Of a stretch of 64,000 bases of DNA, positions 1 through 64,000 are shown piece after piece. How positions within the stretch are numbered: the first letter of the stretch is position 1; the number at the start of each line of letters is the position of its first letter. Origin of the DNA: Magnetococcales bacterium (GTDB lineage Bacteria; Pseudomonadota; Magnetococcia; Magnetococcales; JADFZT01); assembly GCA_015232395.1 (NCBI GenBank), contig JADFZT010000012.1:1-64000 (forward strand). Reading direction: 5' to 3'. The notes under the pieces are model-generated. The model had not been told where the DNA came from. It made no database searches and saw only the letters and a program-made list of their open reading frames with translations. Position numbers and translations under genes: made by a program.

Positions 1-19
1 GGCTCTCTCATGGGGGGGC

Positions 20-181
20 TCACCACCACCTGGCCCAGCCCCTTTTCCTGGCGGCCCACTCCTTATCAAGTAGGGTTAACTTTTTATTGAAATACATTGT
101 TCCGGCAATGACTGCAATAAAGCTGAAGATAGGCAGTCCATGGTTGAATATGTCACCAAATATTTGATTTATTTCAGTCAT
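20..181 (-). CDS. small one-helix membrane protein (53 aa), hypothetical
   Basis: An ATG at 181 is preceded by a good AAGGA ribosome site about 8 bases upstream and opens a 53-codon frame. The N-terminal half contains one hydrophobic stretch (about residues 16-31, LPIFSFIAVIAGTMYF), followed by a basic, tryptophan-rich tail. The size and layout recall small phage-type or toxin-type membrane proteins, but I do not recognise a family. It lies downstream of the DUF362 gene on the same strand, about 100 bases away. The ribosome site is the main argument that it is real. Confidence 0.4.
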   Translation of the reverse strand: MTEINQIFGDIFNHGLPIFSFIAVIAGTMYFNKKLTLLDKEWAARKRGWARWW

Positions 182-283
182 GACTAATTCCTTGTAGAGG
201 AGAGGAGTCAGTGTGGTGGATGAGTGAGGTTATAATGATGCTGTGAATTCGTGCTAAAATCAAATGTTTGATTGTTTTCCGAT

Positions 284-1537
284 TCACTCCTTCCGATGCA
301 TCTGACGAATCGCCTCACCATAAAGCTTCTGCTGATCCCCGAAAAATCCCATGTTGCCTTTAAACTCAATGGCATCATGGGGGCAAACGGAATAACAGTA
401 GAGGCACTGGACGCAGTGTTCGCCCATTTTGGTGGTGTTGGTCAGATCCAGGGGGAGCGTCAGGTCTACCGGACAAAATGCCTCGCAGTTACCGCACTCC
501 TGACACTTGTCTGTATGATATCCCAGCCCTTCGAATACCATATCTTCGTCGATAAAGTTGTCTTGCCTGAGGCCCGTCAGATAGAGCAGATGGCCAAACC
601 ATTTGGTGGAGGCGAGCCAAGTGAAAAACGGGGTGTTTCTAACCGCCAGGAAATATTTTTGCCGCTTGGGGCTATGGATATAAGTAGCGAGAAAGCCCGC
701 TTTGGGGGGATCGTGGTTGAAGGTCTTTTCGAAGTGATAGTTTTCCACATACTGGATGTGTTCGTCGGTGATCAACCCCTGCCGCACCCCATCCACCAGG
801 GTGGTGATTTTTTTCGGATCAAAACCGACAAATTTGGCCATCAACATATCGATCAGGAACGAATCGGTCCCGGCAAAAATCATGTTGGTGCCGACGGGAT
901 GACCCCTCGAAGGCCCCAGCCCCTCCATGGAGATCACCCCATCAATGATATGCAGATGGGGGGGAGCGGCTTTGTTGATGTTGATGATGTTGGCGGCCAA
1001 CGATTTATGCACCAGCTTTTTGTTGGCCTGACCGATCATGCAGCCGATAAGATTTTTTTGGCAGACGCTCATCCCCACCTCAAAATGGGTCTTGAGCTTG
1101 GGGGCGTTGATGAAGAGATCCGCCTCGACACACTCTGAAGCCAGATCCGCCGTAATGCCATCTTCGAATTGCACCGTGTGGGGCTTGGATTGGTTGAGAT
1201 CGAGAAATTTAACCCCATAGTAGCGGGTGAGCTGGTCGATTCGGAGCCGGGAGATGACATTGATGCCGCTGCGATAAAAGCCGCTGTTGGTCCCTTCCCC
1301 CAGGGTGATGTCGGAGTAGCCCAGATCCTTCAAGCTGCGGCTGATGGCGGCCAATATTCTCAAATCCGAGGTGTTGCCGGTCAGCGCATTCATGTTGGAG
1401 TTAAAGTTGGGCTTGATTAATATTTTCGCACCCTTCTCCTGAGGGAGGAGGTGTTTATATTCATTCCCCAGAATGGCTTGAACCGCTGCCAGGATTTCCT
1501 TGTTGGTATAAGCGGGGGTCGCCGTAAACTGAAACAT
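284..1537 (-). CDS. DUF362 protein with C-terminal 2x[4Fe-4S] ferredoxin domain
   Basis: The protein is 417 aa. Residues 1-300 match the DUF362 fold (ILIKPNFNS near residue 40, then LKTHFEVGMSVCQKNLIGCMIG), a domain of unknown function often joined to ferredoxin modules. The C-terminus carries two cluster motifs, CQECGNCEAFCP and CVQCLYCYSVCP, each able to bind a [4Fe-4S] cluster. There is no signal peptide, so it is cytoplasmic. Its start overlaps the stop of the upstream GT9 gene at one base (TGATG), so the two are probably translated together. In this setting it may supply electrons to a modification pathway shared with the neighbouring radical SAM genes; that role is inference. Confidence 0.85.
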   Translation of the reverse strand: MFQFTATPAYTNKEILAAVQAILGNEYKHLLPQEKGAKILIKPNFNSNMNALTGNTSDLRILAAISRSLKDLGYSDITLGEGTNSGFYRSGINVISRLRIDQLTRYYGVKFLDLNQSKPHTVQFEDGITADLASECVEADLFINAPKLKTHFEVGMSVCQKNLIGCMIGQANKKLVHKSLAANIININKAAPPHLHIIDGVISMEGLGPSRGHPVGTNMIFAGTDSFLIDMLMAKFVGFDPKKITTLVDGVRQGLITDEHIQYVENYHFEKTFNHDPPKAGFLATYIHSPKRQKYFLAVRNTPFFTWLASTKWFGHLLYLTGLRQDNFIDEDMVFEGLGYHTDKCQECGNCEAFCPVDLTLPLDLTNTTKMGEHCVQCLYCYSVCPHDAIEFKGNMGFFGDQQKLYGEAIRQMHRKE

Positions 1538-2712
1538 CAGCTTTTTACCTCTTCCATCAGGTCAGTCACTGCCTCTTCCAGGCGCTCCACATGGAGTTCC
1601 TGAATGCAGTGGTGGACGTTCGAATCCAGACAAGTACCTTCGTCGCAAGTGGCCCGGCAGTGGGCATCGATCTCCACCACCCGATGGTGACTGCAAAAGG
1701 GGCCGGTCTCGATGCTGCTTGACGGTCCAAAGATCGCTACAATCGGGGTATCCATGGCCGCCGCCACATGCATGGGGGCGCTGTCGTTGCAGATCATCAT
1801 GGTGGCCCGATCCAACACCGCCGCCAGCTCCATCAACCCAAACTGCCCCGCCAGATCCACCGGCTTGTTTTGCATGCGGCCAGCAATATCCCCCACCAGC
1901 TCCTTCTCTTCAGGGGATCCAACCACCACCACCGGCATCTGCCACTTCGCCATAATCCAATCGGAAAGTAAAGCAAAACGATCATTCGGCCAGCGTTTCA
2001 AAGCCATGCGCGAGCCGGGATGAATCGCCACAAAATCTCCGGTAATACCATGTTTTTTCAGGATATTGTCAGCGGCCTGTCGGTGGGTGTCGCTAGGGTT
2101 CAGGTTCCAGGTGACAGCCGTCGTGGGATCCTCTTCATTCGGGGTATTGCATCCCAAATGGCGCACCATATCCAGGTGATAGTGAATTTTATGGGAAAGT
2201 TTTTCGTAGGGCACCATATGGGTCAGAAGATAGTGCCCGCCACCCACCCCATAGCTCACCTTGTAGCGCGCCTTGATGGGCAACACCAGCATGGCGATAT
2301 CCCGAATATCGGCTCTCGCTTCGATCACCAGATCAAAGTGGCGCTGGCGGATTGACTTCAGAAAGGGAAAAAGCTGATTTTTGGGCGCATCATGAAACCA
2401 AAAGGCGTCATACCCCAGCACCTCATCCACATGGGGGTTTTGCTCCAGGATTCCCCGAGCCGAGTGGGAGGAGAGAAAGCTGATTTTGGCGTTGGGAAAG
2501 CGATCCCTGATGGGCTTTAAAATCGGAATCGTCATGATCACATCGCCGATATAGGCGGTGCGGATGACGAGGATCGATTGGATTTTGGCAGGGTCTATCT
2601 CTTTTTGGCCCCGCATGAGAATACGCGGGAAAAACAGCAGGGAGCCCAGCAAGTCTCCCAGGATGGTCACCCAGCGTTTTTTTTTGTTGATGATTTTATA
2701 GTAGGGAACCAA
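1537..2712 (-). CDS. glycosyltransferase family 9 (ADP-heptose:LPS heptosyltransferase-like)
   Basis: The protein is 391 aa with the GT9 pattern: N-terminal IQSILVIRTAYIGDVIMTIPIL, central VAIHPGSRMALKRWP, and C-terminal ICNDSAPMHVAAAMDTPIVAIFGPSS, the donor-sugar binding region. GT9 enzymes add heptose or similar sugars to the lipopolysaccharide core at the inner membrane. A cysteine-rich tail (HCRATCDEGTCLDSNVHHC) is also seen in other GT9 proteins. The start is uncertain: the longest frame begins with TTG, and a shorter form could begin at the methionine near residue 34. It sits between a radical SAM gene and the DUF362 gene on the same strand. Confidence 0.88.
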   Translation of the reverse strand: MVPYYKIINKKKRWVTILGDLLGSLLFFPRILMRGQKEIDPAKIQSILVIRTAYIGDVIMTIPILKPIRDRFPNAKISFLSSHSARGILEQNPHVDEVLGYDAFWFHDAPKNQLFPFLKSIRQRHFDLVIEARADIRDIAMLVLPIKARYKVSYGVGGGHYLLTHMVPYEKLSHKIHYHLDMVRHLGCNTPNEEDPTTAVTWNLNPSDTHRQAADNILKKHGITGDFVAIHPGSRMALKRWPNDRFALLSDWIMAKWQMPVVVVGSPEEKELVGDIAGRMQNKPVDLAGQFGLMELAAVLDRATMMICNDSAPMHVAAAMDTPIVAIFGPSSSIETGPFCSHHRVVEIDAHCRATCDEGTCLDSNVHHCIQELHVERLEEAVTDLMEEVKS

Positions 2713-2768
2713 TCGGATCGATCCTTGGCTGGCAAGCCCGGCAATAAGAGGATTTTAAGTCCGGAGAG

Positions 2769-4064
2769 TCACCGAATCAGCGCCCGAACCCCATCCTTGG
2801 CCATCAGGAGCAGGTTGAAAAAATGCTCGATGTAGGCGGTTGGCTTGTAGATGTAGGTTTTGGGGTGGAGCAGATTTTCACCAGGTTGCACGATCCCTTC
2901 CTCCACGGCTCGGTCGTAGAGGGCGGTGTGGGGCTCCACCCGCATGGAGTTCAGGTTAAAACTCATGCGCCTGCCAAAGGTACGCTTGGCCTTGATCAGG
3001 AAGCGGAGCATGGCGAAGGCTCCCGAAAGGGTCTGTCCCGGGGGATTTTTGAAAAAATTGTAGCTGAAGGTCATCCCTTTGGTTTCGCAAAAAAGATCGT
3101 AGGCGTCGAGGATATCCTGGTTGGAAAGATTTTTTCCCAGCTTTTCCAGGGTTTCGTCGCTGAAGCCATCCGGGGAGAGGATGACGTTGTCACACCCCGC
3201 CTGTTGGCAAAGATCCAGAAGCTTGCGGGTGACTTGTTTTTCGTTAAACCAGGCAGACCATTTAACCTTCACCCCCCGTTTGATGATCTCCTCGCAGATC
3301 GCCTCGGCGTGGCGGATGGGGACGTTGAAGATGGAATCGACAAAGGTAAAGCGCTCAACCCCGTGATCGTTGACCAGGGATTCGATCTCATCCACCACCT
3401 TGGCCGGATCCCGCATGCGTAATTTTTTGCCGTTCAAAAATCCATAAATACAATAGATGCAGTCAAGCACGCAGCCCCGCTTGGATTCGACGCCGATGGC
3501 TTCGGGATTAACCTGATAAGGAGCGAAGGGGACGGGGCTGTTGGCAGCGAGAACAATTTCGTTCATGTCCACCTGCCGCTCCACCTTGCCGGTATAGTGG
3601 ACGGTCTCCCCCTCACGATAGTAGATCGATTTGACCTGATCCGGGGTTTCCAGATTGTTGAGCAGATCGGGGAAAGTCAGCTCCCCCTCCAGATGCACCC
3701 CATATTCCAGTCGGGGCTCTTCCGCCATGATCTCTTCGGCGAACATGGAAAAACCTGAACCACCAATGACAATTTTGGCGTTGGTCAGGGGTTTGATCAC
3801 ATCCAGTGTGGTCTTCAGGTGGGCATAATAGAAGGTCACCGTGCGCTGGTGGGTGGAGTCAATGTTGCGCAGGGAGATGCCCACCACCTCCGGGTTGATT
3901 TCCCGAATCACCCGGGAGAGTTCATCGAAGGGCTCCGGCACCATGTTGAGGTCGAGCACTGTGACATCGTGGTCGGGGAGGGCGGTCTTGAGGCTGGCGA
4001 GCCCGATGGGATAGACCGGCGGCTCCTTGCCCCCGAGATAGGATTGAATCAGAAGAACTTTCAT
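2769..4064 (-). CDS. B12-binding-type radical SAM protein
   Basis: The protein is 431 aa. Residues 1-140 form a Rossmann-like B12-binding-type domain (MKVLLIQSYLGG, VVGISLRNIDS, KIVIGGSGFS), but I do not see the DxHxxG cobalamin-ligand motif. The radical SAM motif is C198-x3-C202-x2-C205 (GCVLDCIYC), which holds the [4Fe-4S] cluster that cleaves S-adenosylmethionine. Members of this class methylate or rearrange unreactive carbons in lipids, hopanoids and natural products; the substrate here is unknown. It follows a second radical SAM gene on the same strand with a gap of about 110 bases and precedes the GT9 gene, which suggests a common surface-molecule pathway. Confidence 0.85.
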   Translation of the reverse strand: MKVLLIQSYLGGKEPPVYPIGLASLKTALPDHDVTVLDLNMVPEPFDELSRVIREINPEVVGISLRNIDSTHQRTVTFYYAHLKTTLDVIKPLTNAKIVIGGSGFSMFAEEIMAEEPRLEYGVHLEGELTFPDLLNNLETPDQVKSIYYREGETVHYTGKVERQVDMNEIVLAANSPVPFAPYQVNPEAIGVESKRGCVLDCIYCIYGFLNGKKLRMRDPAKVVDEIESLVNDHGVERFTFVDSIFNVPIRHAEAICEEIIKRGVKVKWSAWFNEKQVTRKLLDLCQQAGCDNVILSPDGFSDETLEKLGKNLSNQDILDAYDLFCETKGMTFSYNFFKNPPGQTLSGAFAMLRFLIKAKRTFGRRMSFNLNSMRVEPHTALYDRAVEEGIVQPGENLLHPKTYIYKPTAYIEHFFNLLLMAKDGVRALIR

Positions 4065-4177
4065 GCCCGGCGGTCACCCAGATGACGGCGTTGTAGGTAT
4101 TCAGGCATCCGGTGTTTAAAAGGCCGCACTTTCAGTGATCGCGGCAGGCTGGAGGCCTGGTTTTATTGGTATGTTAT

Positions 4178-5677
4178 TCAGGCCCGGCCCATGACCATTT
4201 TGACGGAATGGTTGGCGCTTTTGAGCATCATATAAAAAGCCCGGATGAAGGGTTCCATGGCGCGGTTGTTGAAAATGGCGAGCACCATGGGGCTGACGAG
4301 AAATTTAAGCAGGCCTCCCGGAAATTTCCCCCCTTTGGAGAGAGTGATCAGGAGGTTGAGATAGTTATACTCTCGCATGGTGTAGCTTTTGTTGTAGATC
4401 TCTTTGTTTTCATCCTGGATCAGCCCCTGCTCTTTGGACATGTCGTAAAGCTTGGTGCCGGGATAGAGCACCATGGCAAAAGGTTGCAGCTTGAAGGGCT
4501 TGGGCAGATCAGCAATCAGGCGCAGGGACTCCACCACATCGTCGGTGGTTTCGTTGGGGGCATCGAGGATGAAATCGTAGCTGGGTGGGACCATTTTATC
4601 TTTATATTTGTTGATGATATGGGTCGCTTTGAGCACCAGCCGGTTGGACATTTTTTTGCGGTTGTAGAGATCCTGCATCTTGGCGCTGCCGCTCTGGATG
4701 CCCATCTGCACATAGACCAGCCCCGCATCCACCAACATTTCCATTTTTTCTTCGGAGATGGTCAGGGGGCTTGCGAGACAGGAGAAGGGCAGCCCGATGC
4801 GTTTTTTATACTCATCACAAAATTCCCGCAAATTTTTGCGATTGCGGGCAAAAAAAGCGTCGTCCGAAATCCAGACGAATCCCACAAAGGGCATGTTTTC
4901 CTTCACCCACTCCAGCTCCTGCATGATCGACTCGGTGGAGCGCCAACGCAGATAGACCTGGCCTTCATAGAGGCCTTTGATCTTGTCGTTAAAGCAGTAG
5001 CTGCATTTATGGGGGCAGCCGCGCCCGGTCATCATCTGGTAGCCGATGGCGCCGATATAGCCGGAAACGGTGCCGCATTGGAGGAAATGTTTCATCAAAT
5101 CCAGGGTCATGGGAATCACCTGACCCTCGTGGATGATAAAATGATCTTTCACCCCATAGTCCGGCATGGGGAAGGTGTCGAGATCTTTGGTGAGGGCGCG
5201 GATGCCGTTTTTAACGACGGTATCGCCATTTTTGATATGGATGTTGGGGACGCTGGTATAGTCCTCCCCTTTTTCCATTCGGTCAGCCAACTCCAGCAGG
5301 CTCTCTTCACCATCTCCCACACACACCATGTCGCAATATTCCAGGCACTCTTCCGGGCGGCTGGTGGGGTGGACCCCTCCCCAGATGATGGGTGCTTTGA
5401 CTTGGCTCGCTTTGAGCTGCCGGGTAATCTGCTGGGCGGGATCAAAGTGATTGGTCATCAGGGTGATGCCGATGAGATCTTCATCCTGGCAGAGTTCCGC
5501 TACCTGCTTGAGAACTTCCGGGGTGTAGCGCTCAATGCCGAACTGGAGGTCGTCCCCCAGGGGATCAGGCAAAAAGAGAATCCGTGCCCGGTGGCCGTTT
5601 TCCCGCAGATAAGCCGAGAGAATACGCAATCCGTAGGCGGTGATATCCGGATAGGGGGATATGAGAGTGATCTTCAT
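4178..5677 (-). CDS. B12-binding radical SAM protein
   Basis: The protein is 499 aa and starts with MKITLISPYPD, with an AAGGA ribosome site about 10 bases upstream. Residues 1-170 are the B12-binding-type domain, including GGVHPTSRPEECL and VCVGDGEESLLEL, both typical of the family. The radical SAM cysteines are C221, C225 and C228 (GRGCPHKCSYCFN), followed by a TIM-barrel with FVWISDDAFFA and MGIQSGSAKMQ. The C-terminal part (about residues 430-490) is more hydrophobic and basic. It is the first gene of the minus-strand group that runs down to 284, and diverges from the FAD oxidoreductase gene. The substrate is unknown. Confidence 0.88.
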   Translation of the reverse strand: MKITLISPYPDITAYGLRILSAYLRENGHRARILFLPDPLGDDLQFGIERYTPEVLKQVAELCQDEDLIGITLMTNHFDPAQQITRQLKASQVKAPIIWGGVHPTSRPEECLEYCDMVCVGDGEESLLELADRMEKGEDYTSVPNIHIKNGDTVVKNGIRALTKDLDTFPMPDYGVKDHFIIHEGQVIPMTLDLMKHFLQCGTVSGYIGAIGYQMMTGRGCPHKCSYCFNDKIKGLYEGQVYLRWRSTESIMQELEWVKENMPFVGFVWISDDAFFARNRKNLREFCDEYKKRIGLPFSCLASPLTISEEKMEMLVDAGLVYVQMGIQSGSAKMQDLYNRKKMSNRLVLKATHIINKYKDKMVPPSYDFILDAPNETTDDVVESLRLIADLPKPFKLQPFAMVLYPGTKLYDMSKEQGLIQDENKEIYNKSYTMREYNYLNLLITLSKGGKFPGGLLKFLVSPMVLAIFNNRAMEPFIRAFYMMLKSANHSVKMVMGRA

Positions 5678-6044
5678 GGCTTCAGATCCTTGGTGCTAGA
5701 CATGCCAACAGGAGATGGGCGAGGGGGGATAGGTGGCATGATAAAGCCCGAAACGGTCCCCCCCGAGTATCGCCACTTAGGACCAGTTGAACGACCGGAA
5801 AGTTCAGAATAACAAAACCAACAGGTCCGCGTCAATGCATTCAACGTATTGAAAACCCAATCAAAATTTATTTTTTGCTGCTCTTTGCCCTGGGAGATGA
5901 TTTCGTATCAAAGGCTGGATTTTATAGAGTGGCTCATGCATCATGGGATAGGATGGTGTTGGCTTTTTTTGAATGACGGGGCTGATAATCATTGAACAGG
6001 TGGTTTTTTACACTTCCTTTAACTCCCCAATTTGACTGGCAAAC
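5678..6044. other. divergent intergenic region
   Basis: This gap separates the minus-strand radical SAM group from the plus-strand FAD oxidoreductase gene and must hold promoters for both. The middle is AT-rich (around 5840-5890). I see no convincing -10/-35 pair, operator or RNA gene. The downstream FAD gene has no clear Shine-Dalgarno sequence. Confidence 0.5.
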
Positions 6045-7388
6045 ATGGCTTCAAACTCTTTTTCGACCCCTCTTGATGTCATCGTTGGTGGTGGCGTTTC
6101 CGGTCTCACTGCGGCAGCCCGGCTGGCCCGCAGTGGTGTCCCCTCGGTGATCATTGAACGCTCCCCCCATCTGGGTGGTTTTTGCCGTTCGTTGGTGTTG
6201 GACGATGTGGTGTTCGATCAAGGCCCCCACATGTTTTTTCCGGGTATGGGGGGGCCGGGGGAAAATTTGATCCAGGAGTTGCTGGCCGATGAGGAGGTTT
6301 TCAGGCTTCCCGGACGCTACGCGATTCACGCCGACGGACGCCTCTGGACCTTTCCGCCTCAGTTTAAGGATATTTTGGGTTATCCTCTTTCCTACCAGTT
6401 GGATATTCTGAAGGCTTTTTTTAGAAAAAAGAAACCGTTACACCTGCAAAAAACGGTGTGGGAGAGTGTCGCCGCCAAGAGCGGGCAGAAACTTTACGAC
6501 AAGGTGGTCGGGCCAATGATGCGCTCCAAAACCCTTCATGAAGGGACTGAGGTGCATGCCGACTGGGCCAGGAAGGTGGATCGTACCGTGAGGAACATCA
6601 AGGAGCCTCCCCACAAACGCCCCCGGCCGCCATCGTTTTTAAGACGCTTGAAGCAGCCCCAGGCTGATTGTTTCTACCCCAAGGGGGGATTCCAGCGGAT
6701 TCCCGATCTGCTCTGGGCTGATTATCAAAAAAATGGCGGTGAAGCCCTGCTTGAAACCACGATTGGGAGCATCAACCGCGAGGGCAAGCGGGTCCAGTCG
6801 GTCACTTTGGTGGATGGGCGGGAAATACCGGTTAAAAATCTGATCTGGACCGCCAACGTCAATAGTTTGAGCGCTCTCTTGGGCTCCCAGGTCGAAAAGC
6901 TCACCTATATCAAAACCATTCTGGTTTTTCTCACCTACGACCAGCCCGAAAACAAAACGCGCCCCTTCAACTACGTCTACTATCCCGACGACCACCTGCT
7001 CTTCAATCGCCTTTATCTGCCCCGAAACCTCTATGGACCCTCGGAGCCCGCGGGCAAGGAGGGGGTGTGTGCCGAGATCACCTATACCACAGGGCTCGAC
7101 GAGCAATCCGACCAGGAAATTATCGACCGCATCATCCAGGATATCGATGGCTTGGGGCTTTTTCCAAAATCATCCCTCAGAAAAACCGGGATCATGCGTC
7201 TGGGGGATTGCATGCCCATCTATCCCATCGACTATGAAGAGCAGCTGGCCGGTTTCTATCGAGAAATCCATGAACTGGAAAATCTTTATGCTGTCGGAAG
7301 AATGGGGGGCTACTATTTTTGCATGACCCCGGCGGCCATCAATCAGGGGCTCAAAATGGCCCAACACCTGACCGATTCGTCCCCCTGA
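6045..7388 (+). CDS. FAD-dependent oxidoreductase, amine oxidase/protoporphyrinogen oxidase-like
   Basis: The protein is 447 aa. An N-terminal dinucleotide-binding motif (VIVGGGVSGLTAAARLARSG, then an acidic residue and LGGFCRS) shows FAD binding in the flavin amine oxidase/UDP-galactopyranose mutase superfamily. The C-terminus has the second FAD-contact region (LYAVGRMGGYYFCMTPAAINQGLKMA). Relatives desaturate porphyrins and carotenoids or rearrange nucleotide sugars. With GT9 and radical SAM neighbours, a role in making a surface glycan or lipid is more likely than heme synthesis, but that is inference. It is followed after about 120 bases by a SPASM radical SAM gene on the same strand. Confidence 0.82.
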   Translation: MASNSFSTPLDVIVGGGVSGLTAAARLARSGVPSVIIERSPHLGGFCRSLVLDDVVFDQGPHMFFPGMGGPGENLIQELLADEEVFRLPGRYAIHADGRLWTFPPQFKDILGYPLSYQLDILKAFFRKKKPLHLQKTVWESVAAKSGQKLYDKVVGPMMRSKTLHEGTEVHADWARKVDRTVRNIKEPPHKRPRPPSFLRRLKQPQADCFYPKGGFQRIPDLLWADYQKNGGEALLETTIGSINREGKRVQSVTLVDGREIPVKNLIWTANVNSLSALLGSQVEKLTYIKTILVFLTYDQPENKTRPFNYVYYPDDHLLFNRLYLPRNLYGPSEPAGKEGVCAEITYTTGLDEQSDQEIIDRIIQDIDGLGLFPKSSLRKTGIMRLGDCMPIYPIDYEEQLAGFYREIHELENLYAVGRMGGYYFCMTPAAINQGLKMAQHLTDSSP

Positions 7389-7506
7389 CCAAACGGTAGA
7401 GCGATGGTCAGCTGGAGATAACAGGGGCTGACCCAATGGTGCTGCCAACTTTGACCAAGACCCTTGAGCCTGTATGAATCGGCTTACATATCGGAGAGAA
7501 TGAATC

Positions 7507-8565
7507 ATGGGACTGATGGATTTTGCCCTGGCCACCAAGGGTGCTGACAAAGCCTCTCGCCTGACCATCATCGGGCGGCATGTGTCGGCTGTGGTGCGGC
7601 ATATGACCTTTAAAAAGGCGATGAATCTGTTCCGGGTGGAGCTGGCCCGCTTTCGGGGGGCCGAGGTGGTAGGTGGTCGCCCCTATATCCTCAAGATCGA
7701 ATCCACCAACGTCTGCAACCTGAAATGCGCCTATTGTTACGATAATCGCCGCCAACCTGAAGAGGGGGAGCGGGCTTACGGGCGCATGAGTTTTGCTGAT
7801 TTCCAGAAAATTTTCGATGAGGTGGGGGAATATCTCTTCAAAATCAACCTGTATGGTTTTGGGGAGCCGTTTTTGTTTCCGGAAACCTACGAGATGATTC
7901 GCTACGCGACCGATCATAATGTGGGAATGGGGGTTTCATCCAATTTGAACCTCAAGGATGAAGACGCTCCCCGCAAGATTGTCGAGTCGGGTTTGGAGGT
8001 GTTGATTTTTTCCTGCCACGGCGTGAGTCAGGAAGCCTATAGCCAGTTTATGGTCAAGGGTGATCGGGATTTGGCATTTTCCACCCTGGCCAAGGTGATG
8101 GAGGAGAAAAAGCGTCTGGGATCGAATACCCCGGTGATCGACTGGCAATATTGCGTCACCAGTTTCAACCAAAAAGAGATCCCACTGGCCAAGGAAAAGG
8201 CTCGGGAGTTGGGAGTGGATGTGCGTTTTATCCAACCCTTCCTACCGGAGGGCGCTCGGGCGGAGTGGTATCCCAAAGGCCAATCTCCCAAGCCCCCCCC
8301 CCCCAGAATGGGCTGCTCCTGGCCCTACCGCTCCGCTTATATCAACTATGATGGCGGCCTGCTGCCCTGCTGCAAGGATACCCGCTTTTTGAAAAACGAC
8401 TTCGGCAATGTGATTTCAGAGGGATTTGCTGCGGTGTGGAACAACGACGACTATCAATCCAGCCGCCGCCTGATCAAAAGCCCTGGGGATACTTCCATTG
8501 AATGCGACACCATGTGCCTGGAGTGCCCGGTGGTGAAGCCGTTTCGTGACAAGCCGAATGCGTGA
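7507..8565 (+). CDS. radical SAM protein with SPASM-type C-terminal domain
   Basis: The protein is 352 aa; its ATG has a GGAGA site about 9 bases upstream. The radical SAM cysteines are C70, C74 and C77 (STNVCNLKCAYCYDN). The central LYGFGEPFLFPE is the usual glycine-rich SAM-contact strand. The C-terminus has GCSWPYRSAYINYDGG, LLPCCKD and MCLECP, the cysteine pattern of SPASM domains, which bind extra [4Fe-4S] clusters and are common in peptide-modifying and anaerobic sulfatase-maturing enzymes. No precursor peptide gene is visible nearby, so a small-molecule or glycan substrate is as likely as a peptide. Confidence 0.85.
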   Translation: MGLMDFALATKGADKASRLTIIGRHVSAVVRHMTFKKAMNLFRVELARFRGAEVVGGRPYILKIESTNVCNLKCAYCYDNRRQPEEGERAYGRMSFADFQKIFDEVGEYLFKINLYGFGEPFLFPETYEMIRYATDHNVGMGVSSNLNLKDEDAPRKIVESGLEVLIFSCHGVSQEAYSQFMVKGDRDLAFSTLAKVMEEKKRLGSNTPVIDWQYCVTSFNQKEIPLAKEKARELGVDVRFIQPFLPEGARAEWYPKGQSPKPPPPRMGCSWPYRSAYINYDGGLLPCCKDTRFLKNDFGNVISEGFAAVWNNDDYQSSRRLIKSPGDTSIECDTMCLECPVVKPFRDKPNA

Positions 8566-8586
8566 GGAAGAGGTTGCCTTTATAGG

Positions 8587-9630
8587 TTATCTATCCAGAA
8601 ACTCAGTTGAATCAATACTATACGTACAACGGCAACCATAATCAGAGCTGCATTCTGGGTGAGGAATTTCTGGCACACTCCGAATTGAAAATATTTTTCC
8701 GTCCAATTGCCGGCAGGTTTCACAAGAGGAGTCACCAGCCCCATTCCATTCGACACGCTTTAAGTTCATTTCTTTGAGTTTTGAGAGATCCATTTTATTT
8801 TTTGCATGAAAATGAAGCATTCTAGCGGCAGTATCTGCATCAAATTTAAATTCTAATTTTAAATTTGCAGGGATCCATTTGTTAGGATGGCCTGTTCCAA
8901 ACAGGAAGTTCATCGCAGCAGGCGCTCTCAGAATATTAATGGTTTTTTTGTCCAATCCTTTCAGGATTTTAGGGTGGCCTTTCATAATGTGATGGAGGAT
9001 TTCTTTCCCCTGATTTTTGTAGAAATCAAGTGCCCCATCACCTAAACTTCGTTGAAATATTTGTTGTCTCTCAAACTCAATTAGAGTCTTTATGGCGACA
9101 TCATATTTATGTTTACTTAAAAGGGCGATTATTTTATTTTCTGTTTCAAGAGTTTTTTGTTTTTCATTTTCCAAGTAGTCGCTAACATGACGGTTGGCCT
9201 CTGCTGTCATTATATATTTGGCTTTTTCTCCAGTGAGTGCCTTGACTTTTGGCTGGTCAGCCTCAATAAGCCTTATGACAAGCTCTGCCTTTTTTCCCTC
9301 TGAGTTTAAATTTCTGGATTGCAGTTCTTTTCGAAGTTCGGCCACCTTGAGAGCTGCTGATAGAGTCGCTTCAAGTCCGATTTGTTCAAGCGCATTTTTT
9401 GATTCAAAGTGTAAAAGTAGTTTTGTTGGATTTGTTTTGAAATGATCCAACCAATATTTTCGAATGCTTTTTGCCGTTTTTGGTTTGTTGAATTTGCTTA
9501 GGAAAACAAGTTGGTCAGGAGATTCTCTCCAATTGTTTTTCATCCATAATAGTCGAGAAACTTGTCTCTTAGGCGTGTTTTTTTGTGGTGCTGGTTTTTT
9601 AAAGAATGTTTTGAATAATTTGAGGAGCAT
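8587..9630 (-). CDS. SAP-domain protein with phage Mu F-like C-terminal cysteine motif
   Basis: The protein is 347 aa, very rich in lysine, asparagine and glutamate, and the gene is clearly more AT-rich than its neighbours, which suggests transfer. Residues about 95-123 (VAELRKELQSRNLNSEGKKAELVIRL) fit a SAP motif, a DNA-binding helix-extended-helix. The last 55 residues contain SSCETCRQLDGKIFSI, then PHPECSSDYGCRCTY. This is the pattern (CxxC, LDGK, P-H-P-x-C-x-C) found at the end of phage head-morphogenesis proteins of the Mu gpF/SPP1 gp7 type. No capsid, portal or terminase genes are adjacent, so it is an isolated gene of unknown role, perhaps phage-derived. Confidence 0.75.
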   Translation of the reverse strand: MLLKLFKTFFKKPAPQKNTPKRQVSRLLWMKNNWRESPDQLVFLSKFNKPKTAKSIRKYWLDHFKTNPTKLLLHFESKNALEQIGLEATLSAALKVAELRKELQSRNLNSEGKKAELVIRLIEADQPKVKALTGEKAKYIMTAEANRHVSDYLENEKQKTLETENKIIALLSKHKYDVAIKTLIEFERQQIFQRSLGDGALDFYKNQGKEILHHIMKGHPKILKGLDKKTINILRAPAAMNFLFGTGHPNKWIPANLKLEFKFDADTAARMLHFHAKNKMDLSKLKEMNLKRVEWNGAGDSSCETCRQLDGKIFSIRSVPEIPHPECSSDYGCRCTYSIDSTEFLDR

Positions 9631-9672
9631 AATAGTTCCAGCTGATCCTTCTTGCCTAAACCCATATTAATA

Positions 9673-9701
9673 GGGGGGCTGGAATTCAATCCAACCCCCC
9701 C
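9673..9701 (-). terminator. stem-loop downstream of the CHASE3 chemoreceptor gene
   Basis: GGGGGG and TGGA pair with TCCA and CCCCCC around a 6-base loop, with a single C/A mismatch. Read on the minus strand the stem lies 62 bases past the chemoreceptor stop and is followed by the AT-rich run TATTAATA. It is probably a terminator, although the U-run is imperfect. Confidence 0.5.
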
Positions 9702-9762
9702 ATCATCTCACTCAGCCCCATCATCTCACCCGGCGGAAAACCGGGGCGTTGTCATCAGCCGA

Positions 9763-11922
9763 TCAGAAGCTTTCAAACTCGTCATCAGCTCCCATATCCA
9801 GAGCAGCCCCCCCTGAAGCAGGTGCTGGAAGGGCTTTGGGTGCTGCCTGGGCAATCCGAGCGGTTGGCTTTTTCCCTTGGGTCTGTCGCCTGGGAGCTGC
9901 GGCCTGCTGACCTGTGCGGAAGAAAGAGACCGCCTGGGTCATCATATCCGCCTGGGAGCTCAACTCTTCCGCTGTCGCTGCCATCTCTTCCGAAGCACCC
10001 GCATTGCGTTGAATGACCTGATCAAGCTGCTGGATGGCTTGGTTGACTTGGCTGGCACCCTGGTTTTGCTCTTGACTGGCCGCAGCGATTTCCTCAATCA
10101 ATTCCGCTGTTTTTTGAATATCCGGAACCAGCTGGTTGATAATGCCGCCAGCTCTTTCAGCAACCTCTACGCTGGAGGCTGAGAGTTGGCTGATTTCGCC
10201 AGCGGCTGTCTGGCTGCGTTCTGCCAGCTTGCGCACTTCTGCAGCGACCACCGCAAACCCCTTGCCGTGCTCACCAGCTCTAGCCGCTTCGATGGCGGCA
10301 TTGAGAGCCAGGAGGTTGGTCTGCCTGGCAATCTCTTCGATGATGGAGATTTTTTCGGCAATTTGTTTCATGGCCTGAACGGCCTCTTCAACCGCTTTAC
10401 CACCCTCTTCACCATCCTTGGCCGCCTTGCTGGCGATGGTCTGGGTGGTGTTGGCATTGTCGGTATTTTGCTGAATATTCGAGGCCATTTCCTCCATGGC
10501 CGAAGAGGTCTCCTCAATGGAAGCCGCCTGTTCGGTAGCGCCTTGAGAGAGGCTTTGTGCGGCATCGGAAATTTCGTTGCTGCCGGTTGAGACCTGTCCT
10601 GCGGAGTTGGAGACATCCCCAACCACCTGGCGCAGATTTTCCACCATGTTTTTGACCGCCAGGAAGATACCGGTGTCTTCTCCGGCTGTATCCAGCTGAA
10701 CAGTCAGGTCACCGTCTGCCACCTTTCGGGTGAGTTCGGCAATGTAGGGGGGTTCACCGCCAACTTGGCGCAAAACGATCCGGCTTAAATACCAGGCAAT
10801 GGCGATGCTGATGAGGATGGCGATTCCGATGGCGATATAGATGGTGGTGAAGGTGTTGGAGACCGTCGCTAGATTGGATTGTTTACGCACCTCCATGAGA
10901 CTGGCTTCTTCCGCTTTGAAGTCGGTCATGATCTGGCGGAATTTGTCAAAGTAGACCTTGCCCCGGGCTTCCCCTACCAAGTCAGCCATGTCATCCATGG
11001 TTTTGGCGTTGCCGATTTTGCGGCGTAGTTCGATGGTCGGCTCGGTAACGTTACTTTTCCAATCACGAATGGTCTGTTCGATCTCGTTGAGTAGCTGCAC
11101 TTGGGCAGAGTTGTCGCTCACAGTCTGTTTGAGATCTGCGGTGAGACGGAAAAATTTTTCCGATCCCCCTTTATAGGGATCCAAAAAACCTTCCTTCCCA
11201 GCCAGCAGATAGCCCCGCATACCGGTTTCCATATCCACGGCAGAGGCCAGAATGTCATTGGCCTGGGCGATCACCTTGTTGGTGTGGGCAACCCACCCTT
11301 CATTTTTCCGCATCACTTCCAGGAGAGAAAGATCCGTCTGGCCTTCACTCGCCATCTTTTTCAGCTGCTCGAAGGCCGTCTCGAAATCATTCCGGCGTTG
11401 GCCAAGAAGAGAAGCCTCCCGGTCAATGAACGTTTTGATCTGCCCCCGAAATTTGTCGAAGTAGACCTTGCCCCGGGCTTCTCCCACCAAAGCGGCCATG
11501 TCGTTCATGGTTTTGGCGTCACCGATATTCCGACGCAGGCCGATGGTTGGCTCAGTGACGTTGGCTTGCCACTCTTTCAGAGTTTTTTCCACTTCCGAAA
11601 GGCGGCCCACCTGTTTGGGATTGTCGCTCACCGTCCCTTGAAGTGACGAAATTTGCGAATAGGTGGCCGTCTCACCGCCTCTATAGGGATCCAGGAAACC
11701 ATCCTGACCAGCCAGCAGATAACCCCGCATGCCGGTTTCCATGTCCACAGCAGACCCAACGATGGCCGAAGCCTCTGCCAGAACCTTATAGGTGTGTTCC
11801 ACCTGTTTGTTGGTTTCAGAAATTTGGCCGATGTTACTGATGGCCACCATCCCAAGAATGAATAGCAGTGTCACAGGCACAGCCATTCCAGCCAAAATTT
11901 TCCCTCTGAGCCCTAAGTCCAT
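9763..11922 (-). CDS. methyl-accepting chemotaxis protein with two tandem CHASE3 domains
   Basis: The protein is 719 aa. An N-terminal membrane helix (about residues 10-30) is followed by two periplasmic CHASE3-type repeats, each with [16 protein letters not shown], then FLDPY and [12 protein letters not shown] (about 45-165 and 215-340). A second membrane helix (about 352-372) leads to a HAMP domain and a cytoplasmic signalling coiled coil with the hairpin tip [36 protein letters not shown] in pieces around residues 540-575. The C-terminus ends in DDEFESF, resembling the CheR/CheB docking pentapeptide of high-abundance receptors. The second CHASE3 unit appears to be an internal duplication. 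The ligand is unknown. Confidence 0.95.
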
Positions 11923-12745
11923 TTTATAGGTCCTCTCTAGCTAAGTTCCATTTGAGTTGGGATTGTTGGCGAGATTGGAAGATGAAGCGTGGATGTTGTC
12001 AGTAAACACATAAATGATGGTAATTGTATGTCAAATTATCCTGACATTCTATTCATAATGATAGAAATTTTCCAAAGAGTGATGGTTTGATTTGGCGGAT
12101 AATTTGGCTGGGTATTGCGGTTTGGTGCTGGGGCAGGGGGCGATTGCCCCTCTCTTCATTCAACAACAACCCAGACACAAATATCAAACAAAACAATGTC
12201 TTTTGTAAAATTGGCTGAGTCACGAATCGGTTTGTACAGGGGAGGCAATCATGAGAGGGGCCGGGGTAAAAATGCAGGCGCTGAAGAAAGGGGACAGATC
12301 GCTCTAATATAGCCATTTCATACAAGAGTTTGACATGCGCCGCTGCTCTTTTTTCGCTATTTCTGCGAATGCGGGAACCCCGGGTGTCTGGCATGAATTT
12401 TCCAAATTTTGCACCATTTTCAGCAAAATTGTGGATTTCCTGAAGGTCTGGTTATTTCTTGAGAGCTGTCATAACCTTCTTGGATCCCAGCTTTTGCGGG
12501 GATGACGAGTCAGGGAAGGGAGTCCAATTTTCAGGTAAGGCCTGCCATGGTCATCAATTCTCAACGGGTGCACCTTGACGGGGGGACCCAATAAACTTTC
12601 AAGTAGAGATATTTTTGACCAAAAAAAAGGTGAACACACCGTAGTGTATCCACCCTTTTCAGCTATCATGCTGCTATCTGCAAGAGCTTCCCCTTGACGG
12701 GGAGTTTCCCTCAGATAGTCAGACAAACCCTGATTCAAACAGGGA
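11923..12745. other. intergenic stretch without a convincing gene
   Basis: This 820-base gap separates the chemoreceptor from the cytochrome c gene. Open frames here have no coding character. Near 12475-12508 lies GGATCCCAGCTTTTGCGGGG followed by ATGACG, which resembles a REP-like sequence dispersed in many proteobacterial genomes. At 12728-12744, just after the cytochrome stop, CCCTG-ATTCAAA-CAGGG can form a small hairpin that may end the cytochrome transcript. I see no RNA gene or protein remnant that I can name. Confidence 0.5.
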
Positions 12746-13174
12746 TCAATCTTCGCCGCCAAACTTCATCCGCATGAAGGTGACGAGAGACCAGATCTGC
12801 TCTTCGCTCAGGCTGACATCAGAGCCGGGACCAAAGGCTTTCATCTCGGTATCCTTGGAGCCGTCACGGATGATCCAAAAGAGTTGTCCGTCCGCCCGCT
12901 TAAAATAGCCGTCTGTCGTGAAGTCGGTGGGTTTCAGGACCATGTCACCGGCAGCGGAGCCTTGCCCGTCACCATCCTCACCATGACATTTTTTGCATTT
13001 GGATTTGTACAGACGAGCGGCCTTCTTATAAGGGCGGGTACCCTCTTCCAACTCGTCAATGGGGTTTTCCATGCTAAGAAATTTGCTGGGGGCCTTGGGG
13101 GTTACATGGGCCATGGCCACAGCGCCACTCAGAACAATGGCACCGAAGAGAGTCAACGCAGTGATTTTTTTCAT
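12746..13174 (-). CDS. exported c-type cytochrome, mono-heme
   Basis: The protein is 142 aa with a clear signal peptide (MKKITALTLFGAIVLSGAVAMA) and one heme c site, C60-K-K-C63-H64, followed by GEDGDGQGSAAGDMVLKPTDFT, typical of small class I cytochromes. A methionine in TEMKAFGPG is a possible distal ligand. It should be periplasmic and carry single electrons. It lies downstream of nirS on the same strand, but a terminator-like hairpin lies between them, so it may be transcribed at a different level. The natural guess is an electron donor to NirS or to the CuA site of the neighbouring heme-copper enzyme. Confidence 0.9.
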   Translation of the reverse strand: MKKITALTLFGAIVLSGAVAMAHVTPKAPSKFLSMENPIDELEEGTRPYKKAARLYKSKCKKCHGEDGDGQGSAAGDMVLKPTDFTTDGYFKRADGQLFWIIRDGSKDTEMKAFGPGSDVSLSEEQIWSLVTFMRMKFGGED

Positions 13175-13196
13175 GCTTTACAACTCCTTGGTAAGT

Positions 13197-13229
13197 AAAA
13201 AAGGGGCTGAGGAAGTCCCCAGCCCCTTT
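13197..13229 (-). terminator. rho-independent terminator after nirS
   Basis: On the minus strand AAGGGGCTG pairs with CAGCCCCTT around a 10-base loop, followed by a run of six T. It lies 90 bases past the nirS stop and just upstream of the cytochrome c gene, so it should limit read-through from nirS into that gene. Confidence 0.75.
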
Positions 13230-13318
13230 CTTTGTTTCATCATCTAAACCTGTCGTTTGTCAGCCCACCCGCCTGTCGTCAGGTGACCCGTCGTGCGTCA
13301 GGTGATCACTGGGTCTGA

Positions 13319-14911
13319 TCAATAGATGTCGTGCGTGGTGTTGTACACGTTGAACTTACCCGTGGGGGTGTTCAAGCCTTTGATGCGGGCTTTCTCTTTG
13401 AGGGTCTTGTCATCCAGGACGACGATTTCGCCTTCCTTGTCCCAGAGGGAAATCCAAACTTCGTCGCCAGCCTTGTTGAACTCCATGTGGACAACCGTCT
13501 TCTTAAAGGCGATCTCCTTGGGAGCAGCTTCGGGGTTGTTGATGTCAAAGATGGTCAACGTATTGGACTTGTTCTTGTTGATGGTGTTGTCGCAATAGAC
13601 GTTGGAACTCTTCGGATGTGTTTTTACGAAGAGGGAGTTACCATCCAGTTCCCACTCACGAACGACGGTCCAGGCGTGAGGCTTGGAAGCGTCGGTGGAG
13701 ATCATGGAAACGAGGCCTTCGCCCAGATGGACAGTGGCCCAGACGGCACCGTACTCAGGATCGATCCAGTTGGCGCCACGACCAGGATGGGGCTTGGTTC
13801 CGGTCTTGATGTTTTTGACCAGCTTGCGCTCTTTGGTGTCGATGACGGAGATGGTATCACGAGCGTTGGCAGCCACCAGGAAGTAACGCTTGGTGGAATC
13901 CCAACCGCCGTCGTGCAGGAAGCGCTCGGCGTTGATTTTGGTCTCGGTGATGGTGCCTTCTTCGAGCTTGGAATAGTCAACCAGCAGAACAACACCGGTT
14001 TCCTTCAGGTTCAGCACCCACTCAGGAGCGTTGTGGGAAGCAACGATGGAGGCCACGCGGGGCTCAGGATGATACTCGTTGGTGTCGTAGGTGTACCCAC
14101 GGGTACCGATCACCTTGAGGGGCTCCAGAGTGTCGCCATCCATGATCACATAGTGGGGAGGCCAGTAGTCACCGACAACGGCATACTTGTCTTCAAAGCC
14201 CTTGTACTTGGAGGTGTCGATGGAGCGAGCGTCCAAGCCGGTACGAACCTCGGCAACGATGTCCGGGGGGCTGGCCCACATGTCCATCATGGTGGCTTTA
14301 CCGTCACGACCGATGGCATACATGTAGCGACCGGAAGCGGAGGTACGCAGAATGTGGGTAGCGAAACCTGAGGGGATGATGTTCAGGATCTTCTTGGTGT
14401 CGCCGTCGATGATGGCGATTTTACCCACGTCACGCAGCACGACGCCGAAATAGTTCTGCCAGTTGGATTTCGGGGGGGTCTTGGGGCGCTTGGCAACAGG
14501 CACATGCACTTTCCAGGACTTTTTCATCTCCTTCATGCCCCACTCGGGCGGCAGAGGGGGATCAATCTGCACATATTTGGCCATCAACTGCGTGTCTTCA
14601 CGAGTCATGAAACCGGACTTACCCCAACCGGGCATGCCGCCTTCAGTTCCCTCATAAAGAATTTTGTCCAGAGCGGCCAAGGTTTTCATGCGGGTCTTGG
14701 AGGGGGTGATGTTAGGGCCGGTGGCGCCTTTACGCAAAGCACCGTGGCAGCCGGAACACCGGTCAAAATACATCTGTTGACCCTTCGCAAAATCGGCCTC
14801 AGACAGGCTCGGTACGGGCTGCAGTTTTGCAGCTGCACTTGCGCCAGTGGCCATCCCCAGCATCACAATGCTGGCTGCGAGAGGCGGCAGAATGCCAGAC
14901 AGCTTCCTCAT
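13319..14911 (-). CDS. nirS: cytochrome cd1 nitrite reductase
   Basis: The protein is 530 aa, the usual size of NirS with its signal peptide (cleavage likely after residues 26-28, GASAAA). The N-terminal cytochrome c domain has C52-S-G-C55-H56 and GGMPGWGKSGFM. An eight-bladed propeller follows; GFATHILRTSASGRY holds the proximal heme d1 histidine, and VASHNAPEW and RFLHDGGWDSTKRYF hold the two active-site histidines. The C-terminal NTTHDIY is characteristic. The enzyme reduces nitrite to nitric oxide in the periplasm. None of the heme d1 synthesis genes (nirE, nirJ, nirD/L/G/H, nirF, nirN) is in the window, so they must be elsewhere. The heme-copper operon to its right is the likely sink for the NO. 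Confidence 0.97.
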   Translation of the reverse strand: MRKLSGILPPLAASIVMLGMATGASAAAKLQPVPSLSEADFAKGQQMYFDRCSGCHGALRKGATGPNITPSKTRMKTLAALDKILYEGTEGGMPGWGKSGFMTREDTQLMAKYVQIDPPLPPEWGMKEMKKSWKVHVPVAKRPKTPPKSNWQNYFGVVLRDVGKIAIIDGDTKKILNIIPSGFATHILRTSASGRYMYAIGRDGKATMMDMWASPPDIVAEVRTGLDARSIDTSKYKGFEDKYAVVGDYWPPHYVIMDGDTLEPLKVIGTRGYTYDTNEYHPEPRVASIVASHNAPEWVLNLKETGVVLLVDYSKLEEGTITETKINAERFLHDGGWDSTKRYFLVAANARDTISVIDTKERKLVKNIKTGTKPHPGRGANWIDPEYGAVWATVHLGEGLVSMISTDASKPHAWTVVREWELDGNSLFVKTHPKSSNVYCDNTINKNKSNTLTIFDINNPEAAPKEIAFKKTVVHMEFNKAGDEVWISLWDKEGEIVVLDDKTLKEKARIKGLNTPTGKFNVYNTTHDIY

Positions 14912-15074
14912 AGGTAGTCCCCTTTCTCGATGATCGTTGCTGTTTAAAAGTCTTGACCGGATTTTCCGGATTCCACGCTTACTTAATGTTGAGTAACTCT
15001 TTACCTCGGAAGGTTCGCCTCCATGACCCTTTCGTTCGAGGGGGAGGGAGGGCAGACATTTCTGAGGCTATCCT

Positions 15075-15096
15075 TTATAACACAATCAATTGTGTT
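15075..15096. promoter_or_regulatory. perfect 18-bp palindrome upstream of nirS
   Basis: AACACAAT-CA-ATTGTGTT (15079-15096) is a perfect inverted repeat 168 bases upstream of the nirS start. With its left flank it forms TTATAACACAAT (15075-15086), which recurs exactly at 22718-22729, upstream of the heme-copper operon. On the minus strand the element also contains TGTTATAA, which could serve as an extended -10 box. It may be an operator for a regulator shared by the two units; which regulator is unknown. Confidence 0.5.
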
Positions 15097-15186
15097 GTTT
15101 TGGTCGTTTGTTTAGATGAAAGGTCCACTCGCAAGATTCTGCCTGATCTTTTGGCCTAGGGAAAGGGCCTTTGAATCACTCGGTGG

Positions 15187-15227
15187 AGAATATCAGTCTT
15201 ATGTTGCCGTTCCTTGACCGAAGTTAA
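15187..15227 (-). promoter_or_regulatory. candidate FNR/NNR-type promoter for nirS
   Basis: On the plus strand TTGAC-CGAA-GTTAA (15214-15227) fits the FNR/CRP-family consensus TTGAY-N4-RTCAA with one mismatch. On the minus strand TATTCT (15192-15187) lies where a -10 box would place the site at about -41 from the transcript start, the class II activator position. This would give nirS a leader of about 270 bases. The box is also 34 bases upstream of the plus-strand gene at 15261, so its target is not certain. Confidence 0.4.
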
Positions 15228-15260
15228 AAAAATGGGGAAAAAAGAGCTTCCCGGTTTTTC

Positions 15261-15491
15261 GTGGCCGATCGTTTTGGAAAGTTCATCCCATACTTTGGAG
15301 AAAATACCTTGGAAATCGTGTATTTCACCCTAACCGCCATGATGCTCTATCTGGTCTCCGATTGGATTTTGAATCGCATTGAGGAGAGCCGGGGCGCACG
15401 TTTTGAATACCGCTCCATGATCTTCTTCGGCATTATATTAAGCCTCTCAATGATCGTGTTTCAAGGGGTTCAACGCTTTTTTCCCGGCTGA
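15261..15491 (+). CDS. small two-helix membrane protein (76 aa), hypothetical
   Basis: A GTG start opens a 76-codon frame with two hydrophobic stretches, about residues 17-36 (LEIVYFTLTAMMLYLVSDWI) and 53-73, separated by a short charged loop (NRIEESRGARFEYRS). Coding character is good, but no family is recognised and no strong ribosome site is visible. It is the only plus-strand gene in the nitrite/NO block and lies next to an FNR-like box. It could be a small membrane partner of the respiratory enzymes, but this is a guess from position. Confidence 0.55.
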   Translation: MADRFGKFIPYFGENTLEIVYFTLTAMMLYLVSDWILNRIEESRGARFEYRSMIFFGIILSLSMIVFQGVQRFFPG

Positions 15492-15912
15492 TTTGGAAAT
15501 CTATACCTCTCTATCCATCCGCCCCCCTGACGCCTTTTGAATGAGTCTGGATTGGGGGGGATTTCAGCCTGGGAACCCATGGAAAAAGTATTTCCAAAAC
15601 AGCTGGTTATATAGGGCTGGCGCACGTTTTGATCAACTCAGGCGAGCGGCCAGGCACGGGAAGTGGCTGCCTGGCTCCAAAGGATATTTCTGTCAGCATG
15701 GTCTAGCCTGGGGCGGCTTTTGAGTGGGGTGGGTGAAATGTATTCGGGGGAAGAGGGGGAGGGGGACGATCAGTAACTGGGTGTGAAGCAGTCTCGGGGA
15801 GGGAGAGTGAGAGCCAAAGGGGAGCCGATGGGAGAAGGAATGCCCCCCCTTCCTTACCAGGGGGGCTGGTGAGAAGGGGGGCATTCCTTAAATGGAGAGG
15901 GTTGGCTGGAAA
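15492..15912. other. convergent intergenic region
   Basis: The gap lies between the plus-strand 76-aa gene and the minus-strand end of the heme-copper operon. It is G-rich on the plus strand from about 15720 to 15835 and has no convincing gene. Its only clear structure is the long hairpin at 15837-15887. Confidence 0.5.
15837..15887. terminator. long hairpin between convergent transcripts
   Basis: GGAATGCCCCCC pairs with GGGGGGCATTCC, and the apex contains a second short stem, CCAG/CTGG. It lies 26 bases past the stop of the last gene of the heme-copper operon and also faces the plus-strand 76-aa gene, so it can act on both transcripts. There is no strong U-run. Confidence 0.55.
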
Positions 15913-16416
15913 TCAATAGAAAAGGAAACGAGCATTATCCTCATCAAATCCCACCACAAATCCCTGGCCCGGAGCGAGGCTCACCCTCTTCTTGGCGTGA
16001 AAGCTGAATTCTGGCTTCAGGGTGCTGTCCCAGAGTTCTACCTCCAACTCATGCTCACCAGCGGGAATGGCATATTTGCCGTAAACAAAGGCTGCCCCAT
16101 CGGAATGGATGCCCGGGGGATTGTAGATATCCCGAGCCAGAGGTTTCCCATCTATGCGGATTTCTACAATCAGAGGCGAACGTTCCCGGGAGCAGTCCAT
16201 GGGTTTACGCATGTTGGGGGGCAGTTTGCGTAGCTCCTCAGGGGTTCGTTTGCGGCACTCTTCCACCCGTTGTCCGGCATGGTTGAAGGCCACCTTCAGT
16301 TCCGCCTGGCCTTCAGCCAGATAGGTATAAGCTGGCGAAGTGGAAAGATAGTAGATCAGGGCGCAAAAAATGGTATAGGTCAGCCCCTGTCCCAGATACC
16401 GGAAAATCTTGTCCAT
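15913..16416 (-). CDS. membrane-anchored periplasmic protein, hypothetical (167 aa)
   Basis: One N-terminal membrane helix (about residues 9-25, GLTYTIFCALIYYLST) is followed by a periplasmic domain rich in beta strands (VEIRIDGKPLARDIYNPPG, GEHELEVELWDS). The size and layout recall FixH-like or oxidase-assembly proteins, but the sequence motifs do not let me assign a family. It starts 4 bases after the stop of the cytochrome b fusion gene and is surely in the same operon. A structural or assembly role for the NO/oxygen reductase or for the cytochrome b fusion is inferred from this position only. Confidence 0.8.
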   Translation of the reverse strand: MDKIFRYLGQGLTYTIFCALIYYLSTSPAYTYLAEGQAELKVAFNHAGQRVEECRKRTPEELRKLPPNMRKPMDCSRERSPLIVEIRIDGKPLARDIYNPPGIHSDGAAFVYGKYAIPAGEHELEVELWDSTLKPEFSFHAKKRVSLAPGQGFVVGFDEDNARFLFY

Positions 16417-16420
16417 GATG

Positions 16421-17974
16421 CTACGCCTCCTTCCGGTTTTTAGGGGACTTGGGCTTATCCTTGATTTTATCCAGCCGCTGGCGGAATTCTGCCAATCGAT
16501 CCGTCAACTGGGAGCTTTCCTGCTGGGCCGCCCAAAAAACATCGATACGTTCTTGATCCGTCCTACCAAAGAGGCGGGGCTCCCGTAGCCCGGAAATCCG
16601 ATCCAGGGTGATGTGGTTGCCAAAGCGGAAATAACAATCCCCATCCCGACAGCCGGTAACCAGCACACCGTCAATTCCTTTGCGAATTGAAAAGTCGAGG
16701 AACGATGGCGGCAACATGGCCGTACACGGCAGCCGTACCACAGCAACTTCTGATGTCTCCAGAGGCATGGGATCCGCCGCAAAATCACAACCGACGACGA
16801 GAATCCGATCTTTTCCGCTCAAGGCTGCAATCTTGTCAGTCACCTCCTTGCGCAACGCCTCAGCTGAATAGTGGGGCATCTCAATGCCGGTAAGCAGCCG
16901 ACCTTTGGATTGACGATAGGGGTTGGAAGAGGTGCAGGCCCCCATGCAGATGCCGCAGGAGGTGCATAAGGAGGCACTGACTGTCGGTTCCAGGAGAAAC
17001 TTGCGACCATCGCTTCTGGGCTGCATCGTCACCGCACCATAGGGACAGTCCACTCCGCATTGACCGCAGCCGTTACAATAATCCAAATCCACTTCAGCGA
17101 TCGGTTCGGGTTTTTTCCGTGGCATCCAGGGAAGCATCATCAGGAAGAAAGTGACTCCAGTGGGGATTCCCCAAGCCCAGGCTGGGCCCAGAATGTCAGA
17201 AACCGGGTAAATGTTGAGATAAAACCAGTCGAGTTGCAAGACCGTCGGAGCCAGAGAAAGATCTGCTGGACCGTGGCTCACAGCGGGTTTGACCAGGGAC
17301 AAAACCAACAAGGCCACCATCGATCCCCAAGCAAGTACCTTGGGGGGGTTGAAATCGATGTGGCTGATACGACTGACGTGGGTCCAGAGGAGAAATACCA
17401 GAGCCACCGGAAAGCCCAGAAGATGCAGGAAGGCCATGAGGGTGAAAAAGCGGTCGGAAACCTGGTCGCCGATAAAATTGAGGGCCATGGAGCCCAGGGT
17501 GATGGGCAGCCAGTCAATCATCTCCGCTGTGACGACGGCAATATATTGGGCCAACATGTCCCACACCAGCCAGTAGCCGGAAATCCCCAACAGCACCACC
17601 AACCACAAGGTCGGCACACCGGTAATCCAGGAAAACCAGCGCACACCCCGGTAGCGATCCCGGAAAAATTCTCGGAACATGTGCAAAAAGATGGTAATGA
17701 CCGCCGCATCCGAGGCATACCGATGCAGGCTACGCATGATCCCCGCCAGCCACCACTGGTCGTGGGTCATATACTCCACAGAATTGAAAGCGTGATCCAC
17801 ACGGGTTTCAAAAAAGATAAAAACGTAGATCCCGCTGACAAGTACGACCCAAAAAAAGAAAAATGTCAGGGATCCAAGGTGATAGAAGGGATTAAGATGA
17901 TTGCCGAAGGTGCGGTTGAACCACCCTTCCAGCCGGAGAAAGAGGGCATCGCCCGCTTTGCGAATGGGTCTCAA
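16421..17974 (-). CDS. cytochrome b - 2x[4Fe-4S] ferredoxin - MvhD/FlpD-like fusion protein
   Basis: The protein is 517 aa. Residues 1-210 resemble the N-terminal half of cytochrome b/b6, with four transmembrane helices and paired histidines (RSLHRYASDAAVITIFLH; FLHLLGFPVALVFLLWTH) for two b hemes. Extra helices follow, then a ferredoxin domain with CNGCGQCGVDCP and CTSCGICMGAC. The C-terminal 120 residues (ILVVGCDFAAD, VRLPCTAMLPPSF, GVLVTGCRDGDCYFRFGN) resemble the MvhD/FlpD subunit that passes electrons to heterodisulfide reductases and hydrogenases. It starts with TTG after a GAGGA site and lies in the operon between sco and the 167-aa gene. It may connect the quinone pool with cytoplasmic iron-sulfur carriers. 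Confidence 0.88.
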   Translation of the reverse strand: MRPIRKAGDALFLRLEGWFNRTFGNHLNPFYHLGSLTFFFFWVVLVSGIYVFIFFETRVDHAFNSVEYMTHDQWWLAGIMRSLHRYASDAAVITIFLHMFREFFRDRYRGVRWFSWITGVPTLWLVVLLGISGYWLVWDMLAQYIAVVTAEMIDWLPITLGSMALNFIGDQVSDRFFTLMAFLHLLGFPVALVFLLWTHVSRISHIDFNPPKVLAWGSMVALLVLSLVKPAVSHGPADLSLAPTVLQLDWFYLNIYPVSDILGPAWAWGIPTGVTFFLMMLPWMPRKKPEPIAEVDLDYCNGCGQCGVDCPYGAVTMQPRSDGRKFLLEPTVSASLCTSCGICMGACTSSNPYRQSKGRLLTGIEMPHYSAEALRKEVTDKIAALSGKDRILVVGCDFAADPMPLETSEVAVVRLPCTAMLPPSFLDFSIRKGIDGVLVTGCRDGDCYFRFGNHITLDRISGLREPRLFGRTDQERIDVFWAAQQESSQLTDRLAEFRQRLDKIKDKPKSPKNRKEA

Positions 17975-18054
17975 GAATTGGGTCTCCTCGGGGGTGGCTT
18001 CCGTTCCGTGTTATGCTTCCAGACTTTTATGGACAGGTTATAAATGAAACAGTT

Positions 18055-19023
18055 TCAGCTTTTTCTAAAATAGTTGGCCCGGCGCACTTCACGAAAGAGC
18101 CAAATGCCAGTAATCAGGATGATGGTGCCACCGATAAACATGCCCACAAAAAATGAATATTCAAATTTGTAGGCGTCCAGGGTGGGGTCGTAGACGGTGC
18201 AAAAAAAACGAAAACGCCGAATCATGTCATCCAGAATCGGTTCATCTTCCGAAACCGGGCGACCCAGGATCAATCCCTTCAGGGGTTCCACCAGGCTGGG
18301 AACGTCAAAGATCTCCCCGTAGACCTGACGGAAAATGATGCCTTCCTGGTCTACAACGGTCGCTTGAACAATGTGGTCGAATCCCCTGGGGCTGCGTATA
18401 TAGGAAAATCCCAGCTCCCGGGTGAGGTTTTTGATGGTTTCAGCATCGGTGGAGAGAAAATGCCAACGGGGATCGGAGATCTGCTGCTGACGGGCAAAGG
18501 TGGTCATGGCCGCTGGGGTATCAACACGGGTATCGAAACCGATGGTGACGACGCTAAAGGTCTCTTCACCCAAGGCCTCCCGGGCGTTTTGCACCACTTC
18601 ATCCAGATAGCGGGAGGTCACCGAGCAGACATGGTAGCAGCTGGAATAGACCAGACTGATAATGAGGGGTTTGCCCCGGAAAGAGGCCAAGGCGCGCTTA
18701 CGTCCCTTGCGATCCTTGAATATATGGTTGGAAACTTTGCTTCCAATCACCTCCCGGCTCAGACGAAAGGCCTCTTTGGCGTCGAAATCGGGCGCGGCTG
18801 GTTGGAACAGAGGTGGAAAAACGGTTTTTTCACCGGGGACTGTATTCGTTGACCCAGGGGCTTGCTCAATCCCCGCCCAAGCGTCGTCCGGTGGCAGAAG
18901 CCAGATAAAAACAGCCCACACGACAAACAGCGTCGTCAGGCCAAAAAGCCGACCGGATCGCTGTAAGGAGTGGAGGCTGGAGGGATGATTGGGGTGTGCT
19001 GTGGTTGTCAAATAGGAAGCCAC
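18055..19023 (-). CDS. SCO1/SenC family copper chaperone, membrane-anchored
   Basis: The protein is 322 aa, longer than the usual 200. An N-terminal helix (about residues 29-45) anchors it, a thioredoxin-like Sco domain follows with the copper site SSCYHVCSVTSRYLDEV (CxxxC) and the partner histidine region RGFDHIVQATVVDQEG, and a second helix near the C-terminus (about 285-305) adds a membrane tail. Sco proteins deliver copper to the CuA centre of subunit II. Its GTG start overlaps the end of ctaB by 16 bases. The CoxB-CoxA-SenC association matches the norSY-senC clusters described in ammonia oxidisers, although here ctaB lies between. Confidence 0.9.
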   Translation of the reverse strand: MASYLTTTAHPNHPSSLHSLQRSGRLFGLTTLFVVWAVFIWLLPPDDAWAGIEQAPGSTNTVPGEKTVFPPLFQPAAPDFDAKEAFRLSREVIGSKVSNHIFKDRKGRKRALASFRGKPLIISLVYSSCYHVCSVTSRYLDEVVQNAREALGEETFSVVTIGFDTRVDTPAAMTTFARQQQISDPRWHFLSTDAETIKNLTRELGFSYIRSPRGFDHIVQATVVDQEGIIFRQVYGEIFDVPSLVEPLKGLILGRPVSEDEPILDDMIRRFRFFCTVYDPTLDAYKFEYSFFVGMFIGGTIILITGIWLFREVRRANYFRKS

Positions 19024-19874
19024 TGATCCGCCAGGACCGCGCTCAACAGTAACATGAGTTGTACCAGAGAGGCGCGAAAGTTGGACATCGCCAAGGCAGG
19101 TCCCGGGTTAAAGGCGAGCTGCAGGCTTTTGGCCAGAAAATATCCCCCCCCCAAAAGCGCACCAGCCAGATAGATCCAGCCCATACCGTAGTAGAAGGGA
19201 ACCACCGAAGCAGCTACCAAGAGAGCTGTGTTGGAGAGGATGGCCCGGGAGGCGACCTTCTCTCCAGCCACCACCGGCAGCATGGGGATGTGGGCCGAGA
19301 CATACTGGGGCTTGAGTGCAATGGCCAAGCTCCAGAAATGGGATGGCGTCCAGAGAAAGAGCACAAAGGCGAGTGCAATGGGGAGCGGTGAAAAAACCGG
19401 GTCCACCACCGCAGCACCAGCCAAAACCGCAAAGCTGCCTGCCAAACCGCCGATGACGATGTTGAGCCAAGTACGGCGTTTGAGCCATATGGTGTAGACC
19501 ACACCGTAGAAAAAGGCCCCGAGAAAGACATGTAGTGCTGAGGTTGCATTGATGTAGTACCACACCAACCCAACCGGCATCACTGTCAGAAACAGAAAGA
19601 GCGCCAACCACCAGGGGGAGTAGGGTAGGGCACCCGTCACAAAGGGCCGTCCCTGGGTTCGATCCATGACGGAGTCGATATCCCGGTCGTAATAGTGGTT
19701 AAGGCCACCAGCTGCACCGGCAGAGAGAATGATCGCCATAGCAAGCAGCAGGGTTTGCCACGTTTCGGGCGCAGGTCCCGGTGTGATGGCAAGCCCCACA
19801 AGGGCTGTGAAAACCATGGCTACGCCGATACGTAGCTTAAAGAGGGTCAAGATATTTTTAGCCAAGGTACCCAT
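19008..19874 (-). CDS. ctaB: protoheme IX farnesyltransferase (heme O synthase)
   Basis: The protein is 288 aa with about nine membrane helices and the UbiA-superfamily motif GGLNHYYDRDIDSVMDRTQGRP (NxxxDxxxD), which binds prenyl diphosphate. It also has the second conserved loop LWTPSHFWSLAIALK. It converts heme b to heme o, the precursor of heme a, at the inner membrane. Its place in the operon suggests that the heme-copper enzyme carries an o- or a-type heme. No ctaA is present in the window. A strong hairpin separates it from subunit I, so its expression may be lower than that of the structural subunits. Confidence 0.93.
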   Translation of the reverse strand: MGTLAKNILTLFKLRIGVAMVFTALVGLAITPGPAPETWQTLLLAMAIILSAGAAGGLNHYYDRDIDSVMDRTQGRPFVTGALPYSPWWLALFLFLTVMPVGLVWYYINATSALHVFLGAFFYGVVYTIWLKRRTWLNIVIGGLAGSFAVLAGAAVVDPVFSPLPIALAFVLFLWTPSHFWSLAIALKPQYVSAHIPMLPVVAGEKVASRAILSNTALLVAASVVPFYYGMGWIYLAGALLGGGYFLAKSLQLAFNPGPALAMSNFRASLVQLMLLLSAVLADQWLPI

Positions 19875-20001
19875 CGCTCAAGGAAGTATGCCAGGCGAAA
19901 AAAAATGTTAAATAGATCAAAGGGTTCCAAACATAAAAAAGAAAAAAATCTATAAAAAGAGTGCCTGAGAAAAATCAGGGTGATGCCTTTAGGAGAAACC
20001 C

Positions 20002-20039
20002 CCATGTTGGGGTGGATCTGACGATCCACCCCAACATGG
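20002..20039 (-). terminator. perfect 17-bp hairpin between subunit I and ctaB
   Basis: A perfect 17-base-pair stem (20002-20018 with 20023-20039) closes on the 4-base loop TGAC. It starts 14 bases past the subunit I stop. Only a short U-rich stretch (TTTCTCC) follows on the minus strand. It probably attenuates transcription into ctaB or protects the 3' end of the coxBA-like transcript. Confidence 0.7.
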
Positions 20040-20052
20040 TGAAGAGGGTACC

Positions 20053-21780
20053 TTAGCCCATGGGCCAGAGGGAAGCCAGATATTTGGCGTTGATGAAGAA
20101 GTAGATGACAAAGCTGACCAGGAAGACCAGGGCCAGGACGAAGGTACCAGGGGCACCGTGGTCGCCGCTACCGTGGGTTTCCACCGGAGTCCGCTCCAGG
20201 AGGTCGGGCTTTTCAACAGTGTAGCTGGAGGTGTTCAGAGGCATGCCGAAGCTTTGCAGCAGACCAGCGTTGGGATCCAGCTTTTTACCGAAGACCAGGG
20301 AGCCCACTGCGATGAGGCAGAAAGCGCCGCCGCCAACCGCAGCCAGGATACCGCCGATGCCGGAGAGACCCATCATGGTGATGGCGGTTCCAGCAAACTC
20401 AAACTGCAGAGCTGCATCGGCAAAGCTTACATCCCAGTGCCGCCGGGGAAGACCCAGGGTACCTGCACCCAGCATGAAGAGAATCAGACCGAGCATGCCA
20501 GCAGTGAAAATGTAGGGCTGCCATTTGGCCAGACCAGGCAGGATCAGCTGACGACGGAAGAGCACCGGAATCAGGAAGTAGGTGATCGCCATGAAGGCCA
20601 GGGTGGTACCCACCGCAACCGTCGCATGGAAGTGACCCGGTACAAAGATGGTGTTGTGGATGATCAGGTTGATCTGCTCAGTCCCCATCACCACACCGGT
20701 GATGCCGCCAATGAAGCCGAAGACGATCAGGGAGAGGAACATGCCCGAAAAGACAGGGTTTTCCCAAGGGGCTTTGCGCAACCATTCAAACATGCCGTTG
20801 GTGTAGCCCTTCTTCCGTTGAGCCACCTCAATGGAGCCAGGAACCGTGAGGCCGTGGATCATGGAGGCGAGCACCGCCAGATACATGGCGTAGGAAGTGT
20901 TGAAAATCTTCCAGGTGGAGCTGACGCCCGGGTCAACCAGGAGATGGTGAGCCGAAGCGAGTTGCAGGAAGAGAATGTACAGCAGAAAGGCGGTACGGCT
21001 GACCTTCTCGGACATGGGCTTGGCGCCGAAAACGATGGCGGCAATGGCATACCAGACAGCCACGTGAGCTGACACGTTGATCTGCTGGGAAGAGTGGCCC
21101 AGAGCCCACCAGATGGTGCGATAGATCAGCGGATCAATGTTGGGAATGAGACCTATGGACCAGAGGAAGGTGGGAATCAGAATCACCGCGCCATGGAGAA
21201 TGGTCATAATGGCGATGATGCAAGCCACCAGTGCGCCGAAAACCACCAGAGGAACCGATCCCTCATAGGTGTTTTCCCGCTTGGCGATCATCAGCGTCGC
21301 CAAGAAGATAAAACAGCCGATCAGTGCGCCCACGGCAAAGAGAATCAGACCCAGGTAGAAGATGGGTTCTGCCGGCATGGGCACGTAGGAGGTGAACATC
21401 ACACTGGAGTTGCCCCGGAAAAAGGCGGCCGTGGTCAGGATCGACCCGCCCAGCATGAGAAGGAACCCCAACCAGCCGAAGCCGGGAGATGCCGGTCTCA
21501 CCCTGAGAAGGGTGGTCGAGGCAAAATAGAGGACCGCAATCTCAAAAAAGATGATCCAGAATATGAGAATGTTGGTACCGTGAATCGACAGGGCCAGATA
21601 GAAGGTTTCCGCATCCAGCAGATGAACGGTGGGCATCCGGGTCAGCATGACCAAGAGACCGAAGATCCCGCCCATCAGCAGGAATACTACGCCCATGACC
21701 GCGTGAGCCTTCATCAAAGACTCTGCGCTCCGGTGAAAAAAGAGCCCGGAGTCCGGACACTTTCTGAACATGTTTGCCAT
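20053..21780 (-). CDS. heme-copper oxidoreductase subunit I lacking the active-site tyrosine (probable NO reductase)
   Basis: The protein is 575 aa with about 13 membrane helices and resembles B-family (ba3-type) oxidase subunit I. All metal ligands are present: H67 and H385 for the low-spin heme, H383 for the active-site heme, and H229, H278, H279 for CuB. The helix VI motif, however, reads GH229-S-S-Q-Q233, so the tyrosine that oxygen reductases crosslink to the first CuB histidine (GHPxVY) is a glutamine. That tyrosine is needed to break the O-O bond and is absent from NO reductases. With nirS nearby and SenC in the operon, the best match is the sNOR (NorY) or eNOR group. It has an AAGGA site 7-8 bases before ATG. 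Confidence 0.9.
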   Translation of the reverse strand: MANMFRKCPDSGLFFHRSAESLMKAHAVMGVVFLLMGGIFGLLVMLTRMPTVHLLDAETFYLALSIHGTNILIFWIIFFEIAVLYFASTTLLRVRPASPGFGWLGFLLMLGGSILTTAAFFRGNSSVMFTSYVPMPAEPIFYLGLILFAVGALIGCFIFLATLMIAKRENTYEGSVPLVVFGALVACIIAIMTILHGAVILIPTFLWSIGLIPNIDPLIYRTIWWALGHSSQQINVSAHVAVWYAIAAIVFGAKPMSEKVSRTAFLLYILFLQLASAHHLLVDPGVSSTWKIFNTSYAMYLAVLASMIHGLTVPGSIEVAQRKKGYTNGMFEWLRKAPWENPVFSGMFLSLIVFGFIGGITGVVMGTEQINLIIHNTIFVPGHFHATVAVGTTLAFMAITYFLIPVLFRRQLILPGLAKWQPYIFTAGMLGLILFMLGAGTLGLPRRHWDVSFADAALQFEFAGTAITMMGLSGIGGILAAVGGGAFCLIAVGSLVFGKKLDPNAGLLQSFGMPLNTSSYTVEKPDLLERTPVETHGSGDHGAPGTFVLALVFLVSFVIYFFINAKYLASLWPMG

Positions 21781-21804
21781 GATTAATTCCTTAGCCTCCC
21801 CGAC

Positions 21805-22341
21805 TTATTTGACAATGATCTTACCGAGCATGGTGTGATGTCCCACGCCGCAGTATTCGTTGCAGACAACCCCAAATTCTCCGGTTTCGTTCGGGGTGAT
21901 GGTAATCACCGTCGAGTAGCCGGGAAGAATCTGCAGGTTCATGTTGATGGGCTGCAGGGAGAACCCATGCTGCCAGTCCAAGGAAGAGAGGTGCAGACGA
22001 TAGCTCTGATCCTTTTGGAGTTCAAGAATGGGATACCACTCCCAGAGCCGGCCCAGCATGTAGATGTCGCTGCCGGGGGGGGGAGCTACCACGGGAATTT
22101 CAGCCGCAGACTCGGTGCGCACGGTGTGAGCTTGCACCATCTCTTCGGTCTTGGCTTCAAAGGCTTCAGCAGTGATTTTGTAAGCTTCGTTGGAAAGATT
22201 TTGCTTACCAACAATGTGCCAGTAGGGCATCCACAGGAAGAGAATCAGACACCAGACAAGTGAGATTCCAATCCACACGGCTTCGACCTTGTCGATCGGT
22301 TGATGCCACCAGATTTTTTGTGAGGGAGGTGTGATTGCCAT
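21805..22341 (-). CDS. heme-copper oxidoreductase subunit II with CuA site
   Basis: The protein is 178 aa: one N-terminal helix (about residues 20-40), then a periplasmic cupredoxin domain. The CuA ligands are complete: H125, C160, C164, H168 and M171 in CNEYCGVGHHTM, so it accepts electrons from a soluble cytochrome c. It is short, as in ba3-type enzymes. It lies 24 bases upstream of subunit I and would correspond to NorS if the complex is an sNOR-type NO reductase. The cytochrome c at 12746 is a candidate donor. Confidence 0.95.
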   Translation of the reverse strand: MAITPPSQKIWWHQPIDKVEAVWIGISLVWCLILFLWMPYWHIVGKQNLSNEAYKITAEAFEAKTEEMVQAHTVRTESAAEIPVVAPPPGSDIYMLGRLWEWYPILELQKDQSYRLHLSSLDWQHGFSLQPINMNLQILPGYSTVITITPNETGEFGVVCNEYCGVGHHTMLGKIIVK

Positions 22342-22367
22342 TTTGTTTCTTTCCCCTTTCTCAACCC

Positions 22368-22535
22368 TTATTGGGCAACCGGAATCATGACGATTTCAAT
22401 AATGCCCCAGATTGTATAGAACACTGTGGGCATCAGGACTCCCAGCAAGAGGAGAAGAATAGGATTGTCCAGCAGACGTTGCATGGCTGGGATCTCCTCT
22501 TCCGAGCCGGCGCCCGGGTTGTCCGTGTTTTGCAT
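22368..22535 (-). CDS. 55-aa one-helix membrane subunit (subunit IIa-like)
   Basis: An ATG at 22535 with a strong GAGGGAGG ribosome site opens a 55-codon frame ending 26 bases before subunit II. The first 22 residues are polar and acidic (NTDNPGAGSEEE), and residues about 25-50 form one membrane helix (PILLLLLGVLMPTVFYTIWG). Ba3-type oxidases have a similar tiny one-helix subunit (IIa, CbaD), so this is probably the equivalent. It is the first gene of the operon, about 60 bases downstream of the predicted transcript start. Confidence 0.8.
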   Translation of the reverse strand: MQNTDNPGAGSEEEIPAMQRLLDNPILLLLLGVLMPTVFYTIWGIIEIVMIPVAQ

Positions 22536-22596
22536 GTTTGCCTCCCTCGTTTCATTTCGTATGTGTGTGCTGATTTAGGATTAGGTCGATACGCAT

Positions 22597-22642
22597 AGTA
22601 TATTATATGGACACTGCTGCTAAAAAAATTGACATGGGTCAA
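22597..22642 (-). promoter_or_regulatory. FNR/NNR-type class II promoter of the heme-copper operon
   Basis: TTGAC-ATGG-GTCAA (22629-22642) is a perfect FNR/CRP-family inverted repeat. On the minus strand a consensus TATAAT (22607-22602) follows, overlapped by TATACT. The box centre is about 41 bases from the implied transcript start near 22595, the classic class II activator distance. The transcript would begin about 60 bases before the 55-aa subunit gene. This points to induction by low oxygen or nitrogen oxides through an FNR, DNR or NNR-type regulator. Confidence 0.75.
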
Positions 22643-22721
22643 TTGCCCTGTCTTTTTTGTCGTAACTTGGGTCAAACGCCACAGTATATTGTGTTTTAGC
22701 ATGACAGAAAGCCGGCCTTAT

Positions 22722-22729
22722 AACACAAT
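22722..22729. promoter_or_regulatory. repeat of the nirS-upstream motif
   Basis: TTATAACACAAT at 22718-22729 is identical to 15075-15086 upstream of nirS. A facing ATTGTGTT lies at 22688-22695, so the two halves form a widely spaced inverted repeat. It lies about 80 bases upstream of the FNR-like box. It is a candidate binding site for a second common regulator. Confidence 0.4.
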
Positions 22730-22869
22730 AAACAAGAGCAATTACGGTCGGCGACCGACCGTTCAACCAAAAGGCGACCCTGTCCAACAGCGGGATCATA
22801 ACCGGACTCGAAACGGTTTTCCAGGGGGGGAGAGCAAGGCAGACAGAAGATTATCAGAATGAAGAATAA

Positions 22870-23832
22870 TCAGCCTGATCCAACCTCACTCCCGATCAAG
22901 GCTTCCACCACCGCACACCAGCCATTGGCAATGTTTTCAGTGTTGTAGCCGCCACCGCCCACAGCCATTACCCGCCCATGACCGATTTTTTCAGCGATCC
23001 GACAGAGGCTGGCTGCGGCATGGGCATGGGCTGCCGGGGAAAAACGCATGTGGGTGATAGGGTCGCCAGCGATGGAATCCGCACCACACTGAAGCAGAAA
23101 AAATTCTGGCTGGGCCTCTTCCAGGTATCGTTCCACCTTGGGCCACTCTTGAAAAAAAACCGAGTCGTCAGCATCAGGTGGCAGGGGAATGTTGAGCTTG
23201 GTCCCCTGGGCAGCCCCCTGGCCGGTCTCATAGGCGTGGCCGGTACCGGGGTAGAGAAAGCGACCATCCGCGTGGAGGTCGGCAAAGATCAGGTCGGGAT
23301 CGGATTCAAAGGCATAAAAAACCCCGTCCCCGTGGTGGGCGTCGATATCAATATAGGCCACTCGCCGAATATCGTGACGCTCTCTCAAAGCGGCAATGGT
23401 GACACCGCAGTCGTTGAAAACACAAAACCCTCCCGCTCGTTCCGGGCGGGCGTGGTGGAGACCGGCAATGGGGATAAACGCCCGCCGACAGGTTCCAGAC
23501 AGAATGGATTCCATGGCATCCAGGGCAGAGCCGACCACATGGGCCGTGGCTTCATAGACCCCCTGAAAGGCCGGGGTGTCGCCATAATCCAAAAAGCCGT
23601 CGCCGGTGAGGGACTGGCGACGCACTTGATCCACATATTCGGGCGTGTGAAAGAGTTCGATGATATCCTGAAGAGCCATGACCGGATCGCATACCTTGAC
23701 CCGGTTGGGGATGCCGCGGCGGATGGCTTCATCCCAAAAAGCACCCATGCGATGGGGGCCGAAGGGATGACCGTTACCAAAACCGTAGCGGGCGATCTCC
23801 TCTCCCACATAGACGCGAACCGTATCATTCAT
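22870..23832 (-). CDS. histone deacetylase family protein (AcuC/HdaH-like)
   Basis: The protein is 320 aa and matches class II-like bacterial deacetylases: GLHHARPERAGGFCVFNDCGV, then YIDIDAHHGDGVFYAF (zinc and catalytic residues), FADLHADGRFLYPGTGHAYETG, and QCGADSIAGDP. These zinc amidohydrolases remove acetyl groups from lysines, polyamines or small molecules in the cytoplasm. It begins 13 bases downstream of the rquA stop on the same strand, so the two form a probable two-gene operon. The substrate is not indicated by the sequence. Confidence 0.92.
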   Translation of the reverse strand: MNDTVRVYVGEEIARYGFGNGHPFGPHRMGAFWDEAIRRGIPNRVKVCDPVMALQDIIELFHTPEYVDQVRRQSLTGDGFLDYGDTPAFQGVYEATAHVVGSALDAMESILSGTCRRAFIPIAGLHHARPERAGGFCVFNDCGVTIAALRERHDIRRVAYIDIDAHHGDGVFYAFESDPDLIFADLHADGRFLYPGTGHAYETGQGAAQGTKLNIPLPPDADDSVFFQEWPKVERYLEEAQPEFFLLQCGADSIAGDPITHMRFSPAAHAHAAASLCRIAEKIGHGRVMAVGGGGYNTENIANGWCAVVEALIGSEVGSG

Positions 23833-23845
23833 GGCTGATTGTCGG

Positions 23846-24622
23846 TCAACGAATCATGACCACCTTCTGATAGAGACCGCCGAAATAGGTGACCTTGTCG
23901 ACACTTTGCAGCTCGACGCCATCAGGTACCCACTCGGTGATTTCGTGATTCCAAACATCCATGGCAAACGGTTCCAGAGACTTCAGAATCGGCACCATGA
24001 GGTAACGGAACGGACTCGTTCCTTTGGGGCGATGATAATCGACAAAGATGATCTTGCCACCGGGACGGGTCACCCGCAGGGCTTCGGATATGCTCTTGAC
24101 CCGGGCGGCGGTGGGTTGTTCGTGGAGCAGAAAAAAGAGCACCACCTGATCGAAGGTGCCATCTTCGAATTCCAGTTGAGTGGAATCCTGGTGGTTGAGA
24201 AAAATATTGCGGGAGCCCTGAATTTTGCAGCTCAGATTTTTAAGCTGTACCGGGGCGACATCCACTACATCCAGGCGTCCATCCCGACCCAGGCACTGGC
24301 CCAGAAGCGGTGTGAAGTCACCGTAGACACAGGCTACCTGCAAGGTGCGTCCAGAGGCCCGTTCTTTGGCTTCAGTCAGGGCTGCGTCCCTCAGACGGGA
24401 ATAGTTGCCCCATAAAATCAGGTTGACGAGCCACTGCCGCTCAAAAAAACGAACCCCTTTCGGGTGCAAATAGGCCCACCAATAGGTCTGTTCCAGATAG
24501 TCGGGAACACCAAGCTCTGGAGAGATCCGGATAGTCGGAAAGCCTGGCTCCGTCGTGCCGTCGGACTCCTTGTTCACAGGAGCGTAAGAGGCGGACGAAT
24601 CAACCGTGGTGAGTTTATCCAT
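23846..24622 (-). CDS. rquA: rhodoquinone biosynthesis methyltransferase-like enzyme RquA
   Basis: The protein is 258 aa. It has the signature I associate with RquA: YLEQTYWWAYLHPKGV, RFFERQWLVNLILWGN, LRDAAL, then VACVYGDFTPLL, LDVVDVAPVQLKNL and FFLLHEQP. RquA resembles SAM-dependent methyltransferases but replaces a methoxy group of ubiquinone by an amino group to give rhodoquinone. Rhodoquinone has a low potential and lets anaerobic bacteria reduce fumarate. It sits upstream of, and close to, the deacetylase gene. The assignment rests on recalled family motifs; a generic class I methyltransferase is the alternative. Confidence 0.85.
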   Translation of the reverse strand: MDKLTTVDSSASYAPVNKESDGTTEPGFPTIRISPELGVPDYLEQTYWWAYLHPKGVRFFERQWLVNLILWGNYSRLRDAALTEAKERASGRTLQVACVYGDFTPLLGQCLGRDGRLDVVDVAPVQLKNLSCKIQGSRNIFLNHQDSTQLEFEDGTFDQVVLFFLLHEQPTAARVKSISEALRVTRPGGKIIFVDYHRPKGTSPFRYLMVPILKSLEPFAMDVWNHEITEWVPDGVELQSVDKVTYFGGLYQKVVMIR

Positions 24623-25148
24623 AGAGGTAACCCCGTTTCCATTTTAGTGCCGAAATTCCATCCATGAATTCCAGGGAAAAAAGCCGAACCACGGTAATGG
24701 AGTTGATTGGACGTCACAAGTGAAAATGTGCCACAAACAAAGGCTGATGGCGGGAATAATACGCCTTATTTAGCCGTTTTTGTATGGATAAAACGCGACT
24801 TGCAATAATTATTGGACCTGATAATGCCCCGGAGAAAAGGGGGATTCACCCCTGTTTTTTGTCAAAAAGGGGTGTTCTTCTTTTGATGATTGGGTATTTC
24901 AAGGTGAGGGTAGGGATGAGGCTTGGAAGAGAGAGAAGGGCAAAAGAGGCGCTTGATAGGCGCTGAAAAAGATAAAAAAAGCCTGCCATCAACCCCGCTC
25001 TTGGCCCCCGGCCTGCCAACCCTCATCCAAAATCCCGATCCCTGTGATAGGGGACGACAATTCGTCAGAAGTTGGCCCATGACGGTCCAAAACAGGTGGT
25101 TGACGGCAGGCTCCGGATAGCTGATCCGTCCGCCTTCATCCAAAGGGC
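24623..25148. other. intergenic region with a large terminator-like repeat
   Basis: The left part (24623-24970) is probably the promoter region of rquA and contains no visible gene. The right part is the inverted repeat described separately. A short GGGG-GATT-CACCCC hairpin followed by T-runs lies near 24840-24862. Confidence 0.45.
24974..25112 (-). terminator. terminator-like inverted repeat with a 103-base loop
   Basis: AGCCTGCCATCAACC (24980-24994) pairs with GGTTGACGGCAGGCT (25098-25112) with one mismatch. On the minus strand the second arm runs straight into seven T, the layout of an intrinsic terminator, but the loop is about 103 bases instead of a few. It lies 37 bases downstream of the PilJ-domain gene. 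The large loop could be a folded RNA or an insertion in an older terminator. Confidence 0.5.
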
Positions 25149-26066
25149 TTATTTGCCCGCCGCTTCCTTGGCAAACATACCGACGGCCTTGTTCATGTTT
25201 TTGAGCAGGGGCAGGTTGGTGTTGGCCAGTTTTTTGAGCTTATCGGCGGAAAAGGAAGTGGTTTTGGGGTCAGCTCCTTCAGCCACGACCGGTTTGAAAT
25301 CATCCCACAGGCCCTGCACCACGCCCAGCTGACCGCGAATCTCCTGATTTTTGGTTCCAGGCAGATCCAGAGTGGAATCACCATCCTGGAGTCCCTTAAG
25401 GGTCCGCTCAAAGAGGGAATAGGTTTCCAGCAGGTTGAGCTTGTTGTTTTCCGTCTCATGGCCGTAGGCCACCATGAGATATTCCTTGCTCATTTTTTGG
25501 GTGAGCATCCGCTGCTTACCCGCCAGGTTGATGGTGACAGCCAAGCTCGGGTCGGCTTTGAGACCGGCTTTGGCGGCATCTTTTTCATAGAGCTTGACGC
25601 ACTTGTTCATGTTTTTGAGCAGAGGGAGATTTTGGGCGGCGATGGCGGCTACCTGATCCTTGGAGACGGTGCCGGAGCTGATGATTTCTTGAACAGGCTT
25701 GTTGAACTCTTTCCAGAGCTTTTCAACTTTGCCCAACTGCTTGAGAATGCGCTTGCTCTCAGTGGGAGGAAGCTTGAGTTCAGCGCTGCCATCACGGAGC
25801 CCCTTCAGGGTTTTGTCAAACAGGTCGGCCGTGCCCTTGAGGTTTTTGAGGTTGGCATCGGTATCCACTCCCAACGCCACCAGCATCACCTCCTTGCTCA
25901 TTTTTTGGGTCAGCATCCGCTGCTTGCCCGAGAGGTTGAGAACGGTGCCGTACTGAGCTGCTGTGGGGCCTCCGGCCTGGGAAACAGCAGGCAGAAGCAG
26001 GAGGGTGGTCAGGAAGAGCGCGACCAAGGTCACGATCCGGCTGGTGGGGAATGGCTTTGCTACCAT
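25149..26066 (-). CDS. exported protein with two tandem PilJ/NarX-type sensor domains
   Basis: I chose the ATG at 26066, which has a GGGAG site 8 bases upstream; the frame is open further upstream but lacks coding character. The 305-aa product has a signal peptide (about 30 residues, ending SQAGG) and two repeats that each begin NLSGKQRMLTQKMSKE or NLAGKQRMLTQKMSKE, the mark of the PilJ type IV pili chemoreceptor N-terminal domain (also in NarX). There is no membrane tail or output domain, so it is a periplasmic sensing or binding protein. The next gene upstream on the same strand is a chemoreceptor, to which it may present a signal. Confidence 0.85.
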   Translation of the reverse strand: MVAKPFPTSRIVTLVALFLTTLLLLPAVSQAGGPTAAQYGTVLNLSGKQRMLTQKMSKEVMLVALGVDTDANLKNLKGTADLFDKTLKGLRDGSAELKLPPTESKRILKQLGKVEKLWKEFNKPVQEIISSGTVSKDQVAAIAAQNLPLLKNMNKCVKLYEKDAAKAGLKADPSLAVTINLAGKQRMLTQKMSKEYLMVAYGHETENNKLNLLETYSLFERTLKGLQDGDSTLDLPGTKNQEIRGQLGVVQGLWDDFKPVVAEGADPKTTSFSADKLKKLANTNLPLLKNMNKAVGMFAKEAAGK

Positions 26067-26343
26067 AATAAATGCTCCCTTCTTTGGGTGATGGAACGGA
26101 CCCTCAGGCCCGAATAGACAAACAGTTTCCCCTCTTTGGATGGTTCCCAGAGCCACACCCTTCCCAGGAGGTTTCCCGTGGCCTGCTTCCAGCCGCCGCA
26201 ACGCTTTTTCAAGCGGAATAAACGGATTGATTCAGCACCTGGGCGTTTTTGTTCCCAAGGTGAATAAAACAGGAGATGATTTTAAGCCAATCACACCCTT
26301 GTGCTTTTCTGGTCAGTGGTGTCAGGGGGTGGCTGGGATCTCC

Positions 26344-28104
26344 TTAAAAACTTTTGAATTCAGCGTCATCCCTACCATCATCCCTACCACTGCTCCCATC
26401 ATCCTGCCACTCATCTTCAGGTGGTGGGCGTTGTGCGGGTGTATCCGGCTGGTCGAGGGGAACGGGTAAAAAATCGGCGTCGGTATCACCTCCCCCTTGG
26501 GCCTGGGCAAAGGGAATCAACCCTTCGGCTTTCAGGTCTTCCATCTCCCCAAAGCAGTCCACGCAGAAGAGATCCACGGTCTCTTTGAGGCGGGAGGATT
26601 GGTCGGCCAGTTCATTGCCGGTGTTGGCCATGGAATCGGAGGCGATGGTGTTTTTCTGAATCACCTGATCCAGCTCCTGAAGGGCCTTGTTGATCTGCTG
26701 AGTTCCGGTATTTTGTTCGCTGCTGGCCGCAGCAATCTCTTGCACCAATCCCGAGGTTTTTTGGATATCCGGGACCAGTTCCGCCAGTTGCGTGCCTGCT
26801 GTTTCGGCGATATTGACGCTGGAGGCGGAGAGCTGGGTGATCTCTCCGGCGGCCACCTGACTGCGTTCGGCAAGCTTGCGCACTTCCGCAGCGACCACAG
26901 CGAACCCTTTGCCGTGTTCCCCGGCCCGGGCGGCCTCAATGGCGGCGTTCAAGGCGAGGAGATTGGTTTGGCGGGCGATCTCTTCAATGATGGAAATCTT
27001 GCCAGCGATCTCCTTCATCGCATCCACGGCTTTAGCCACGGCTTCACCACAGGATTCGGCGGATTTGGCAGCCTTGGCGGCGATCACTTCAGTCTGCTGG
27101 GCGTTGTCGGTGTTGTGTCGAATGGAGTCGCTCATCTCCTCCATGGCTGAGGAGGTCTCTTCCACTGAGGCGGACTGTTGGGAGGCATCCTTGAGGATTC
27201 CCTGGGCAGCCGTTTGCACCTCAAAGCTTCCCTGGACGACGGGGGTGGAGGCTTGGGAGACGTTGCGGATGATGTCGCGGATTCTGCCCACAGCGGAGTT
27301 GAGGCTGCGAGCCATGTGACCGATTTCATCCTGGCGGCCTTCCATATCCAAGACATAGGTAAAATTGCCTTCCCCCAGCACCTTGGCAAAGGTGACCGAC
27401 TGTTCCAGGGGTTTGGTAATCATTCGGGCAAAAAGCAGGGCAGTGCCGAGGATGATCAGGATGAACACCCCCAGGATCGAGGCGATGATGTTGCGATTGT
27501 TGCCGATGGTTGCGCCGAAGCCGCTGGAGAGATCCTGAATTTGGGTGTTGGCCTGGCTCATCTCCTGGCTGAGTGCCTTGCCTTCATTCAGCTCTGAGGA
27601 GAGATTTTTCAGGCCATCCACTTCCAGGGCGATCCCTTCGGTGAATGATTTCATCTCCTTGACGGCTGCGGAGAGACCGATCAACGCCTCCCGTTTCATC
27701 CCCTCCTGGACATCGCTTACCTCGTCGGCGATCTCCTCCATCATTTCTTGGGGTTCCCCCTCGGGAAGCTCATCATAGAACTCTTCGACCGTCTCGGTCA
27801 GCTCGGTGAGGGTTTCGGAAAGATTTTTGATTTTCCGCTCGGTAATTTTCAACCGCTGATTGGTCTGGGTGATCCCTTCGGCAATATTGGCAAACCGAAT
27901 CGACGTTTCCGAAAGTCCGCTGTCTGCTGCGCTGATACGGCTTTCGGCCTGTTGGGCATTTTGTACTCCGCTGGCCGCTTGGTTGAGAATCATCTCAAAG
28001 CCGGCATCCAGGCGGTTGAAAAAATAGACGGTAAGTGCCAGAACGAGTCCCAGTAGCAGGCTCATCAGCACTCCGTTGCCAATGAGTTTGTGCTTGATGG
28101 TCAT
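26344..28104 (-). CDS. methyl-accepting chemotaxis protein
   Basis: The likely start is ATG 28104 ([19 protein letters not shown]), giving 586 aa; the frame extends upstream but is not supported. A first membrane helix (residues about 9-30) is followed by a helical periplasmic domain of about 170 residues with no named family, a second helix (about 190-210), HAMP, and a signalling domain with the tip [22 protein letters not shown] in pieces. The C-terminus ends in acidic residues and AEFKSF, nearly the same tail as the CHASE3 receptor (DEFESF), a probable CheR/CheB docking site. It lies upstream of the PilJ-domain gene on the same strand. Confidence 0.93.
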
Positions 28105-28514
28105 AATTGATCCCCAGAGGAGCTGAGCGGCTGGAAGGGTGGTGGTGAGGCCCTTCTTCTGTTTTGTTTTTGAGGCCACCAAAATGAATGCCTCAACCGC
28201 TAGAGTGCTACAATCTAGACCACCAGCCAAGCCCAATAATTTGATCGGGGTTAATTTTTATGACAACGTGACAATTATCTCAATCACTCCTCTTGAAAGG
28301 ATACCGCTTCAGCCATCTTCCCAGCTGTTTCCAGGCCGCTTTTTGATATCATTCCTTCCAGACAGGGTTTCGTTATTTCATGGATCCGGATTTTTTTTCA
28401 ACCTGAATCCGCCCAAGCTACCCTCTTCCAAACCCACCCCCTTTTCCTGGCTCCTCTCTTTCGATACCCTCCCTCCTAAACATCAAGCTGATTTGGACAG
28501 GATGCTCCGACGAT
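28105..28514. other. divergent intergenic region
   Basis: The gap lies between the start of the chemoreceptor gene and the plus-strand rhodanese gene. It should hold both promoters. An overlapping open frame (28139-28546) lacks coding character and clashes with the rhodanese start. No operator or RNA gene is recognised. Confidence 0.45.
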
Positions 28515-28982
28515 ATGTTTACCAAGGGTTATCTCACCATCCCTGATCTTCTCACCCGGGAGAGCGAAACGCTTTTGATCGACACCCGGGGGGTCGAGGA
28601 TTTTGAACCGGCCATTCCCGGCTCCAAAACCATCTATATCCTGAAATTATTGGATCGGGTGAAGGAGTTTGAGAAGCGCTATGATCAGGTGCTCCGAAAT
28701 CGAATGCTGCTCCTCTACTGTAGCAACGAAAATGGCAGCAAAATGGTCCGGGATAAATTTTCCCGGCGCTATGAAGTCCGCTATCTCAAGGGGGGGATGG
28801 TGGGTTATCTGGAGGCCGTCACCCGGCTGTTGGGGGAGCATCCCTATGAGAACCCCCAAACCCGGGAGGAGACACAGCTCAAACTTCTCCAGGCCCTCAC
28901 CAACCGAAAAACCCCCTTCAAAACCTTTCGCAACATTGCCACCCATCTCATCCGATCCAACCCCGGCTTTTTAAAATCATAG
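28515..28982 (+). CDS. rhodanese-like domain protein
   Basis: The protein is 155 aa with a rhodanese fold: LLIDTRGVEDFEPAIPGSKTIYI (CH2A-like start), then LLLYCSNENGSKMV with the active-site cysteine and loop, and YEVRYLKGGMVGYLEAV. Rhodaneses transfer sulfur from a donor to cyanide or to protein and thiol acceptors through a cysteine persulfide. The C-terminal 50 residues are basic and helical and are not part of the domain. No signal peptide is present. It stands alone between two minus-strand groups. Confidence 0.8.
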   Translation: MFTKGYLTIPDLLTRESETLLIDTRGVEDFEPAIPGSKTIYILKLLDRVKEFEKRYDQVLRNRMLLLYCSNENGSKMVRDKFSRRYEVRYLKGGMVGYLEAVTRLLGEHPYENPQTREETQLKLLQALTNRKTPFKTFRNIATHLIRSNPGFLKS

Positions 28983-29035
28983 GGTTGCACGATGGGGCCT
29001 CCTTTGCGGCCTGATGTTTTTGCTTCGGGGAGGGG

Positions 29036-30406
29036 TTATCCCCGGCAGCTGCCTGAGTTGCTGGGAAAGGCGATGACGCCGGGTATCGACCGGCCATCTG
29101 CCAGAACCCCTTTGACCACCACTTGGGATCCCTGCATCACATAGTGGGCTTCGATATGACGGGATTTGGAAAAAGAGTCCCCCACCAAAGCTGATAATCC
29201 TCCCAGCAGAGCTGCATCAAAAATTCGCGGAAAGATTCGCACCACTCTCCCCGCTGAAATCCCGTGGCGGTTGCGGATTGTCCGGGCTTCGGAGCGCTCC
29301 CCAGGTGCCAGCCCGTTGAGGGATTGGCGGATAAAGGCGCTGTAGCGGTCCGGATCGATCTGCCAGGGGGTGCCCGATGTCGAGCCTTGTTTGGTATAGA
29401 GCCCGCTGCCGGTCATCACCGCGATGCGCATGCCGTAGCAGCGGCCCAGTATCTGCCCCAGACGTTCTTTTTGGGTGGAGCTGTTGGGCCAGGCGATCTC
29501 GATGGCGGGTCCGGAACCGTGTTCCAGGAGTCGCAACAGGGTGCGTCCAGCGACTGTTTCAGCTGAGCGGTGGGTCACCTGAATGGTTCGGGTGGGGGGG
29601 GATGGGGTCGGTTTTGGCGGTGAGGAGTGCACCTCTCTGGGTTGAACGGGTGTGAGGGGCTTGAGGGGCTGGGTAGTTGGGGTGGTGTCGGCCCGGGTAG
29701 CGGCTGATTTCCGAGGAGCAAGGGGCTCCCGTTCTTTTAATGCTGGTGGGGTTGATGGCGTGGATTTTACCTTTAGAGGGGTGAGGGGTGCCCTCTGATA
29801 GGGTGGCGGGGGCTCTTGGGTTGCCAATGGTTTTTTTGCAGCAGCCAGGGGGGTGATGGTGCTGGTGGTGGCGGTCGTGGGGGTGGGGATCTCCTCCCGG
29901 GGTTTCAAGGCGGTGATCTCCAGGTGTTTTTCTGCTTTGAGGCTCACCTTGGCTTGGCGCGGCTTGAGGGGGGCGATTTTTTCCACGGTAGCGGTTTGGG
30001 TTTCAGGGGTAGCAGCCCTTTCGGTTGCACGCAGGGGTTGGATCTCCTGCACCGGTGGCGAGGCTGGCTCCGAAGGCTTGGGAGCATCCAGGGTGGCGGC
30101 ATTGGCTCGGCTTGGCTGGGCGTGATCAATCGGCTTGGCACGTTCAGCCGGGGGAGGGGGAAGAGAGACCATCTCCATGCGGGCGGGATCCATCATTGGA
30201 TTTGGGGTGGATTCCTGCTGGCGTGTGGCGCTGGGCTCCAGGGTGGCTGGGGGGGTGATATTCTTCGCGGGCTCTGTCACCGAAGGGGTGGGCTCTGCTA
30301 TTGGCTCGGGCCGTTTTGGCGCAGTTTGGGATTGAATCAGGATCATCAGACCGATCAGCAATGGAGCCAGGGGGGCCAGACGATTGATCATGGGGGTGGC
30401 GGTCAT
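29036..30406 (-). CDS. membrane-anchored proline-rich protein with C-terminal periplasmic domain
   Basis: The protein is 456 aa: one N-terminal helix (about residues 10-25, LAPLAPLLIGLMILI), a 250-residue linker rich in Pro, Thr, Ala, Glu and Lys, and a compact C-terminal domain (about 285-456; RTLLRLLEHGSGPAIEIAWP, LGRCYGMRIAVMTGSGLY, SRHIEAHYVMQGSQVVVKGVL). This layout resembles TonB or TolA, which cross the periplasm on an extended linker. It is the last gene of the twelve-gene minus-strand cluster and lies 140 bases after the gene at 30546. The C-terminal domain is not recognised. An envelope-spanning role is inferred. Confidence 0.8.
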   Translation of the reverse strand: MTATPMINRLAPLAPLLIGLMILIQSQTAPKRPEPIAEPTPSVTEPAKNITPPATLEPSATRQQESTPNPMMDPARMEMVSLPPPPAERAKPIDHAQPSRANAATLDAPKPSEPASPPVQEIQPLRATERAATPETQTATVEKIAPLKPRQAKVSLKAEKHLEITALKPREEIPTPTTATTSTITPLAAAKKPLATQEPPPPYQRAPLTPLKVKSTPSTPPALKEREPLAPRKSAATRADTTPTTQPLKPLTPVQPREVHSSPPKPTPSPPTRTIQVTHRSAETVAGRTLLRLLEHGSGPAIEIAWPNSSTQKERLGQILGRCYGMRIAVMTGSGLYTKQGSTSGTPWQIDPDRYSAFIRQSLNGLAPGERSEARTIRNRHGISAGRVVRIFPRIFDAALLGGLSALVGDSFSKSRHIEAHYVMQGSQVVVKGVLADGRSIPGVIAFPSNSGSCRG

Positions 30407-30545
30407 GGCTTGCTCGCTCCAGGGTGAATGAATGGTCGTGATGTGATCAGGAGGAATTCTCTAAGGAGATCATGAGAGGCCGAAGGGGATTCCTCCTATG
30501 TAATGGGTGCGCTTTGGGAAACCGTGAGAAAAAAGCATTGAAGAC

Positions 30546-31352
30546 TTACTCAATGGTATTTTTCAGATAGAGCAGCTCCATCTCCTGAGCCAGGGCATAA
30601 AGCTCCTGACGCCGCTCCCGGGGGGTCATGAAACTTTCCCCTTCAGCGATGCCGATCACGGGCTGGGTGGGGGTGGGAGAGACATATTCAGCGATCACCC
30701 CATTGTCAGCAATCAACTGTTCAACCTCCCTTTCCCCCAGCACTTCCGCCCGGCGTTGGGTCACCGCCGGATCCATATCGTCCATGGGCAAGGCGGCCTT
30801 GGCGGTGGGAGGAGGGCGACGGGTACGGGGTTGGCTTCGAGGTTGAGTGCGGGGCTTGGCGCGGATTTGGGGCGTGGGCGTGGGGATGGCTTCCGCTTCC
30901 ATCAGCGCCGGGCTCTCTTCTTGCGTCTCATCAGTCAGGGCTGTTTCTTCCACCATTGTCGGTTTGGGATCAGCCATCCCACCATGGGATTCTTTGCTGG
31001 AGAGAGGCTCGCCAAAACCCTCGGTCGGTTTGGTCAGCGTACGGGAATAGGCCGGGTTTCCAGCCAGCACCGGCTGGGGCGTGACATCCCGCTCTTCAAA
31101 GTGATGGGGGGTCGCTTCAGGCTCTTGCCCCTGATCAAAACTTGAGAAAGCATCTCCGGAGTTAGTTTGATCTGCTTCGGGGAAGGTGCGAGAGAGATTT
31201 TCCAGCACCTCCTGCTCGACACTTTCAGCCATTTTTTGGACCTGGGTCACGGTGGCTTTGGCTTGATCGGGGCGACCGGTCATCTCTGGATGGTTGGTGA
31301 AGAGATAAAAAATGGCATAGCCGACGATGGCGTTGAAGAGAATGAATCTCAT
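30546..31352 (-). CDS. membrane-anchored Pro-rich protein, cotranslated with the TolQ-like channel
   Basis: The protein is 268 aa. An N-terminal helix (residues about 2-18, RFILFNAIVGYAIFYLF) is followed by a long disordered, acidic then Pro/Arg-rich linker and a C-terminal segment (MTPRERRQELYALAQEMELLYLKNTIE) that looks helical. Its ATG overlaps the stop of the TolQ-like gene by 4 bases (ATGA), which suggests coupled translation and a direct partnership. The helix lacks the membrane aspartate of ExbD/TolR, so it is not a standard stator partner. No family is recognised. Confidence 0.8.
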   Translation of the reverse strand: MRFILFNAIVGYAIFYLFTNHPEMTGRPDQAKATVTQVQKMAESVEQEVLENLSRTFPEADQTNSGDAFSSFDQGQEPEATPHHFEERDVTPQPVLAGNPAYSRTLTKPTEGFGEPLSSKESHGGMADPKPTMVEETALTDETQEESPALMEAEAIPTPTPQIRAKPRTQPRSQPRTRRPPPTAKAALPMDDMDPAVTQRRAEVLGEREVEQLIADNGVIAEYVSPTPTQPVIGIAEGESFMTPRERRQELYALAQEMELLYLKNTIE

Positions 31353-31900
31353 GAGAGTTCCCCTTGCCGGGCTTCTTGGGGCACCCGGAAGTGTCGTTGA
31401 TTATGGGCGTGGGTGACCATCAGCAAGGCTCGGAGTACCGCTGAGACCGGTAGTCCCACCACGGTGGTCATGAAGGCCATGGAAAAATGATCGGTCAGCT
31501 CCGAGATGATCCCCTGAACGGTTTGAGGGGTGAGTTCCTGCCCCGCCAGGGAGCCGATACCGAGGCTGATGCCGAGCAGGGTATAGGTCAGCGCCAGGGT
31601 GGTGATGCCGTTGGCCGCCTGCAATCCCGCTTCCACCCACACCTGATCGTTACGCGCCTCTTCACTCGTGGGCAAAATCCGCACCCAGCAAAAGAGGGTG
31701 ATGAAGATCAGGGTGGCCATCAGCACGATAAACAGGGAGCCGAATACCCGCTGCAACCAGCCGGTGATTTCTGCCACCCCCATGGAGGAGACCATGGTCG
31801 TTGCGGCCAGGAGCACGATGCCCCCTCCCAGGAGATAGCTCAGGGTGGCGCTTCCGGTGTGCAGGGTCTTCAGGGTTTGGGGTTGCAGTGGCAGGCGCAT
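31349..31900 (-). CDS. MotA/TolQ/ExbB-like proton channel protein
   Basis: The protein is 183 aa with about four hydrophobic segments. Residues about 105-165 match the MotA/TolQ/ExbB signature: ALTYTLLGISLGIGSLAG (the TLLGLLGTV-like helix), then ELTDHFSMAFMTTVVGLPVSAVLRALL (the AL-x-TT-x-GL-x-v helix). Such proteins form a pentameric ion channel that powers a rotating or pulling partner across the periplasm. It is smaller than TolQ. It overlaps the upstream gene by one base (TAATG) and the downstream gene by four bases. This is the motor candidate of the cluster. Confidence 0.8.
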   Translation of the reverse strand: MRLPLQPQTLKTLHTGSATLSYLLGGGIVLLAATTMVSSMGVAEITGWLQRVFGSLFIVLMATLIFITLFCWVRILPTSEEARNDQVWVEAGLQAANGITTLALTYTLLGISLGIGSLAGQELTPQTVQGIISELTDHFSMAFMTTVVGLPVSAVLRALLMVTHAHNQRHFRVPQEARQGELS

Positions 31901-32295
31901 TACCGTCTCCCGGAGCGGGCGTTCATGATGGCGTGGCTGGAGAGGCCCAGCTGCTCCATCCAGTGGTCGATGATCAGCCGATCCTTTTCCAGAGCGGCGT
32001 GAACCAGAAAGGTGAGATCATAATTTTCAAAGGCGGTGCGTACTGTCGGCGTGCTGGCGCTGGCGGCACCTTTATCCCGCCACACCAGCCGCTCCAAGCT
32101 CGCCAGGCGTCGGGCTGATTCATCCGCCTTGTCCCGACGCTCCTGGGCGGTCATATCCGGGGCGAGCCAGGTGGTGATCAACATCGACCGTTCCCGCTCC
32201 ATGTTTTCCAGAGTACCGGATTTTGCAGGGGTGGCGGTGGTGATGAATCCCATTGCCAGGAAGGCTGCGATCAATAAATGTCGTTTGCTTTTCAT
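31900..32295 (-). CDS. small exported protein, hypothetical (131 aa)
   Basis: A signal peptide (MKSKRHLLIAAFLAMGFITTATPAKSG) precedes about 105 residues of charged, helical sequence (MTAQERRDKADESARRLASLERLVWRD). There is no cysteine lipobox and no family I can name. It overlaps the TolQ-like gene start by one base and follows the coiled-coil gene by about 70 bases. It is probably a periplasmic component of the same machine. Confidence 0.75.
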   Translation of the reverse strand: MKSKRHLLIAAFLAMGFITTATPAKSGTLENMERERSMLITTWLAPDMTAQERRDKADESARRLASLERLVWRDKGAASASTPTVRTAFENYDLTFLVHAALEKDRLIIDHWMEQLGLSSHAIMNARSGRR

Positions 32296-32368
32296 GGTTC
32301 GATTCCTTGTCCTGTCCGGTCTGAGAAGGGCTCGCTGAAGGAGCTTTCCCTACTGACGGTTTTAATGA

Positions 32369-33280
32369 TCAGTGGCTGATGAAGAGATCCACCATGGAGG
32401 TGACACTTTCCGATTCGATGACATCGCTGTCGGCGAATTCGGCATCGTTGACCTCTTCGGCCAGGGACATGGCATCCAGTGCCACGAGTTTGGCCATGTA
32501 GCCGAGAATGGTCTCTTCCTGATCCACCAGGGCATTTTCGGTTTCGCTGTCGGCGATCAGCTGACGGAGATAGCCTTTTTTATCCATCCCCTGACCGTTG
32601 ATGTCGCTCTCGGAGCCCATGGGGTGGTCGTTGATGGCGGTGACCAGGCGTTCGATGGCGGTTATGTTTTTTTGATATTCCCGACCATAGCGCCCCTGTT
32701 CGGCTTGTGGGTTGGGGCCAAACAGCTTGAGGTCCACTTTGGTGACCGAATTTTCAAACCGCTCCCGGACCTCTTTTTGCCGCTCGGCGATGTCAAACCC
32801 GATTTCGCCATTTTGGTTCGCCTTGCGGTTGACCTTTTTCAGGACATCCTCATAGACGCGGATGGCGGTTCGGACCCGCTTGCGGCGTAGATCCAGGCGG
32901 CTGTTCATCATGCCCAGAAAGGCCCGTTTTTCCGCCAGGAGTTGATGTTTGAGTTCGGTGCGAACCTCCCCCTCGGACTGCTCGACGGCGGCTTTGAGGT
33001 CGTTCAGGGTTTGGTTTTTCAGCCTGATCTGGGAATCCATGTCGCTGATGGCCAGGGCCAGCTTGGAGCCGCTGAAATCCTGATCCACCGCCTTTTTGAG
33101 ATAATTGGCCGGGAGCTTGATCAGACGTTCGCTCAGGTTTGGCCGCCAACTCGATTCATTGAGTGGCTTGTTGCTGGCGGCAGCTGGTGTGGCCTGGCAG
33201 AGAGTCAGGCTCAACAAGGCGGCGGCTGCCAGGCGTGTCAGAGGCCGATGGAAACGGTCCCCGGTAGTGGCGTTCTTCAT
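32369..33280 (-). CDS. exported coiled-coil protein, hypothetical (303 aa)
   Basis: The signal peptide ends near residue 35 (ATPAAASN). The mature part is mostly helical with long charged stretches that suggest coiled coil (about residues 75-150: QIRLKNQTLNDLKAAVEQSEGE and so on) and a second helical part at 165-300. No catalytic motif is visible. It lies between a lipoprotein gene and a small exported protein gene in the cluster. A periplasmic scaffold is the simplest reading, from position and composition only. Confidence 0.75.
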   Translation of the reverse strand: MKNATTGDRFHRPLTRLAAAALLSLTLCQATPAAASNKPLNESSWRPNLSERLIKLPANYLKKAVDQDFSGSKLALAISDMDSQIRLKNQTLNDLKAAVEQSEGEVRTELKHQLLAEKRAFLGMMNSRLDLRRKRVRTAIRVYEDVLKKVNRKANQNGEIGFDIAERQKEVRERFENSVTKVDLKLFGPNPQAEQGRYGREYQKNITAIERLVTAINDHPMGSESDINGQGMDKKGYLRQLIADSETENALVDQEETILGYMAKLVALDAMSLAEEVNDAEFADSDVIESESVTSMVDLFISH

Positions 33281-33307
33281 GGTGATGCCCTTTCCTTCGG
33301 CTGGGGG

Positions 33308-33889
33308 TCAGTTCCGGGACCAGTAGTCCACCCGACGGATTTCGTCTTTCAACGGCTCCGGGGCGTTCAACAGGGTATAGTTGGGAAACTCATTGGGTTT
33401 GGTCTGGCTGATGAGGATTTTCATGCTGTCGGTGAAGGAGGAGCCGTCGGTAAAGTAAAGATCATTACCGTCGAAGGCCTCTTCAAAGCGCTGCACATTG
33501 GCGGCGGCGGTGGCCAGATCCCCCCCCTTGATATAGTTGACGATACCCAGCGCATAGGCCCGCATGCGCTCTTCCTGGCTCAAACCCGCCACCTGGGGCC
33601 CCAAATCCGCTTCACACCGCTCCAGCAGTCGGGCACTGGCCAGCCAGCGGGCCTGGGAGCCGGTGGTTCGGGCTTGGCTATCCAGATCAAGGGCCTGATC
33701 CCGGCAATCCCGGAACGACTGCATCGCCCCGATTTCGGCAAAGCGGGCTTGTCGATAGCCGATCCCTTCCGGGGGAGATTCAGCCAGCAGATTGGCGTTG
33801 CATCCGGTCAACACCATCAAAGCCGCAGCCATGAGCGTACGGCGACCCCAGTGATGGGGGGAAAAACGGGTTTTGGTTGTCTTGTTCAT
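33308..33889 (-). CDS. lipoprotein, hypothetical (193 aa)
   Basis: The N-terminus has a basic stretch, a hydrophobic core and the lipobox LTGC (cysteine near residue 30), so the protein should be lipidated and anchored in the inner or outer membrane. The residue after the cysteine is Asn, not Asp, which fits outer-membrane sorting. The mature part is helical with TPR-like segments (RWLASARLLERCEADLG, AYALGIVNYIKGGDLATAAANVQRFEEAF). It lies 27 bases upstream of the coiled-coil gene. It may be the outer-membrane end of the envelope machine. Confidence 0.78.
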   Translation of the reverse strand: MNKTTKTRFSPHHWGRRTLMAAALMVLTGCNANLLAESPPEGIGYRQARFAEIGAMQSFRDCRDQALDLDSQARTTGSQARWLASARLLERCEADLGPQVAGLSQEERMRAYALGIVNYIKGGDLATAAANVQRFEEAFDGNDLYFTDGSSFTDSMKILISQTKPNEFPNYTLLNAPEPLKDEIRRVDYWSRN

Positions 33890-34220
33890 TCCAGCCTCCT
33901 TTGGTGATTCGTTAGGGAGGGCTATGAAAGGGGTGGGGCGTTTTTTTGCGAAGGAAGCCGAAAAAAAGTGGGAGAGGAGAAAAAAATGGGTTTGGGTGAT
34001 CAGAAATTTCCAAATGATGGCAGGGTGTTAGGGTTTTTGGAATAGCATGGCAAAGGGATGAACCTGTAGGATGCGGTGAGCAACGCGAACCGCATCAATT
34101 AAGACGGATGTGCCATTCTAATCTGGAATGAGTATAAAGATATGGCTTGGTTCCAGGGAGGAAAATAGGGGGACAACATCAGCCCAGTAGAATCAGCCCA
34201 GCAGAAAACTGGCAATAACC
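33890..34220. other. gap within the envelope cluster, with a REP-like element
   Basis: This is the only long gap inside the cluster and may carry an internal promoter. It contains the REP-like hairpin at 34070-34096. No gene is seen; the 3' end of the 880-aa gene lies just to the right. Confidence 0.5.
34070..34096. repeat. REP-like palindrome
   Basis: GATGCGGT and ACCGCATC flank GAGCAACGCGA; with the preceding GTAG it matches a palindrome that is dispersed between genes in many proteobacteria. Only one copy is seen in this window. It could act as a transcript-end structure for the 880-aa gene. Confidence 0.55.
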
Positions 34221-36863
34221 TTACGGCCAGATGGGGCGGGGAGGGGGGCGCTCCTGCTGACGCCGGGGAGGACGGTTGTTGCCTCGGGGGCGGTTGAAGG
34301 CTGGATCCCTGGAGGGGGGATCGAAGTGGGAGTGGTTGCGACCATATTCTGAGCTGAAATCAGGCTCCGGGGTGGGTTCGGGGGTGATATGGATGTGCAA
34401 GGGGGCCTCCTCCCCATCCTCTCCATCCTGCCAATCCCCATCGTGATCATCCTCTTCCCAGCCATCCTCATCACCGCTCCCCCAGTCGTTGTGGTCGTCC
34501 CACCCGCCAGCATCATCACCAGGCCATGCACCCTCGTTTTCCACTTCCGGATCCAACAAAGCCATGGCCGAGGTCTCTTCATTTTCCGGATCGAAACGGT
34601 CTGAATAAACCGATGCAGCACGCTTCAGATCTGTTTCGGGGTCGAAGCCGTTGGCCGTGGCATAGACCATATAAGCCCTCTCCAGATAGGACTCCGCATC
34701 TCCAAATCGCTGCTCATCCTGGGCCTTTTCAGCCATGGCGATATAACGATCCACTATTTGGGCCATGCCCAGCTTGGCAGTCGCTTGGTTGGGATCCAGG
34801 GCCAACACCTCCTGGAAACGGTCGAAGGCGCTGCCCCCGACCGGCTTGGTCAAGCGCTTGGCAGCCATATCCGCTTCGGCTTGGCTGAGGAGTTGGGCGA
34901 TTTGTTGAGCGGGCTTAAGGGTAGCGCCAGAGACTGGTTCAGGGAGTAGAATCACAGCTTGGCTGGATGACTCCGGTGAGTCTGGTGGGGCTATCTCAAT
35001 TGGTGCAATGGCTGCTGCAATGGCCGCCAGATTGGTTGGGCTCGTTTGTTCCGAAGGGAGAGGGGCAGGTGTTGATGGTTCTGTTTGTTGGGAGGCTGTG
35101 GTAACGGTTTCAGCTGACTCTTCTGCCTGCCTGTTCGGGGATTGGGCAGGAGGATTTTCGGTAGCTGTCACCGGTTGGGGTTCAGGCAGGGTGTTGGCCG
35201 GGGGTGGGGGCAGCGTGGATTTGGCCAGGGCCATCGAAGGGGGCTCTATCGTCAGGGTGTGGGGGGCCCAGACAATGGTGACCCCTGCCTTTTCAGCTTG
35301 AGCGCGAATGTCATTCCAGCCGGGGGTGCCGGGTTGGATGTCGTTTTGGCGCATCTCTCCAGAAAGCCACTCCAGCACTTCGGTGACGGGTTGATGGGCT
35401 GCGGCCACCAAAATGGCTTGGGATTTGGTTTGGGCATCTTCAACAGGAGGTGACAACGCCAGGGGGAGAGTAGCTTCCTCTTGGTTGGCAATCAGCTGAT
35501 CAGCGGAAAAGTGGGGGGGATCAAGCTGACTGGCAGCCTCTGCAACCTCTCCAAAGAGCCCCACCCGCAGATGCACGGGCGCTCCGGATTGGCTGACCTG
35601 ATAGGTGATGCCGCAGAGCCCTGCCTGGGGGGAGTCCTGAAAGCGCCCCGCTTCGGTCACCCCGATGGGATGTTGTTGGGTTTTCTCCAAAGAATCCGGG
35701 CAGGGATTGTCGGGGGAAATGCGCTTTTCGGTGGCGGTCAATGCCAAACGATTGGGTTGGGGGCGAAATCGAGCGAGAACAGTTTGATAGCTCGTCAAAA
35801 GCAGCTGGCAGGATTGGCAGGAGCCCTGCTCTACACTCTTGAAAGCAGCCTGAAGCGTAAGGAATTGCCCGGAGCGGCGCAGGCTTTCCCATTCCCCCAC
35901 TCCTCCCATCCAGGAAGCTCCGGAGAGGGTGGCCAGCACCGCCATCCAAGCAGCTGCCTTCCATAATCCCAGTTTTTGTCCAGTCGCCGGGATTTTATTC
36001 GGCGTGTCGATATCAGCAGAAGGGCTTGGTGGCTGGATCGGGGGTGGTGGACTCTGGGAAGCCTTCTCCAGGGGCTCGGAGATTCCAGAAAGAGTTTCGT
36101 CACCCTCAAAAATCGGTTCGGTTCGTTGTGAAAGGAATGCGTTGGCATCTGTAAGCGCCTGACTCGATTCGGCCAGCGGTTCGATGGTCTCATCCAGAGG
36201 GCCGTTGGCCGCGGCTGCGGGGGTGGTGGCGAGTAGAGAAGCGGGCAACACCCCAGCCGCTACCGTAGGAGCTACCGAAGGCGCTTCCCCCGGCAAGGTC
36301 ATATCCAGCACGCCCAACGCTTCGGATACGTGGTTGACGCCCACCACCTGATCCCGGCCAACCCCCATCTCAGCCAATAGATTCCAGTCGAGTTCCCGGG
36401 CATTGGCTTCCGGCAGGATCAACAGGCTTTGGATGCCGGTTTCCTGCCACTCCTGGAAGAGTTGCCGGGAGGCGGCGAGTTTTTCCGGGATATGGCTGAC
36501 CGGGCGTACTTCCAGATCCCGATCCACCTCACCGCTCATCCAGACAGCTCGCTGAGCGCTCTCCCGGGGGCTGGCCAGAAGCTTTTTTTCATGCAGGGCG
36601 TGGGCGGTGAAAATTCCCAACTGCCAGCTGGCTCCCCCGGTGATGCGGGTGGTGAGATCCACCCGAAAGGTGGGGTGACCGAACTGTTTTTCGATGATTC
36701 CCGTAGGCTTGCGGACAAAGGCATCATATCCACCACTGATGGGCAGGGCTTCCGTGGTGCGGTTGAGGCACACCACCGAGCGGACCAGGGGATCCTCTTC
36801 GGCAATGCGCTCCACCTGGGAGGGGCCGTCCGTAGTGGGGATATGGACCTGGGTCGGTTTCAA
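34221..36863 (-). CDS. membrane protein with degenerate Lon-protease-like domain and TPRs (880 aa)
   Basis: Residues 60-190 follow the Lon (S16) proteolytic-domain pattern: ITGGAS79WQLGIFTAHAL, VWMSGEVD, VRPVSHIPEKLAAS, and LLILPEANARELDW. Ser79 sits at the catalytic serine position, but the catalytic lysine (GGxKEK in Lon) is Pro126, so the domain is probably not a working protease. A Pro-rich linker leads to one membrane helix (about 299-317), placing the Lon-like domain in the cytoplasm. The periplasmic part ends in two TPR-like repeats (about 690-780), an acidic stretch with LHIHITP, and a Pro/Arg-rich tail. The TTG start overlaps the upstream stop (TTGA). It is the largest protein of the cluster. 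Confidence 0.82.
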   Translation of the reverse strand: MKPTQVHIPTTDGPSQVERIAEEDPLVRSVVCLNRTTEALPISGGYDAFVRKPTGIIEKQFGHPTFRVDLTTRITGGASWQLGIFTAHALHEKKLLASPRESAQRAVWMSGEVDRDLEVRPVSHIPEKLAASRQLFQEWQETGIQSLLILPEANARELDWNLLAEMGVGRDQVVGVNHVSEALGVLDMTLPGEAPSVAPTVAAGVLPASLLATTPAAAANGPLDETIEPLAESSQALTDANAFLSQRTEPIFEGDETLSGISEPLEKASQSPPPPIQPPSPSADIDTPNKIPATGQKLGLWKAAAWMAVLATLSGASWMGGVGEWESLRRSGQFLTLQAAFKSVEQGSCQSCQLLLTSYQTVLARFRPQPNRLALTATEKRISPDNPCPDSLEKTQQHPIGVTEAGRFQDSPQAGLCGITYQVSQSGAPVHLRVGLFGEVAEAASQLDPPHFSADQLIANQEEATLPLALSPPVEDAQTKSQAILVAAAHQPVTEVLEWLSGEMRQNDIQPGTPGWNDIRAQAEKAGVTIVWAPHTLTIEPPSMALAKSTLPPPPANTLPEPQPVTATENPPAQSPNRQAEESAETVTTASQQTEPSTPAPLPSEQTSPTNLAAIAAAIAPIEIAPPDSPESSSQAVILLPEPVSGATLKPAQQIAQLLSQAEADMAAKRLTKPVGGSAFDRFQEVLALDPNQATAKLGMAQIVDRYIAMAEKAQDEQRFGDAESYLERAYMVYATANGFDPETDLKRAASVYSDRFDPENEETSAMALLDPEVENEGAWPGDDAGGWDDHNDWGSGDEDGWEEDDHDGDWQDGEDGEEAPLHIHITPEPTPEPDFSSEYGRNHSHFDPPSRDPAFNRPRGNNRPPRRQQERPPPRPIWP

Positions 36864-37414
36864 TGGAGAAAAATCTCCGTTTCTATTCGCCGTATGGCTT
36901 GCACCAGGGGCGAGTCGCTATCGGCCAGCAGCTGCACCACCCCCCCCAACGCTTCGGGCAGGGCTTGTTTGATCACCCCCAGCTCCGGGTGAATCAGGGT
37001 GATCGATTCCGGGTGGCGCAAAATGTGTTCCTCCAGGTGGATCAGGATATAGACTTGGCTCGATTCCACCCGGGAAGATTTGATCTCAATGACAAATCCT
37101 TTTTCCTTGCGCTTCGTCAATTCTCCCAGGGAGCTGGCAGCTGCCACACTGGGAAAATGACACACGGCTCGTTTTTGCAACAGTCGTTTCAGATCTTCCC
37201 GCAGGCGAGGGTTTTGCAGCAGCATCCGCGCCATTTTGGCATTTGGCCTGACTGTGGGAGTGGCCGCCAGCCGGTAGAGTTCCTGGAAAGTGACGGTTTC
37301 GTCACTGGCTGACTCCAGAGCCTGGCGGAGGTGATCCCTGTTGGAGAGGGCATCGAAGGCCCGCGTGAGCGCCGGATGACGATGAGAAGGCTCGGCTTGT
37401 CGGGCGTTGTTCAT
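36860..37414 (-). CDS. cytoplasmic protein, hypothetical (184 aa)
   Basis: The protein has no signal peptide or membrane helix. The first half is helical (ALTRAFDALSNRDHLRQALESAS), the second half alternates strand and helix (KGFVIEIKSSRVESSQVYILIHLEEHIL). No family is recognised. Its ATG overlaps the stop of the 550-aa gene by four bases, and its own stop overlaps the start of the 880-aa gene, so all three are translationally coupled. It probably acts on the cytoplasmic side of the machine, near the Lon-like domain. Confidence 0.78.
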   Translation of the reverse strand: MNNARQAEPSHRHPALTRAFDALSNRDHLRQALESASDETVTFQELYRLAATPTVRPNAKMARMLLQNPRLREDLKRLLQKRAVCHFPSVAAASSLGELTKRKEKGFVIEIKSSRVESSQVYILIHLEEHILRHPESITLIHPELGVIKQALPEALGGVVQLLADSDSPLVQAIRRIETEIFLH

Positions 37415-39063
37415 GAAGCGTCTCCGTATAGTAGGTGAAACTGGGCGCGAAAAAGTTTCAAATCATTTTTGAAGGGGGTTTCCCAACCCGATTGGGCCAG
37501 TTTTTGTAGCCGGTCGAGAAATTCACCCAGGGTGCGGTCGAGATCATTCAAGGCGGCAAGCCCTTGGGTAAATCCCTCAACCCGATCGGGTTGGTTCATC
37601 CCCGCCCCATCAAACCCCTGCCGGTTGAGGCTGCCGAAGGCTTTTTTGGCTGCAGAAGCCAGCTGGGCAGGCTCTTTTCCCACCTTATCCGTTTGGTCGA
37701 GAATGCTGAGAAAACGATTAACCACAAAAACCTGCCCTGAGGATTCGCCATCGCGGTCGGTCAATCCAGAAAAATCAAGCGCCAGGCTCGACCAGTCAAA
37801 ATCAGGCAGCAGGGGGAGCAGATGATCGATGGCAGCCGGGCTTCTGTTTTGAATCAGGACGTGCAGCCCGGCCAGGCGTACCTTTTGGAGCTGATCACGC
37901 AGTTTTTTCAGCCGCTGATGCCGCTCTTCATAGGATTCCACCGGGCCGGTATCGATCAACCGTTGGCGCTCATCCCCACTGATTTTGCGCCGCAGGGCTT
38001 GGGTCAGGCGGGATTGAACCTCTTTGAATACCCCATCCCGGATCACCGAGAGGGGCACTTGGCGGCTCGCTTCGGTGACCTCCAGAAGGGCGGATAAAAA
38101 ATCGTGTTCCCGCTGGGTGAAAAATTTGATCTCATCAGCCGGGGCTTCGTTCAGTAGCTCCAAGGGGTTGGGACGGGAGGTGAGGCCATCCAGCCAGCGG
38201 TCGAGATTTTCGGTATCGGGCTCCACCTCCCCCAGTTCGTGGTTTTGACCGATGGCGTTGGCATGATCAAAACCCTGCCAGCTTTTGGCCCACACCAGGG
38301 ATTGGATCAGGTTGGCGAAGGCTATGAAGACGGCATGGAAGGTCTTGAAATCTACTCCATCGTCACTTTTGGCGGTGGATTCACCCAGCCAAAAATCGAC
38401 AATCGCCTGATCCGTTACCTCCTCCACAGCAAAATGCTCACCAGCAATCTCTTCCATGAAGGCTATGAGCCGGCGCAACTTGCGCTGATTTTGTGCCGAA
38501 GGGAGGTGCTCTCCCAGATAGGCGTAGAGCTTACGGGAGAGGGCGTCGGCGGTTTGGGAAACCCCTTTGCGGCTGGGGGGGGCGGAAAGCATTTTGCCAA
38601 ACAGATCATCCAGCTCGCCATAGCCCAGAGCGGTCAATGAAAACTCCAACAGCGCCGAAAGCACCGGCATCCGCCCAAAGGTGACCGTAAAAGCGCCATC
38701 GGGGTAGGTCAGCGCCAAGCCGTTGGGGAGGAAGGTGACCTCAAGCCCTGGCGGGGTGTTGAACAATCGTGATGTCAAATAGTGCTTGAAGTGGCCGGGG
38801 CGGGCGGAACCGCTTTCCCAAAAGAGCCCTTCATAACGCGTTCCCCCTTCCACCAGCCGAGCGATTTGGATCAAATGGCCAAGTTCCAAAATGGCTGAGG
38901 CGTAGATGCGGCAGGTGATGAGTCGACCCAACTCCCGACAGGCAGCCGGGGTGAATTTGGGGCCGTCGGCAGCTTCCAGCTCTTCGATCCCCTTGAGCAC
39001 GTTTCCCAGCTCTTGGGAGCGTCCGGATCGCAGCAGCAAGGATTCGGAGGAGGCAGCGTTCAT
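37411..39063 (-). CDS. large cytoplasmic helical protein, hypothetical (550 aa)
   Basis: The protein is soluble and almost entirely helical. Visible segments include a possible beta region at 105-135 (GLEVTFLPNGLALTYPDGAFTVTFG), a charged helical stretch (RLTQALRRKISGDERQRLIDTGPVESYEERHQRLKKLRDQL, about 345-390), and a C-terminal helical bundle. I find no Walker, nuclease or kinase motif and no known domain. It is coupled by ATGA to the 184-aa gene and lies 3 bases after the transglycosylase gene. I compared it in mind with ZorC-type proteins and could not support a match. Confidence 0.78.
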   Translation of the reverse strand: MNAASSESLLLRSGRSQELGNVLKGIEELEAADGPKFTPAACRELGRLITCRIYASAILELGHLIQIARLVEGGTRYEGLFWESGSARPGHFKHYLTSRLFNTPPGLEVTFLPNGLALTYPDGAFTVTFGRMPVLSALLEFSLTALGYGELDDLFGKMLSAPPSRKGVSQTADALSRKLYAYLGEHLPSAQNQRKLRRLIAFMEEIAGEHFAVEEVTDQAIVDFWLGESTAKSDDGVDFKTFHAVFIAFANLIQSLVWAKSWQGFDHANAIGQNHELGEVEPDTENLDRWLDGLTSRPNPLELLNEAPADEIKFFTQREHDFLSALLEVTEASRQVPLSVIRDGVFKEVQSRLTQALRRKISGDERQRLIDTGPVESYEERHQRLKKLRDQLQKVRLAGLHVLIQNRSPAAIDHLLPLLPDFDWSSLALDFSGLTDRDGESSGQVFVVNRFLSILDQTDKVGKEPAQLASAAKKAFGSLNRQGFDGAGMNQPDRVEGFTQGLAALNDLDRTLGEFLDRLQKLAQSGWETPFKNDLKLFRAQFHLLYGDAS

Positions 39064-39066
39064 GAT

Positions 39067-39573
39067 TTATCGGCTCGCTGTGAGCAGCCGGCCCTGATAG
39101 CGACTTTGCAGAGAGCGTACTTTTTGTACGTATCTGCGGGTAGCGGGGATGATCCGTGCGTTGGGCAGATCCCCCACCCGTGAACCGCCATTATAATAGG
39201 ATAGCGCCAAGTTCACACGACCCTTGTAACGTTTCAGTAGTCGCGCCATAAAATGCAGCCCCAGGCGAATATTGATGCGGGGGTTCCAAAGGTCATCCGG
39301 GTGGATGCCATATTCGCTGGTGGAGGTGGCGGGCATGATCTGCATCACCCCTCGGGCTCCCTTGTGGCTTTCGCATTTGGGATTGAAGTCCGACTCGGTT
39401 TGAGCCATGGCCAGCGCCAGAGAGACCGGCACCCCCATCTTGACCGCTTCCCGGGCCACCATATTCATGATGCGTTCCCGCTCCTTGTTGGCAGCTTCGG
39501 CCTGATTGAGGGGTGAAAAAATTCCCAGCAGGAGAAAGCCGGTCAGGATGATCTGGATGGTTTTGTTAGGCAT
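39067..39573 (-). CDS. exported lytic transglycosylase, SLT family 1
   Basis: The protein is 168 aa with a signal peptide (ending NQAEAAN) and one SLT domain: SLALAMAQTESDFNP holds the catalytic glutamate, then GARGVMQIMPATSTSEYG, and LALSYYNGGSRVGDLPNARIIPATRRYVQKV. It cleaves the glycan strands of peptidoglycan with formation of 1,6-anhydro ends. Small enzymes of this type open local gaps for envelope-spanning machines such as secretion systems and pili. It lies 24 bases downstream of a second, different SLT gene, which supports a trans-envelope assembly role for the cluster. Confidence 0.92.
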   Translation of the reverse strand: MPNKTIQIILTGFLLLGIFSPLNQAEAANKERERIMNMVAREAVKMGVPVSLALAMAQTESDFNPKCESHKGARGVMQIMPATSTSEYGIHPDDLWNPRINIRLGLHFMARLLKRYKGRVNLALSYYNGGSRVGDLPNARIIPATRRYVQKVRSLQSRYQGRLLTASR

Positions 39574-39597
39574 GATCCGCTCCTTGTTTCACCCTGA

Positions 39598-40533
39598 TCA
39601 GAAAAAATAGCGCCGGTGTGGGGGGGGAGGCGGGGGCCGACGGCGAAAACGTGGTCTCTTTGGTGGGGGCTCCCAGCGCTCTTCGTAGACCACGGGGATT
39701 TCCACTTCGTCGTCATAAGGGGCAATCCAGATCTGCAGCACCTCTTCCCAGTCGCCATCATCCCGAGAGTCACGCCGTTTGCGGGCCTGCCAGCCGGTTT
39801 CATCCTCATCGCCGCTAAAGTGCTCCCCATCCGCGTCATCATTCCCCTCGTCGGGATCGATCCATTCTTGTGAATGATCCTGATAGCGATCTTCTTCATC
39901 CGATCTGTCCCAGTCGTTGGTATCGTCAGAGCGACTGGCGAGGGTATTGGATGATTTGGAGGGAATGGGGGGATTGTCGGAAGCCCACCAGGTGTCGCTG
40001 ATGCCTTGCATGCCCTTCCAGACCCGCTGCTGTTCCAGATAGCGCATCTCCCAGCGGAGTACGGATTGGACAAATTTTTCGGTCTCGGGGAGGGTGGCGG
40101 GATCGGCTGCGAGTTTCAGATCCTGGGATTCGGCATAATAGTCAGCCAGGGCCGCTTCCCGCTCTCCCTGGTGAAGCTCCAGGAGCTGCTTGAGCCGATC
40201 GATACCCAGCTCGACATTTTTTTGTGGATCCCAGAGAATTTCGTCATCCACCTGATAGTGACGCTGGGCGGTTTCCGGGCGAATCTGCATCACACCCCGG
40301 GCGCCGTTTTGGCTGACGGTTTTTTCCTGAAAGTCCGACTCCACCTTGGCGAGCGCCAATCCCAGCGCCGGGGGAAGACCAGCCCGATGAGCCTCTTCCA
40401 CCACCATCCGTTTGATCTCCACCCGGCTGGCGGAATAGGCCGTGGCAGTGGTGAGCAGGAGGGCCATCATGCCCATCAAGAGAATAAACCCCAAACCCCT
40501 TGCCAGGGTGATCTGCTTCTGATCTCCATTCAT
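39598..40533 (-). CDS. lytic transglycosylase with acidic and Pro/Arg-rich C-terminal tail
   Basis: ATG 40533 has an AAGGAG site and overlaps the stop of the upstream gene (ATGA), giving 311 aa. A signal peptide or anchor (residues about 12-33) is followed by an SLT domain with LGLALAKVESDFQEK (catalytic Glu) and NGARGVMQIRPETAQ. The C-terminal 130 residues are low-complexity: acidic repeats (SDDTNDWDRSDEEDRYQDH), WEEVLQIWIAPYDDEVEIP, and a final run of Pro and Arg ending HRRYFF. The 880-aa protein has the same order of acidic stretch, I-x-I-x-P-like strand and Pro/Arg tail, so the two may share a docking module. Confidence 0.9.
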   Translation of the reverse strand: MNGDQKQITLARGLGFILLMGMMALLLTTATAYSASRVEIKRMVVEEAHRAGLPPALGLALAKVESDFQEKTVSQNGARGVMQIRPETAQRHYQVDDEILWDPQKNVELGIDRLKQLLELHQGEREAALADYYAESQDLKLAADPATLPETEKFVQSVLRWEMRYLEQQRVWKGMQGISDTWWASDNPPIPSKSSNTLASRSDDTNDWDRSDEEDRYQDHSQEWIDPDEGNDDADGEHFSGDEDETGWQARKRRDSRDDGDWEEVLQIWIAPYDDEVEIPVVYEERWEPPPKRPRFRRRPPPPPPHRRYFF

Positions 40534-40946
40534 TGTGATTTCTCCTTCAAAACAGCCAGCCACTCCGGGGTCAACGCCGAAACAATCAGATCTCCCACCG
40601 GCACCTGACTACGTACAGCCAGGGCTTCGGACATGGGAATCTCGGGATCCAGAGCCAACACCACCCGCTCTCCTTCGGCGGGAACAACCTGAGCCGGGTC
40701 CACCGGTTGCAGCTCTTTATCCATGAACTGTCCGCTGTGATAGATGATCATCCGATCGATGGGTTTGACCCCGGAGCGTGATTGATTGGCGGGAGAGGCT
40801 GAGGCCTGAGCCAAAGCCGCCCCATCAGCAACCGTACCGTTGCCAGCCCCCATGGAGACCAGAGTCAATATCATGATGCTGAAAAATCCCATGGCCAGTG
40901 CCAGGGCGATTTCAGTCATGGCGTTGTTGGAGTGGTCCATGTCCAT
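40530..40946 (-). CDS. one-helix ExbD/MotB-like membrane protein (138 aa)
   Basis: ATG 40946 has an AAGGA site 6-7 bases upstream, better supported than the longer frame to 41036. After a short N-terminus (MDMDHSNNAMTEIA) comes one membrane helix (about residues 12-30, LALAMGFFSIMILTLVSMG) and a periplasmic domain (PVDPAQVVPAEGERVVLALDPEIPMSEALAVRSQ). The one-helix topology and the residues around the helix resemble stator partners of the ExbD/TolR/MotB class, although the usual membrane aspartate is not visible. It is the first gene of the cluster and is coupled to the transglycosylase by ATGA. It would pair with the TolQ-like channel at 31349. Confidence 0.75.
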   Translation of the reverse strand: MDMDHSNNAMTEIALALAMGFFSIMILTLVSMGAGNGTVADGAALAQASASPANQSRSGVKPIDRMIIYHSGQFMDKELQPVDPAQVVPAEGERVVLALDPEIPMSEALAVRSQVPVGDLIVSALTPEWLAVLKEKSQ

Positions 40947-42880
40947 TGCTTTCCTTCCAGATGGGTGTGACTCGTCAGATGGTGAGACTCGATGTTTGGG
41001 GCTATGGAAGGGGGTGGGGGATTTTTGGTTGCACAAAATCTTGCATTCAGCGTTAATAATAATTTGTTTAAGAAGTTAATTTTTTGTACTATAATCCAGG
41101 TTCTTTGGGATTGTTTTGTTGTTATGGAATTTGTCTTTGTTTGGGGAAAGTTCTGTCTGAAGGTGTTTTGCATTAGGCGTCTGCATGTTTTGAGAAAGTT
41201 ACAACTAAAGATGCGGAGAGTGCCGTGAGCATTCTAAGTAGGTGCGAAGCTTTTATTCGGTGTTGCAAAAAATATTTTGGTTTATTGATGCGTCTTCTTT
41301 GTCAGGAGTGGTTGGAAATATCGTTTGCCAGAAAGTATGCGGACGCTATGTCAGATAAAGGTAACCGTATGGTAAGTAATTATAAACTAATTGAAAATCT
41401 TTTTAGGAAAGCATAAAAGTCTCTCTCTAAGCGCAGGACTGTCACATTTTAAAGGTTATAATTTTTCTGCGAATGGAGCTGTTCGTTCAAGCACGATATT
41501 GGCAACAAAAGCAATTGGCAGGTGATTGAAATCAAGTCATGATGTTTTTTTTGCTGAGATTTTTTTATCTTCTCTCCCAGGGGCTGTAGTAATGCAGGAA
41601 AGTGTTCTTGCAGTTGGTAGTCTGATGAGTGATCCTATCTCTCGATCTGCATTAGAGTATTCCGGTAAAAAGGAGTCTCTCTCACGTAGGCAGGATCCGA
41701 TGATTCCACTGCCGATTGTTTATATATTTAATCCTGATGAAACCGGGCCTTCCCAAACGTGTGAGCGCTGTTTTGCTGAAAAACAATATAAATTTCATGT
41801 AAAGGAGTGGAATATGATGGTCAAGTTCTGGTTCCTGAATATAATGATCGTGGTTGGCTAAAGAAGATTACTTGCTCATCACAAAAATACCCAATATTTC
41901 ATCAAGAGATGCTTTGAGAGACAAGGAAATAGTGATTATTGGTGGCGCGCATGGAACCGGAACGGAGGCGATTGAACTGTTGCTTGACGATAATGATGTT
42001 TGCATGATCTATATGTAGAGACTGTTGGAAGAAATTTTTTTTAAGTTTTGATTCCGATCATTGAAATTGATCATGGCTTGGATTATAGGGTAGATAATCT
42101 CACGGGTCTTAACAGTTAACCGCAGTCCAGAAATTCTTGAAGCCCATAAAGACATGCATGTATATCAGGCAACAAAAGAATCACTGCTTGGCACAAAAAG
42201 ACCATCTGTAAAAAAACATGAATCTGAAAGTAATTGATGCAGCACGTTTTGAAAAGATTCTGGAAGGTGAGGAGTTTGTATGCTTTGAGTCTTCAACTGA
42301 AAAGAAAAATAAATGGCTGCACATGATAGTGTTGCAGAGAAATATGGTATTGCAGGGAAAGAATACAATAACTAAACTCTAGACGCCAAAAACAACCCAT
42401 AAAATCATTTTCTAGAGATGGTAGAGTTAAAGAGAGAGGTTGGAAAGCTAGAAAAAAATGATGAATAATTAAAAGATGAAAACAGTATTCTCCAAGAGCT
42501 TTACGCTGGTGAAGTGGAAGAGCGAATCATAACGGAAATAGCATTACACAAGAATATGGCCATCAATGAGAAATATGAAAAAGTCATTAAATAGGCTGCG
42601 GAGGTGTAACCGCACTATGACTGTGGCTCTTTACGCTACAGTCTTGCCCACCATTTTAAAAAATAGAAGCGACACGGCAAAACGCCCCAACTAATATACA
42701 AAAGTTGGGGTGGTAGGAGTGACAGAGAATTATATTCACATAGTAACAAGAAAGTGAACACCCTGGATTCAAAGAGTGATACATTCCGAAACGAACTCAG
42801 CTACAAAGTGTTGTGAGTTATGGCAAAATGAGGACAGAGTCCTGAACCAAGCTTACGAAATCAAGGGAATAGCAAGAAAA
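40947..42880. other. AT-rich region of decayed genes
   Basis: This stretch is far more AT-rich than its flanks and has only short broken frames. On the plus strand 41225-41416 (GTG start) and 41526-41861 give 63- and 111-aa frames; the second contains SSLPGAVVMQESVLA, faintly like the LPGVVVLHD motif of family 4 glycosyltransferases. At about 41925-42018 KEIVIIGGAHGTGTEAIELLLDD looks like the start of a nucleotide-binding fold that then meets a stop. At about 42420-42593 a coiled-coil frame is broken by a stop. A stem-loop CCCCAACT/AGTTGGGG lies at 42685-42710. It is probably the remains of a surface-glycan gene island. Confidence 0.45.
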
Positions 42881-44164
42881 ATGAAAGAAGAGAAATCATC
42901 CAACAATGGTCAAACACAACTCACAGTTGATGCGGCATATGCACAGGCTATCGACCATTTTAACGCTGAACGTTATACCGAGTCAGACAAGCTATGCACA
43001 GCGATTATCCAAGTGGTTCCTGTCCACATTGATGCAATAAATTTATTAGGTGTTATTGCTCAAAAACTTGATCGCTACGACTTGGCTGTCGATCAGTTTC
43101 AAAAAGCTATAAACATTGATAATAACAGAGCATTATTATACTACAATTTAGGGGCTTCATATTATCAACTGGGACGAATTGAAGAGGCTATCAAAGCTCT
43201 GAATACAGCTTTGGAAAGGGAACCTGGAAACAGCCAAATAATTAATTTTTTAAACGGCATAATCAGCAAGCAATGCCCTGATATTGGAATCAGTAATCAA
43301 CAATATATAGAACAGACCACGAAATTCAGTTTTGACGGCAAAGAAACCAACCTATATGCAATCTTATCATACTCACGCTCTAATAATGTGGATGCTTATT
43401 TGATTTTGGATGCTGCTTTCAAGCAAGACGTATTAATGGCTAAAGAAAAAAGTTTGCTTTGTGGGTTTGTTGGTTTCGTCAAAGGCAAATCTAAATTGAT
43501 CAAATCTCAACTTTACCAAGATGTTTTTGCTGCATATATCATAGGAGATAATTTCAAAAAGACTTTTCTTGAATTTGGAGCTACAGATGGGGTGTCTTTA
43601 TCGAATACTTATTTGTTAGACATGCATATGGGATGGGATGGTATATTATGTGAGCCCAGCCCGCAATGGCATTCAGGATTAAAGAATAATAGAGCAAAAA
43701 CAAAAATATTAACAGACTGCATTTGGACAAAAACTGGAGAGACTCTTGATTTCTTTATGTCAGATGTGGGAGTTCTATCAACTCTAGATTCTTTTAAGTA
43801 TAGCGATATAAATTCTATGCCTGGGAATGCTTCAGCTCGTAATAAGGTCGGGAAAAAAATAAAAGTAAAAACAATTTCTTTGAATGATGTTGTAAGCCAG
43901 TATTATGAAGGAGTGGCTCCATCATATATTTCAGTCGATACAGAGGGGAGTGAATTTGATATAATTAGCTCGTTTGATTTTACTAATTATCGTCCAATCG
44001 TTTGGACTGTTGAGCATAATTTCACAACGCATCAGAAAAAAATTGATGAAATCATGTTGAAGAATGGTTATAAGAGGGTGTTTGAAAATATTACCTCATT
44101 CGATGCATGGTATGTTGATCAAGAGCACTACAATTATCTAAATCTACCAAAAGACCTGCCGTAG
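42881..44164 (+). CDS. TPR-FkbM methyltransferase fusion protein
   Basis: From ATG 42881 the protein has 427 aa; a GTG at 42776 would add 35 residues without coding character. Residues about 15-130 hold three TPR units (AYAQAIDHFNAERYTESDKLC; LYYNLGASYYQLGRIEEAIKALNTALEREPG). The C-terminal 230 residues match FkbM-type SAM methyltransferases: SQLYQDVFAAYI, FLEFGATDGVSLSNTYLL, ILCEPSPQWH, and PSYISVDTEGSEFDIISSF. FkbM enzymes O-methylate sugars or natural products. The gene is AT-rich like the debris upstream, a sign of transfer. It stands near a sulfotransferase and GT41 genes, so glycan decoration is likely. Confidence 0.88.
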   Translation: MKEEKSSNNGQTQLTVDAAYAQAIDHFNAERYTESDKLCTAIIQVVPVHIDAINLLGVIAQKLDRYDLAVDQFQKAINIDNNRALLYYNLGASYYQLGRIEEAIKALNTALEREPGNSQIINFLNGIISKQCPDIGISNQQYIEQTTKFSFDGKETNLYAILSYSRSNNVDAYLILDAAFKQDVLMAKEKSLLCGFVGFVKGKSKLIKSQLYQDVFAAYIIGDNFKKTFLEFGATDGVSLSNTYLLDMHMGWDGILCEPSPQWHSGLKNNRAKTKILTDCIWTKTGETLDFFMSDVGVLSTLDSFKYSDINSMPGNASARNKVGKKIKVKTISLNDVVSQYYEGVAPSYISVDTEGSEFDIISSFDFTNYRPIVWTVEHNFTTHQKKIDEIMLKNGYKRVFENITSFDAWYVDQEHYNYLNLPKDLP

Positions 44165-44745
44165 CTGTCTGGTCGTGTGTTGGTATATAGATAGAATGCG
44201 ATCAGAAAGAAATGGCTTGAGCGAATGTTGTCAATTTTCAGCGACTATACTCTTGTGGTGACTACCGATATTTGGTTGAAGCAACTCGAGTAGATTGACT
44301 TTGATCTGTAAACGCCGCAGAGTGTTGTATTGCACATGAAATTCTGTATAATACTCCCGCTTGGTTTTGCTTGTGTCTGAAGCAGTTGATCTGAAATTGT
44401 TTTGTTTTTAGAGTAGATGTGTAGGATGGATTTCTGGAAAGAAATTATCCGACAGATTTTTTTGTTCAAAATATTGTGAGTGGTTTTTTTGATGTGTGTA
44501 TAGAAGTGCGTATTGTATACAGCAGAATGAAATGAGCTGACCATGGGCGGATGGGGTTGTCCACACGAAGTGAACGGGCTGTGCAACAAGCTCGATAAGA
44601 TACCTTGCGAGCCGGGGATCGTTGGCTGTGTGCTGGCGGGGCGGTTTCTTTTTAGCGAGGCCGATAAAAATCGCTCCCCCAGGCAAAAGCGCAAGAGAGA
44701 GCAGTTTGATTCATCGGATTCCAAACGGAAAAAGAGACGGCGGGA
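44165..44745. other. intergenic region
   Basis: The gap lies between convergent genes (FkbM fusion and sulfotransferase). It is AT-rich on the left and becomes GC-rich after about 44540, which marks the edge of the AT-rich island. Short frames here have no supporting signals. No repeat or RNA gene is recognised. Confidence 0.45.
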
Positions 44746-45510
44746 TTAATTTTGGTAGCCGTTTTTTCCCAGCCACTCTCCCAAATGCTCCTGGAGCTGG
44801 GCTTGCTGCTCAGAGGATAAAATGCGCTGCCAATCCCCAGGCTGATTGTCAGAAACGTGCCCCGATTGAAAGCCGGTCTCCAGATCAAAGGCTCTGACCG
44901 TTTTATCGGTGTTCGCAGTCAACTCCTGCTGATCGATCTTTTCCCCCCGTTCTATCCGCTCCTCAACACCGATTTCAGTTTGGTGAAACAGATCGGCTAC
45001 CTTCTTTTTCTGAAAGCGGTTTTCGATCTCAGCGATAGCCTTCTTCCCCGGTGTCAATCCCAAAAATTGGGCGATAGTGGCGATGGCCTCTCTGGGTTGA
45101 TCGGTGATGGTGGAATAGTCCAGGTGCAGAATGATGTTGGGGAGAAAACCGCGATAGTGATCCACGATGCCGGTCATTTCTTGAGCCGCTAGAAGCCCCC
45201 TGGCAAAATCACAGCCCATAAAATGCATGAAGGAAACCATGGCATCCCGGGGATCCCGGTGGGGGGTGATGAAGCGGGAGTAAGGGACGCCGGGATGAAC
45301 GCGGGAGTGGCTTTTGGTCACGGCGACCGTGTTGTCGGGGCCATTTTGAATCACCTCATGGGCGGCATCGATCATCCCCTGATCATTTTGCGGCACCTGT
45401 TTGGGCACCACCTCCAAGCCCCCTTGTTGGAGTAGGGCACGGGTGACGTTAAAGGTCCACATGGAGCCACATCGGGGAATGCTCGCTACCCAAACACACC
45501 GGTAATCCAT
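44746..45510 (-). CDS. sulfotransferase family protein
   Basis: The protein is 254 aa. The N-terminal VWVASIPRCGSMWTFN fits the 5'-phosphosulfate loop of PAPS-dependent sulfotransferases (PRSGSTW), and RFITPHRDPRDAMVSFMHF fits the 3'-phosphate site. The C-terminus includes the usual helical region (LGLTPGKKAIAEIENRFQKKK). It should move a sulfuryl group from PAPS to a hydroxyl of a glycan or small molecule in the cytoplasm. It lies in the glycosylation region between the FkbM and GT41 genes and is probably single-gene. The acceptor is unknown. Confidence 0.88.
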   Translation of the reverse strand: MDYRCVWVASIPRCGSMWTFNVTRALLQQGGLEVVPKQVPQNDQGMIDAAHEVIQNGPDNTVAVTKSHSRVHPGVPYSRFITPHRDPRDAMVSFMHFMGCDFARGLLAAQEMTGIVDHYRGFLPNIILHLDYSTITDQPREAIATIAQFLGLTPGKKAIAEIENRFQKKKVADLFHQTEIGVEERIERGEKIDQQELTANTDKTVRAFDLETGFQSGHVSDNQPGDWQRILSSEQQAQLQEHLGEWLGKNGYQN

Positions 45511-46606
45511 ATTTGATTATCCCTTTGATCCGTAAGGTAAAATTTGGCTTAGCTGATGTTCATGAAGAAGGGCTGGCCTCTTATACCCCTGACCATGGAA
45601 GCTTGAGAGACGACTTTCACAGTTAAGCCCGAAGCCTGCCTGAATAAATCCATAAGTTTACGCTATTCCGGCCAAATGAACCATGGCTGGAGTTTTTTCG
45701 CACTTGAATCGACCGTTACCCCCGCCCCCCTTATCACGGGATCAAACCGGGAGAGGGGGGCACCAGAGGGCTTTGGGGCGTTGGTGTCGATTTTTCAACT
45801 CAAAGTTTTTCTGGGTAATTTTTTTTCCAGGCCATAAGGGGCAGGCATGATTCGCAAGGGCAAATAATCCTAAATCCGGCAGTTGGGCGTGTGTGGCTGG
45901 TGCAGGATATTGGTTCGCATAGTGAATTGGGAGAAATCGCCGTCACCTTATTGGTCACAAGATTTTCTCCCGGTTTGCTTGGTGGATCAAGAAGCTGGGA
46001 CATGTGCGTACGCCCAACTGCCGGATTTAGGATAATCCCGTTCAGCCCCTTGAAAGCCCACCCCTCGAAAGTTGAGGCAAGCTTTCTCAAAAAAAAATCA
46101 AAACCCTTATGTCTGACTATATCATCGACGACCTCAAGCGTACCTTGGTTCGGTTGGCTTGGGGTAAGGGGGGGCAAATAGGCGGCTCAGCAGCGGGGCA
46201 GACGAAGCTTGGTTTCCACTGTAGTTTTAGTGTTTTTATCTGGGTGGAGGTTCTTTTCGTCTGATTCAGCCGTCCCAATTTTAGGGTTTCGGGAAGGAGG
46301 AGGGTAGATTGCTTGGCCACGGATGTTCTTTGGGATCGGGATTTTTGAATCGAGCTTGTTTTTCGAAAAACAGATGATCATTCTCAAGATCCGGCACGCC
46401 AGATAAAAGACCGCATCATCTGAACTGGATTTGATGTTTCGAGCTGTATGACGTGTGTTACGGAATGCGGAAAATGAATCACAAAACGCAATACTGGCAG
46501 TTCAGACAGCAGAACATAGAATCCGGCTATGCCACCAAGGGGCATAGAGTGTCCAGATGAAATGGTCGGTTTTTCAATGGTCGAAAGGCTTTTCAATACG
46601 CTCAGC
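45511..46606. other. gene-poor region holding a MITE and faint gene debris
   Basis: The region carries one MITE copy (45869-46031). On the minus strand around 46130-46215 a frame reads KLRLPRC, a stop, then AAYLPPLTPSQPN, which loosely resembles the RLPRC-x3-Y-x-P stretch of the GT41 paralogues nearby and may be a small remnant of another copy. No complete gene is visible. A transcription start for the GT41 gene is not needed here because that gene reads leftward from 48904. Confidence 0.45.
45869..46031. mobile_element. 163-bp MITE, copy 1
   Basis: The element starts CCTAAATCCGGCAGTTGGGC and ends with the inverted complement of this sequence (22-bp terminal inverted repeats). It is flanked by the direct repeat ATAAT (45864-45868 and 46032-46036), a 5-bp target duplication. 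The inside has no transposase. A second copy at 54047-54209 has the same length and differs at six positions. Such elements are moved by the transposase of a parent element elsewhere in the genome. Confidence 0.85.
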
Positions 46607-48904
46607 TTATTTGCCCTGTTTAGCCGTTTTTATTCGCCACATCTCTTCGTAGGCCTCTTCCAGGCTTCGGGTCATGTCTTGTGGGTCACACAACGGGGAT
46701 GCAGCCATCTGTTGACGAAGCGTTTGCCGTTCTTCACTGCTCCTGGGTCCCTGGGCTGCCATTTCAACCGCCAGCGCCATATAGGCCTCCAAATTTTCAG
46801 CGCACCACTCTGGATGTCCCACCGCCGACAACAGGCTCAGGCTCATGCGTTCGACAAAATGGTTTCCTGCCAGGGTCACCACCGGAACGCCCATCCACAA
46901 AGTATCCGCCGTAGTGGTGGCGCCGGTATAGGGAAAAGTATCCAGGGCGATATCTATTTCTGAATACATACCCATGTGGTCGTTGTAGGTGGGAACTTTG
47001 GCAACGATGCGAATCCGTTCCGGTTTGACCCCGTGGCGGGTGAAATTTTCCAGCATTTTCTTGGTCAGGTGTGGGTCGGAAAAATCATTACTTTTCATTA
47101 ACAAACGGGATCCATTAACTCTAAGCAATATTTGGCTCCAGGCATCAAGTATCTTTGGCGTGATTTTGCTCATGTTGTTGAAGGATCCAAAAACTACGTT
47201 CCCATCCTTCCGGGGGCTTTGTACGGGCTTGGGCAGACCGGCACGGGGTTGATAGCACATATAACAACGTGGCAGACGATGAAGCGTCTCGGAAGCCCAC
47301 TGCATGTCATCGTGGGGGTGGATGGCGGTATCGGTGATCCAGTAATCCATGTTTTTCAAACCGGTGGTGGCAAAATAGCCCAGATAGGTGGCTTGAATCG
47401 GGGCTGGCTTGTAAGTGAAAGCCACTAGGCGGTTGTCAGCTGAATGGCCAGCCAGATCAACCAGGATATCGATTTGGTCCTCATAGATGGTCCGGGCCAG
47501 TTGTTCGTTACTCAACCCGACCGTCGAACGCCAAGTGTCCACCCGTGATTGCAATTTATACGTTGTTGCATCTGGCTTGGGTACTTCGGCATAGGCAAAT
47601 ATTTCAAACCGATTCCGATCATGGTTTTGCAAGATGGGCTCGATAAAATAACTGACAGCATGGGTTCGAAAATCAGGGGATACATAGCCGATCCGCAAGC
47701 GGTTTTTCGTCTCTCTTCCGGCCAAGTCATGGGAGAAAATTTTTTCTCGACCGACTTTGCCATGGATTCGGTCCCATTTTGTGTGGCTGTCGATAATTTT
47801 TGTTGGATTGTCGATGTGAAGATAATTGAGCATAAACAGATAATAGTTATGATGTTTTGCAGAATTTGGCTGGCGTTCATGGCCTTTTTGATAACAGATG
47901 ATTGCCTGTTCCGGTTGACCACAACTCGCAAGGGCACGACCGAGATTGTGTAAGGCTTGGGTATGGTCTGGATCGAGAGAGAGCGCATGTTTGAAATGAG
48001 TGACCGAGTCACTTAACATGCCGGTTTCCCAAAGAGCGATGCCTAGGTTGTTGAGTATATCCGGTATGCCGGGTTTCAGAGTCAGGGCTTTGCGGAAACA
48101 GGGTATGGCCTTTTTGTAGTTGTTTTGTAACAGAAAGAGTTTGCCAAGATTATAATGGGTTTCGGCATGGTTGGGGCGGAGTGCTAGAGCGCTTTGAAAA
48201 CAGTCAGCAGCCTGGGTGTGATCACCCTCTTTTTGAAAAATATTTCCCAAATTGAAATGTGCTTGGGGAATATTGGGCTCAAGTGTCAAAATTTGCTGGA
48301 AACAGGTTTTGGCCTCCTGGTTTTTGGCATTTTTTGCCAATACCATTCCAAGATGGAGAAGTGCTTTGATATCTTTGGGGTTGAGGGCAAGGGATCTGTT
48401 GAAACAGGCAGTTGCCTCCTCAAGCTGTCCTGTTTCCTGAAGAGAGCGACCGAGAGCCAGGTGAAGTTCCGGCAGATCGGGGTGCAGGTGCAAGGCATTT
48501 TGTAAACTTTCAATAGCTTGGGGATGTTTGTTTAACTGTTGCCAAGTTGATCCCAGGTTGACGTGGGCCTCCAAATAATCCGGTTTGAGAAATATGGCTT
48601 GTTCAAAGCTGTTGACAGCCTGCTCCAGTTTTCCGGTGCTTACCAAGGCATTGCCCAGGTTTAGGTGGAGGTTGGGAACATTGGGGCGGACCTGGATGGC
48701 TTTGCTGATCAAGCTTACGGCCATTTCATGATGGCCCGTCTGTTGAGAAAGAATTCCGAGGAGGTGGTTGGCGTCGGGATGGTTGGGGCTGGCCTGCAAT
48801 ATTTGTCGATAAATGGTTTCAGCCTGTTGCAAACGACCTGATTTTTGATGGCCTAATGCCAAGTTTATGGCCTCAGGAAGAGTCAGAGTGTTTTGGTCGC
48901 TCAC
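46607..48904 (-). CDS. TPR protein with O-GlcNAc transferase-like (GT41/SPINDLY) domain
   Basis: The protein is 765 aa; GTG start with AAGGA 6 bases upstream. Residues 10-350 hold about ten TPR units (for example AHFNLGNIFQKEGDHTQAADCFQSALALRPN). The C-terminal 400 residues are a GT41 domain: LRIGYVSPDFRTHAVSYFIEP, DILVDLAGHSADNR, QATYLGYFATTGLKNMDYWITD, VVFGSFNNMSKITPKIL, and YTGATTTADTLWMGVPVVTLAG. GT41 enzymes attach single sugars (GlcNAc, fucose or hexose) to serine, threonine or asparagine of proteins. It is the only intact member of three paralogues in the window. Target proteins are unknown; flagellin or adhesins would be typical. Confidence 0.93.
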   Translation of the reverse strand: MSDQNTLTLPEAINLALGHQKSGRLQQAETIYRQILQASPNHPDANHLLGILSQQTGHHEMAVSLISKAIQVRPNVPNLHLNLGNALVSTGKLEQAVNSFEQAIFLKPDYLEAHVNLGSTWQQLNKHPQAIESLQNALHLHPDLPELHLALGRSLQETGQLEEATACFNRSLALNPKDIKALLHLGMVLAKNAKNQEAKTCFQQILTLEPNIPQAHFNLGNIFQKEGDHTQAADCFQSALALRPNHAETHYNLGKLFLLQNNYKKAIPCFRKALTLKPGIPDILNNLGIALWETGMLSDSVTHFKHALSLDPDHTQALHNLGRALASCGQPEQAIICYQKGHERQPNSAKHHNYYLFMLNYLHIDNPTKIIDSHTKWDRIHGKVGREKIFSHDLAGRETKNRLRIGYVSPDFRTHAVSYFIEPILQNHDRNRFEIFAYAEVPKPDATTYKLQSRVDTWRSTVGLSNEQLARTIYEDQIDILVDLAGHSADNRLVAFTYKPAPIQATYLGYFATTGLKNMDYWITDTAIHPHDDMQWASETLHRLPRCYMCYQPRAGLPKPVQSPRKDGNVVFGSFNNMSKITPKILDAWSQILLRVNGSRLLMKSNDFSDPHLTKKMLENFTRHGVKPERIRIVAKVPTYNDHMGMYSEIDIALDTFPYTGATTTADTLWMGVPVVTLAGNHFVERMSLSLLSAVGHPEWCAENLEAYMALAVEMAAQGPRSSEERQTLRQQMAASPLCDPQDMTRSLEEAYEEMWRIKTAKQGK

Positions 48905-49059
48905 AGAAGATCCTTGTGTTTGATTGCTGATTTTAATCTGTTAACGGTGCCACACCCGCACATCTGGGGAAAGGCATTTTCCTGTCGGCAGATAAAATTA
49001 TCCGGGTCACACAAGGAGAGCGACAGGGACTCGTCAAAGTCGGTGGCCTGACTCGATTC

Positions 49060-49400
49060 TCACAGCCCAAGCAGCCTGAGTGCTCGCCATGGCTGGGCGG
49101 CGAGATCCCTGGTAGCGGCAGCGATGTTGGAGGCTCCAGCCATTTTGAGGAGGCCGATGACGAAGTTTTGTAGGGCCGCCATTACCAAGGGGCCGTGACC
49201 GGTTCTGACCTGGGATCGGTCCTCGTCGAAAGTCACATCGCGGATGTAATGAAGGCTGTTCTCGATAGACCAATGACCACGATTGGCGGCCAGGAGACGT
49301 TGCGGAGATCCCTTCACCGGACTGAGGCTGGTAATGCCGTGACGGTCTCAGCGGTGGTATTGCCGGATTTGATGCGTCGCCCTCTGTGCCATGATAGCGA
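49060..49400 (-). pseudogene. ISAs1-family transposase, C-terminal remnant
   Basis: The clear frame (49317-49060) reads RLLAANRGHWSIENSLHYIRDVTFDEDRSQVRTG, the conserved end of ISAs1-family DDE transposases (RxHWxIEN-LHW-D-x-F-x-ED). Upstream, GITSLSPVK and RIKSGNTTAETV appear in different frames with a stop between, so at least one frameshift is present. Only about the last quarter of the gene remains, and I cannot find terminal repeats. Confidence 0.75.
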
Positions 49401-49448
49401 GACACTGAACCCCTGATGATTTAGTGTAGGGCGGGGAGGTGAAAAACT

Positions 49449-49725
49449 GTGAAGACCAAAACCGTACAATTGGTTTTGCCAACCGAAGATCGTCCTGATC
49501 CTGAAGTCCCTGGAAAAGTGCGTCGAAGAAGGTTTTCAGCAGCCTACAAACGCCAGATTCTGGACCAAGTCGACCGATGTGCCGAACCGGGTGGAATCGG
49601 CTCTTTGCTGCGTCGAGAGGGGTTGCATTCTTCGCATCTGACCAAATGGTGACAGCAGCGTGAAGAAGGCGTGTTGAACGGTTTATCCCCTCGGAAACGT
49701 GGAAGGAAATGGATCACCTTTAACA
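49449..49725 (+). pseudogene. IS3-type OrfA-like transposase fragment
   Basis: A GTG-started frame of 67 codons contains RRRFSAAYKRQILDQVDRCAEPGGIGSLLRREGLHSSHLTKW, the helix-turn-helix part of IS3-family OrfA proteins. Where relatives continue with an arginine there is a TGA (about 49650), after which QQREEGVLNGLSPRKRGRKW continues in frame. The catalytic OrfB is absent. It is a broken remnant next to the ISAs1 piece. Confidence 0.7.
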
Positions 49726-50043
49726 ACTATACAAGTGAAAAATGATTGCACCTGTTTGGGTGGTTGCCACCTACACCATCATCGAATTTGGTCGGAAAAA
49801 GGCCGCCGGAGTGGCTCGGAAAAGGGTGCCAATCTGCTTTTTCTTTCCGGATGAAGGTTATTTCCAATCCTCATCGACTGTCAACAACGTCTCCCTCTCC
49901 ACAGCGTCTTGATGGGGTTTGATCTGGGGGAGGTGACCAACTGAGTGATTGATTGAGTGAGGGGGGAAGGGTCTGTCCAGTCACCCGTGGGGAGCAACCG
50001 GATACGGACCAATAGTCCCCCATGTTGGTCTATCGCGATGGAT
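49726..50043. other. intergenic region after the IS remnants
   Basis: No gene, inverted repeat or RNA is recognised. It lies downstream of the GspE-like gene, which ends at 50044 on the minus strand. Confidence 0.4.
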
Positions 50044-52455
50044 TCAGGAATCCATCACGGCCACGCGAGTCAGTTCCTGAAAATCAATTTTTCCCTGCAA
50101 CATTTTAATGAGGCCGTCTTGAGGCATCGTACGCTGTCCTTGCTTTGCAACTGCTTGACGTAACAAACCACTGCTCTCCTTGAGACGGATCATTTGACGC
50201 AGGCTGCTGGAGTTGACAAACAGTTCGTATAACGCGGTTCTTTTTTTGTAGCCACTGAAGTTGCATTGGTTGCATCCGGAAGCCTTATAGATCAATGGTG
50301 GCTTGGATTGTGGCAGCCCCATGGAAGTCAAAACCTCCTTCAGGCCGTTTTTGTTCATGAAACGGAATTCCAGAGGTGTTGGTGGGATGGATGTTTTGCA
50401 GTTGCTGCATAACAGGCGTACCAATCTCTGTGAAATAATCCCCAGCAGAGAATCGGCCAAAATATTGGAGTCCAGCCCCATATCCATCAGCCGGGTGATA
50501 CTTTCCACCGCTGAATTGGCGTGCAGAGTGGAGAGTACCAGATGGCCGGTCAGCGAAGCTTTGACCGCCATCTGGGCGGTTTCCAGATCCCGCATTTCAC
50601 CCACCATGACCACATCCGGGTCAGCGCGCAGCAGGGATCTTAATACCTTGGAAAAATCAAGACCCGTAGCTGAATTGGTCTGAACCTGGCGCAGGCCATC
50701 CTGGATGATTTCCACTGGATCTTCGACAGTCCAAATGACCTTGTCAGGTGAATTAAGGCGTTTTAACAGGGCGTGGAGAGTTGTTGTTTTTCCTGACCCC
50801 GTCGGACCTGCGGTAAGGATCAGTCCATGAGGGGTGCGGATGAGTTTTTCAAGGCTAGAAAAATTATCCGGCGTCAGATCCAGCATGTCCATATCGATGT
50901 GGTGAGCCGCTGTTGAAAAACGCAACACTGCTGATTCACCATGAACGGTTGGCAAAATGGCCACGCGCATTTCCACTGTAACTCCATTGATTTTTACAAA
51001 TATTTTTCCATCCTGAGGAGTGCGGCGTTCAGTGATGTCAAGGCTCGCCAATACTTTTATTCGAGAAATGGTCGGTGACAACAAAATGGCTGGCAGTGTG
51101 GTCAAATGCTGGCAGACGCCGTCCACTCTTAATTTGACCGACATGGGTTTGGGAGAGGCCTGAGGTATCAGATGAAGGTCTGAGCCCCGGTTTTTTTTCG
51201 CCAAAATAATCAGTTGGTTGATGATGCGTGATACCAGAGATTCCTGACTGGCCTGATCGAGAGGGGATTCCTTTGGAAATTCCAGCGAAGCCACCTCCTT
51301 GGCAATCGATTTTTCCAGCTCTTGCAACTCATCCAGGAAGGATCTATCCAGCACCTGACCACTGGATAGGTAACGTTCGATATCCTCTTCCAGTCCGACC
51401 CGGAATATGTAGCTGTGTGCCCCAAGATGGCGCTCAATCTCCAAAATTCGTTCGACATCACTGGGGTCGTCAATCAAAATTTCAGCAAGTTTCCGGTTTC
51501 CCCCGATGGGAACAAAGCGATTGTGAGCCATCCATTTTTTATTGAGGCCCTGCACCAGATCCTGGGGAATATCCCGGTCTGGGTCGTAACCTACCCACGT
51601 CGTTTGATAAAACCGCTCCAAGGATCGCCCGACATCCCAGCTGGAGATGTCTTCTTGACCAGTCAAAAGGCGGCTTGGAGCCATTTCTTGCTGTTCCGCT
51701 TGCGTCAATACGGCAGCCAGTCGCTTTTTGTCGATTTTTTTGCTTAGAACGAGTTGTTCAAAGGGAGAGCTGGTCCCGGCCATTTCATATCTGAATTTTT
51801 GTCCTAAAAAATCGGCAATAATTTTGGCTTTCCAGGGGTCTGCATGGACAAAATCCCCGTCGAAGCGGTTGTATATCTGGATGATGCCCACCAGAATGGG
51901 GCCGCTGAGGATCGGAACGCATAAAATGGATTGAATTCTGACGTCCAGAATTTTCTCCAATATACTCTCATTCGGAAGATCCTCTTTGTGTTTACGCTGC
52001 TTTTTGTGGATTGAAAAGTCAGAGATAACAAGACGCTTTTGTGTTAAAGCGACATATCCTTCCAGGGATTTGGGGCCAGGATAGAACGATAGCTCTTTTT
52101 TTGTTTCGAGATCCTGTTTTTTGGCATGAAACTCCCCATTTTGACCACGTTTATAAATAAAACACCCCTCTGCTGGAATGATTTTCAGAATGTCTTCTTC
52201 TATTTTGTTTTGGATTTGGAAAAAACTACGTGCGTAGTGGAGCTTGATGAGGAGTTGGTGCAATAAAAAATGGGTATTGATGTCAACGGGGCCGTGATGC
52301 CCTTGAATCCGATTGTGAAAACCGTCACAAATCGGAGGGTTTCTGGTTTTCCCACAGGTACATAGAAACGATTCGGAGCTGGAAAGTCCATCCAGGTTTC
52401 CACACTCCGAAGTGGGGTGCAGGGTGGGGGGAGTGTCCGACTGTGGTCCAGGCAT
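50044..52455 (-). CDS. CDGSH iron-sulfur - GAF - GspE/PilB-type ATPase fusion
   Basis: The start is ATG 52455 or an in-frame TTG at 52464, both after GAGGA. Numbering from the TTG, residues 32-50 (FLCTCGKTRNPPICDGFH) form a CDGSH motif with C35, C37, C46 and H50, the ligands of a [2Fe-2S] cluster as in mitoNEET. Residues 80-240 look like a GAF domain (AEGCFIYKRG, ILCVPILSGPILVGIIQIYNRF). Residues about 400-790 are a secretion ATPase: LTAGPTGSGKTTTLHALLKR (Walker A), DPDVVMVGEMRD (Walker B), TGHLVLSTLHANSAVES, and the zinc cysteines CSNC/CNQC. No pilin or secretion genes are adjacent. This combination suggests a redox- or ligand-controlled pilus or secretion motor. Confidence 0.9.
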   Translation of the reverse strand: MPGPQSDTPPTLHPTSECGNLDGLSSSESFLCTCGKTRNPPICDGFHNRIQGHHGPVDINTHFLLHQLLIKLHYARSFFQIQNKIEEDILKIIPAEGCFIYKRGQNGEFHAKKQDLETKKELSFYPGPKSLEGYVALTQKRLVISDFSIHKKQRKHKEDLPNESILEKILDVRIQSILCVPILSGPILVGIIQIYNRFDGDFVHADPWKAKIIADFLGQKFRYEMAGTSSPFEQLVLSKKIDKKRLAAVLTQAEQQEMAPSRLLTGQEDISSWDVGRSLERFYQTTWVGYDPDRDIPQDLVQGLNKKWMAHNRFVPIGGNRKLAEILIDDPSDVERILEIERHLGAHSYIFRVGLEEDIERYLSSGQVLDRSFLDELQELEKSIAKEVASLEFPKESPLDQASQESLVSRIINQLIILAKKNRGSDLHLIPQASPKPMSVKLRVDGVCQHLTTLPAILLSPTISRIKVLASLDITERRTPQDGKIFVKINGVTVEMRVAILPTVHGESAVLRFSTAAHHIDMDMLDLTPDNFSSLEKLIRTPHGLILTAGPTGSGKTTTLHALLKRLNSPDKVIWTVEDPVEIIQDGLRQVQTNSATGLDFSKVLRSLLRADPDVVMVGEMRDLETAQMAVKASLTGHLVLSTLHANSAVESITRLMDMGLDSNILADSLLGIISQRLVRLLCSNCKTSIPPTPLEFRFMNKNGLKEVLTSMGLPQSKPPLIYKASGCNQCNFSGYKKRTALYELFVNSSSLRQMIRLKESSGLLRQAVAKQGQRTMPQDGLIKMLQGKIDFQELTRVAVMDS

Positions 52456-52464
52456 GGCCGTCAA

Positions 52465-52766
52465 CTATCCTCGGCTAAAAGGTGTTTCAAGTAGATTTTT
52501 GCTATTATAGAATTAAAAATGAATAGAGAAGTCTGGTTGAAAACAGCATCTGATCGCTTTTAAAGTGGCATCATGACGTTATCATGATTGTTTGTATTGG
52601 GCCTCTTTTTTTTGTTCTCAGTCAATAATGGATTTAATTTTTTCCAGATCCGATTTGTACTTTTCCTGAAGTCTAATCAGTATTCTTTTTTGGTTCCTGT
52701 TTTTTTTCCCCATGTTATTAGCCCGTACCAGTTTAGGTGGTGGAGAGCCTGTTGGGAATGGTTGTT
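52465..52766. other. intergenic region
   Basis: AT-rich gap between the GspE-like gene start and the end of the first GT41 pseudogene. It should contain the promoter of the GspE-like gene. No gene or repeat is recognised. Confidence 0.4.
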
Positions 52767-54817
52767 TCATGATTGATTCTTTTCTTGCCACAGGGTGCGA
52801 TAGGCTTTTTCCATGTGGCGGGTTAGATCTACGGCGTCGTAGAGGGGGGAGGCGGCTACCTGATGGTGGAGTGCCAAACGGTCGGTATCGCTTCGGGGGC
52901 CTTTTTGAGCCAGCTGTTGGGCGATCTCCACATAGCGATCTTCATTTTCAGCAATGAGATCTACCCGACCGATGGCGGTTAGCATGCTGAGGCTCATGCG
53001 TTCGATAAAATGATCCCCGGCCAGGGTGACCACCGGCACCCCCATCCACAAGGTGTCCGTCGAGGTGGTACCACCGGTGCAGGGAAAGGGGGCCAGAGCG
53101 ATATCCATCTCCCCATACAGAGCCATATGCTCGGCGTAGCCTGATACCGGAGAGGTGAGGGTCAGGCGCTCGGGGCCAATGCCGTGCTGGGCAAAGCGGG
53201 CGAGGAGGTTTTGTTGTTGATGGGGATCTTTCAGCTGTCTGGTTTTCAGAAGCAGCGTCGCTTCCGGCACCCCCTTGAGCAATCGACTCCAGAGGGCGAC
53301 CACGGGCGGGGTGATTTTTCTGAGATTATTGAAGGAGCCAAACACCACGCCCCGTGGGTTATCCCTTCTTCGAAGATGCGGCTCGGGGCAATCAGGGTTG
53401 GGTAGATAGCTGATCCAGCAGCGGGGCAGGCGATGGATCTTTTCGGTGGTCTGCTCCGGGGTTGTTTCGGGGTGGAGGGCGTGGTCGGTGAGCCAATAGT
53501 CCATCGCTGAGAGGCCGGTGGTGGTAAAATAACCCAGATAGGTCACCTGTACCGGGGCTGGGCGATAGGTAAAAGTTCCCAGTCGATTGTGGGCGGTGTG
53601 GCCTGCCAGATCCACCAAAATGTCGATGCCATCCTTCCGGATCAATTGGGCCAGCTCCCGGTCACCAAGACCCACGGTAGAGCGCCATTGGTGGGTCAGG
53701 CCCTTGAGCCGTTCGGTAATCTCATCGTGCTTGGCCACTTCGGCATACCCCACCACCTGGAATACCTCCCGGTCGTGGGCTTTGAGAATCGGTTTGATAA
53801 AATGATGAACCGCGTGGTTGCGAAAATCCGGGGAGACATGGCCGATTCACAAGGGTTTTTTGTCTGGACTCCCAGGGGTATGGGGATGCAAAGGGGAGAG
53901 GCGGCCTGCTTCCCCATGGATCCGATCCCACTCCCGGTGGGCTTCGAAAACCTCAAGAGGTGTGCCCTGGCGCAGATAGCTCAACAAAAAAAGCAGATTG
54001 TTGCGGGCCTCCCCATGGTCGGGTTGTTGGGTGAGGGCCTGTTTAACCTAAATCCGGCAGTTGGGCGTGTGTGGCTGGTGCAGAATATTGGTTCGCATAG
54101 TGAATTGGGAGAAATCGCCGTCACCTTATTGGTCACAAGACTTTCTCCCGATTTGCTTGGTGGATCAAGAGGCTGGGGCATGTACGTACGCCCAACTGCC
54201 GGATTTAGGTTTAAAGCTGGCCGTGGCTGCTTGCAGATCTCCTTGATCCAGAAAAGCATTGCCGAGATTGTTCAACGCTTCAGGGTAGTGGGGTTTCAGG
54301 GAGAGGGCGGTCTGTAAGCTGGCCATAGCCTGATCGAGCTTGCCCTGATCCTGGAGGGCGCAGCCCAGGCTATAGTGGATCTCCCCCATGTGGGGGTTGG
54401 TTGGAGCGCCTGTTGGAAGCTCTCCACCGCCTTGGCCGGGCGTTTCAGCTCTCGATAGGCGCTGCCCAGATTGATGTGGGCTTCCAGGTGGTCAGGCTTG
54501 AGGTCGATCACCTTTTGAAAAGCGGTTACGGCCTCTTTGAATCGGCCCAGAGCGGTGAGGGCGTTGCCCAGATTATAGTGGGCATTGGCAAATTGGGGCT
54601 TGGATTGCAGGGTTTTTTGCAGCCATCCAACCGCAGCCGCGTTGTTGCTCATCTGAATGGCGAGGGAACCCATTAAAAAATTGGCGTCGGGATGGTTGGG
54701 CTTCGCCTTTAATATCTGTCGATAGATGCCTTCCGCCTGTTGCAGCCGTCCTGCCCGATGGTGGCTCTGGGCCAGTTTCAGGGCTTCGGGGAGGGTGAGA
54801 GAGCGTTGAGTCGCCAC
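52767..54817 (-). pseudogene. TPR-GT41 glycosyltransferase, broken by frameshift, MITE and stop codon
   Basis: The gene starts at GTG 54817 with AAGGA 6 bases upstream and begins RSLTLPEALKLAQSHHRAGRLQQAEGIYRQIL, close to the intact gene at 48904. Three lesions follow: a one-base frameshift near 54395 (FQQALQ... then MGEIHYSLGCALQDQG in another frame), a 163-bp MITE at 54047-54209, and a TGA where the intact paralogue has arginine in LRIGYVSPDFR (about 53850). The GT41 domain downstream (DILVDLAGHTAHNR, GYFTTTGLSAMDYWLTD, CTGGTTSTDTLWMGVPVVTLAG) is otherwise well kept, so the decay is recent. Confidence 0.88.
54047..54209. mobile_element. 163-bp MITE, copy 2, inside a GT41 pseudogene
   Basis: It has the same ends and length as copy 1 and differs at six positions. 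The target duplication is TTTAA (54042-54046 and 54210-54214). Removing the element and one TTTAA restores the reading ATASFKQAL of the TPR region, which shows that the insertion split a formerly continuous gene. Confidence 0.88.
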
Positions 54818-54901
54818 GGGTATTCCTTGGATGTAAAATTTTGACTGGGCCTTGGGATTCTCATGCTGATCTTTGATGGGTCTTGTATTATCTTGTTCGT
54901 A

Positions 54902-57014
54902 TTATGAAGTTCCTGTTATGTACTGCGTGTTATCTGTTTCTTGGGATTTATTGCACCATTCCTGCCATAGAGAGCGGAACGTCTGTTCCAGATCCCGGGA
55001 AAACCCCTGCCCATCACAGAGGGGGGAGTTCCACATTTTTTCACGTAGTCCGGATCGCATCTCTTCCAGCTGGGTGGGATTGTTGGCAAGTTCTACCGCG
55101 ATGTCGATATTCCCTTCGATGCTTGTCGCCACCAGGGAGGGTAGTCCCACCCGACCGATCAAGCTGCCAGCAACCCGCCCGGCATGGCATTCCCCCAGTA
55201 GAGTCACTACCGGAAGCCCCATCCACATCGCCTCACAGGTGGTAGTGACACCATTATAGGGGAAGGGGGCCAGAGCGATATCCCCTTCACCATATTGGCT
55301 CAGATGGGGAAAGGTGGATTCCGCCCAGGAGATCAACTGAATCCGCTCCCAGGCAACGCCTCCTTCTTCGAAGAGCTTTTGATAACGACTTCGTACCTCA
55401 GGACAAGTCGTCGCGCTGTTTTTTAAGATCAGATCAGCCGGGCAGTGGGAACCCGATTGAGAATGGTGCTCCAGGTTTGGATCACCCGGGGGGTGATTTT
55501 GGCCAGGCTGTTGAAACTGAGAAAGGTGATGCGGCCAACTCCTTTGGAGGGGGGGAGTGATATCCGGGGCTTCCCGGGGGGAGTGATAGCAGTGAAAGCC
55601 GTTGGGGAGGCGGATCAGTTTTTCACTGGCCCATTGATCGGACACCCCGGGAGGGTCGGCAATGGCGTCGGTGAAGCGATAGTCCATGGCATCAAGCCCT
55701 GTGGTATCAGGATAACCGAGCCAGTTTACCTGAACGGGGGCGGGCTTGGCGGCAAAGAGCTTCAGACGGGGGGTGCCGGTATGGCCGGATAGATCCACTA
55801 AAATATCAATACCGTCCCGTTGAATCAGCTCCCGGGCTTGGTGATCTGAAAGAGCAGCGATGTTCTGCCAGCTGGAGGTCATCGATTTAAGGTGTTGGGT
55901 GGTAGCGTCTTCCCCGGGGGCGGTGGCATAGGCGTGGATTTGAACTTGCTCCCCATCGAGAGCGGCCAGGGGGGCTGCCAAAAAATAGCTCACTGAATGG
56001 CCGCGCAAATCTCCGGAGACCAGCCCCACCCTGAGAAGTTTATCGGGGTGGGGATCATTGGGGTGGTGGCTCATGGGGAGGATATCAGGGCCGATCTGCT
56101 GTCGCTGCCACTGCCGATGTTCCTGAAAAAGTGGCTCGGGATCCGTGGTGTCGTAGTGAAGCACGTGGAGGAGATTGGAGTGGGCATCGGTAAAATCAGG
56201 CTGGAGCGCCAAGGCCTGGCGGTAGCTGGCCACCGCTTCTCCCGCCAGCCCCTGATCCTGGAGGGCGTTGCCCAGGTTATAGTGGGCTTTGGTATAGTCC
56301 GGCTTCAGCTTGATCGCCTGACGATAGCTGGTGGCCGCCTGGGCCAGCTCCCCTTTTTTCAGCAGGGCGTTGCCGAGATTGTTGTGGCTCTGGGCATGGT
56401 CGGGTTTCAGCATCAGGGCGTGGCGAATGCTGGCGATGGCGGCATCCACCATTCCTTGGGCCAAAAGGGTGTTGCCGAGATTGTTGTGAATTTCGGCAAA
56501 GCCCGGCTGCTACTGTAATATGCGCCGAAAGCAGCTGATCGCTTGATCAAATCGTAGCTGGTTTTTGCAGGTATTGCCCAGCTGCAAAAGGGCGTTGAGA
56601 TGATTCGGCTGTTTGGTGAGAATGCGTTCATAGCATGCGGCCCCTTGATCCAACCGACCTTGGCTTTGATGGAAGGTTACCCAGTTTCATGAGGGTCTGG
56701 GGATGATCCGGGTCGAGGGCAAGCTCCTTTTGAAAACAGTCCGCTGCTTCGGTCATCTTTCCCTGGGCCAGCAACACTTCCCCCAGATGGCCGTTGGCTC
56801 CGGGGCGGTTCGGTTGTTGAGCCAGGGTTTTTTGAAGGCGCTCAGCTGCCAGGGTGTGGTGGCCCGACAGCAAGGCAGCTACCCCGGAGAGATGGTTGGC
56901 AGCGGGATGGTTGGGTTGGGCTGCCAACACTTGTGCATAGATGTTTTGGGCCTCTCCCAGACGACCGGCCCGCTGGTGTTCCAAGCCCTTTTTTAGAGCT
57001 TGGGGGATGGTCAT
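54902..57014 (-). pseudogene. second TPR-GT41 glycosyltransferase, decayed
   Basis: The N-terminus is at ATG 57014 (MTIPQALKKGLEHQRAGRLGEAQNIYAQVL); the frame also extends to 57074. Near 56680 the frame shifts (LMKLGNL, then FHQSQGRLDQGAACYERILTKQPN in another frame), and a TAG interrupts RRILQ-x-QPGFAEIHNNLGNTLL near 56515. From 56464 the frame is open to 54902 but carries two compensating errors: an extra base in a 7-base C run (55549-55555) and a 5-base tandem duplication (GATCA twice, 55427-55436). Between them about 40 residues are read out of frame, in place of a stretch that should read GRITFLSFNSLAKITPRVIQ. The gene is probably dead. Confidence 0.85.
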
Positions 57015-57074
57015 GGTGGCGGGTTTGTTCAAAAAGTTTTTCCTTGTGCGCCGGTTGAAGGGCGGTTCGTTCAA

Positions 57075-57407
57075 ATCGGTTTAAGAAGGGGGAGAAGCCC
57101 GGATCAAAAGAGAACGGTTTGGTGATGGATTCAAAAGAAACCGGGTGAGTGATCGGTGCGTTCGATTTTTTTTCCCAAATCCCCCCGGAAACTTTTTTGT
57201 TTTCCTTATTTTAGGGTTCAAGTAAACTTGATGAAACCTTTGATTCACTTGTTGATCAGCAAATGGCACGGGTGAAGAAGGGGTGGCTTGTGGGAACCAC
57301 TGCCGGGGGGGCAGCCAGGGGATCGGCCATTCTCGGACAGATGGATAGATGACGGGCCATTCGTTATACCAATCAGGCCTATCAACCGTCGAAAGGGTCA
57401 GCCCCAG
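57075..57407. other. divergent intergenic region
   Basis: The gap separates the decayed GT41 gene from lemA. It is AT-rich around 57160-57245, where promoters would fit, but no specific box stands out. No gene or repeat is recognised. Confidence 0.4.
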
Positions 57408-58013
57408 ATGGAATTTATCTCGTTATTGAGCGATCACCTCAATCTGATCATTCTTCTCTTGGCCGGTTTTTTCGGCGTTCGTCTTTTTAATCGGCTGGTG
57501 CGACTCAACAACTATTGCAAGAATGCCTTTTCCCAAATCGATGTCCAGCTCAAAAGACGCCACGACCTGATTCCGAATTTGGTGGAGAGCGCCAAGGCCT
57601 ATCTGAAACACGAGCAGAAGACTCTGGAAGCGGTGATTTCAGCCCGCAACAGGGCCAGCTCCGCCCTGAAAAAATCGGGCTCTTCCCCCACCAGCGAATC
57701 CATGAAAGGGGTGATGGGGGCGGAAGCGATGCTGGGGCAGGCTTTGGGGGGGCTCTTTGCGGTGATGGAAAACTATCCCGACCTCAAGGCTGATCAGACC
57801 ATGGACCGCCTGATGGAGGAGTTGACCGCCACTGAAAATCGTATCGCCTTTGCCCGTCAGGCCTTCAACGATGCCGCGACCGATTTTAACACCCAGCGGG
57901 AAACCTTTCCGGATCTGATCCTGGTGCGCCTGTTCAACTTTAAGGAATCCCCCTTGTGGGAGATCTCCGACGATAATGAACGCCGGTCAGCATCCGTCTC
58001 TTTTGATCGCTGA
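57408..58013 (+). CDS. lemA: LemA family protein
   Basis: The ATG at 57408, with AAGGG about 11 bases upstream, gives 201 aa. The N-terminal helix (about residues 10-25) is followed by the LemA signature: RLVRLNNYCKNAFSQIDVQLKRRHDLIPNLVESAKAYLKHEQKTLEAVISARNRA, here in pieces, then LGGLFAVMENYPDLKADQTMDRLMEELTATENRIAFARQAFNDA. LemA proteins are helical bundles anchored in the inner membrane; their job is unclear but they often stand next to M48-type membrane peptidases, as here. Confidence 0.93.
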   Translation: MEFISLLSDHLNLIILLLAGFFGVRLFNRLVRLNNYCKNAFSQIDVQLKRRHDLIPNLVESAKAYLKHEQKTLEAVISARNRASSALKKSGSSPTSESMKGVMGAEAMLGQALGGLFAVMENYPDLKADQTMDRLMEELTATENRIAFARQAFNDAATDFNTQRETFPDLILVRLFNFKESPLWEISDDNERRSASVSFDR

Positions 58014-58111
58014 ACAGCTTCAGGAGGTTATCTCCAAGTCGGCTAAGCCCAGTTAAGTCCCATGACCACTGCTCCGGCTGGAAGCTCTCAGCGGTTTGAT
58101 TGACTCTCCTC

Positions 58112-58255
58112 GGAGCCTGTGGCAATAGGTCGATTTTGGTCGTAAGGCTTGGCTTACAGTTTTTGAGAATCGTAGCATATTCAGGCTATGTGAGACTCGC
58201 AGAAAGCTGTATAACGCTGCATCAAGGCCAAAAGCGGCCTATTGCAACAGGCTCC
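58112..58255. mobile_element. 144-bp element with 30-bp terminal inverted repeats
   Basis: GGAGCCTGTGGCAATAGG (58112 on) faces its inverted complement ending at 58255; 26 of 30 positions match. The inside has no gene. I see no target duplication, so the type is unsure: a MITE or a large palindromic repeat. It lies in the gap between lemA and the M48 gene and reaches to within 14 bases of the latter's start. Confidence 0.6.
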
Positions 58256-58268
58256 CAGGTTCCAGGCC

Positions 58269-60326
58269 ATGGCCCCACCGACTCCCACCCGTTTTTTTAA
58301 TCGTCAGGCCAACGCCCGCCGCCGGACCCTGCTGCTATTGGTCTATTTTCCCCTGGCCATCCTCTTTGTCATCGCCGCCATCAACGGGATCTATATTCTC
58401 TCCACCATCTTTACCATGGAGTGGATCTATGCCGATCAACCGGCGCTGAGCCCCTATCGGGACTCCCGCATGCAGCTGGTCAACTTTGCGGCGATTGCCC
58501 TCATCCTGGGTGGCAGCCTCTACAAGCTACGGCAGCTCTCCAAGGGGGGGCGGGTGGTGGCGGAAGCGATGGGGGCGGTTCGGGTGGAGCCCGGCAGCGC
58601 CAACGTGGATCAACGCCGCCTGATCAACGTGGTGGAGGAGATGGCCATCGCCTCCCGCTTGCCGGTACCGGGGATCTATATCCTGGAGGGGCACCAGGGG
58701 ATCAACGCCTTTGCCGCCGGTTTTACCCCCAGAGATGCCGTGGTGGTGGTGACCGATGGCGCTCTGGAGCTGCTCACCCGGGATGAACTGCAAGGGGTGA
58801 TGGCCCACGAAATCGCCCATATCGTCAATGGCGACATGCGCCTGAATACCCGCATGATCGGACTTCTCCACGGCATCCAGCTGGTGTCGATTCTGGGAAG
58901 TCGTATGGTGGAGTCTGCTGCCAAAGGGGTCATGGGTGAGCCCCTAGGCGTGAGGGATTTGCCCGCCAAGTCCCCACAGGTGATGATCGGTTTGATCATA
59001 TTTGGCTATTTGATCTGGTTTTTTGGCTATATCGGGCTGTTTTTCAGTCAATTGGTGCAGAGTGCGGTCTCTCGCCAGCGGGAGCATCTGGCGGACGCTT
59101 CAGCAGTACAGTTTACCCGCAATCCGGAAGGGCTCGCCCGGGCTCTGATGAAAATCGGTGGCCTTTCCGCAGGCTCCCGGGTTCATGCCGCCCGGGCCCG
59201 GGAGGCCAGCCACCTTTTTTTTGGCGATATTCGTCCCCGCTCCTTTGTCAGCTGGACCGCGACCCACCCCCCTCTGGAGCAGCGGGTTCGCTTGCTCGAT
59301 CCCTCTTTCGATGGTCAGTTTCCGAAGCTTTTGTCGGGAGAGTGGTATGGCCCCCAGAGTCGCCCGGGTGTTTGGCCCGGGAAAGATCAGAAAAACAAAG
59401 CCAAGGCCGGTCCGGACACCTTGGAGATGGCGGCCATGGTTGGCGGGTTGGCGGTGGCCCGGCAGCTGCTTTTGTCTTTACCCAGACCCCTGTTGCGCCG
59501 GGTTCACAATCCTCCTGCCGCCCGAGGTATGATCTATGCCCTGCTGATGGATCACACCCCCAAGGTGCGTCGGGAGCAGCTGGCCTTGATTGCGGGGGCT
59601 GAAGGGGATCAACGTTCGGCGGAAGTGGATCAGCTGGCACAAAAATTGGTGGGAATCAGCCAGGAGGGACGGATGGTGATGGCGGATTTGGCACCGACCG
59701 CTCTGGCCAACCTACCCCAGGCGGAGCGGGATCGGGTGCGGGGAGTGGTAAAAAAATTGATCCATGCCGATCAAAAGGTGACCCTGTTCGAATATACCCT
59801 GGAAAAAATTCTCGACCGCACCCTGGCTCCATCGATTTTTCAGGATCCACTCCCCAGTCGCCGACTTTATTCTTTTCGCAGGGTGGGGGAGCAGGTGGCT
59901 GTTCTGCTGTCGGTGATGGCTCGCCTCAAGGGTCGAAAAGGGGAGGCGCCCGAACAGGGCTTTGCCACCGGACTTGAGCGTCTGGGGGGCTATTTGCCAT
60001 TGACGCTTCTCCCCAGGGAGCGCTGTACCCTGGCGGAAGTGGATCAGGCGTTGGAGCAGCTCCTGGCTCTGGGTAACGAATTCCGGGTGACATTGGTGGA
60101 AGCTTTGGCCAGCACCGCTCTGGAGGGTGAAGCCCCTCCCAACATTCGGCAAATTTACCTCATGCGGGCCATCTGCGCCTATCTGGATTGCCCCTTTCCC
60201 CATCGCCTGGTGGAGGGGGCTCCTCCCACTCCCGTGGTTGAAAACACGCCTCCTCCTGCCAGCTCGGCTGAGAAGAGTTCCTCCCCTGCCAGTACGGCTG
60301 AGAAGGTTTCCCCATCAGCCACTTAG
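58269..60326 (+). CDS. M48 family membrane metallopeptidase with extended C-terminus
   Basis: ATG 58269 is preferred to an upstream TTG that lies inside a repeat; this gives 685 aa. Two N-terminal helices (about 20-45 and 65-80) are followed by a peptidase domain with VMAHEIAHIVNGDMRLN (HExxH zinc site) and a downstream EHLADASAVQFTRNPEGLA (third ligand Glu region), plus further helices between them. The roughly 300-residue C-terminal extension is soluble and helical with no known domain and ends in a Ser/Pro/Ala-rich tail. HtpX-like M48 enzymes degrade damaged membrane proteins. LemA and AIM24-like neighbours suggest a membrane stress group. Confidence 0.9.
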   Translation: MAPPTPTRFFNRQANARRRTLLLLVYFPLAILFVIAAINGIYILSTIFTMEWIYADQPALSPYRDSRMQLVNFAAIALILGGSLYKLRQLSKGGRVVAEAMGAVRVEPGSANVDQRRLINVVEEMAIASRLPVPGIYILEGHQGINAFAAGFTPRDAVVVVTDGALELLTRDELQGVMAHEIAHIVNGDMRLNTRMIGLLHGIQLVSILGSRMVESAAKGVMGEPLGVRDLPAKSPQVMIGLIIFGYLIWFFGYIGLFFSQLVQSAVSRQREHLADASAVQFTRNPEGLARALMKIGGLSAGSRVHAARAREASHLFFGDIRPRSFVSWTATHPPLEQRVRLLDPSFDGQFPKLLSGEWYGPQSRPGVWPGKDQKNKAKAGPDTLEMAAMVGGLAVARQLLLSLPRPLLRRVHNPPAARGMIYALLMDHTPKVRREQLALIAGAEGDQRSAEVDQLAQKLVGISQEGRMVMADLAPTALANLPQAERDRVRGVVKKLIHADQKVTLFEYTLEKILDRTLAPSIFQDPLPSRRLYSFRRVGEQVAVLLSVMARLKGRKGEAPEQGFATGLERLGGYLPLTLLPRERCTLAEVDQALEQLLALGNEFRVTLVEALASTALEGEAPPNIRQIYLMRAICAYLDCPFPHRLVEGAPPTPVVENTPPPASSAEKSSSPASTAEKVSPSAT

Positions 60327-60426
60327 AATCCCCTCGGAATAATCCCTCGGGGCTCCCAAGGATCATTGAACCATCCATCCAAGTGCTGTAGCGACCCGGC
60401 TGTCACAAACAAAAAAGGAGAAGGGT

Positions 60427-61710
60427 ATGGCCACCCAAACATTTGAAGTGGTTTTAACCGGCAAATTGCTGGATGGAAGGGATCCTCAAGTGGTTGAGGG
60501 AGATCTGGCCGCCTTGTTTCAGGTTTCACCCCAGCGCATCCAGGGATTGTTGGGAAGGCCGGGTGCTGTCATTCGTCGCAATGTGGATCTCCTCACCGCT
60601 GAAAAATACCGGGAAACTCTTTTGGCAAAGGGGGCTGGGTGTGTGGTTCGCTCCTTTGGGGGTGAGATCGTTGCCCAGCGTCAGGGGGAAGGGGGGAATT
60701 CTCCGGGGCCGGAAGCGTTATTCGAAGGGGCTGGTGGGGTGGGGGAGAACGCCTCGGGTATTTCGGCCGGGGGGATGACCTGTCCCAAGTGTGGCACCCG
60801 GCAGGAGAAGAGCCCGGAGTGTTTGCAGTGCGGTATCGTGGTGGATAAATATCTCAAACGCCGGAATGCCACCGACTCCCCCTGGGCTCGGGCAGCCAGT
60901 GTCGGCAGGGTGCCCACCGGTTTGACCATGGATGAGATCGACTATCGGATATTTGGCTCTGAAACCCAGTTTTTGGAGGTGGAGCTGGATCCCGGGGAGA
61001 GTGCTGTCGCCGAGGCGGGCTCCCTGATGTACAAATCCCCCCTGGTGGAAATGGAAACAGTGTTCGGGGATGCCTCCCAAAAGAGCGCCATGGATGGGGT
61101 GTGGGGCAAAATGATGGGAGCGGGCAAGCGGCTTATTACCGGAGAGGGGCTTTTTACTACGGTCTTTACCCACCAAGGGCGGGGCGGTAAGGCCCACGTC
61201 GCCTTTGCAGCCCCTTTTCCCGGCACCATCATTCCGGTCAATCTGCCTGACTATGGCGGCCACCTGATCTGCCAGAAGGATAGCTTTCTCTGCGGGGCCA
61301 AAGGGGTCTCCATCGGCATTTTTTTTCAGCGCCGGATTCTGACCGGGCTCTTTGGTGGGGAGGGGTTTATCATGCAAAAGCTGGAGGGGGATGGTTTGGT
61401 CTTTCTCCATGCAGGTGGCACGGTGTTGGAGCGACAGCTGGAAGCGGGGGAGAGCCTTCATGTGGATACCGGTTGTGTGGTGGCTTTTGATCGGACGGTC
61501 TCTTTCGATCTGGAGATGGTGCGGGGAGTGAAGTCGATGTTTTTTGGTGGAGAGGGACTCTTTTTTGCACGGCTGACAGGGCCTGGTACGGTCTGGATGC
61601 AATCCATGCCTTTCTCCCGGCTGGCGGGGCGGATGCTCTCCGGCGCCTCTTCCTCCTCCAGCCAGGGGGAAGGAAATTTGTTGGGTACCTTGGGTAACCT
61701 GATGGATTGA
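60427..61710 (+). CDS. AIM24/TIGR00266 family protein with N-terminal extension and zinc ribbon
   Basis: The protein is 427 aa with an AAGGAG ribosome site. Residues 1-80 form a small domain (FEVVLTGKLLDGRDPQVVEGDLAALFQVSP) of a type I do not name. Residues about 117-140 are a zinc ribbon (CPKCGTRQEKSPECLQCG). Residues 170-420 match the TIGR00266/AIM24 beta-helix family (YRIFGSETQFLEVELDPGESAVAEAGSLMYK; GEGLFTTVFTHQG; GGEGLFFARLTGPGTVWMQSMPFSRLA). The function of this family is unknown; yeast Aim24 acts in mitochondrial inner-membrane organisation. It is about 100 bases after the M48 gene, probably in one transcript. Confidence 0.9.
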   Translation: MATQTFEVVLTGKLLDGRDPQVVEGDLAALFQVSPQRIQGLLGRPGAVIRRNVDLLTAEKYRETLLAKGAGCVVRSFGGEIVAQRQGEGGNSPGPEALFEGAGGVGENASGISAGGMTCPKCGTRQEKSPECLQCGIVVDKYLKRRNATDSPWARAASVGRVPTGLTMDEIDYRIFGSETQFLEVELDPGESAVAEAGSLMYKSPLVEMETVFGDASQKSAMDGVWGKMMGAGKRLITGEGLFTTVFTHQGRGGKAHVAFAAPFPGTIIPVNLPDYGGHLICQKDSFLCGAKGVSIGIFFQRRILTGLFGGEGFIMQKLEGDGLVFLHAGGTVLERQLEAGESLHVDTGCVVAFDRTVSFDLEMVRGVKSMFFGGEGLFFARLTGPGTVWMQSMPFSRLAGRMLSGASSSSSQGEGNLLGTLGNLMD

Positions 61711-61810
61711 TGGGGTCGCTATAGCGTGGCAGGGGTGGTGTGGGGGGAGTCCGGAAGTCGATTGATTATGGGCAGTGGCAGAGACCTTTTTGGATGTGAG
61801 TGAGGTGATG

Positions 61811-62020
61811 ATGGATATTCCGCCGGATCGTTTGAGCCCGGAGGTGTTGCAGGGAATTATTGAAGAGTTTATCAACCGGGAGGGGACCGATTATGGGATG
61901 TCTGAAGTTTCCTTGGAGACCAAGATTGCGCAAATATTGGTGCAGATTGATCGAGGGGAGGTGGTGATTCGTTACGATGAGCGGACACAAAGTTGTAACC
62001 TTTTGCCACAGTGTAAATAG
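61811..62020 (+). CDS. YheU family (UPF0270) small protein
   Basis: I chose ATG 61811, with GAGTGAGG 5 bases before it; the frame is open from a GTG at 61775 and another ATG is at 61808. The 69-aa product reads DIPPDRLSPEVLQGIIEEFINREGTDYG, then VSLETKIAQILVQIDRGEVVIRYDE, which follows the YheU pattern (IPxxxLSPETLxxLIExFVxREGTDYG). The known family length is about 72 aa. The function is not established. It lies 100 bases downstream of the AIM24-like gene. Confidence 0.85.
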   Translation: MDIPPDRLSPEVLQGIIEEFINREGTDYGMSEVSLETKIAQILVQIDRGEVVIRYDERTQSCNLLPQCK

Positions 62021-62574
62021 AATTGTTGTTGCCTTTTATTTCCTGGGGTGGGAAAAAAGAATCGGTAATGGTTTGGGCAGGTATTGATAAAAAGGATATT
62101 TTTTCTGCCTTGCGTCCATAAAAGATGTTTTTCAGCTGATTTTAGTCAAAAAAGTTCATCGGTTGGCATTTTTTATGTCAAAGACAGTCATTTATCTTTC
62201 AAAATCCCTGCCAGAAAGTCTGTTGTGAAGGCTGGGTTAGGTGGTTTGATATCCTTATAGAAAGTTTGTTTCCTTGTTGTTCTGTATATTTGGCCCGTGG
62301 AATCAAATAATCCTTCCTGTTTCGTTACAAGAAAATTCTCTTTCCGACATCCAATTGTTACATCTTCCTGATTTACTTCTAAGGATCAATCTGACATCCC
62401 AAGCGACGCAGGCTGGCCTGTTTTTTTTGTTGGTTTAGTCGCTATGGAGGCTCAATACGCCTGAAGCTTCGATGGGGTGGGGGGGGATATGGAGCAAAGA
62501 ATCCCTTGTGAGGCTATTTGGGCCTGAAGTGATGGAAGGGGGTTGTTATTTTTTGGGTATAAGGAAGAGATACC
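62021..62574. other. AT-rich intergenic region upstream of the sensor gene
   Basis: A 550-base gap with no gene. AT-rich segments at about 62090-62180 and 62270-62350 could hold promoters. No operator or RNA structure is recognised. Confidence 0.45.
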
Positions 62575-64000
62575 ATGCAACACCTCTCATGGATGCTACC
62601 TCGGTGGATTGTGTTGCTGTCCATTCTTTTCTTCTGGGCTGTGCCCGTCCAGGCCCACGAAGTCGAGCCTGACCTTGCGCTTGACCTGACTGACCAGGAG
62701 CAGGCTTGGTTGGCCCAACACCCGATTATTCGTCACGCCCCGGATCCTGATTACGCCCCCTTTGAATATCGCGATGGGGAAGGTCGCATCGATGGGATCG
62801 CTCCCCGCTATCTGAACCTGGTTGCCGAACGGTTGGGCTTCCAGGTCGAGACCGTTGCCACCGACTCCTGGTCCCACTCTCTCAAGCAGCTTCAAGAGGG
62901 CCAGGCAGACCTCGTTACGGTTGCTACCCGGACTTTGGAGCGGGAGGCCTACCTTCGCTTTACCTCCCATTATGCGGCTTTTCCGAACATCATCTTGACC
63001 CGCCGGGAGAGCCGGGAGGCGTTGACTCTGGAGAGCTTGGCTGGCAAGCGCCTGGCGGTCATCAAGGGGTGGGCCATCAACGAAACCCTTCAGCGGGACC
63101 ATCCCGAAATTCAACTTTACTGGGTAGCCGGGGTAAAAGAGGCCCTGACCAGCGTTTCCGTTGGGACGGTGGATGCGGTTTTGCTCAATCGGGCGACCGC
63201 AGGCTACTGGCTGGAAAAATTGAATATTACCAATCTCCGCTCCGCTGGGGAGGCGGGTTTTACCTACCATCTGGGGTTTGCCTCCCGGAAGGATTGGCCC
63301 ATCCTCCAGGGGTTGTTGGAAAAGGCCCTGTTGTCGATCTCCGAAGAGACCCACCGGGAGATTCAAAAGCAGTGGATTTTTGTGGAGACTCCGGCCTGGA
63401 GGCCCACTTCCCGTTTTTGGTGGTCTTTGATGGCGGGTGTGGGGGGGGTGGTTTTACTGATCATCCTTTTTTGGAACAGAGAACTGCGCAAACAGGTGGC
63501 TTTGCGTACTCTGGAGTTGGAAGAGGAACTGGAGGAGCGCCGCAAGGCCCAGATGGATCTGGCCCGTTTTCGAGATACCCTGGATCGCACCATGGATTGC
63601 GTTTTCATGTTTCGGGCCGATGATTTTCGCTTTATTTATGTCAACAACGGTGCTGTGGAGCAGGTGGGCTATTCCCGGGATGAATTGCTTGCCATGACCC
63701 CTGTCGATATCAAGCCCAAGTTTGGTGAAGGGCTCTTCAGATCCATGGTGAGGCCTCTTGTGGCAGAGCCTGGCCGCTCCCATATATTTGAAACCATTCA
63801 CCGCCATAAAAACGGCCATGACATTCCTGTGGAAATTGTCCTGCAATTTGTTTCTCCTCGTTCAGGGGAGCCCAGATTTGTAGCGATTGTTCGGGACATA
63901 GCGGAACGCAAAAAGAATGAAGAGGCCATCGCCCGACTGAGTCGCCAGAACGAATTGATCCTCAATGCCGCCGGTGAGGGGATTTATGGTCTGGATCGGG
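62575..64000 (+). CDS. sensor protein: solute-binding domain - TM - PAS domains (partial, runs off the window)
   Basis: ATG 62575 has an AAGGA site about 9 bases upstream; the frame stays open for 475 codons to the window edge. A signal peptide (about 26 residues, ending VQAHE) precedes a periplasmic family 3 solute-binding domain (WLAQHPIIRHAPDPDYAPFEYRD; DLVTVATRTLEREAYLRFT; GKRLAVIKGWAINETL), as in BvgS-type sensors. A membrane helix (about residues 280-298) and a short coiled coil lead to a PAS domain (FIYVNNGAVEQVGYSRDEL, ending FVAIVRDIAERKK) and the start of another (LILNAAGEGIYGLDR). The output domain, a histidine kinase or a diguanylate cyclase, lies beyond the edge. Confidence 0.88.
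   Translation, partial: MQHLSWMLPRWIVLLSILFFWAVPVQAHEVEPDLALDLTDQEQAWLAQHPIIRHAPDPDYAPFEYRDGEGRIDGIAPRYLNLVAERLGFQVETVATDSWSHSLKQLQEGQADLVTVATRTLEREAYLRFTSHYAAFPNIILTRRESREALTLESLAGKRLAVIKGWAINETLQRDHPEIQLYWVAGVKEALTSVSVGTVDAVLLNRATAGYWLEKLNITNLRSAGEAGFTYHLGFASRKDWPILQGLLEKALLSISEETHREIQKQWIFVETPAWRPTSRFWWSLMAGVGGVVLLIILFWNRELRKQVALRTLELEEELEERRKAQMDLARFRDTLDRTMDCVFMFRADDFRFIYVNNGAVEQVGYSRDELLAMTPVDIKPKFGEGLFRSMVRPLVAEPGRSHIFETIHRHKNGHDIPVEIVLQFVSPRSGEPRFVAIVRDIAERKKNEEAIARLSRQNELILNAAGEGIYGLDR

Follow-up and report, generated by a model that had tools for sequence, protein, structure and literature searches.

A co-inherited twelve-gene cluster of Magnetococcales likely encodes an undescribed trans-envelope transducer with an inferred ion drive

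The window analysed here is a stretch of 64,000 nucleotides from contig JADFZT010000012.1 of a Magnetococcales bacterium. A preliminary description, made from sequence alone, had proposed a one-strand cluster of twelve genes between positions 29036 and 40946. This held, as all twelve open reading frames (g1 to g12) were confirmed on the minus strand. They are tightly packed in two runs, g1–g6 and g7–g12, split by a break of 331 bases; from g1 to g12 the spacing is -4, 24, 3, -4, -4, 331, 27, 73, -1, -4 and 139 bases. The previously assigned start of g1 at 40946 was also retained, the position 41036 given in the list of reading frames being merely an earlier TTG. No tRNA adjoins the cluster within the window, and scans for promoters and terminators returned no more signals than in shuffled sequences.

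The first run begins with g1 (40530..40946), a one-helix protein of 138 amino acids and a candidate stator B subunit. It is followed by two exported lytic transglycosylases, g2 (39598..40533) and g3 (39067..39573), shown by their matches to the Pfam SLT family (PF01464; E-values of 7e-16 and 4e-22, respectively). The g2 product carries an ESDF motif and an acidic, proline-rich tail, and among 24 family members the transglycosylase Glu motif of g3 is present in 21. When the transglycosylase motif was counted by regular expression, the pattern proved too strict, and its count (23/41) was set aside. Two cytoplasmic proteins of no known family come next, g4 (37411..39063; 550 amino acids) and g5 (36860..37414; 184 amino acids), the latter overlapping both g4 and g6 by 4 bases. 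The run ends with g6 (34221..36863), which starts with TTG and encodes an N-terminal Lon-like domain, a probable membrane helix and a long periplasmic part.

The second run opens with g7 (33308..33889), whose lipoprotein signal is shown by a lipobox Cys present in all 50 homologues having letters at that position; two further Cys are nearly invariant. The g8 product (32369..33280) is an exported helical protein of no known family, and the product of g9 (31900..32295) is likewise helical and exported but small, and contains the motif LENLERERA. A channel with three transmembrane helices, of the MotA/TolQ/ExbB/ZorA superfamily, is encoded by g10 (31349..31900). The last two products are anchored and proline-rich: g11 (30546..31352) has an N-terminal anchor and a conserved C-terminal segment, while g12 (29036..30406) combines a membrane anchor, a conserved LP motif, a proline-rich linker and a C-terminal alpha/beta domain of about 170 amino acids with an invariant Cys pair.

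Besides the two SLT products, no product had a credible match in NCBIfam or PHROGs, nor in Pfam among those scanned there; the Pfam scan did not include g11 and g12 themselves, and the g12 homologue of locus L008 had no Pfam match. For g4, searches of Pfam, NCBIfam and PDB profiles gave no match, and the PDB profile search with g8 was likewise empty. A PADLOC match of g8 to Cas12c (E 3e-5) was judged spurious, since it is partial and g8 is an exported, helix-rich protein. The gene set as originally read thus held for the two transglycosylases, the two unrecognised cytoplasmic proteins and the lipoprotein, and we describe the two exported helical proteins (g8, g9) and the two anchored proline-rich proteins (g11, g12) likewise. 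For g6, the Lon-like part was confirmed and the membrane helix is probable.

Whether the genes travel together in other genomes had been named as a test of the cluster, and they were found conserved together. Using g8 as the marker gene for locus searches, we found that 42 of 50 g8-carrying loci hold g7–g12 complete and in order on a single strand; contig ends truncate five of the remaining eight. Among 299 genomes from one family, g8 and g4 were found in the identical 21 genomes, and g1 was present in 21/21 of these and in 0/20 negatives, a pattern that holds even where the two halves lie apart. The probability of such co-occurrence by chance is ~1e-32 assuming independent genomes, which they are not. 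The gene pattern is far beyond chance, and co-inheritance is shown. Pairwise divergences of ten families correlate at 0.73–0.95, though without a housekeeping baseline. The spread is patchy, at 7/399 of a phylum sample and 21/299 and 19/385 of two other samples. The set occurs across several groups of Pseudomonadota. Carriers include magnetotactic cocci, with the cultured Magnetococcus marinus MC-1 likely among them, Alphaproteobacteria and one large family with complete genomes. Since g4–g6 are missing near g8 in five loci (L009, L012, L102, L112 and L116), this arm may not be obligatory.

The channel g10 had been described as TolQ/ExbB-like, which held, with ZorA as the nearest relative. Comparison with PADLOC matched ten families, all of them ZorA, with 14 of 15 g10 members (best E 1.1e-6). 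A Foldseek search with the AlphaFold2 model (pLDDT 83) returned TolQ, PomA, ExbB, ZorA and MotA, with five TolQ chains in the lead and probabilities of 0.98 for ZorA and 0.80 for MotA; the superfamily dominates the list, yet no single match reaches E < 0.001. No match was obtained with hhalign against the TolQ/ExbB of the class itself or in a PDB profile search, and PF01618 reaches only one g10 member (E 0.14). Residues T105, T107, G110, G114 and T145 in TM2–TM3 are kept in 49/49 homologues, their equivalence to TolQ positions being judged by eye. These results place g10 in the MotA/TolQ/ExbB/ZorA superfamily, nearest ZorA, as a matter of homology only. Distinct genes for TolQ, ExbB and MotA lie elsewhere in the genome, at a great distance from the cluster, and g10 scores only with ZorA models. 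It is therefore not a plain ExbB; the cell's plain TolQ and MotA are excluded as well, as those genes sit elsewhere.

The stator partner is less certain. Glu12 of g1 lies at the N-terminal end of its sole membrane helix and is the only invariant charged residue (29/29 homologues), whereas ZorB and the classical B subunits have an Asp. Neither hhalign nor Pfam or PDB profile searches matched g1 to ExbD, MotB or TolR, and no OmpA-type domain was found in it with Pfam. Therefore, of the earlier label "ExbD/MotB-like", the one-helix part held and the likeness is analogy only. A role for g1 as stator B subunit is inferred, and it remains a candidate resting on one invariant Glu without profile support.

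One rival explanation is Zorya-like defence or damage sensing, in which a ZorA-type channel would sense envelope perturbation such as phage entry and trigger cytoplasmic effectors, namely g4, g5 and, in g6, the Lon-like or kinase domains. It is favoured by the proximity of g10 to ZorA, by the patchy distribution and by the protease or kinase domains of the cytoplasmic components. A further resemblance to Zorya lies in g1, a candidate for the one-helix partner, whose acidic residue is conserved. However, the g10 reading frames span only 165–216 amino acids and lack the long cytoplasmic tail of ZorA, and g1 lacks a peptidoglycan-binding domain; Zorya defence needs both (PMC11890865). No ZorC, ZorD, ZorE, nuclease or helicase was detected among the ten products scanned with PADLOC, and the cluster instead has ten extra envelope and cytoplasmic genes. 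In addition, g8 was not found on plasmids or phages, and the gene context is stable within a genus, with no defence island seen by eye. We therefore reject membership in Zorya, for want of the tail, the peptidoglycan-binding domain and the ZorC/D/E effectors, and regard a Zorya-like defence function as unlikely.

The C-terminal domain of g12 was modelled by AlphaFold2 with a pLDDT of 92.5 and a pTM of 0.87, and no fold match was found in the PDB. The fold search rejects a TonB or TolA type, and g12 is a candidate periplasmic force transducer by inference. The cluster resembles Ton in its channel and proline-rich anchored linker, and one g6 homologue (L035) has a true TonB_C domain. It differs in that the g12 C-terminal domain lacks the TonB fold, no TonB-dependent receptor is present and separate ExbBD-TonB genes exist; TonB_C was seen only in the L035 g6 homologue, not on the linker g12.

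A Tol-Pal-like machine for envelope maintenance or division, whose transglycosylases and lipoprotein would remodel the wall and the outer membrane tether, remains possible. In common with Tol-Pal, the cluster has an inner-membrane channel, a candidate one-helix partner, a proline-rich anchored linker and a lipoprotein; TolQ tops the fold list, and OmpA and peptidoglycan-binding proteins are among the neighbours in other loci. On the other hand, no TolB, Pal or TolA domain was found in the cluster, which adds transglycosylases and the Lon-like g6, and a separate tol locus lies elsewhere in the genome, beside ruvB and ybgC. The sparse distribution also argues against general housekeeping.

In a PDB profile search with g6, 20 of 21 matches were Lon (best E 0.002, over the Lys half), and Ser79 and Lys128 are invariant in 35/35 homologues, S79 being equated with the Ser of Lon by eye. 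The g6 N-terminus is a Lon (S16)-like domain with a Ser-Lys dyad, while proteolytic activity is inferred only. The protein likely sits in the membrane, its Lon-like domain facing the cytoplasm and a sensor-like part lying outside. The L035 homologue joins Lon-like, Pkinase and TonB_C domains in a single chain, and kinase-PEGA-FGE, FHA, PP2C and OmpA proteins adjoin the set in some relatives.

The threonine-phosphorylation pathway of type VI secretion consists of PpkA, PppA, Fha and TagR. The motor of some relatives is similarly accompanied by a kinase, a PP2C phosphatase, FHA and a periplasmic FGE domain, but these loci contain no recognised type VI secretion gene, and FGE is fused to the kinase. 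Many loci also contain CsgG-like proteins, as noted by eye. None of the accessory families surveyed in relatives occurs in the window.

Exported trypsin, subtilase and caspase-like genes lie beside the cluster in L008, L034, L075 and L037. Together with the CsgG-like proteins, they could suggest a power unit for the assembly or export of nearby secreted proteases and surface proteins. We consider this unlikely, as such neighbours are absent from most loci, the accessory families surveyed are absent from the window, and the core has no export channel. Less likely still is a gliding or surface-motility motor like Agl/Glt or GldLM. An ion channel, linkers and a lipoprotein would fit such a motor, but Pfam and NCBIfam gave no Agl/Glt or Gld match in the cluster (an argument by absence only), no adhesin family travels with the set and no phenotype is known.

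We found no described system that matches the cluster in Pfam, NCBIfam, PADLOC, PHROGs or the literature searched, and its earlier separation from Tol-Pal, TonB, Agl/Glt and Zorya held. The preliminary description had read the locus as an undescribed ion-driven trans-envelope machine, to be refuted if the genes were not conserved together, if the channel were the plain ExbB of a TonB system, or if a described system matched. As none of these three outcomes occurred, the interpretation is supported, with the ion drive inferred and the stator-B role of g1 depending on its single Glu.

We propose that the cluster likely specifies an ion-driven transducer, not described before, that spans the envelope and has a protease or kinase arm in the cytoplasm. 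It appears to be a relative of the Tol, Ton, flagellar and Zorya motors, though separate from them; the complex, the use of ions and the direction of signalling are inferred, and neither ion flow nor a complex has been demonstrated. In this model, g10 as A subunit of ZorA/TolQ type and g1 as B subunit with the ion-binding Glu12 would form an inner-membrane stator run by an ion gradient. Stator motion or conformational change would pass via the g12 and g11 linkers, which are proline-rich and may cross peptidoglycan opened locally by g2 and g3, toward the lipoprotein g7. In the periplasm, g8 and g9 would serve in structure or coupling. The g4-g5-g6 arm would tie the machine to the cytoplasm via g6, and in relatives this arm is joined or fused to Ser/Thr kinase, FHA and PP2C. 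As to function, we infer that envelope remodelling or sensing is more probable than motility.

Together with the invariance of the Lon dyad, the kinase and TonB_C fusion suggests an envelope motor connected to signalling in the cytoplasm. A bolder reading, which we hold a little short of an even chance, is a separate machine class on the level of Tol, Ton, Mot and Zorya. This class would couple an ion gradient, together with a transducer of novel fold in the periplasm, to an output in the cytoplasm by a Lon-like protease or a kinase. Few ion-driven motors of the envelope are understood so far, and every one of them has opened up a field. The present work adds a co-inherited twelve-gene system, ten of whose families are unnamed in the libraries searched. 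If the bolder reading is true, force acting at the envelope, or the state of the wall there, would be reported inside the cell by proteolysis or phosphorylation.

The twelve minus-strand reading frames that the preliminary description had placed at 29036-40946 (g1 at the 40946 end to g12 at the 29036 end) were confirmed by the ORF listing of the window. They had been described as mostly overlapping or separated by a few bases; no intergenic gap exceeds 73 bases apart from two, of 331 bases (g6 to g7) and of 139 bases (g11 to g12). Searches of Pfam, NCBIfam and PHROGs named only g2 and g3, as lytic transglycosylases; for g11 and g12 the scans covered NCBIfam, PHROGs and PADLOC, but not Pfam. 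By simple hydropathy, g10 has three segments and g1 and g12 have one helix each; the membrane anchors of g6 and g11 fell under the cut-off and were assigned by eye. The tails of g2 (39598-40000) and g6 (34221-34600) resemble each other, both acidic and then proline-rich (weak blastp, E 0.011). By eye, a methyl-accepting chemotaxis protein lies beside an exported protein of two similar halves downstream (25149-28236), and several TPR-repeat proteins and methyltransferase-like genes lie upstream (42776-56464); G+C falls to 0.365 at 42-44 kb.

We checked whether the genes form one set, as the preliminary description had suggested doing, by locating relatives with iterated profiles. The whole set keeps its order in the single-contig relative G037 (L015), G038 (L017 and L018), L008, L035, L038 and L039. 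The two halves are permutable, as g7-g12 precede g1-transglycosylase-g4-g5 in L010 and L034, and a short form, g1-transglycosylase-g7 to g12 without g4-g6, occurs at L009, L012, L102, L112 and L116. Complete, ordered, single-strand g7-g12 was found in 42 of 50 loci bearing g8, an exported helical protein. Five of the eight exceptions are truncated at contig ends (L011, L040, L042, L087, L091), L111 lacks g7, L118 has no detected g11 and L037 is a genuine variant. The cytoplasmic arm g4-g5-g6 is ordered in 29 of the 32 loci where g4 is nearby, and a transglycosylase follows g1 in 24/28. A second, partial locus of G037 (L020:6988-12332) holds only the transglycosylase, g4, g5 and g6, beside FGE-type and CsgG-like genes; the arm can occur without another motor half.

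One family was sampled with 299 genomes from 52 genera: g8 was present in 21 of them, spread over seven genera, and g4 in exactly those 21. The probability of identical sets is about 1e-32 for independent genomes; as the genomes are related, the true figure is weaker. The gene g1, sought only in these 21 and in 20 negative genomes, was found in 21/21 versus 0/20. Since g4 and g1 lie apart from g8, at different positions or on a different contig, in G740, G635, G529 and G717, DNA linkage does not cause the co-occurrence. The window lies on contig C12 of its genome, G000 (4.94 Mb, 99% complete), which belongs to a class represented by 48 genomes, all from a single order; three of the 48 carry g10. 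Elsewhere, g8 was detected in 7/399 phylum-sample genomes, 19/385 from the class of G048 and 5/63 from the order of G052, and plasmids and phages searched for g8 yielded none. The named g10 relatives are MAGs of Rhodospirillales, Rhodospirillaceae, Kiloniellaceae, Magnetospira and one Gammaproteobacteria. A general housekeeping role is argued against, because most relatives lack the set.

With an E limit of 1, ten PADLOC families match members of the g10 family and every one of the ten is ZorA; 14/15 members match (best 1.1e-6). Foldseek of the AlphaFold2 model (pLDDT 82.8) ranked five TolQ chains on top and also listed PomA, ExbB, ZorA (probability 0.98) and MotA (0.80), with no match at E < 0.001; hhalign against own-class TolQ/ExbB gave none. 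Because the ZorA profiles match, backed by the fold ranking, we regard g10 as an established member of the MotA/TolQ/ExbB/ZorA superfamily. At other places the genome carries TolQ (next to ruvB and ybgC), MotA and a pair of ExbB-type genes, so g10 is an additional channel; that it is a plain ExbB of a TonB system was not borne out, given those ExbB-type genes and the ZorA-only PADLOC matches. Membership in Zorya is disfavoured (Zorya-like defence being one rival reading of the role): Zorya has effectors, a ZorA-type tail and a peptidoglycan-binding domain, whereas none of the three was found in the cluster, with ten products scanned for the effectors; this supports the earlier statement that it is not Zorya. 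Separately, open frames of 1695 aa (L051, G000:C5:102530) and 1838 aa (L050, G037:C1:1222277) match MotA_ExbB weakly (E 0.02 and 0.0099) and, by eye, contain a ZorA-like motif; on this slender basis they might represent one more giant motor-like protein of this class.

The protein g1 has one helix, and Glu12, its sole invariant charged residue (29/29), sits where that helix has its N-terminal end. Stator B subunits have an essential Asp at that position, and ZorB D24 or D21 packs against the Ser/Thr ring of ZorA (PMC11890865). The likeness is in position alone, as g1 has Glu where the others have Asp, and by this analogy g1 could tentatively be a stator B partner. In the anchored protein g12 an LP motif is conserved and a linker is rich in proline. 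Its C-terminal domain contains a Cys pair that never varies (45/45); the domain model (pLDDT 92.5, pTM 0.87) matched no PDB fold (best probability 0.13).

The N-terminal domain profile of g6 matches Lon in 20 of 21 PDB matches (best E 0.0019), and Ser79 and Lys128 are invariant (35/35). At L035 the g6 homologue joins, in one chain, Lon-like, Pkinase (E 4e-35) and TonB_C (E 2.5e-18) domains. This fusion links a protease-like domain with a kinase and with a periplasmic domain known to transduce force; proteolysis itself is inferred. At other loci the cluster has as neighbours a kinase that carries PEGA and FGE-sulfatase domains, together with an FHA protein, PP2C, OmpA and a subtilase. Two accessory families adjoin 18/33 and 16/33 surveyed loci, and neither was found in the window; one is tagged CsgG-like by eye only, without a Pfam name. 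A 484-aa frame (L056, G000:C48:30018-30269) has a Lon_C match just above cut-off (E 3.6e-5), and its genome also has two full Lon genes.

On balance, we lean modestly towards the cluster encoding an ion-driven trans-envelope machine. The gene products are compatible with a stator powered by ions, linkers that cross the wall, a lipoprotein on the outer side (g7) and an arm for signalling. The rivals (defence, Tol-Pal-like envelope maintenance, gliding, an export power unit) mainly concern the machine's role, and not all exclude the machine; our confidences in them and in the main reading overlap and are not intended to total one. The claim that the set is undescribed held within the literature searched, which was open-access only, with just g2 and g3 named by the databases. 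The set may be a variant within ion-driven envelope machines, and a class of its own is fairly conceivable.
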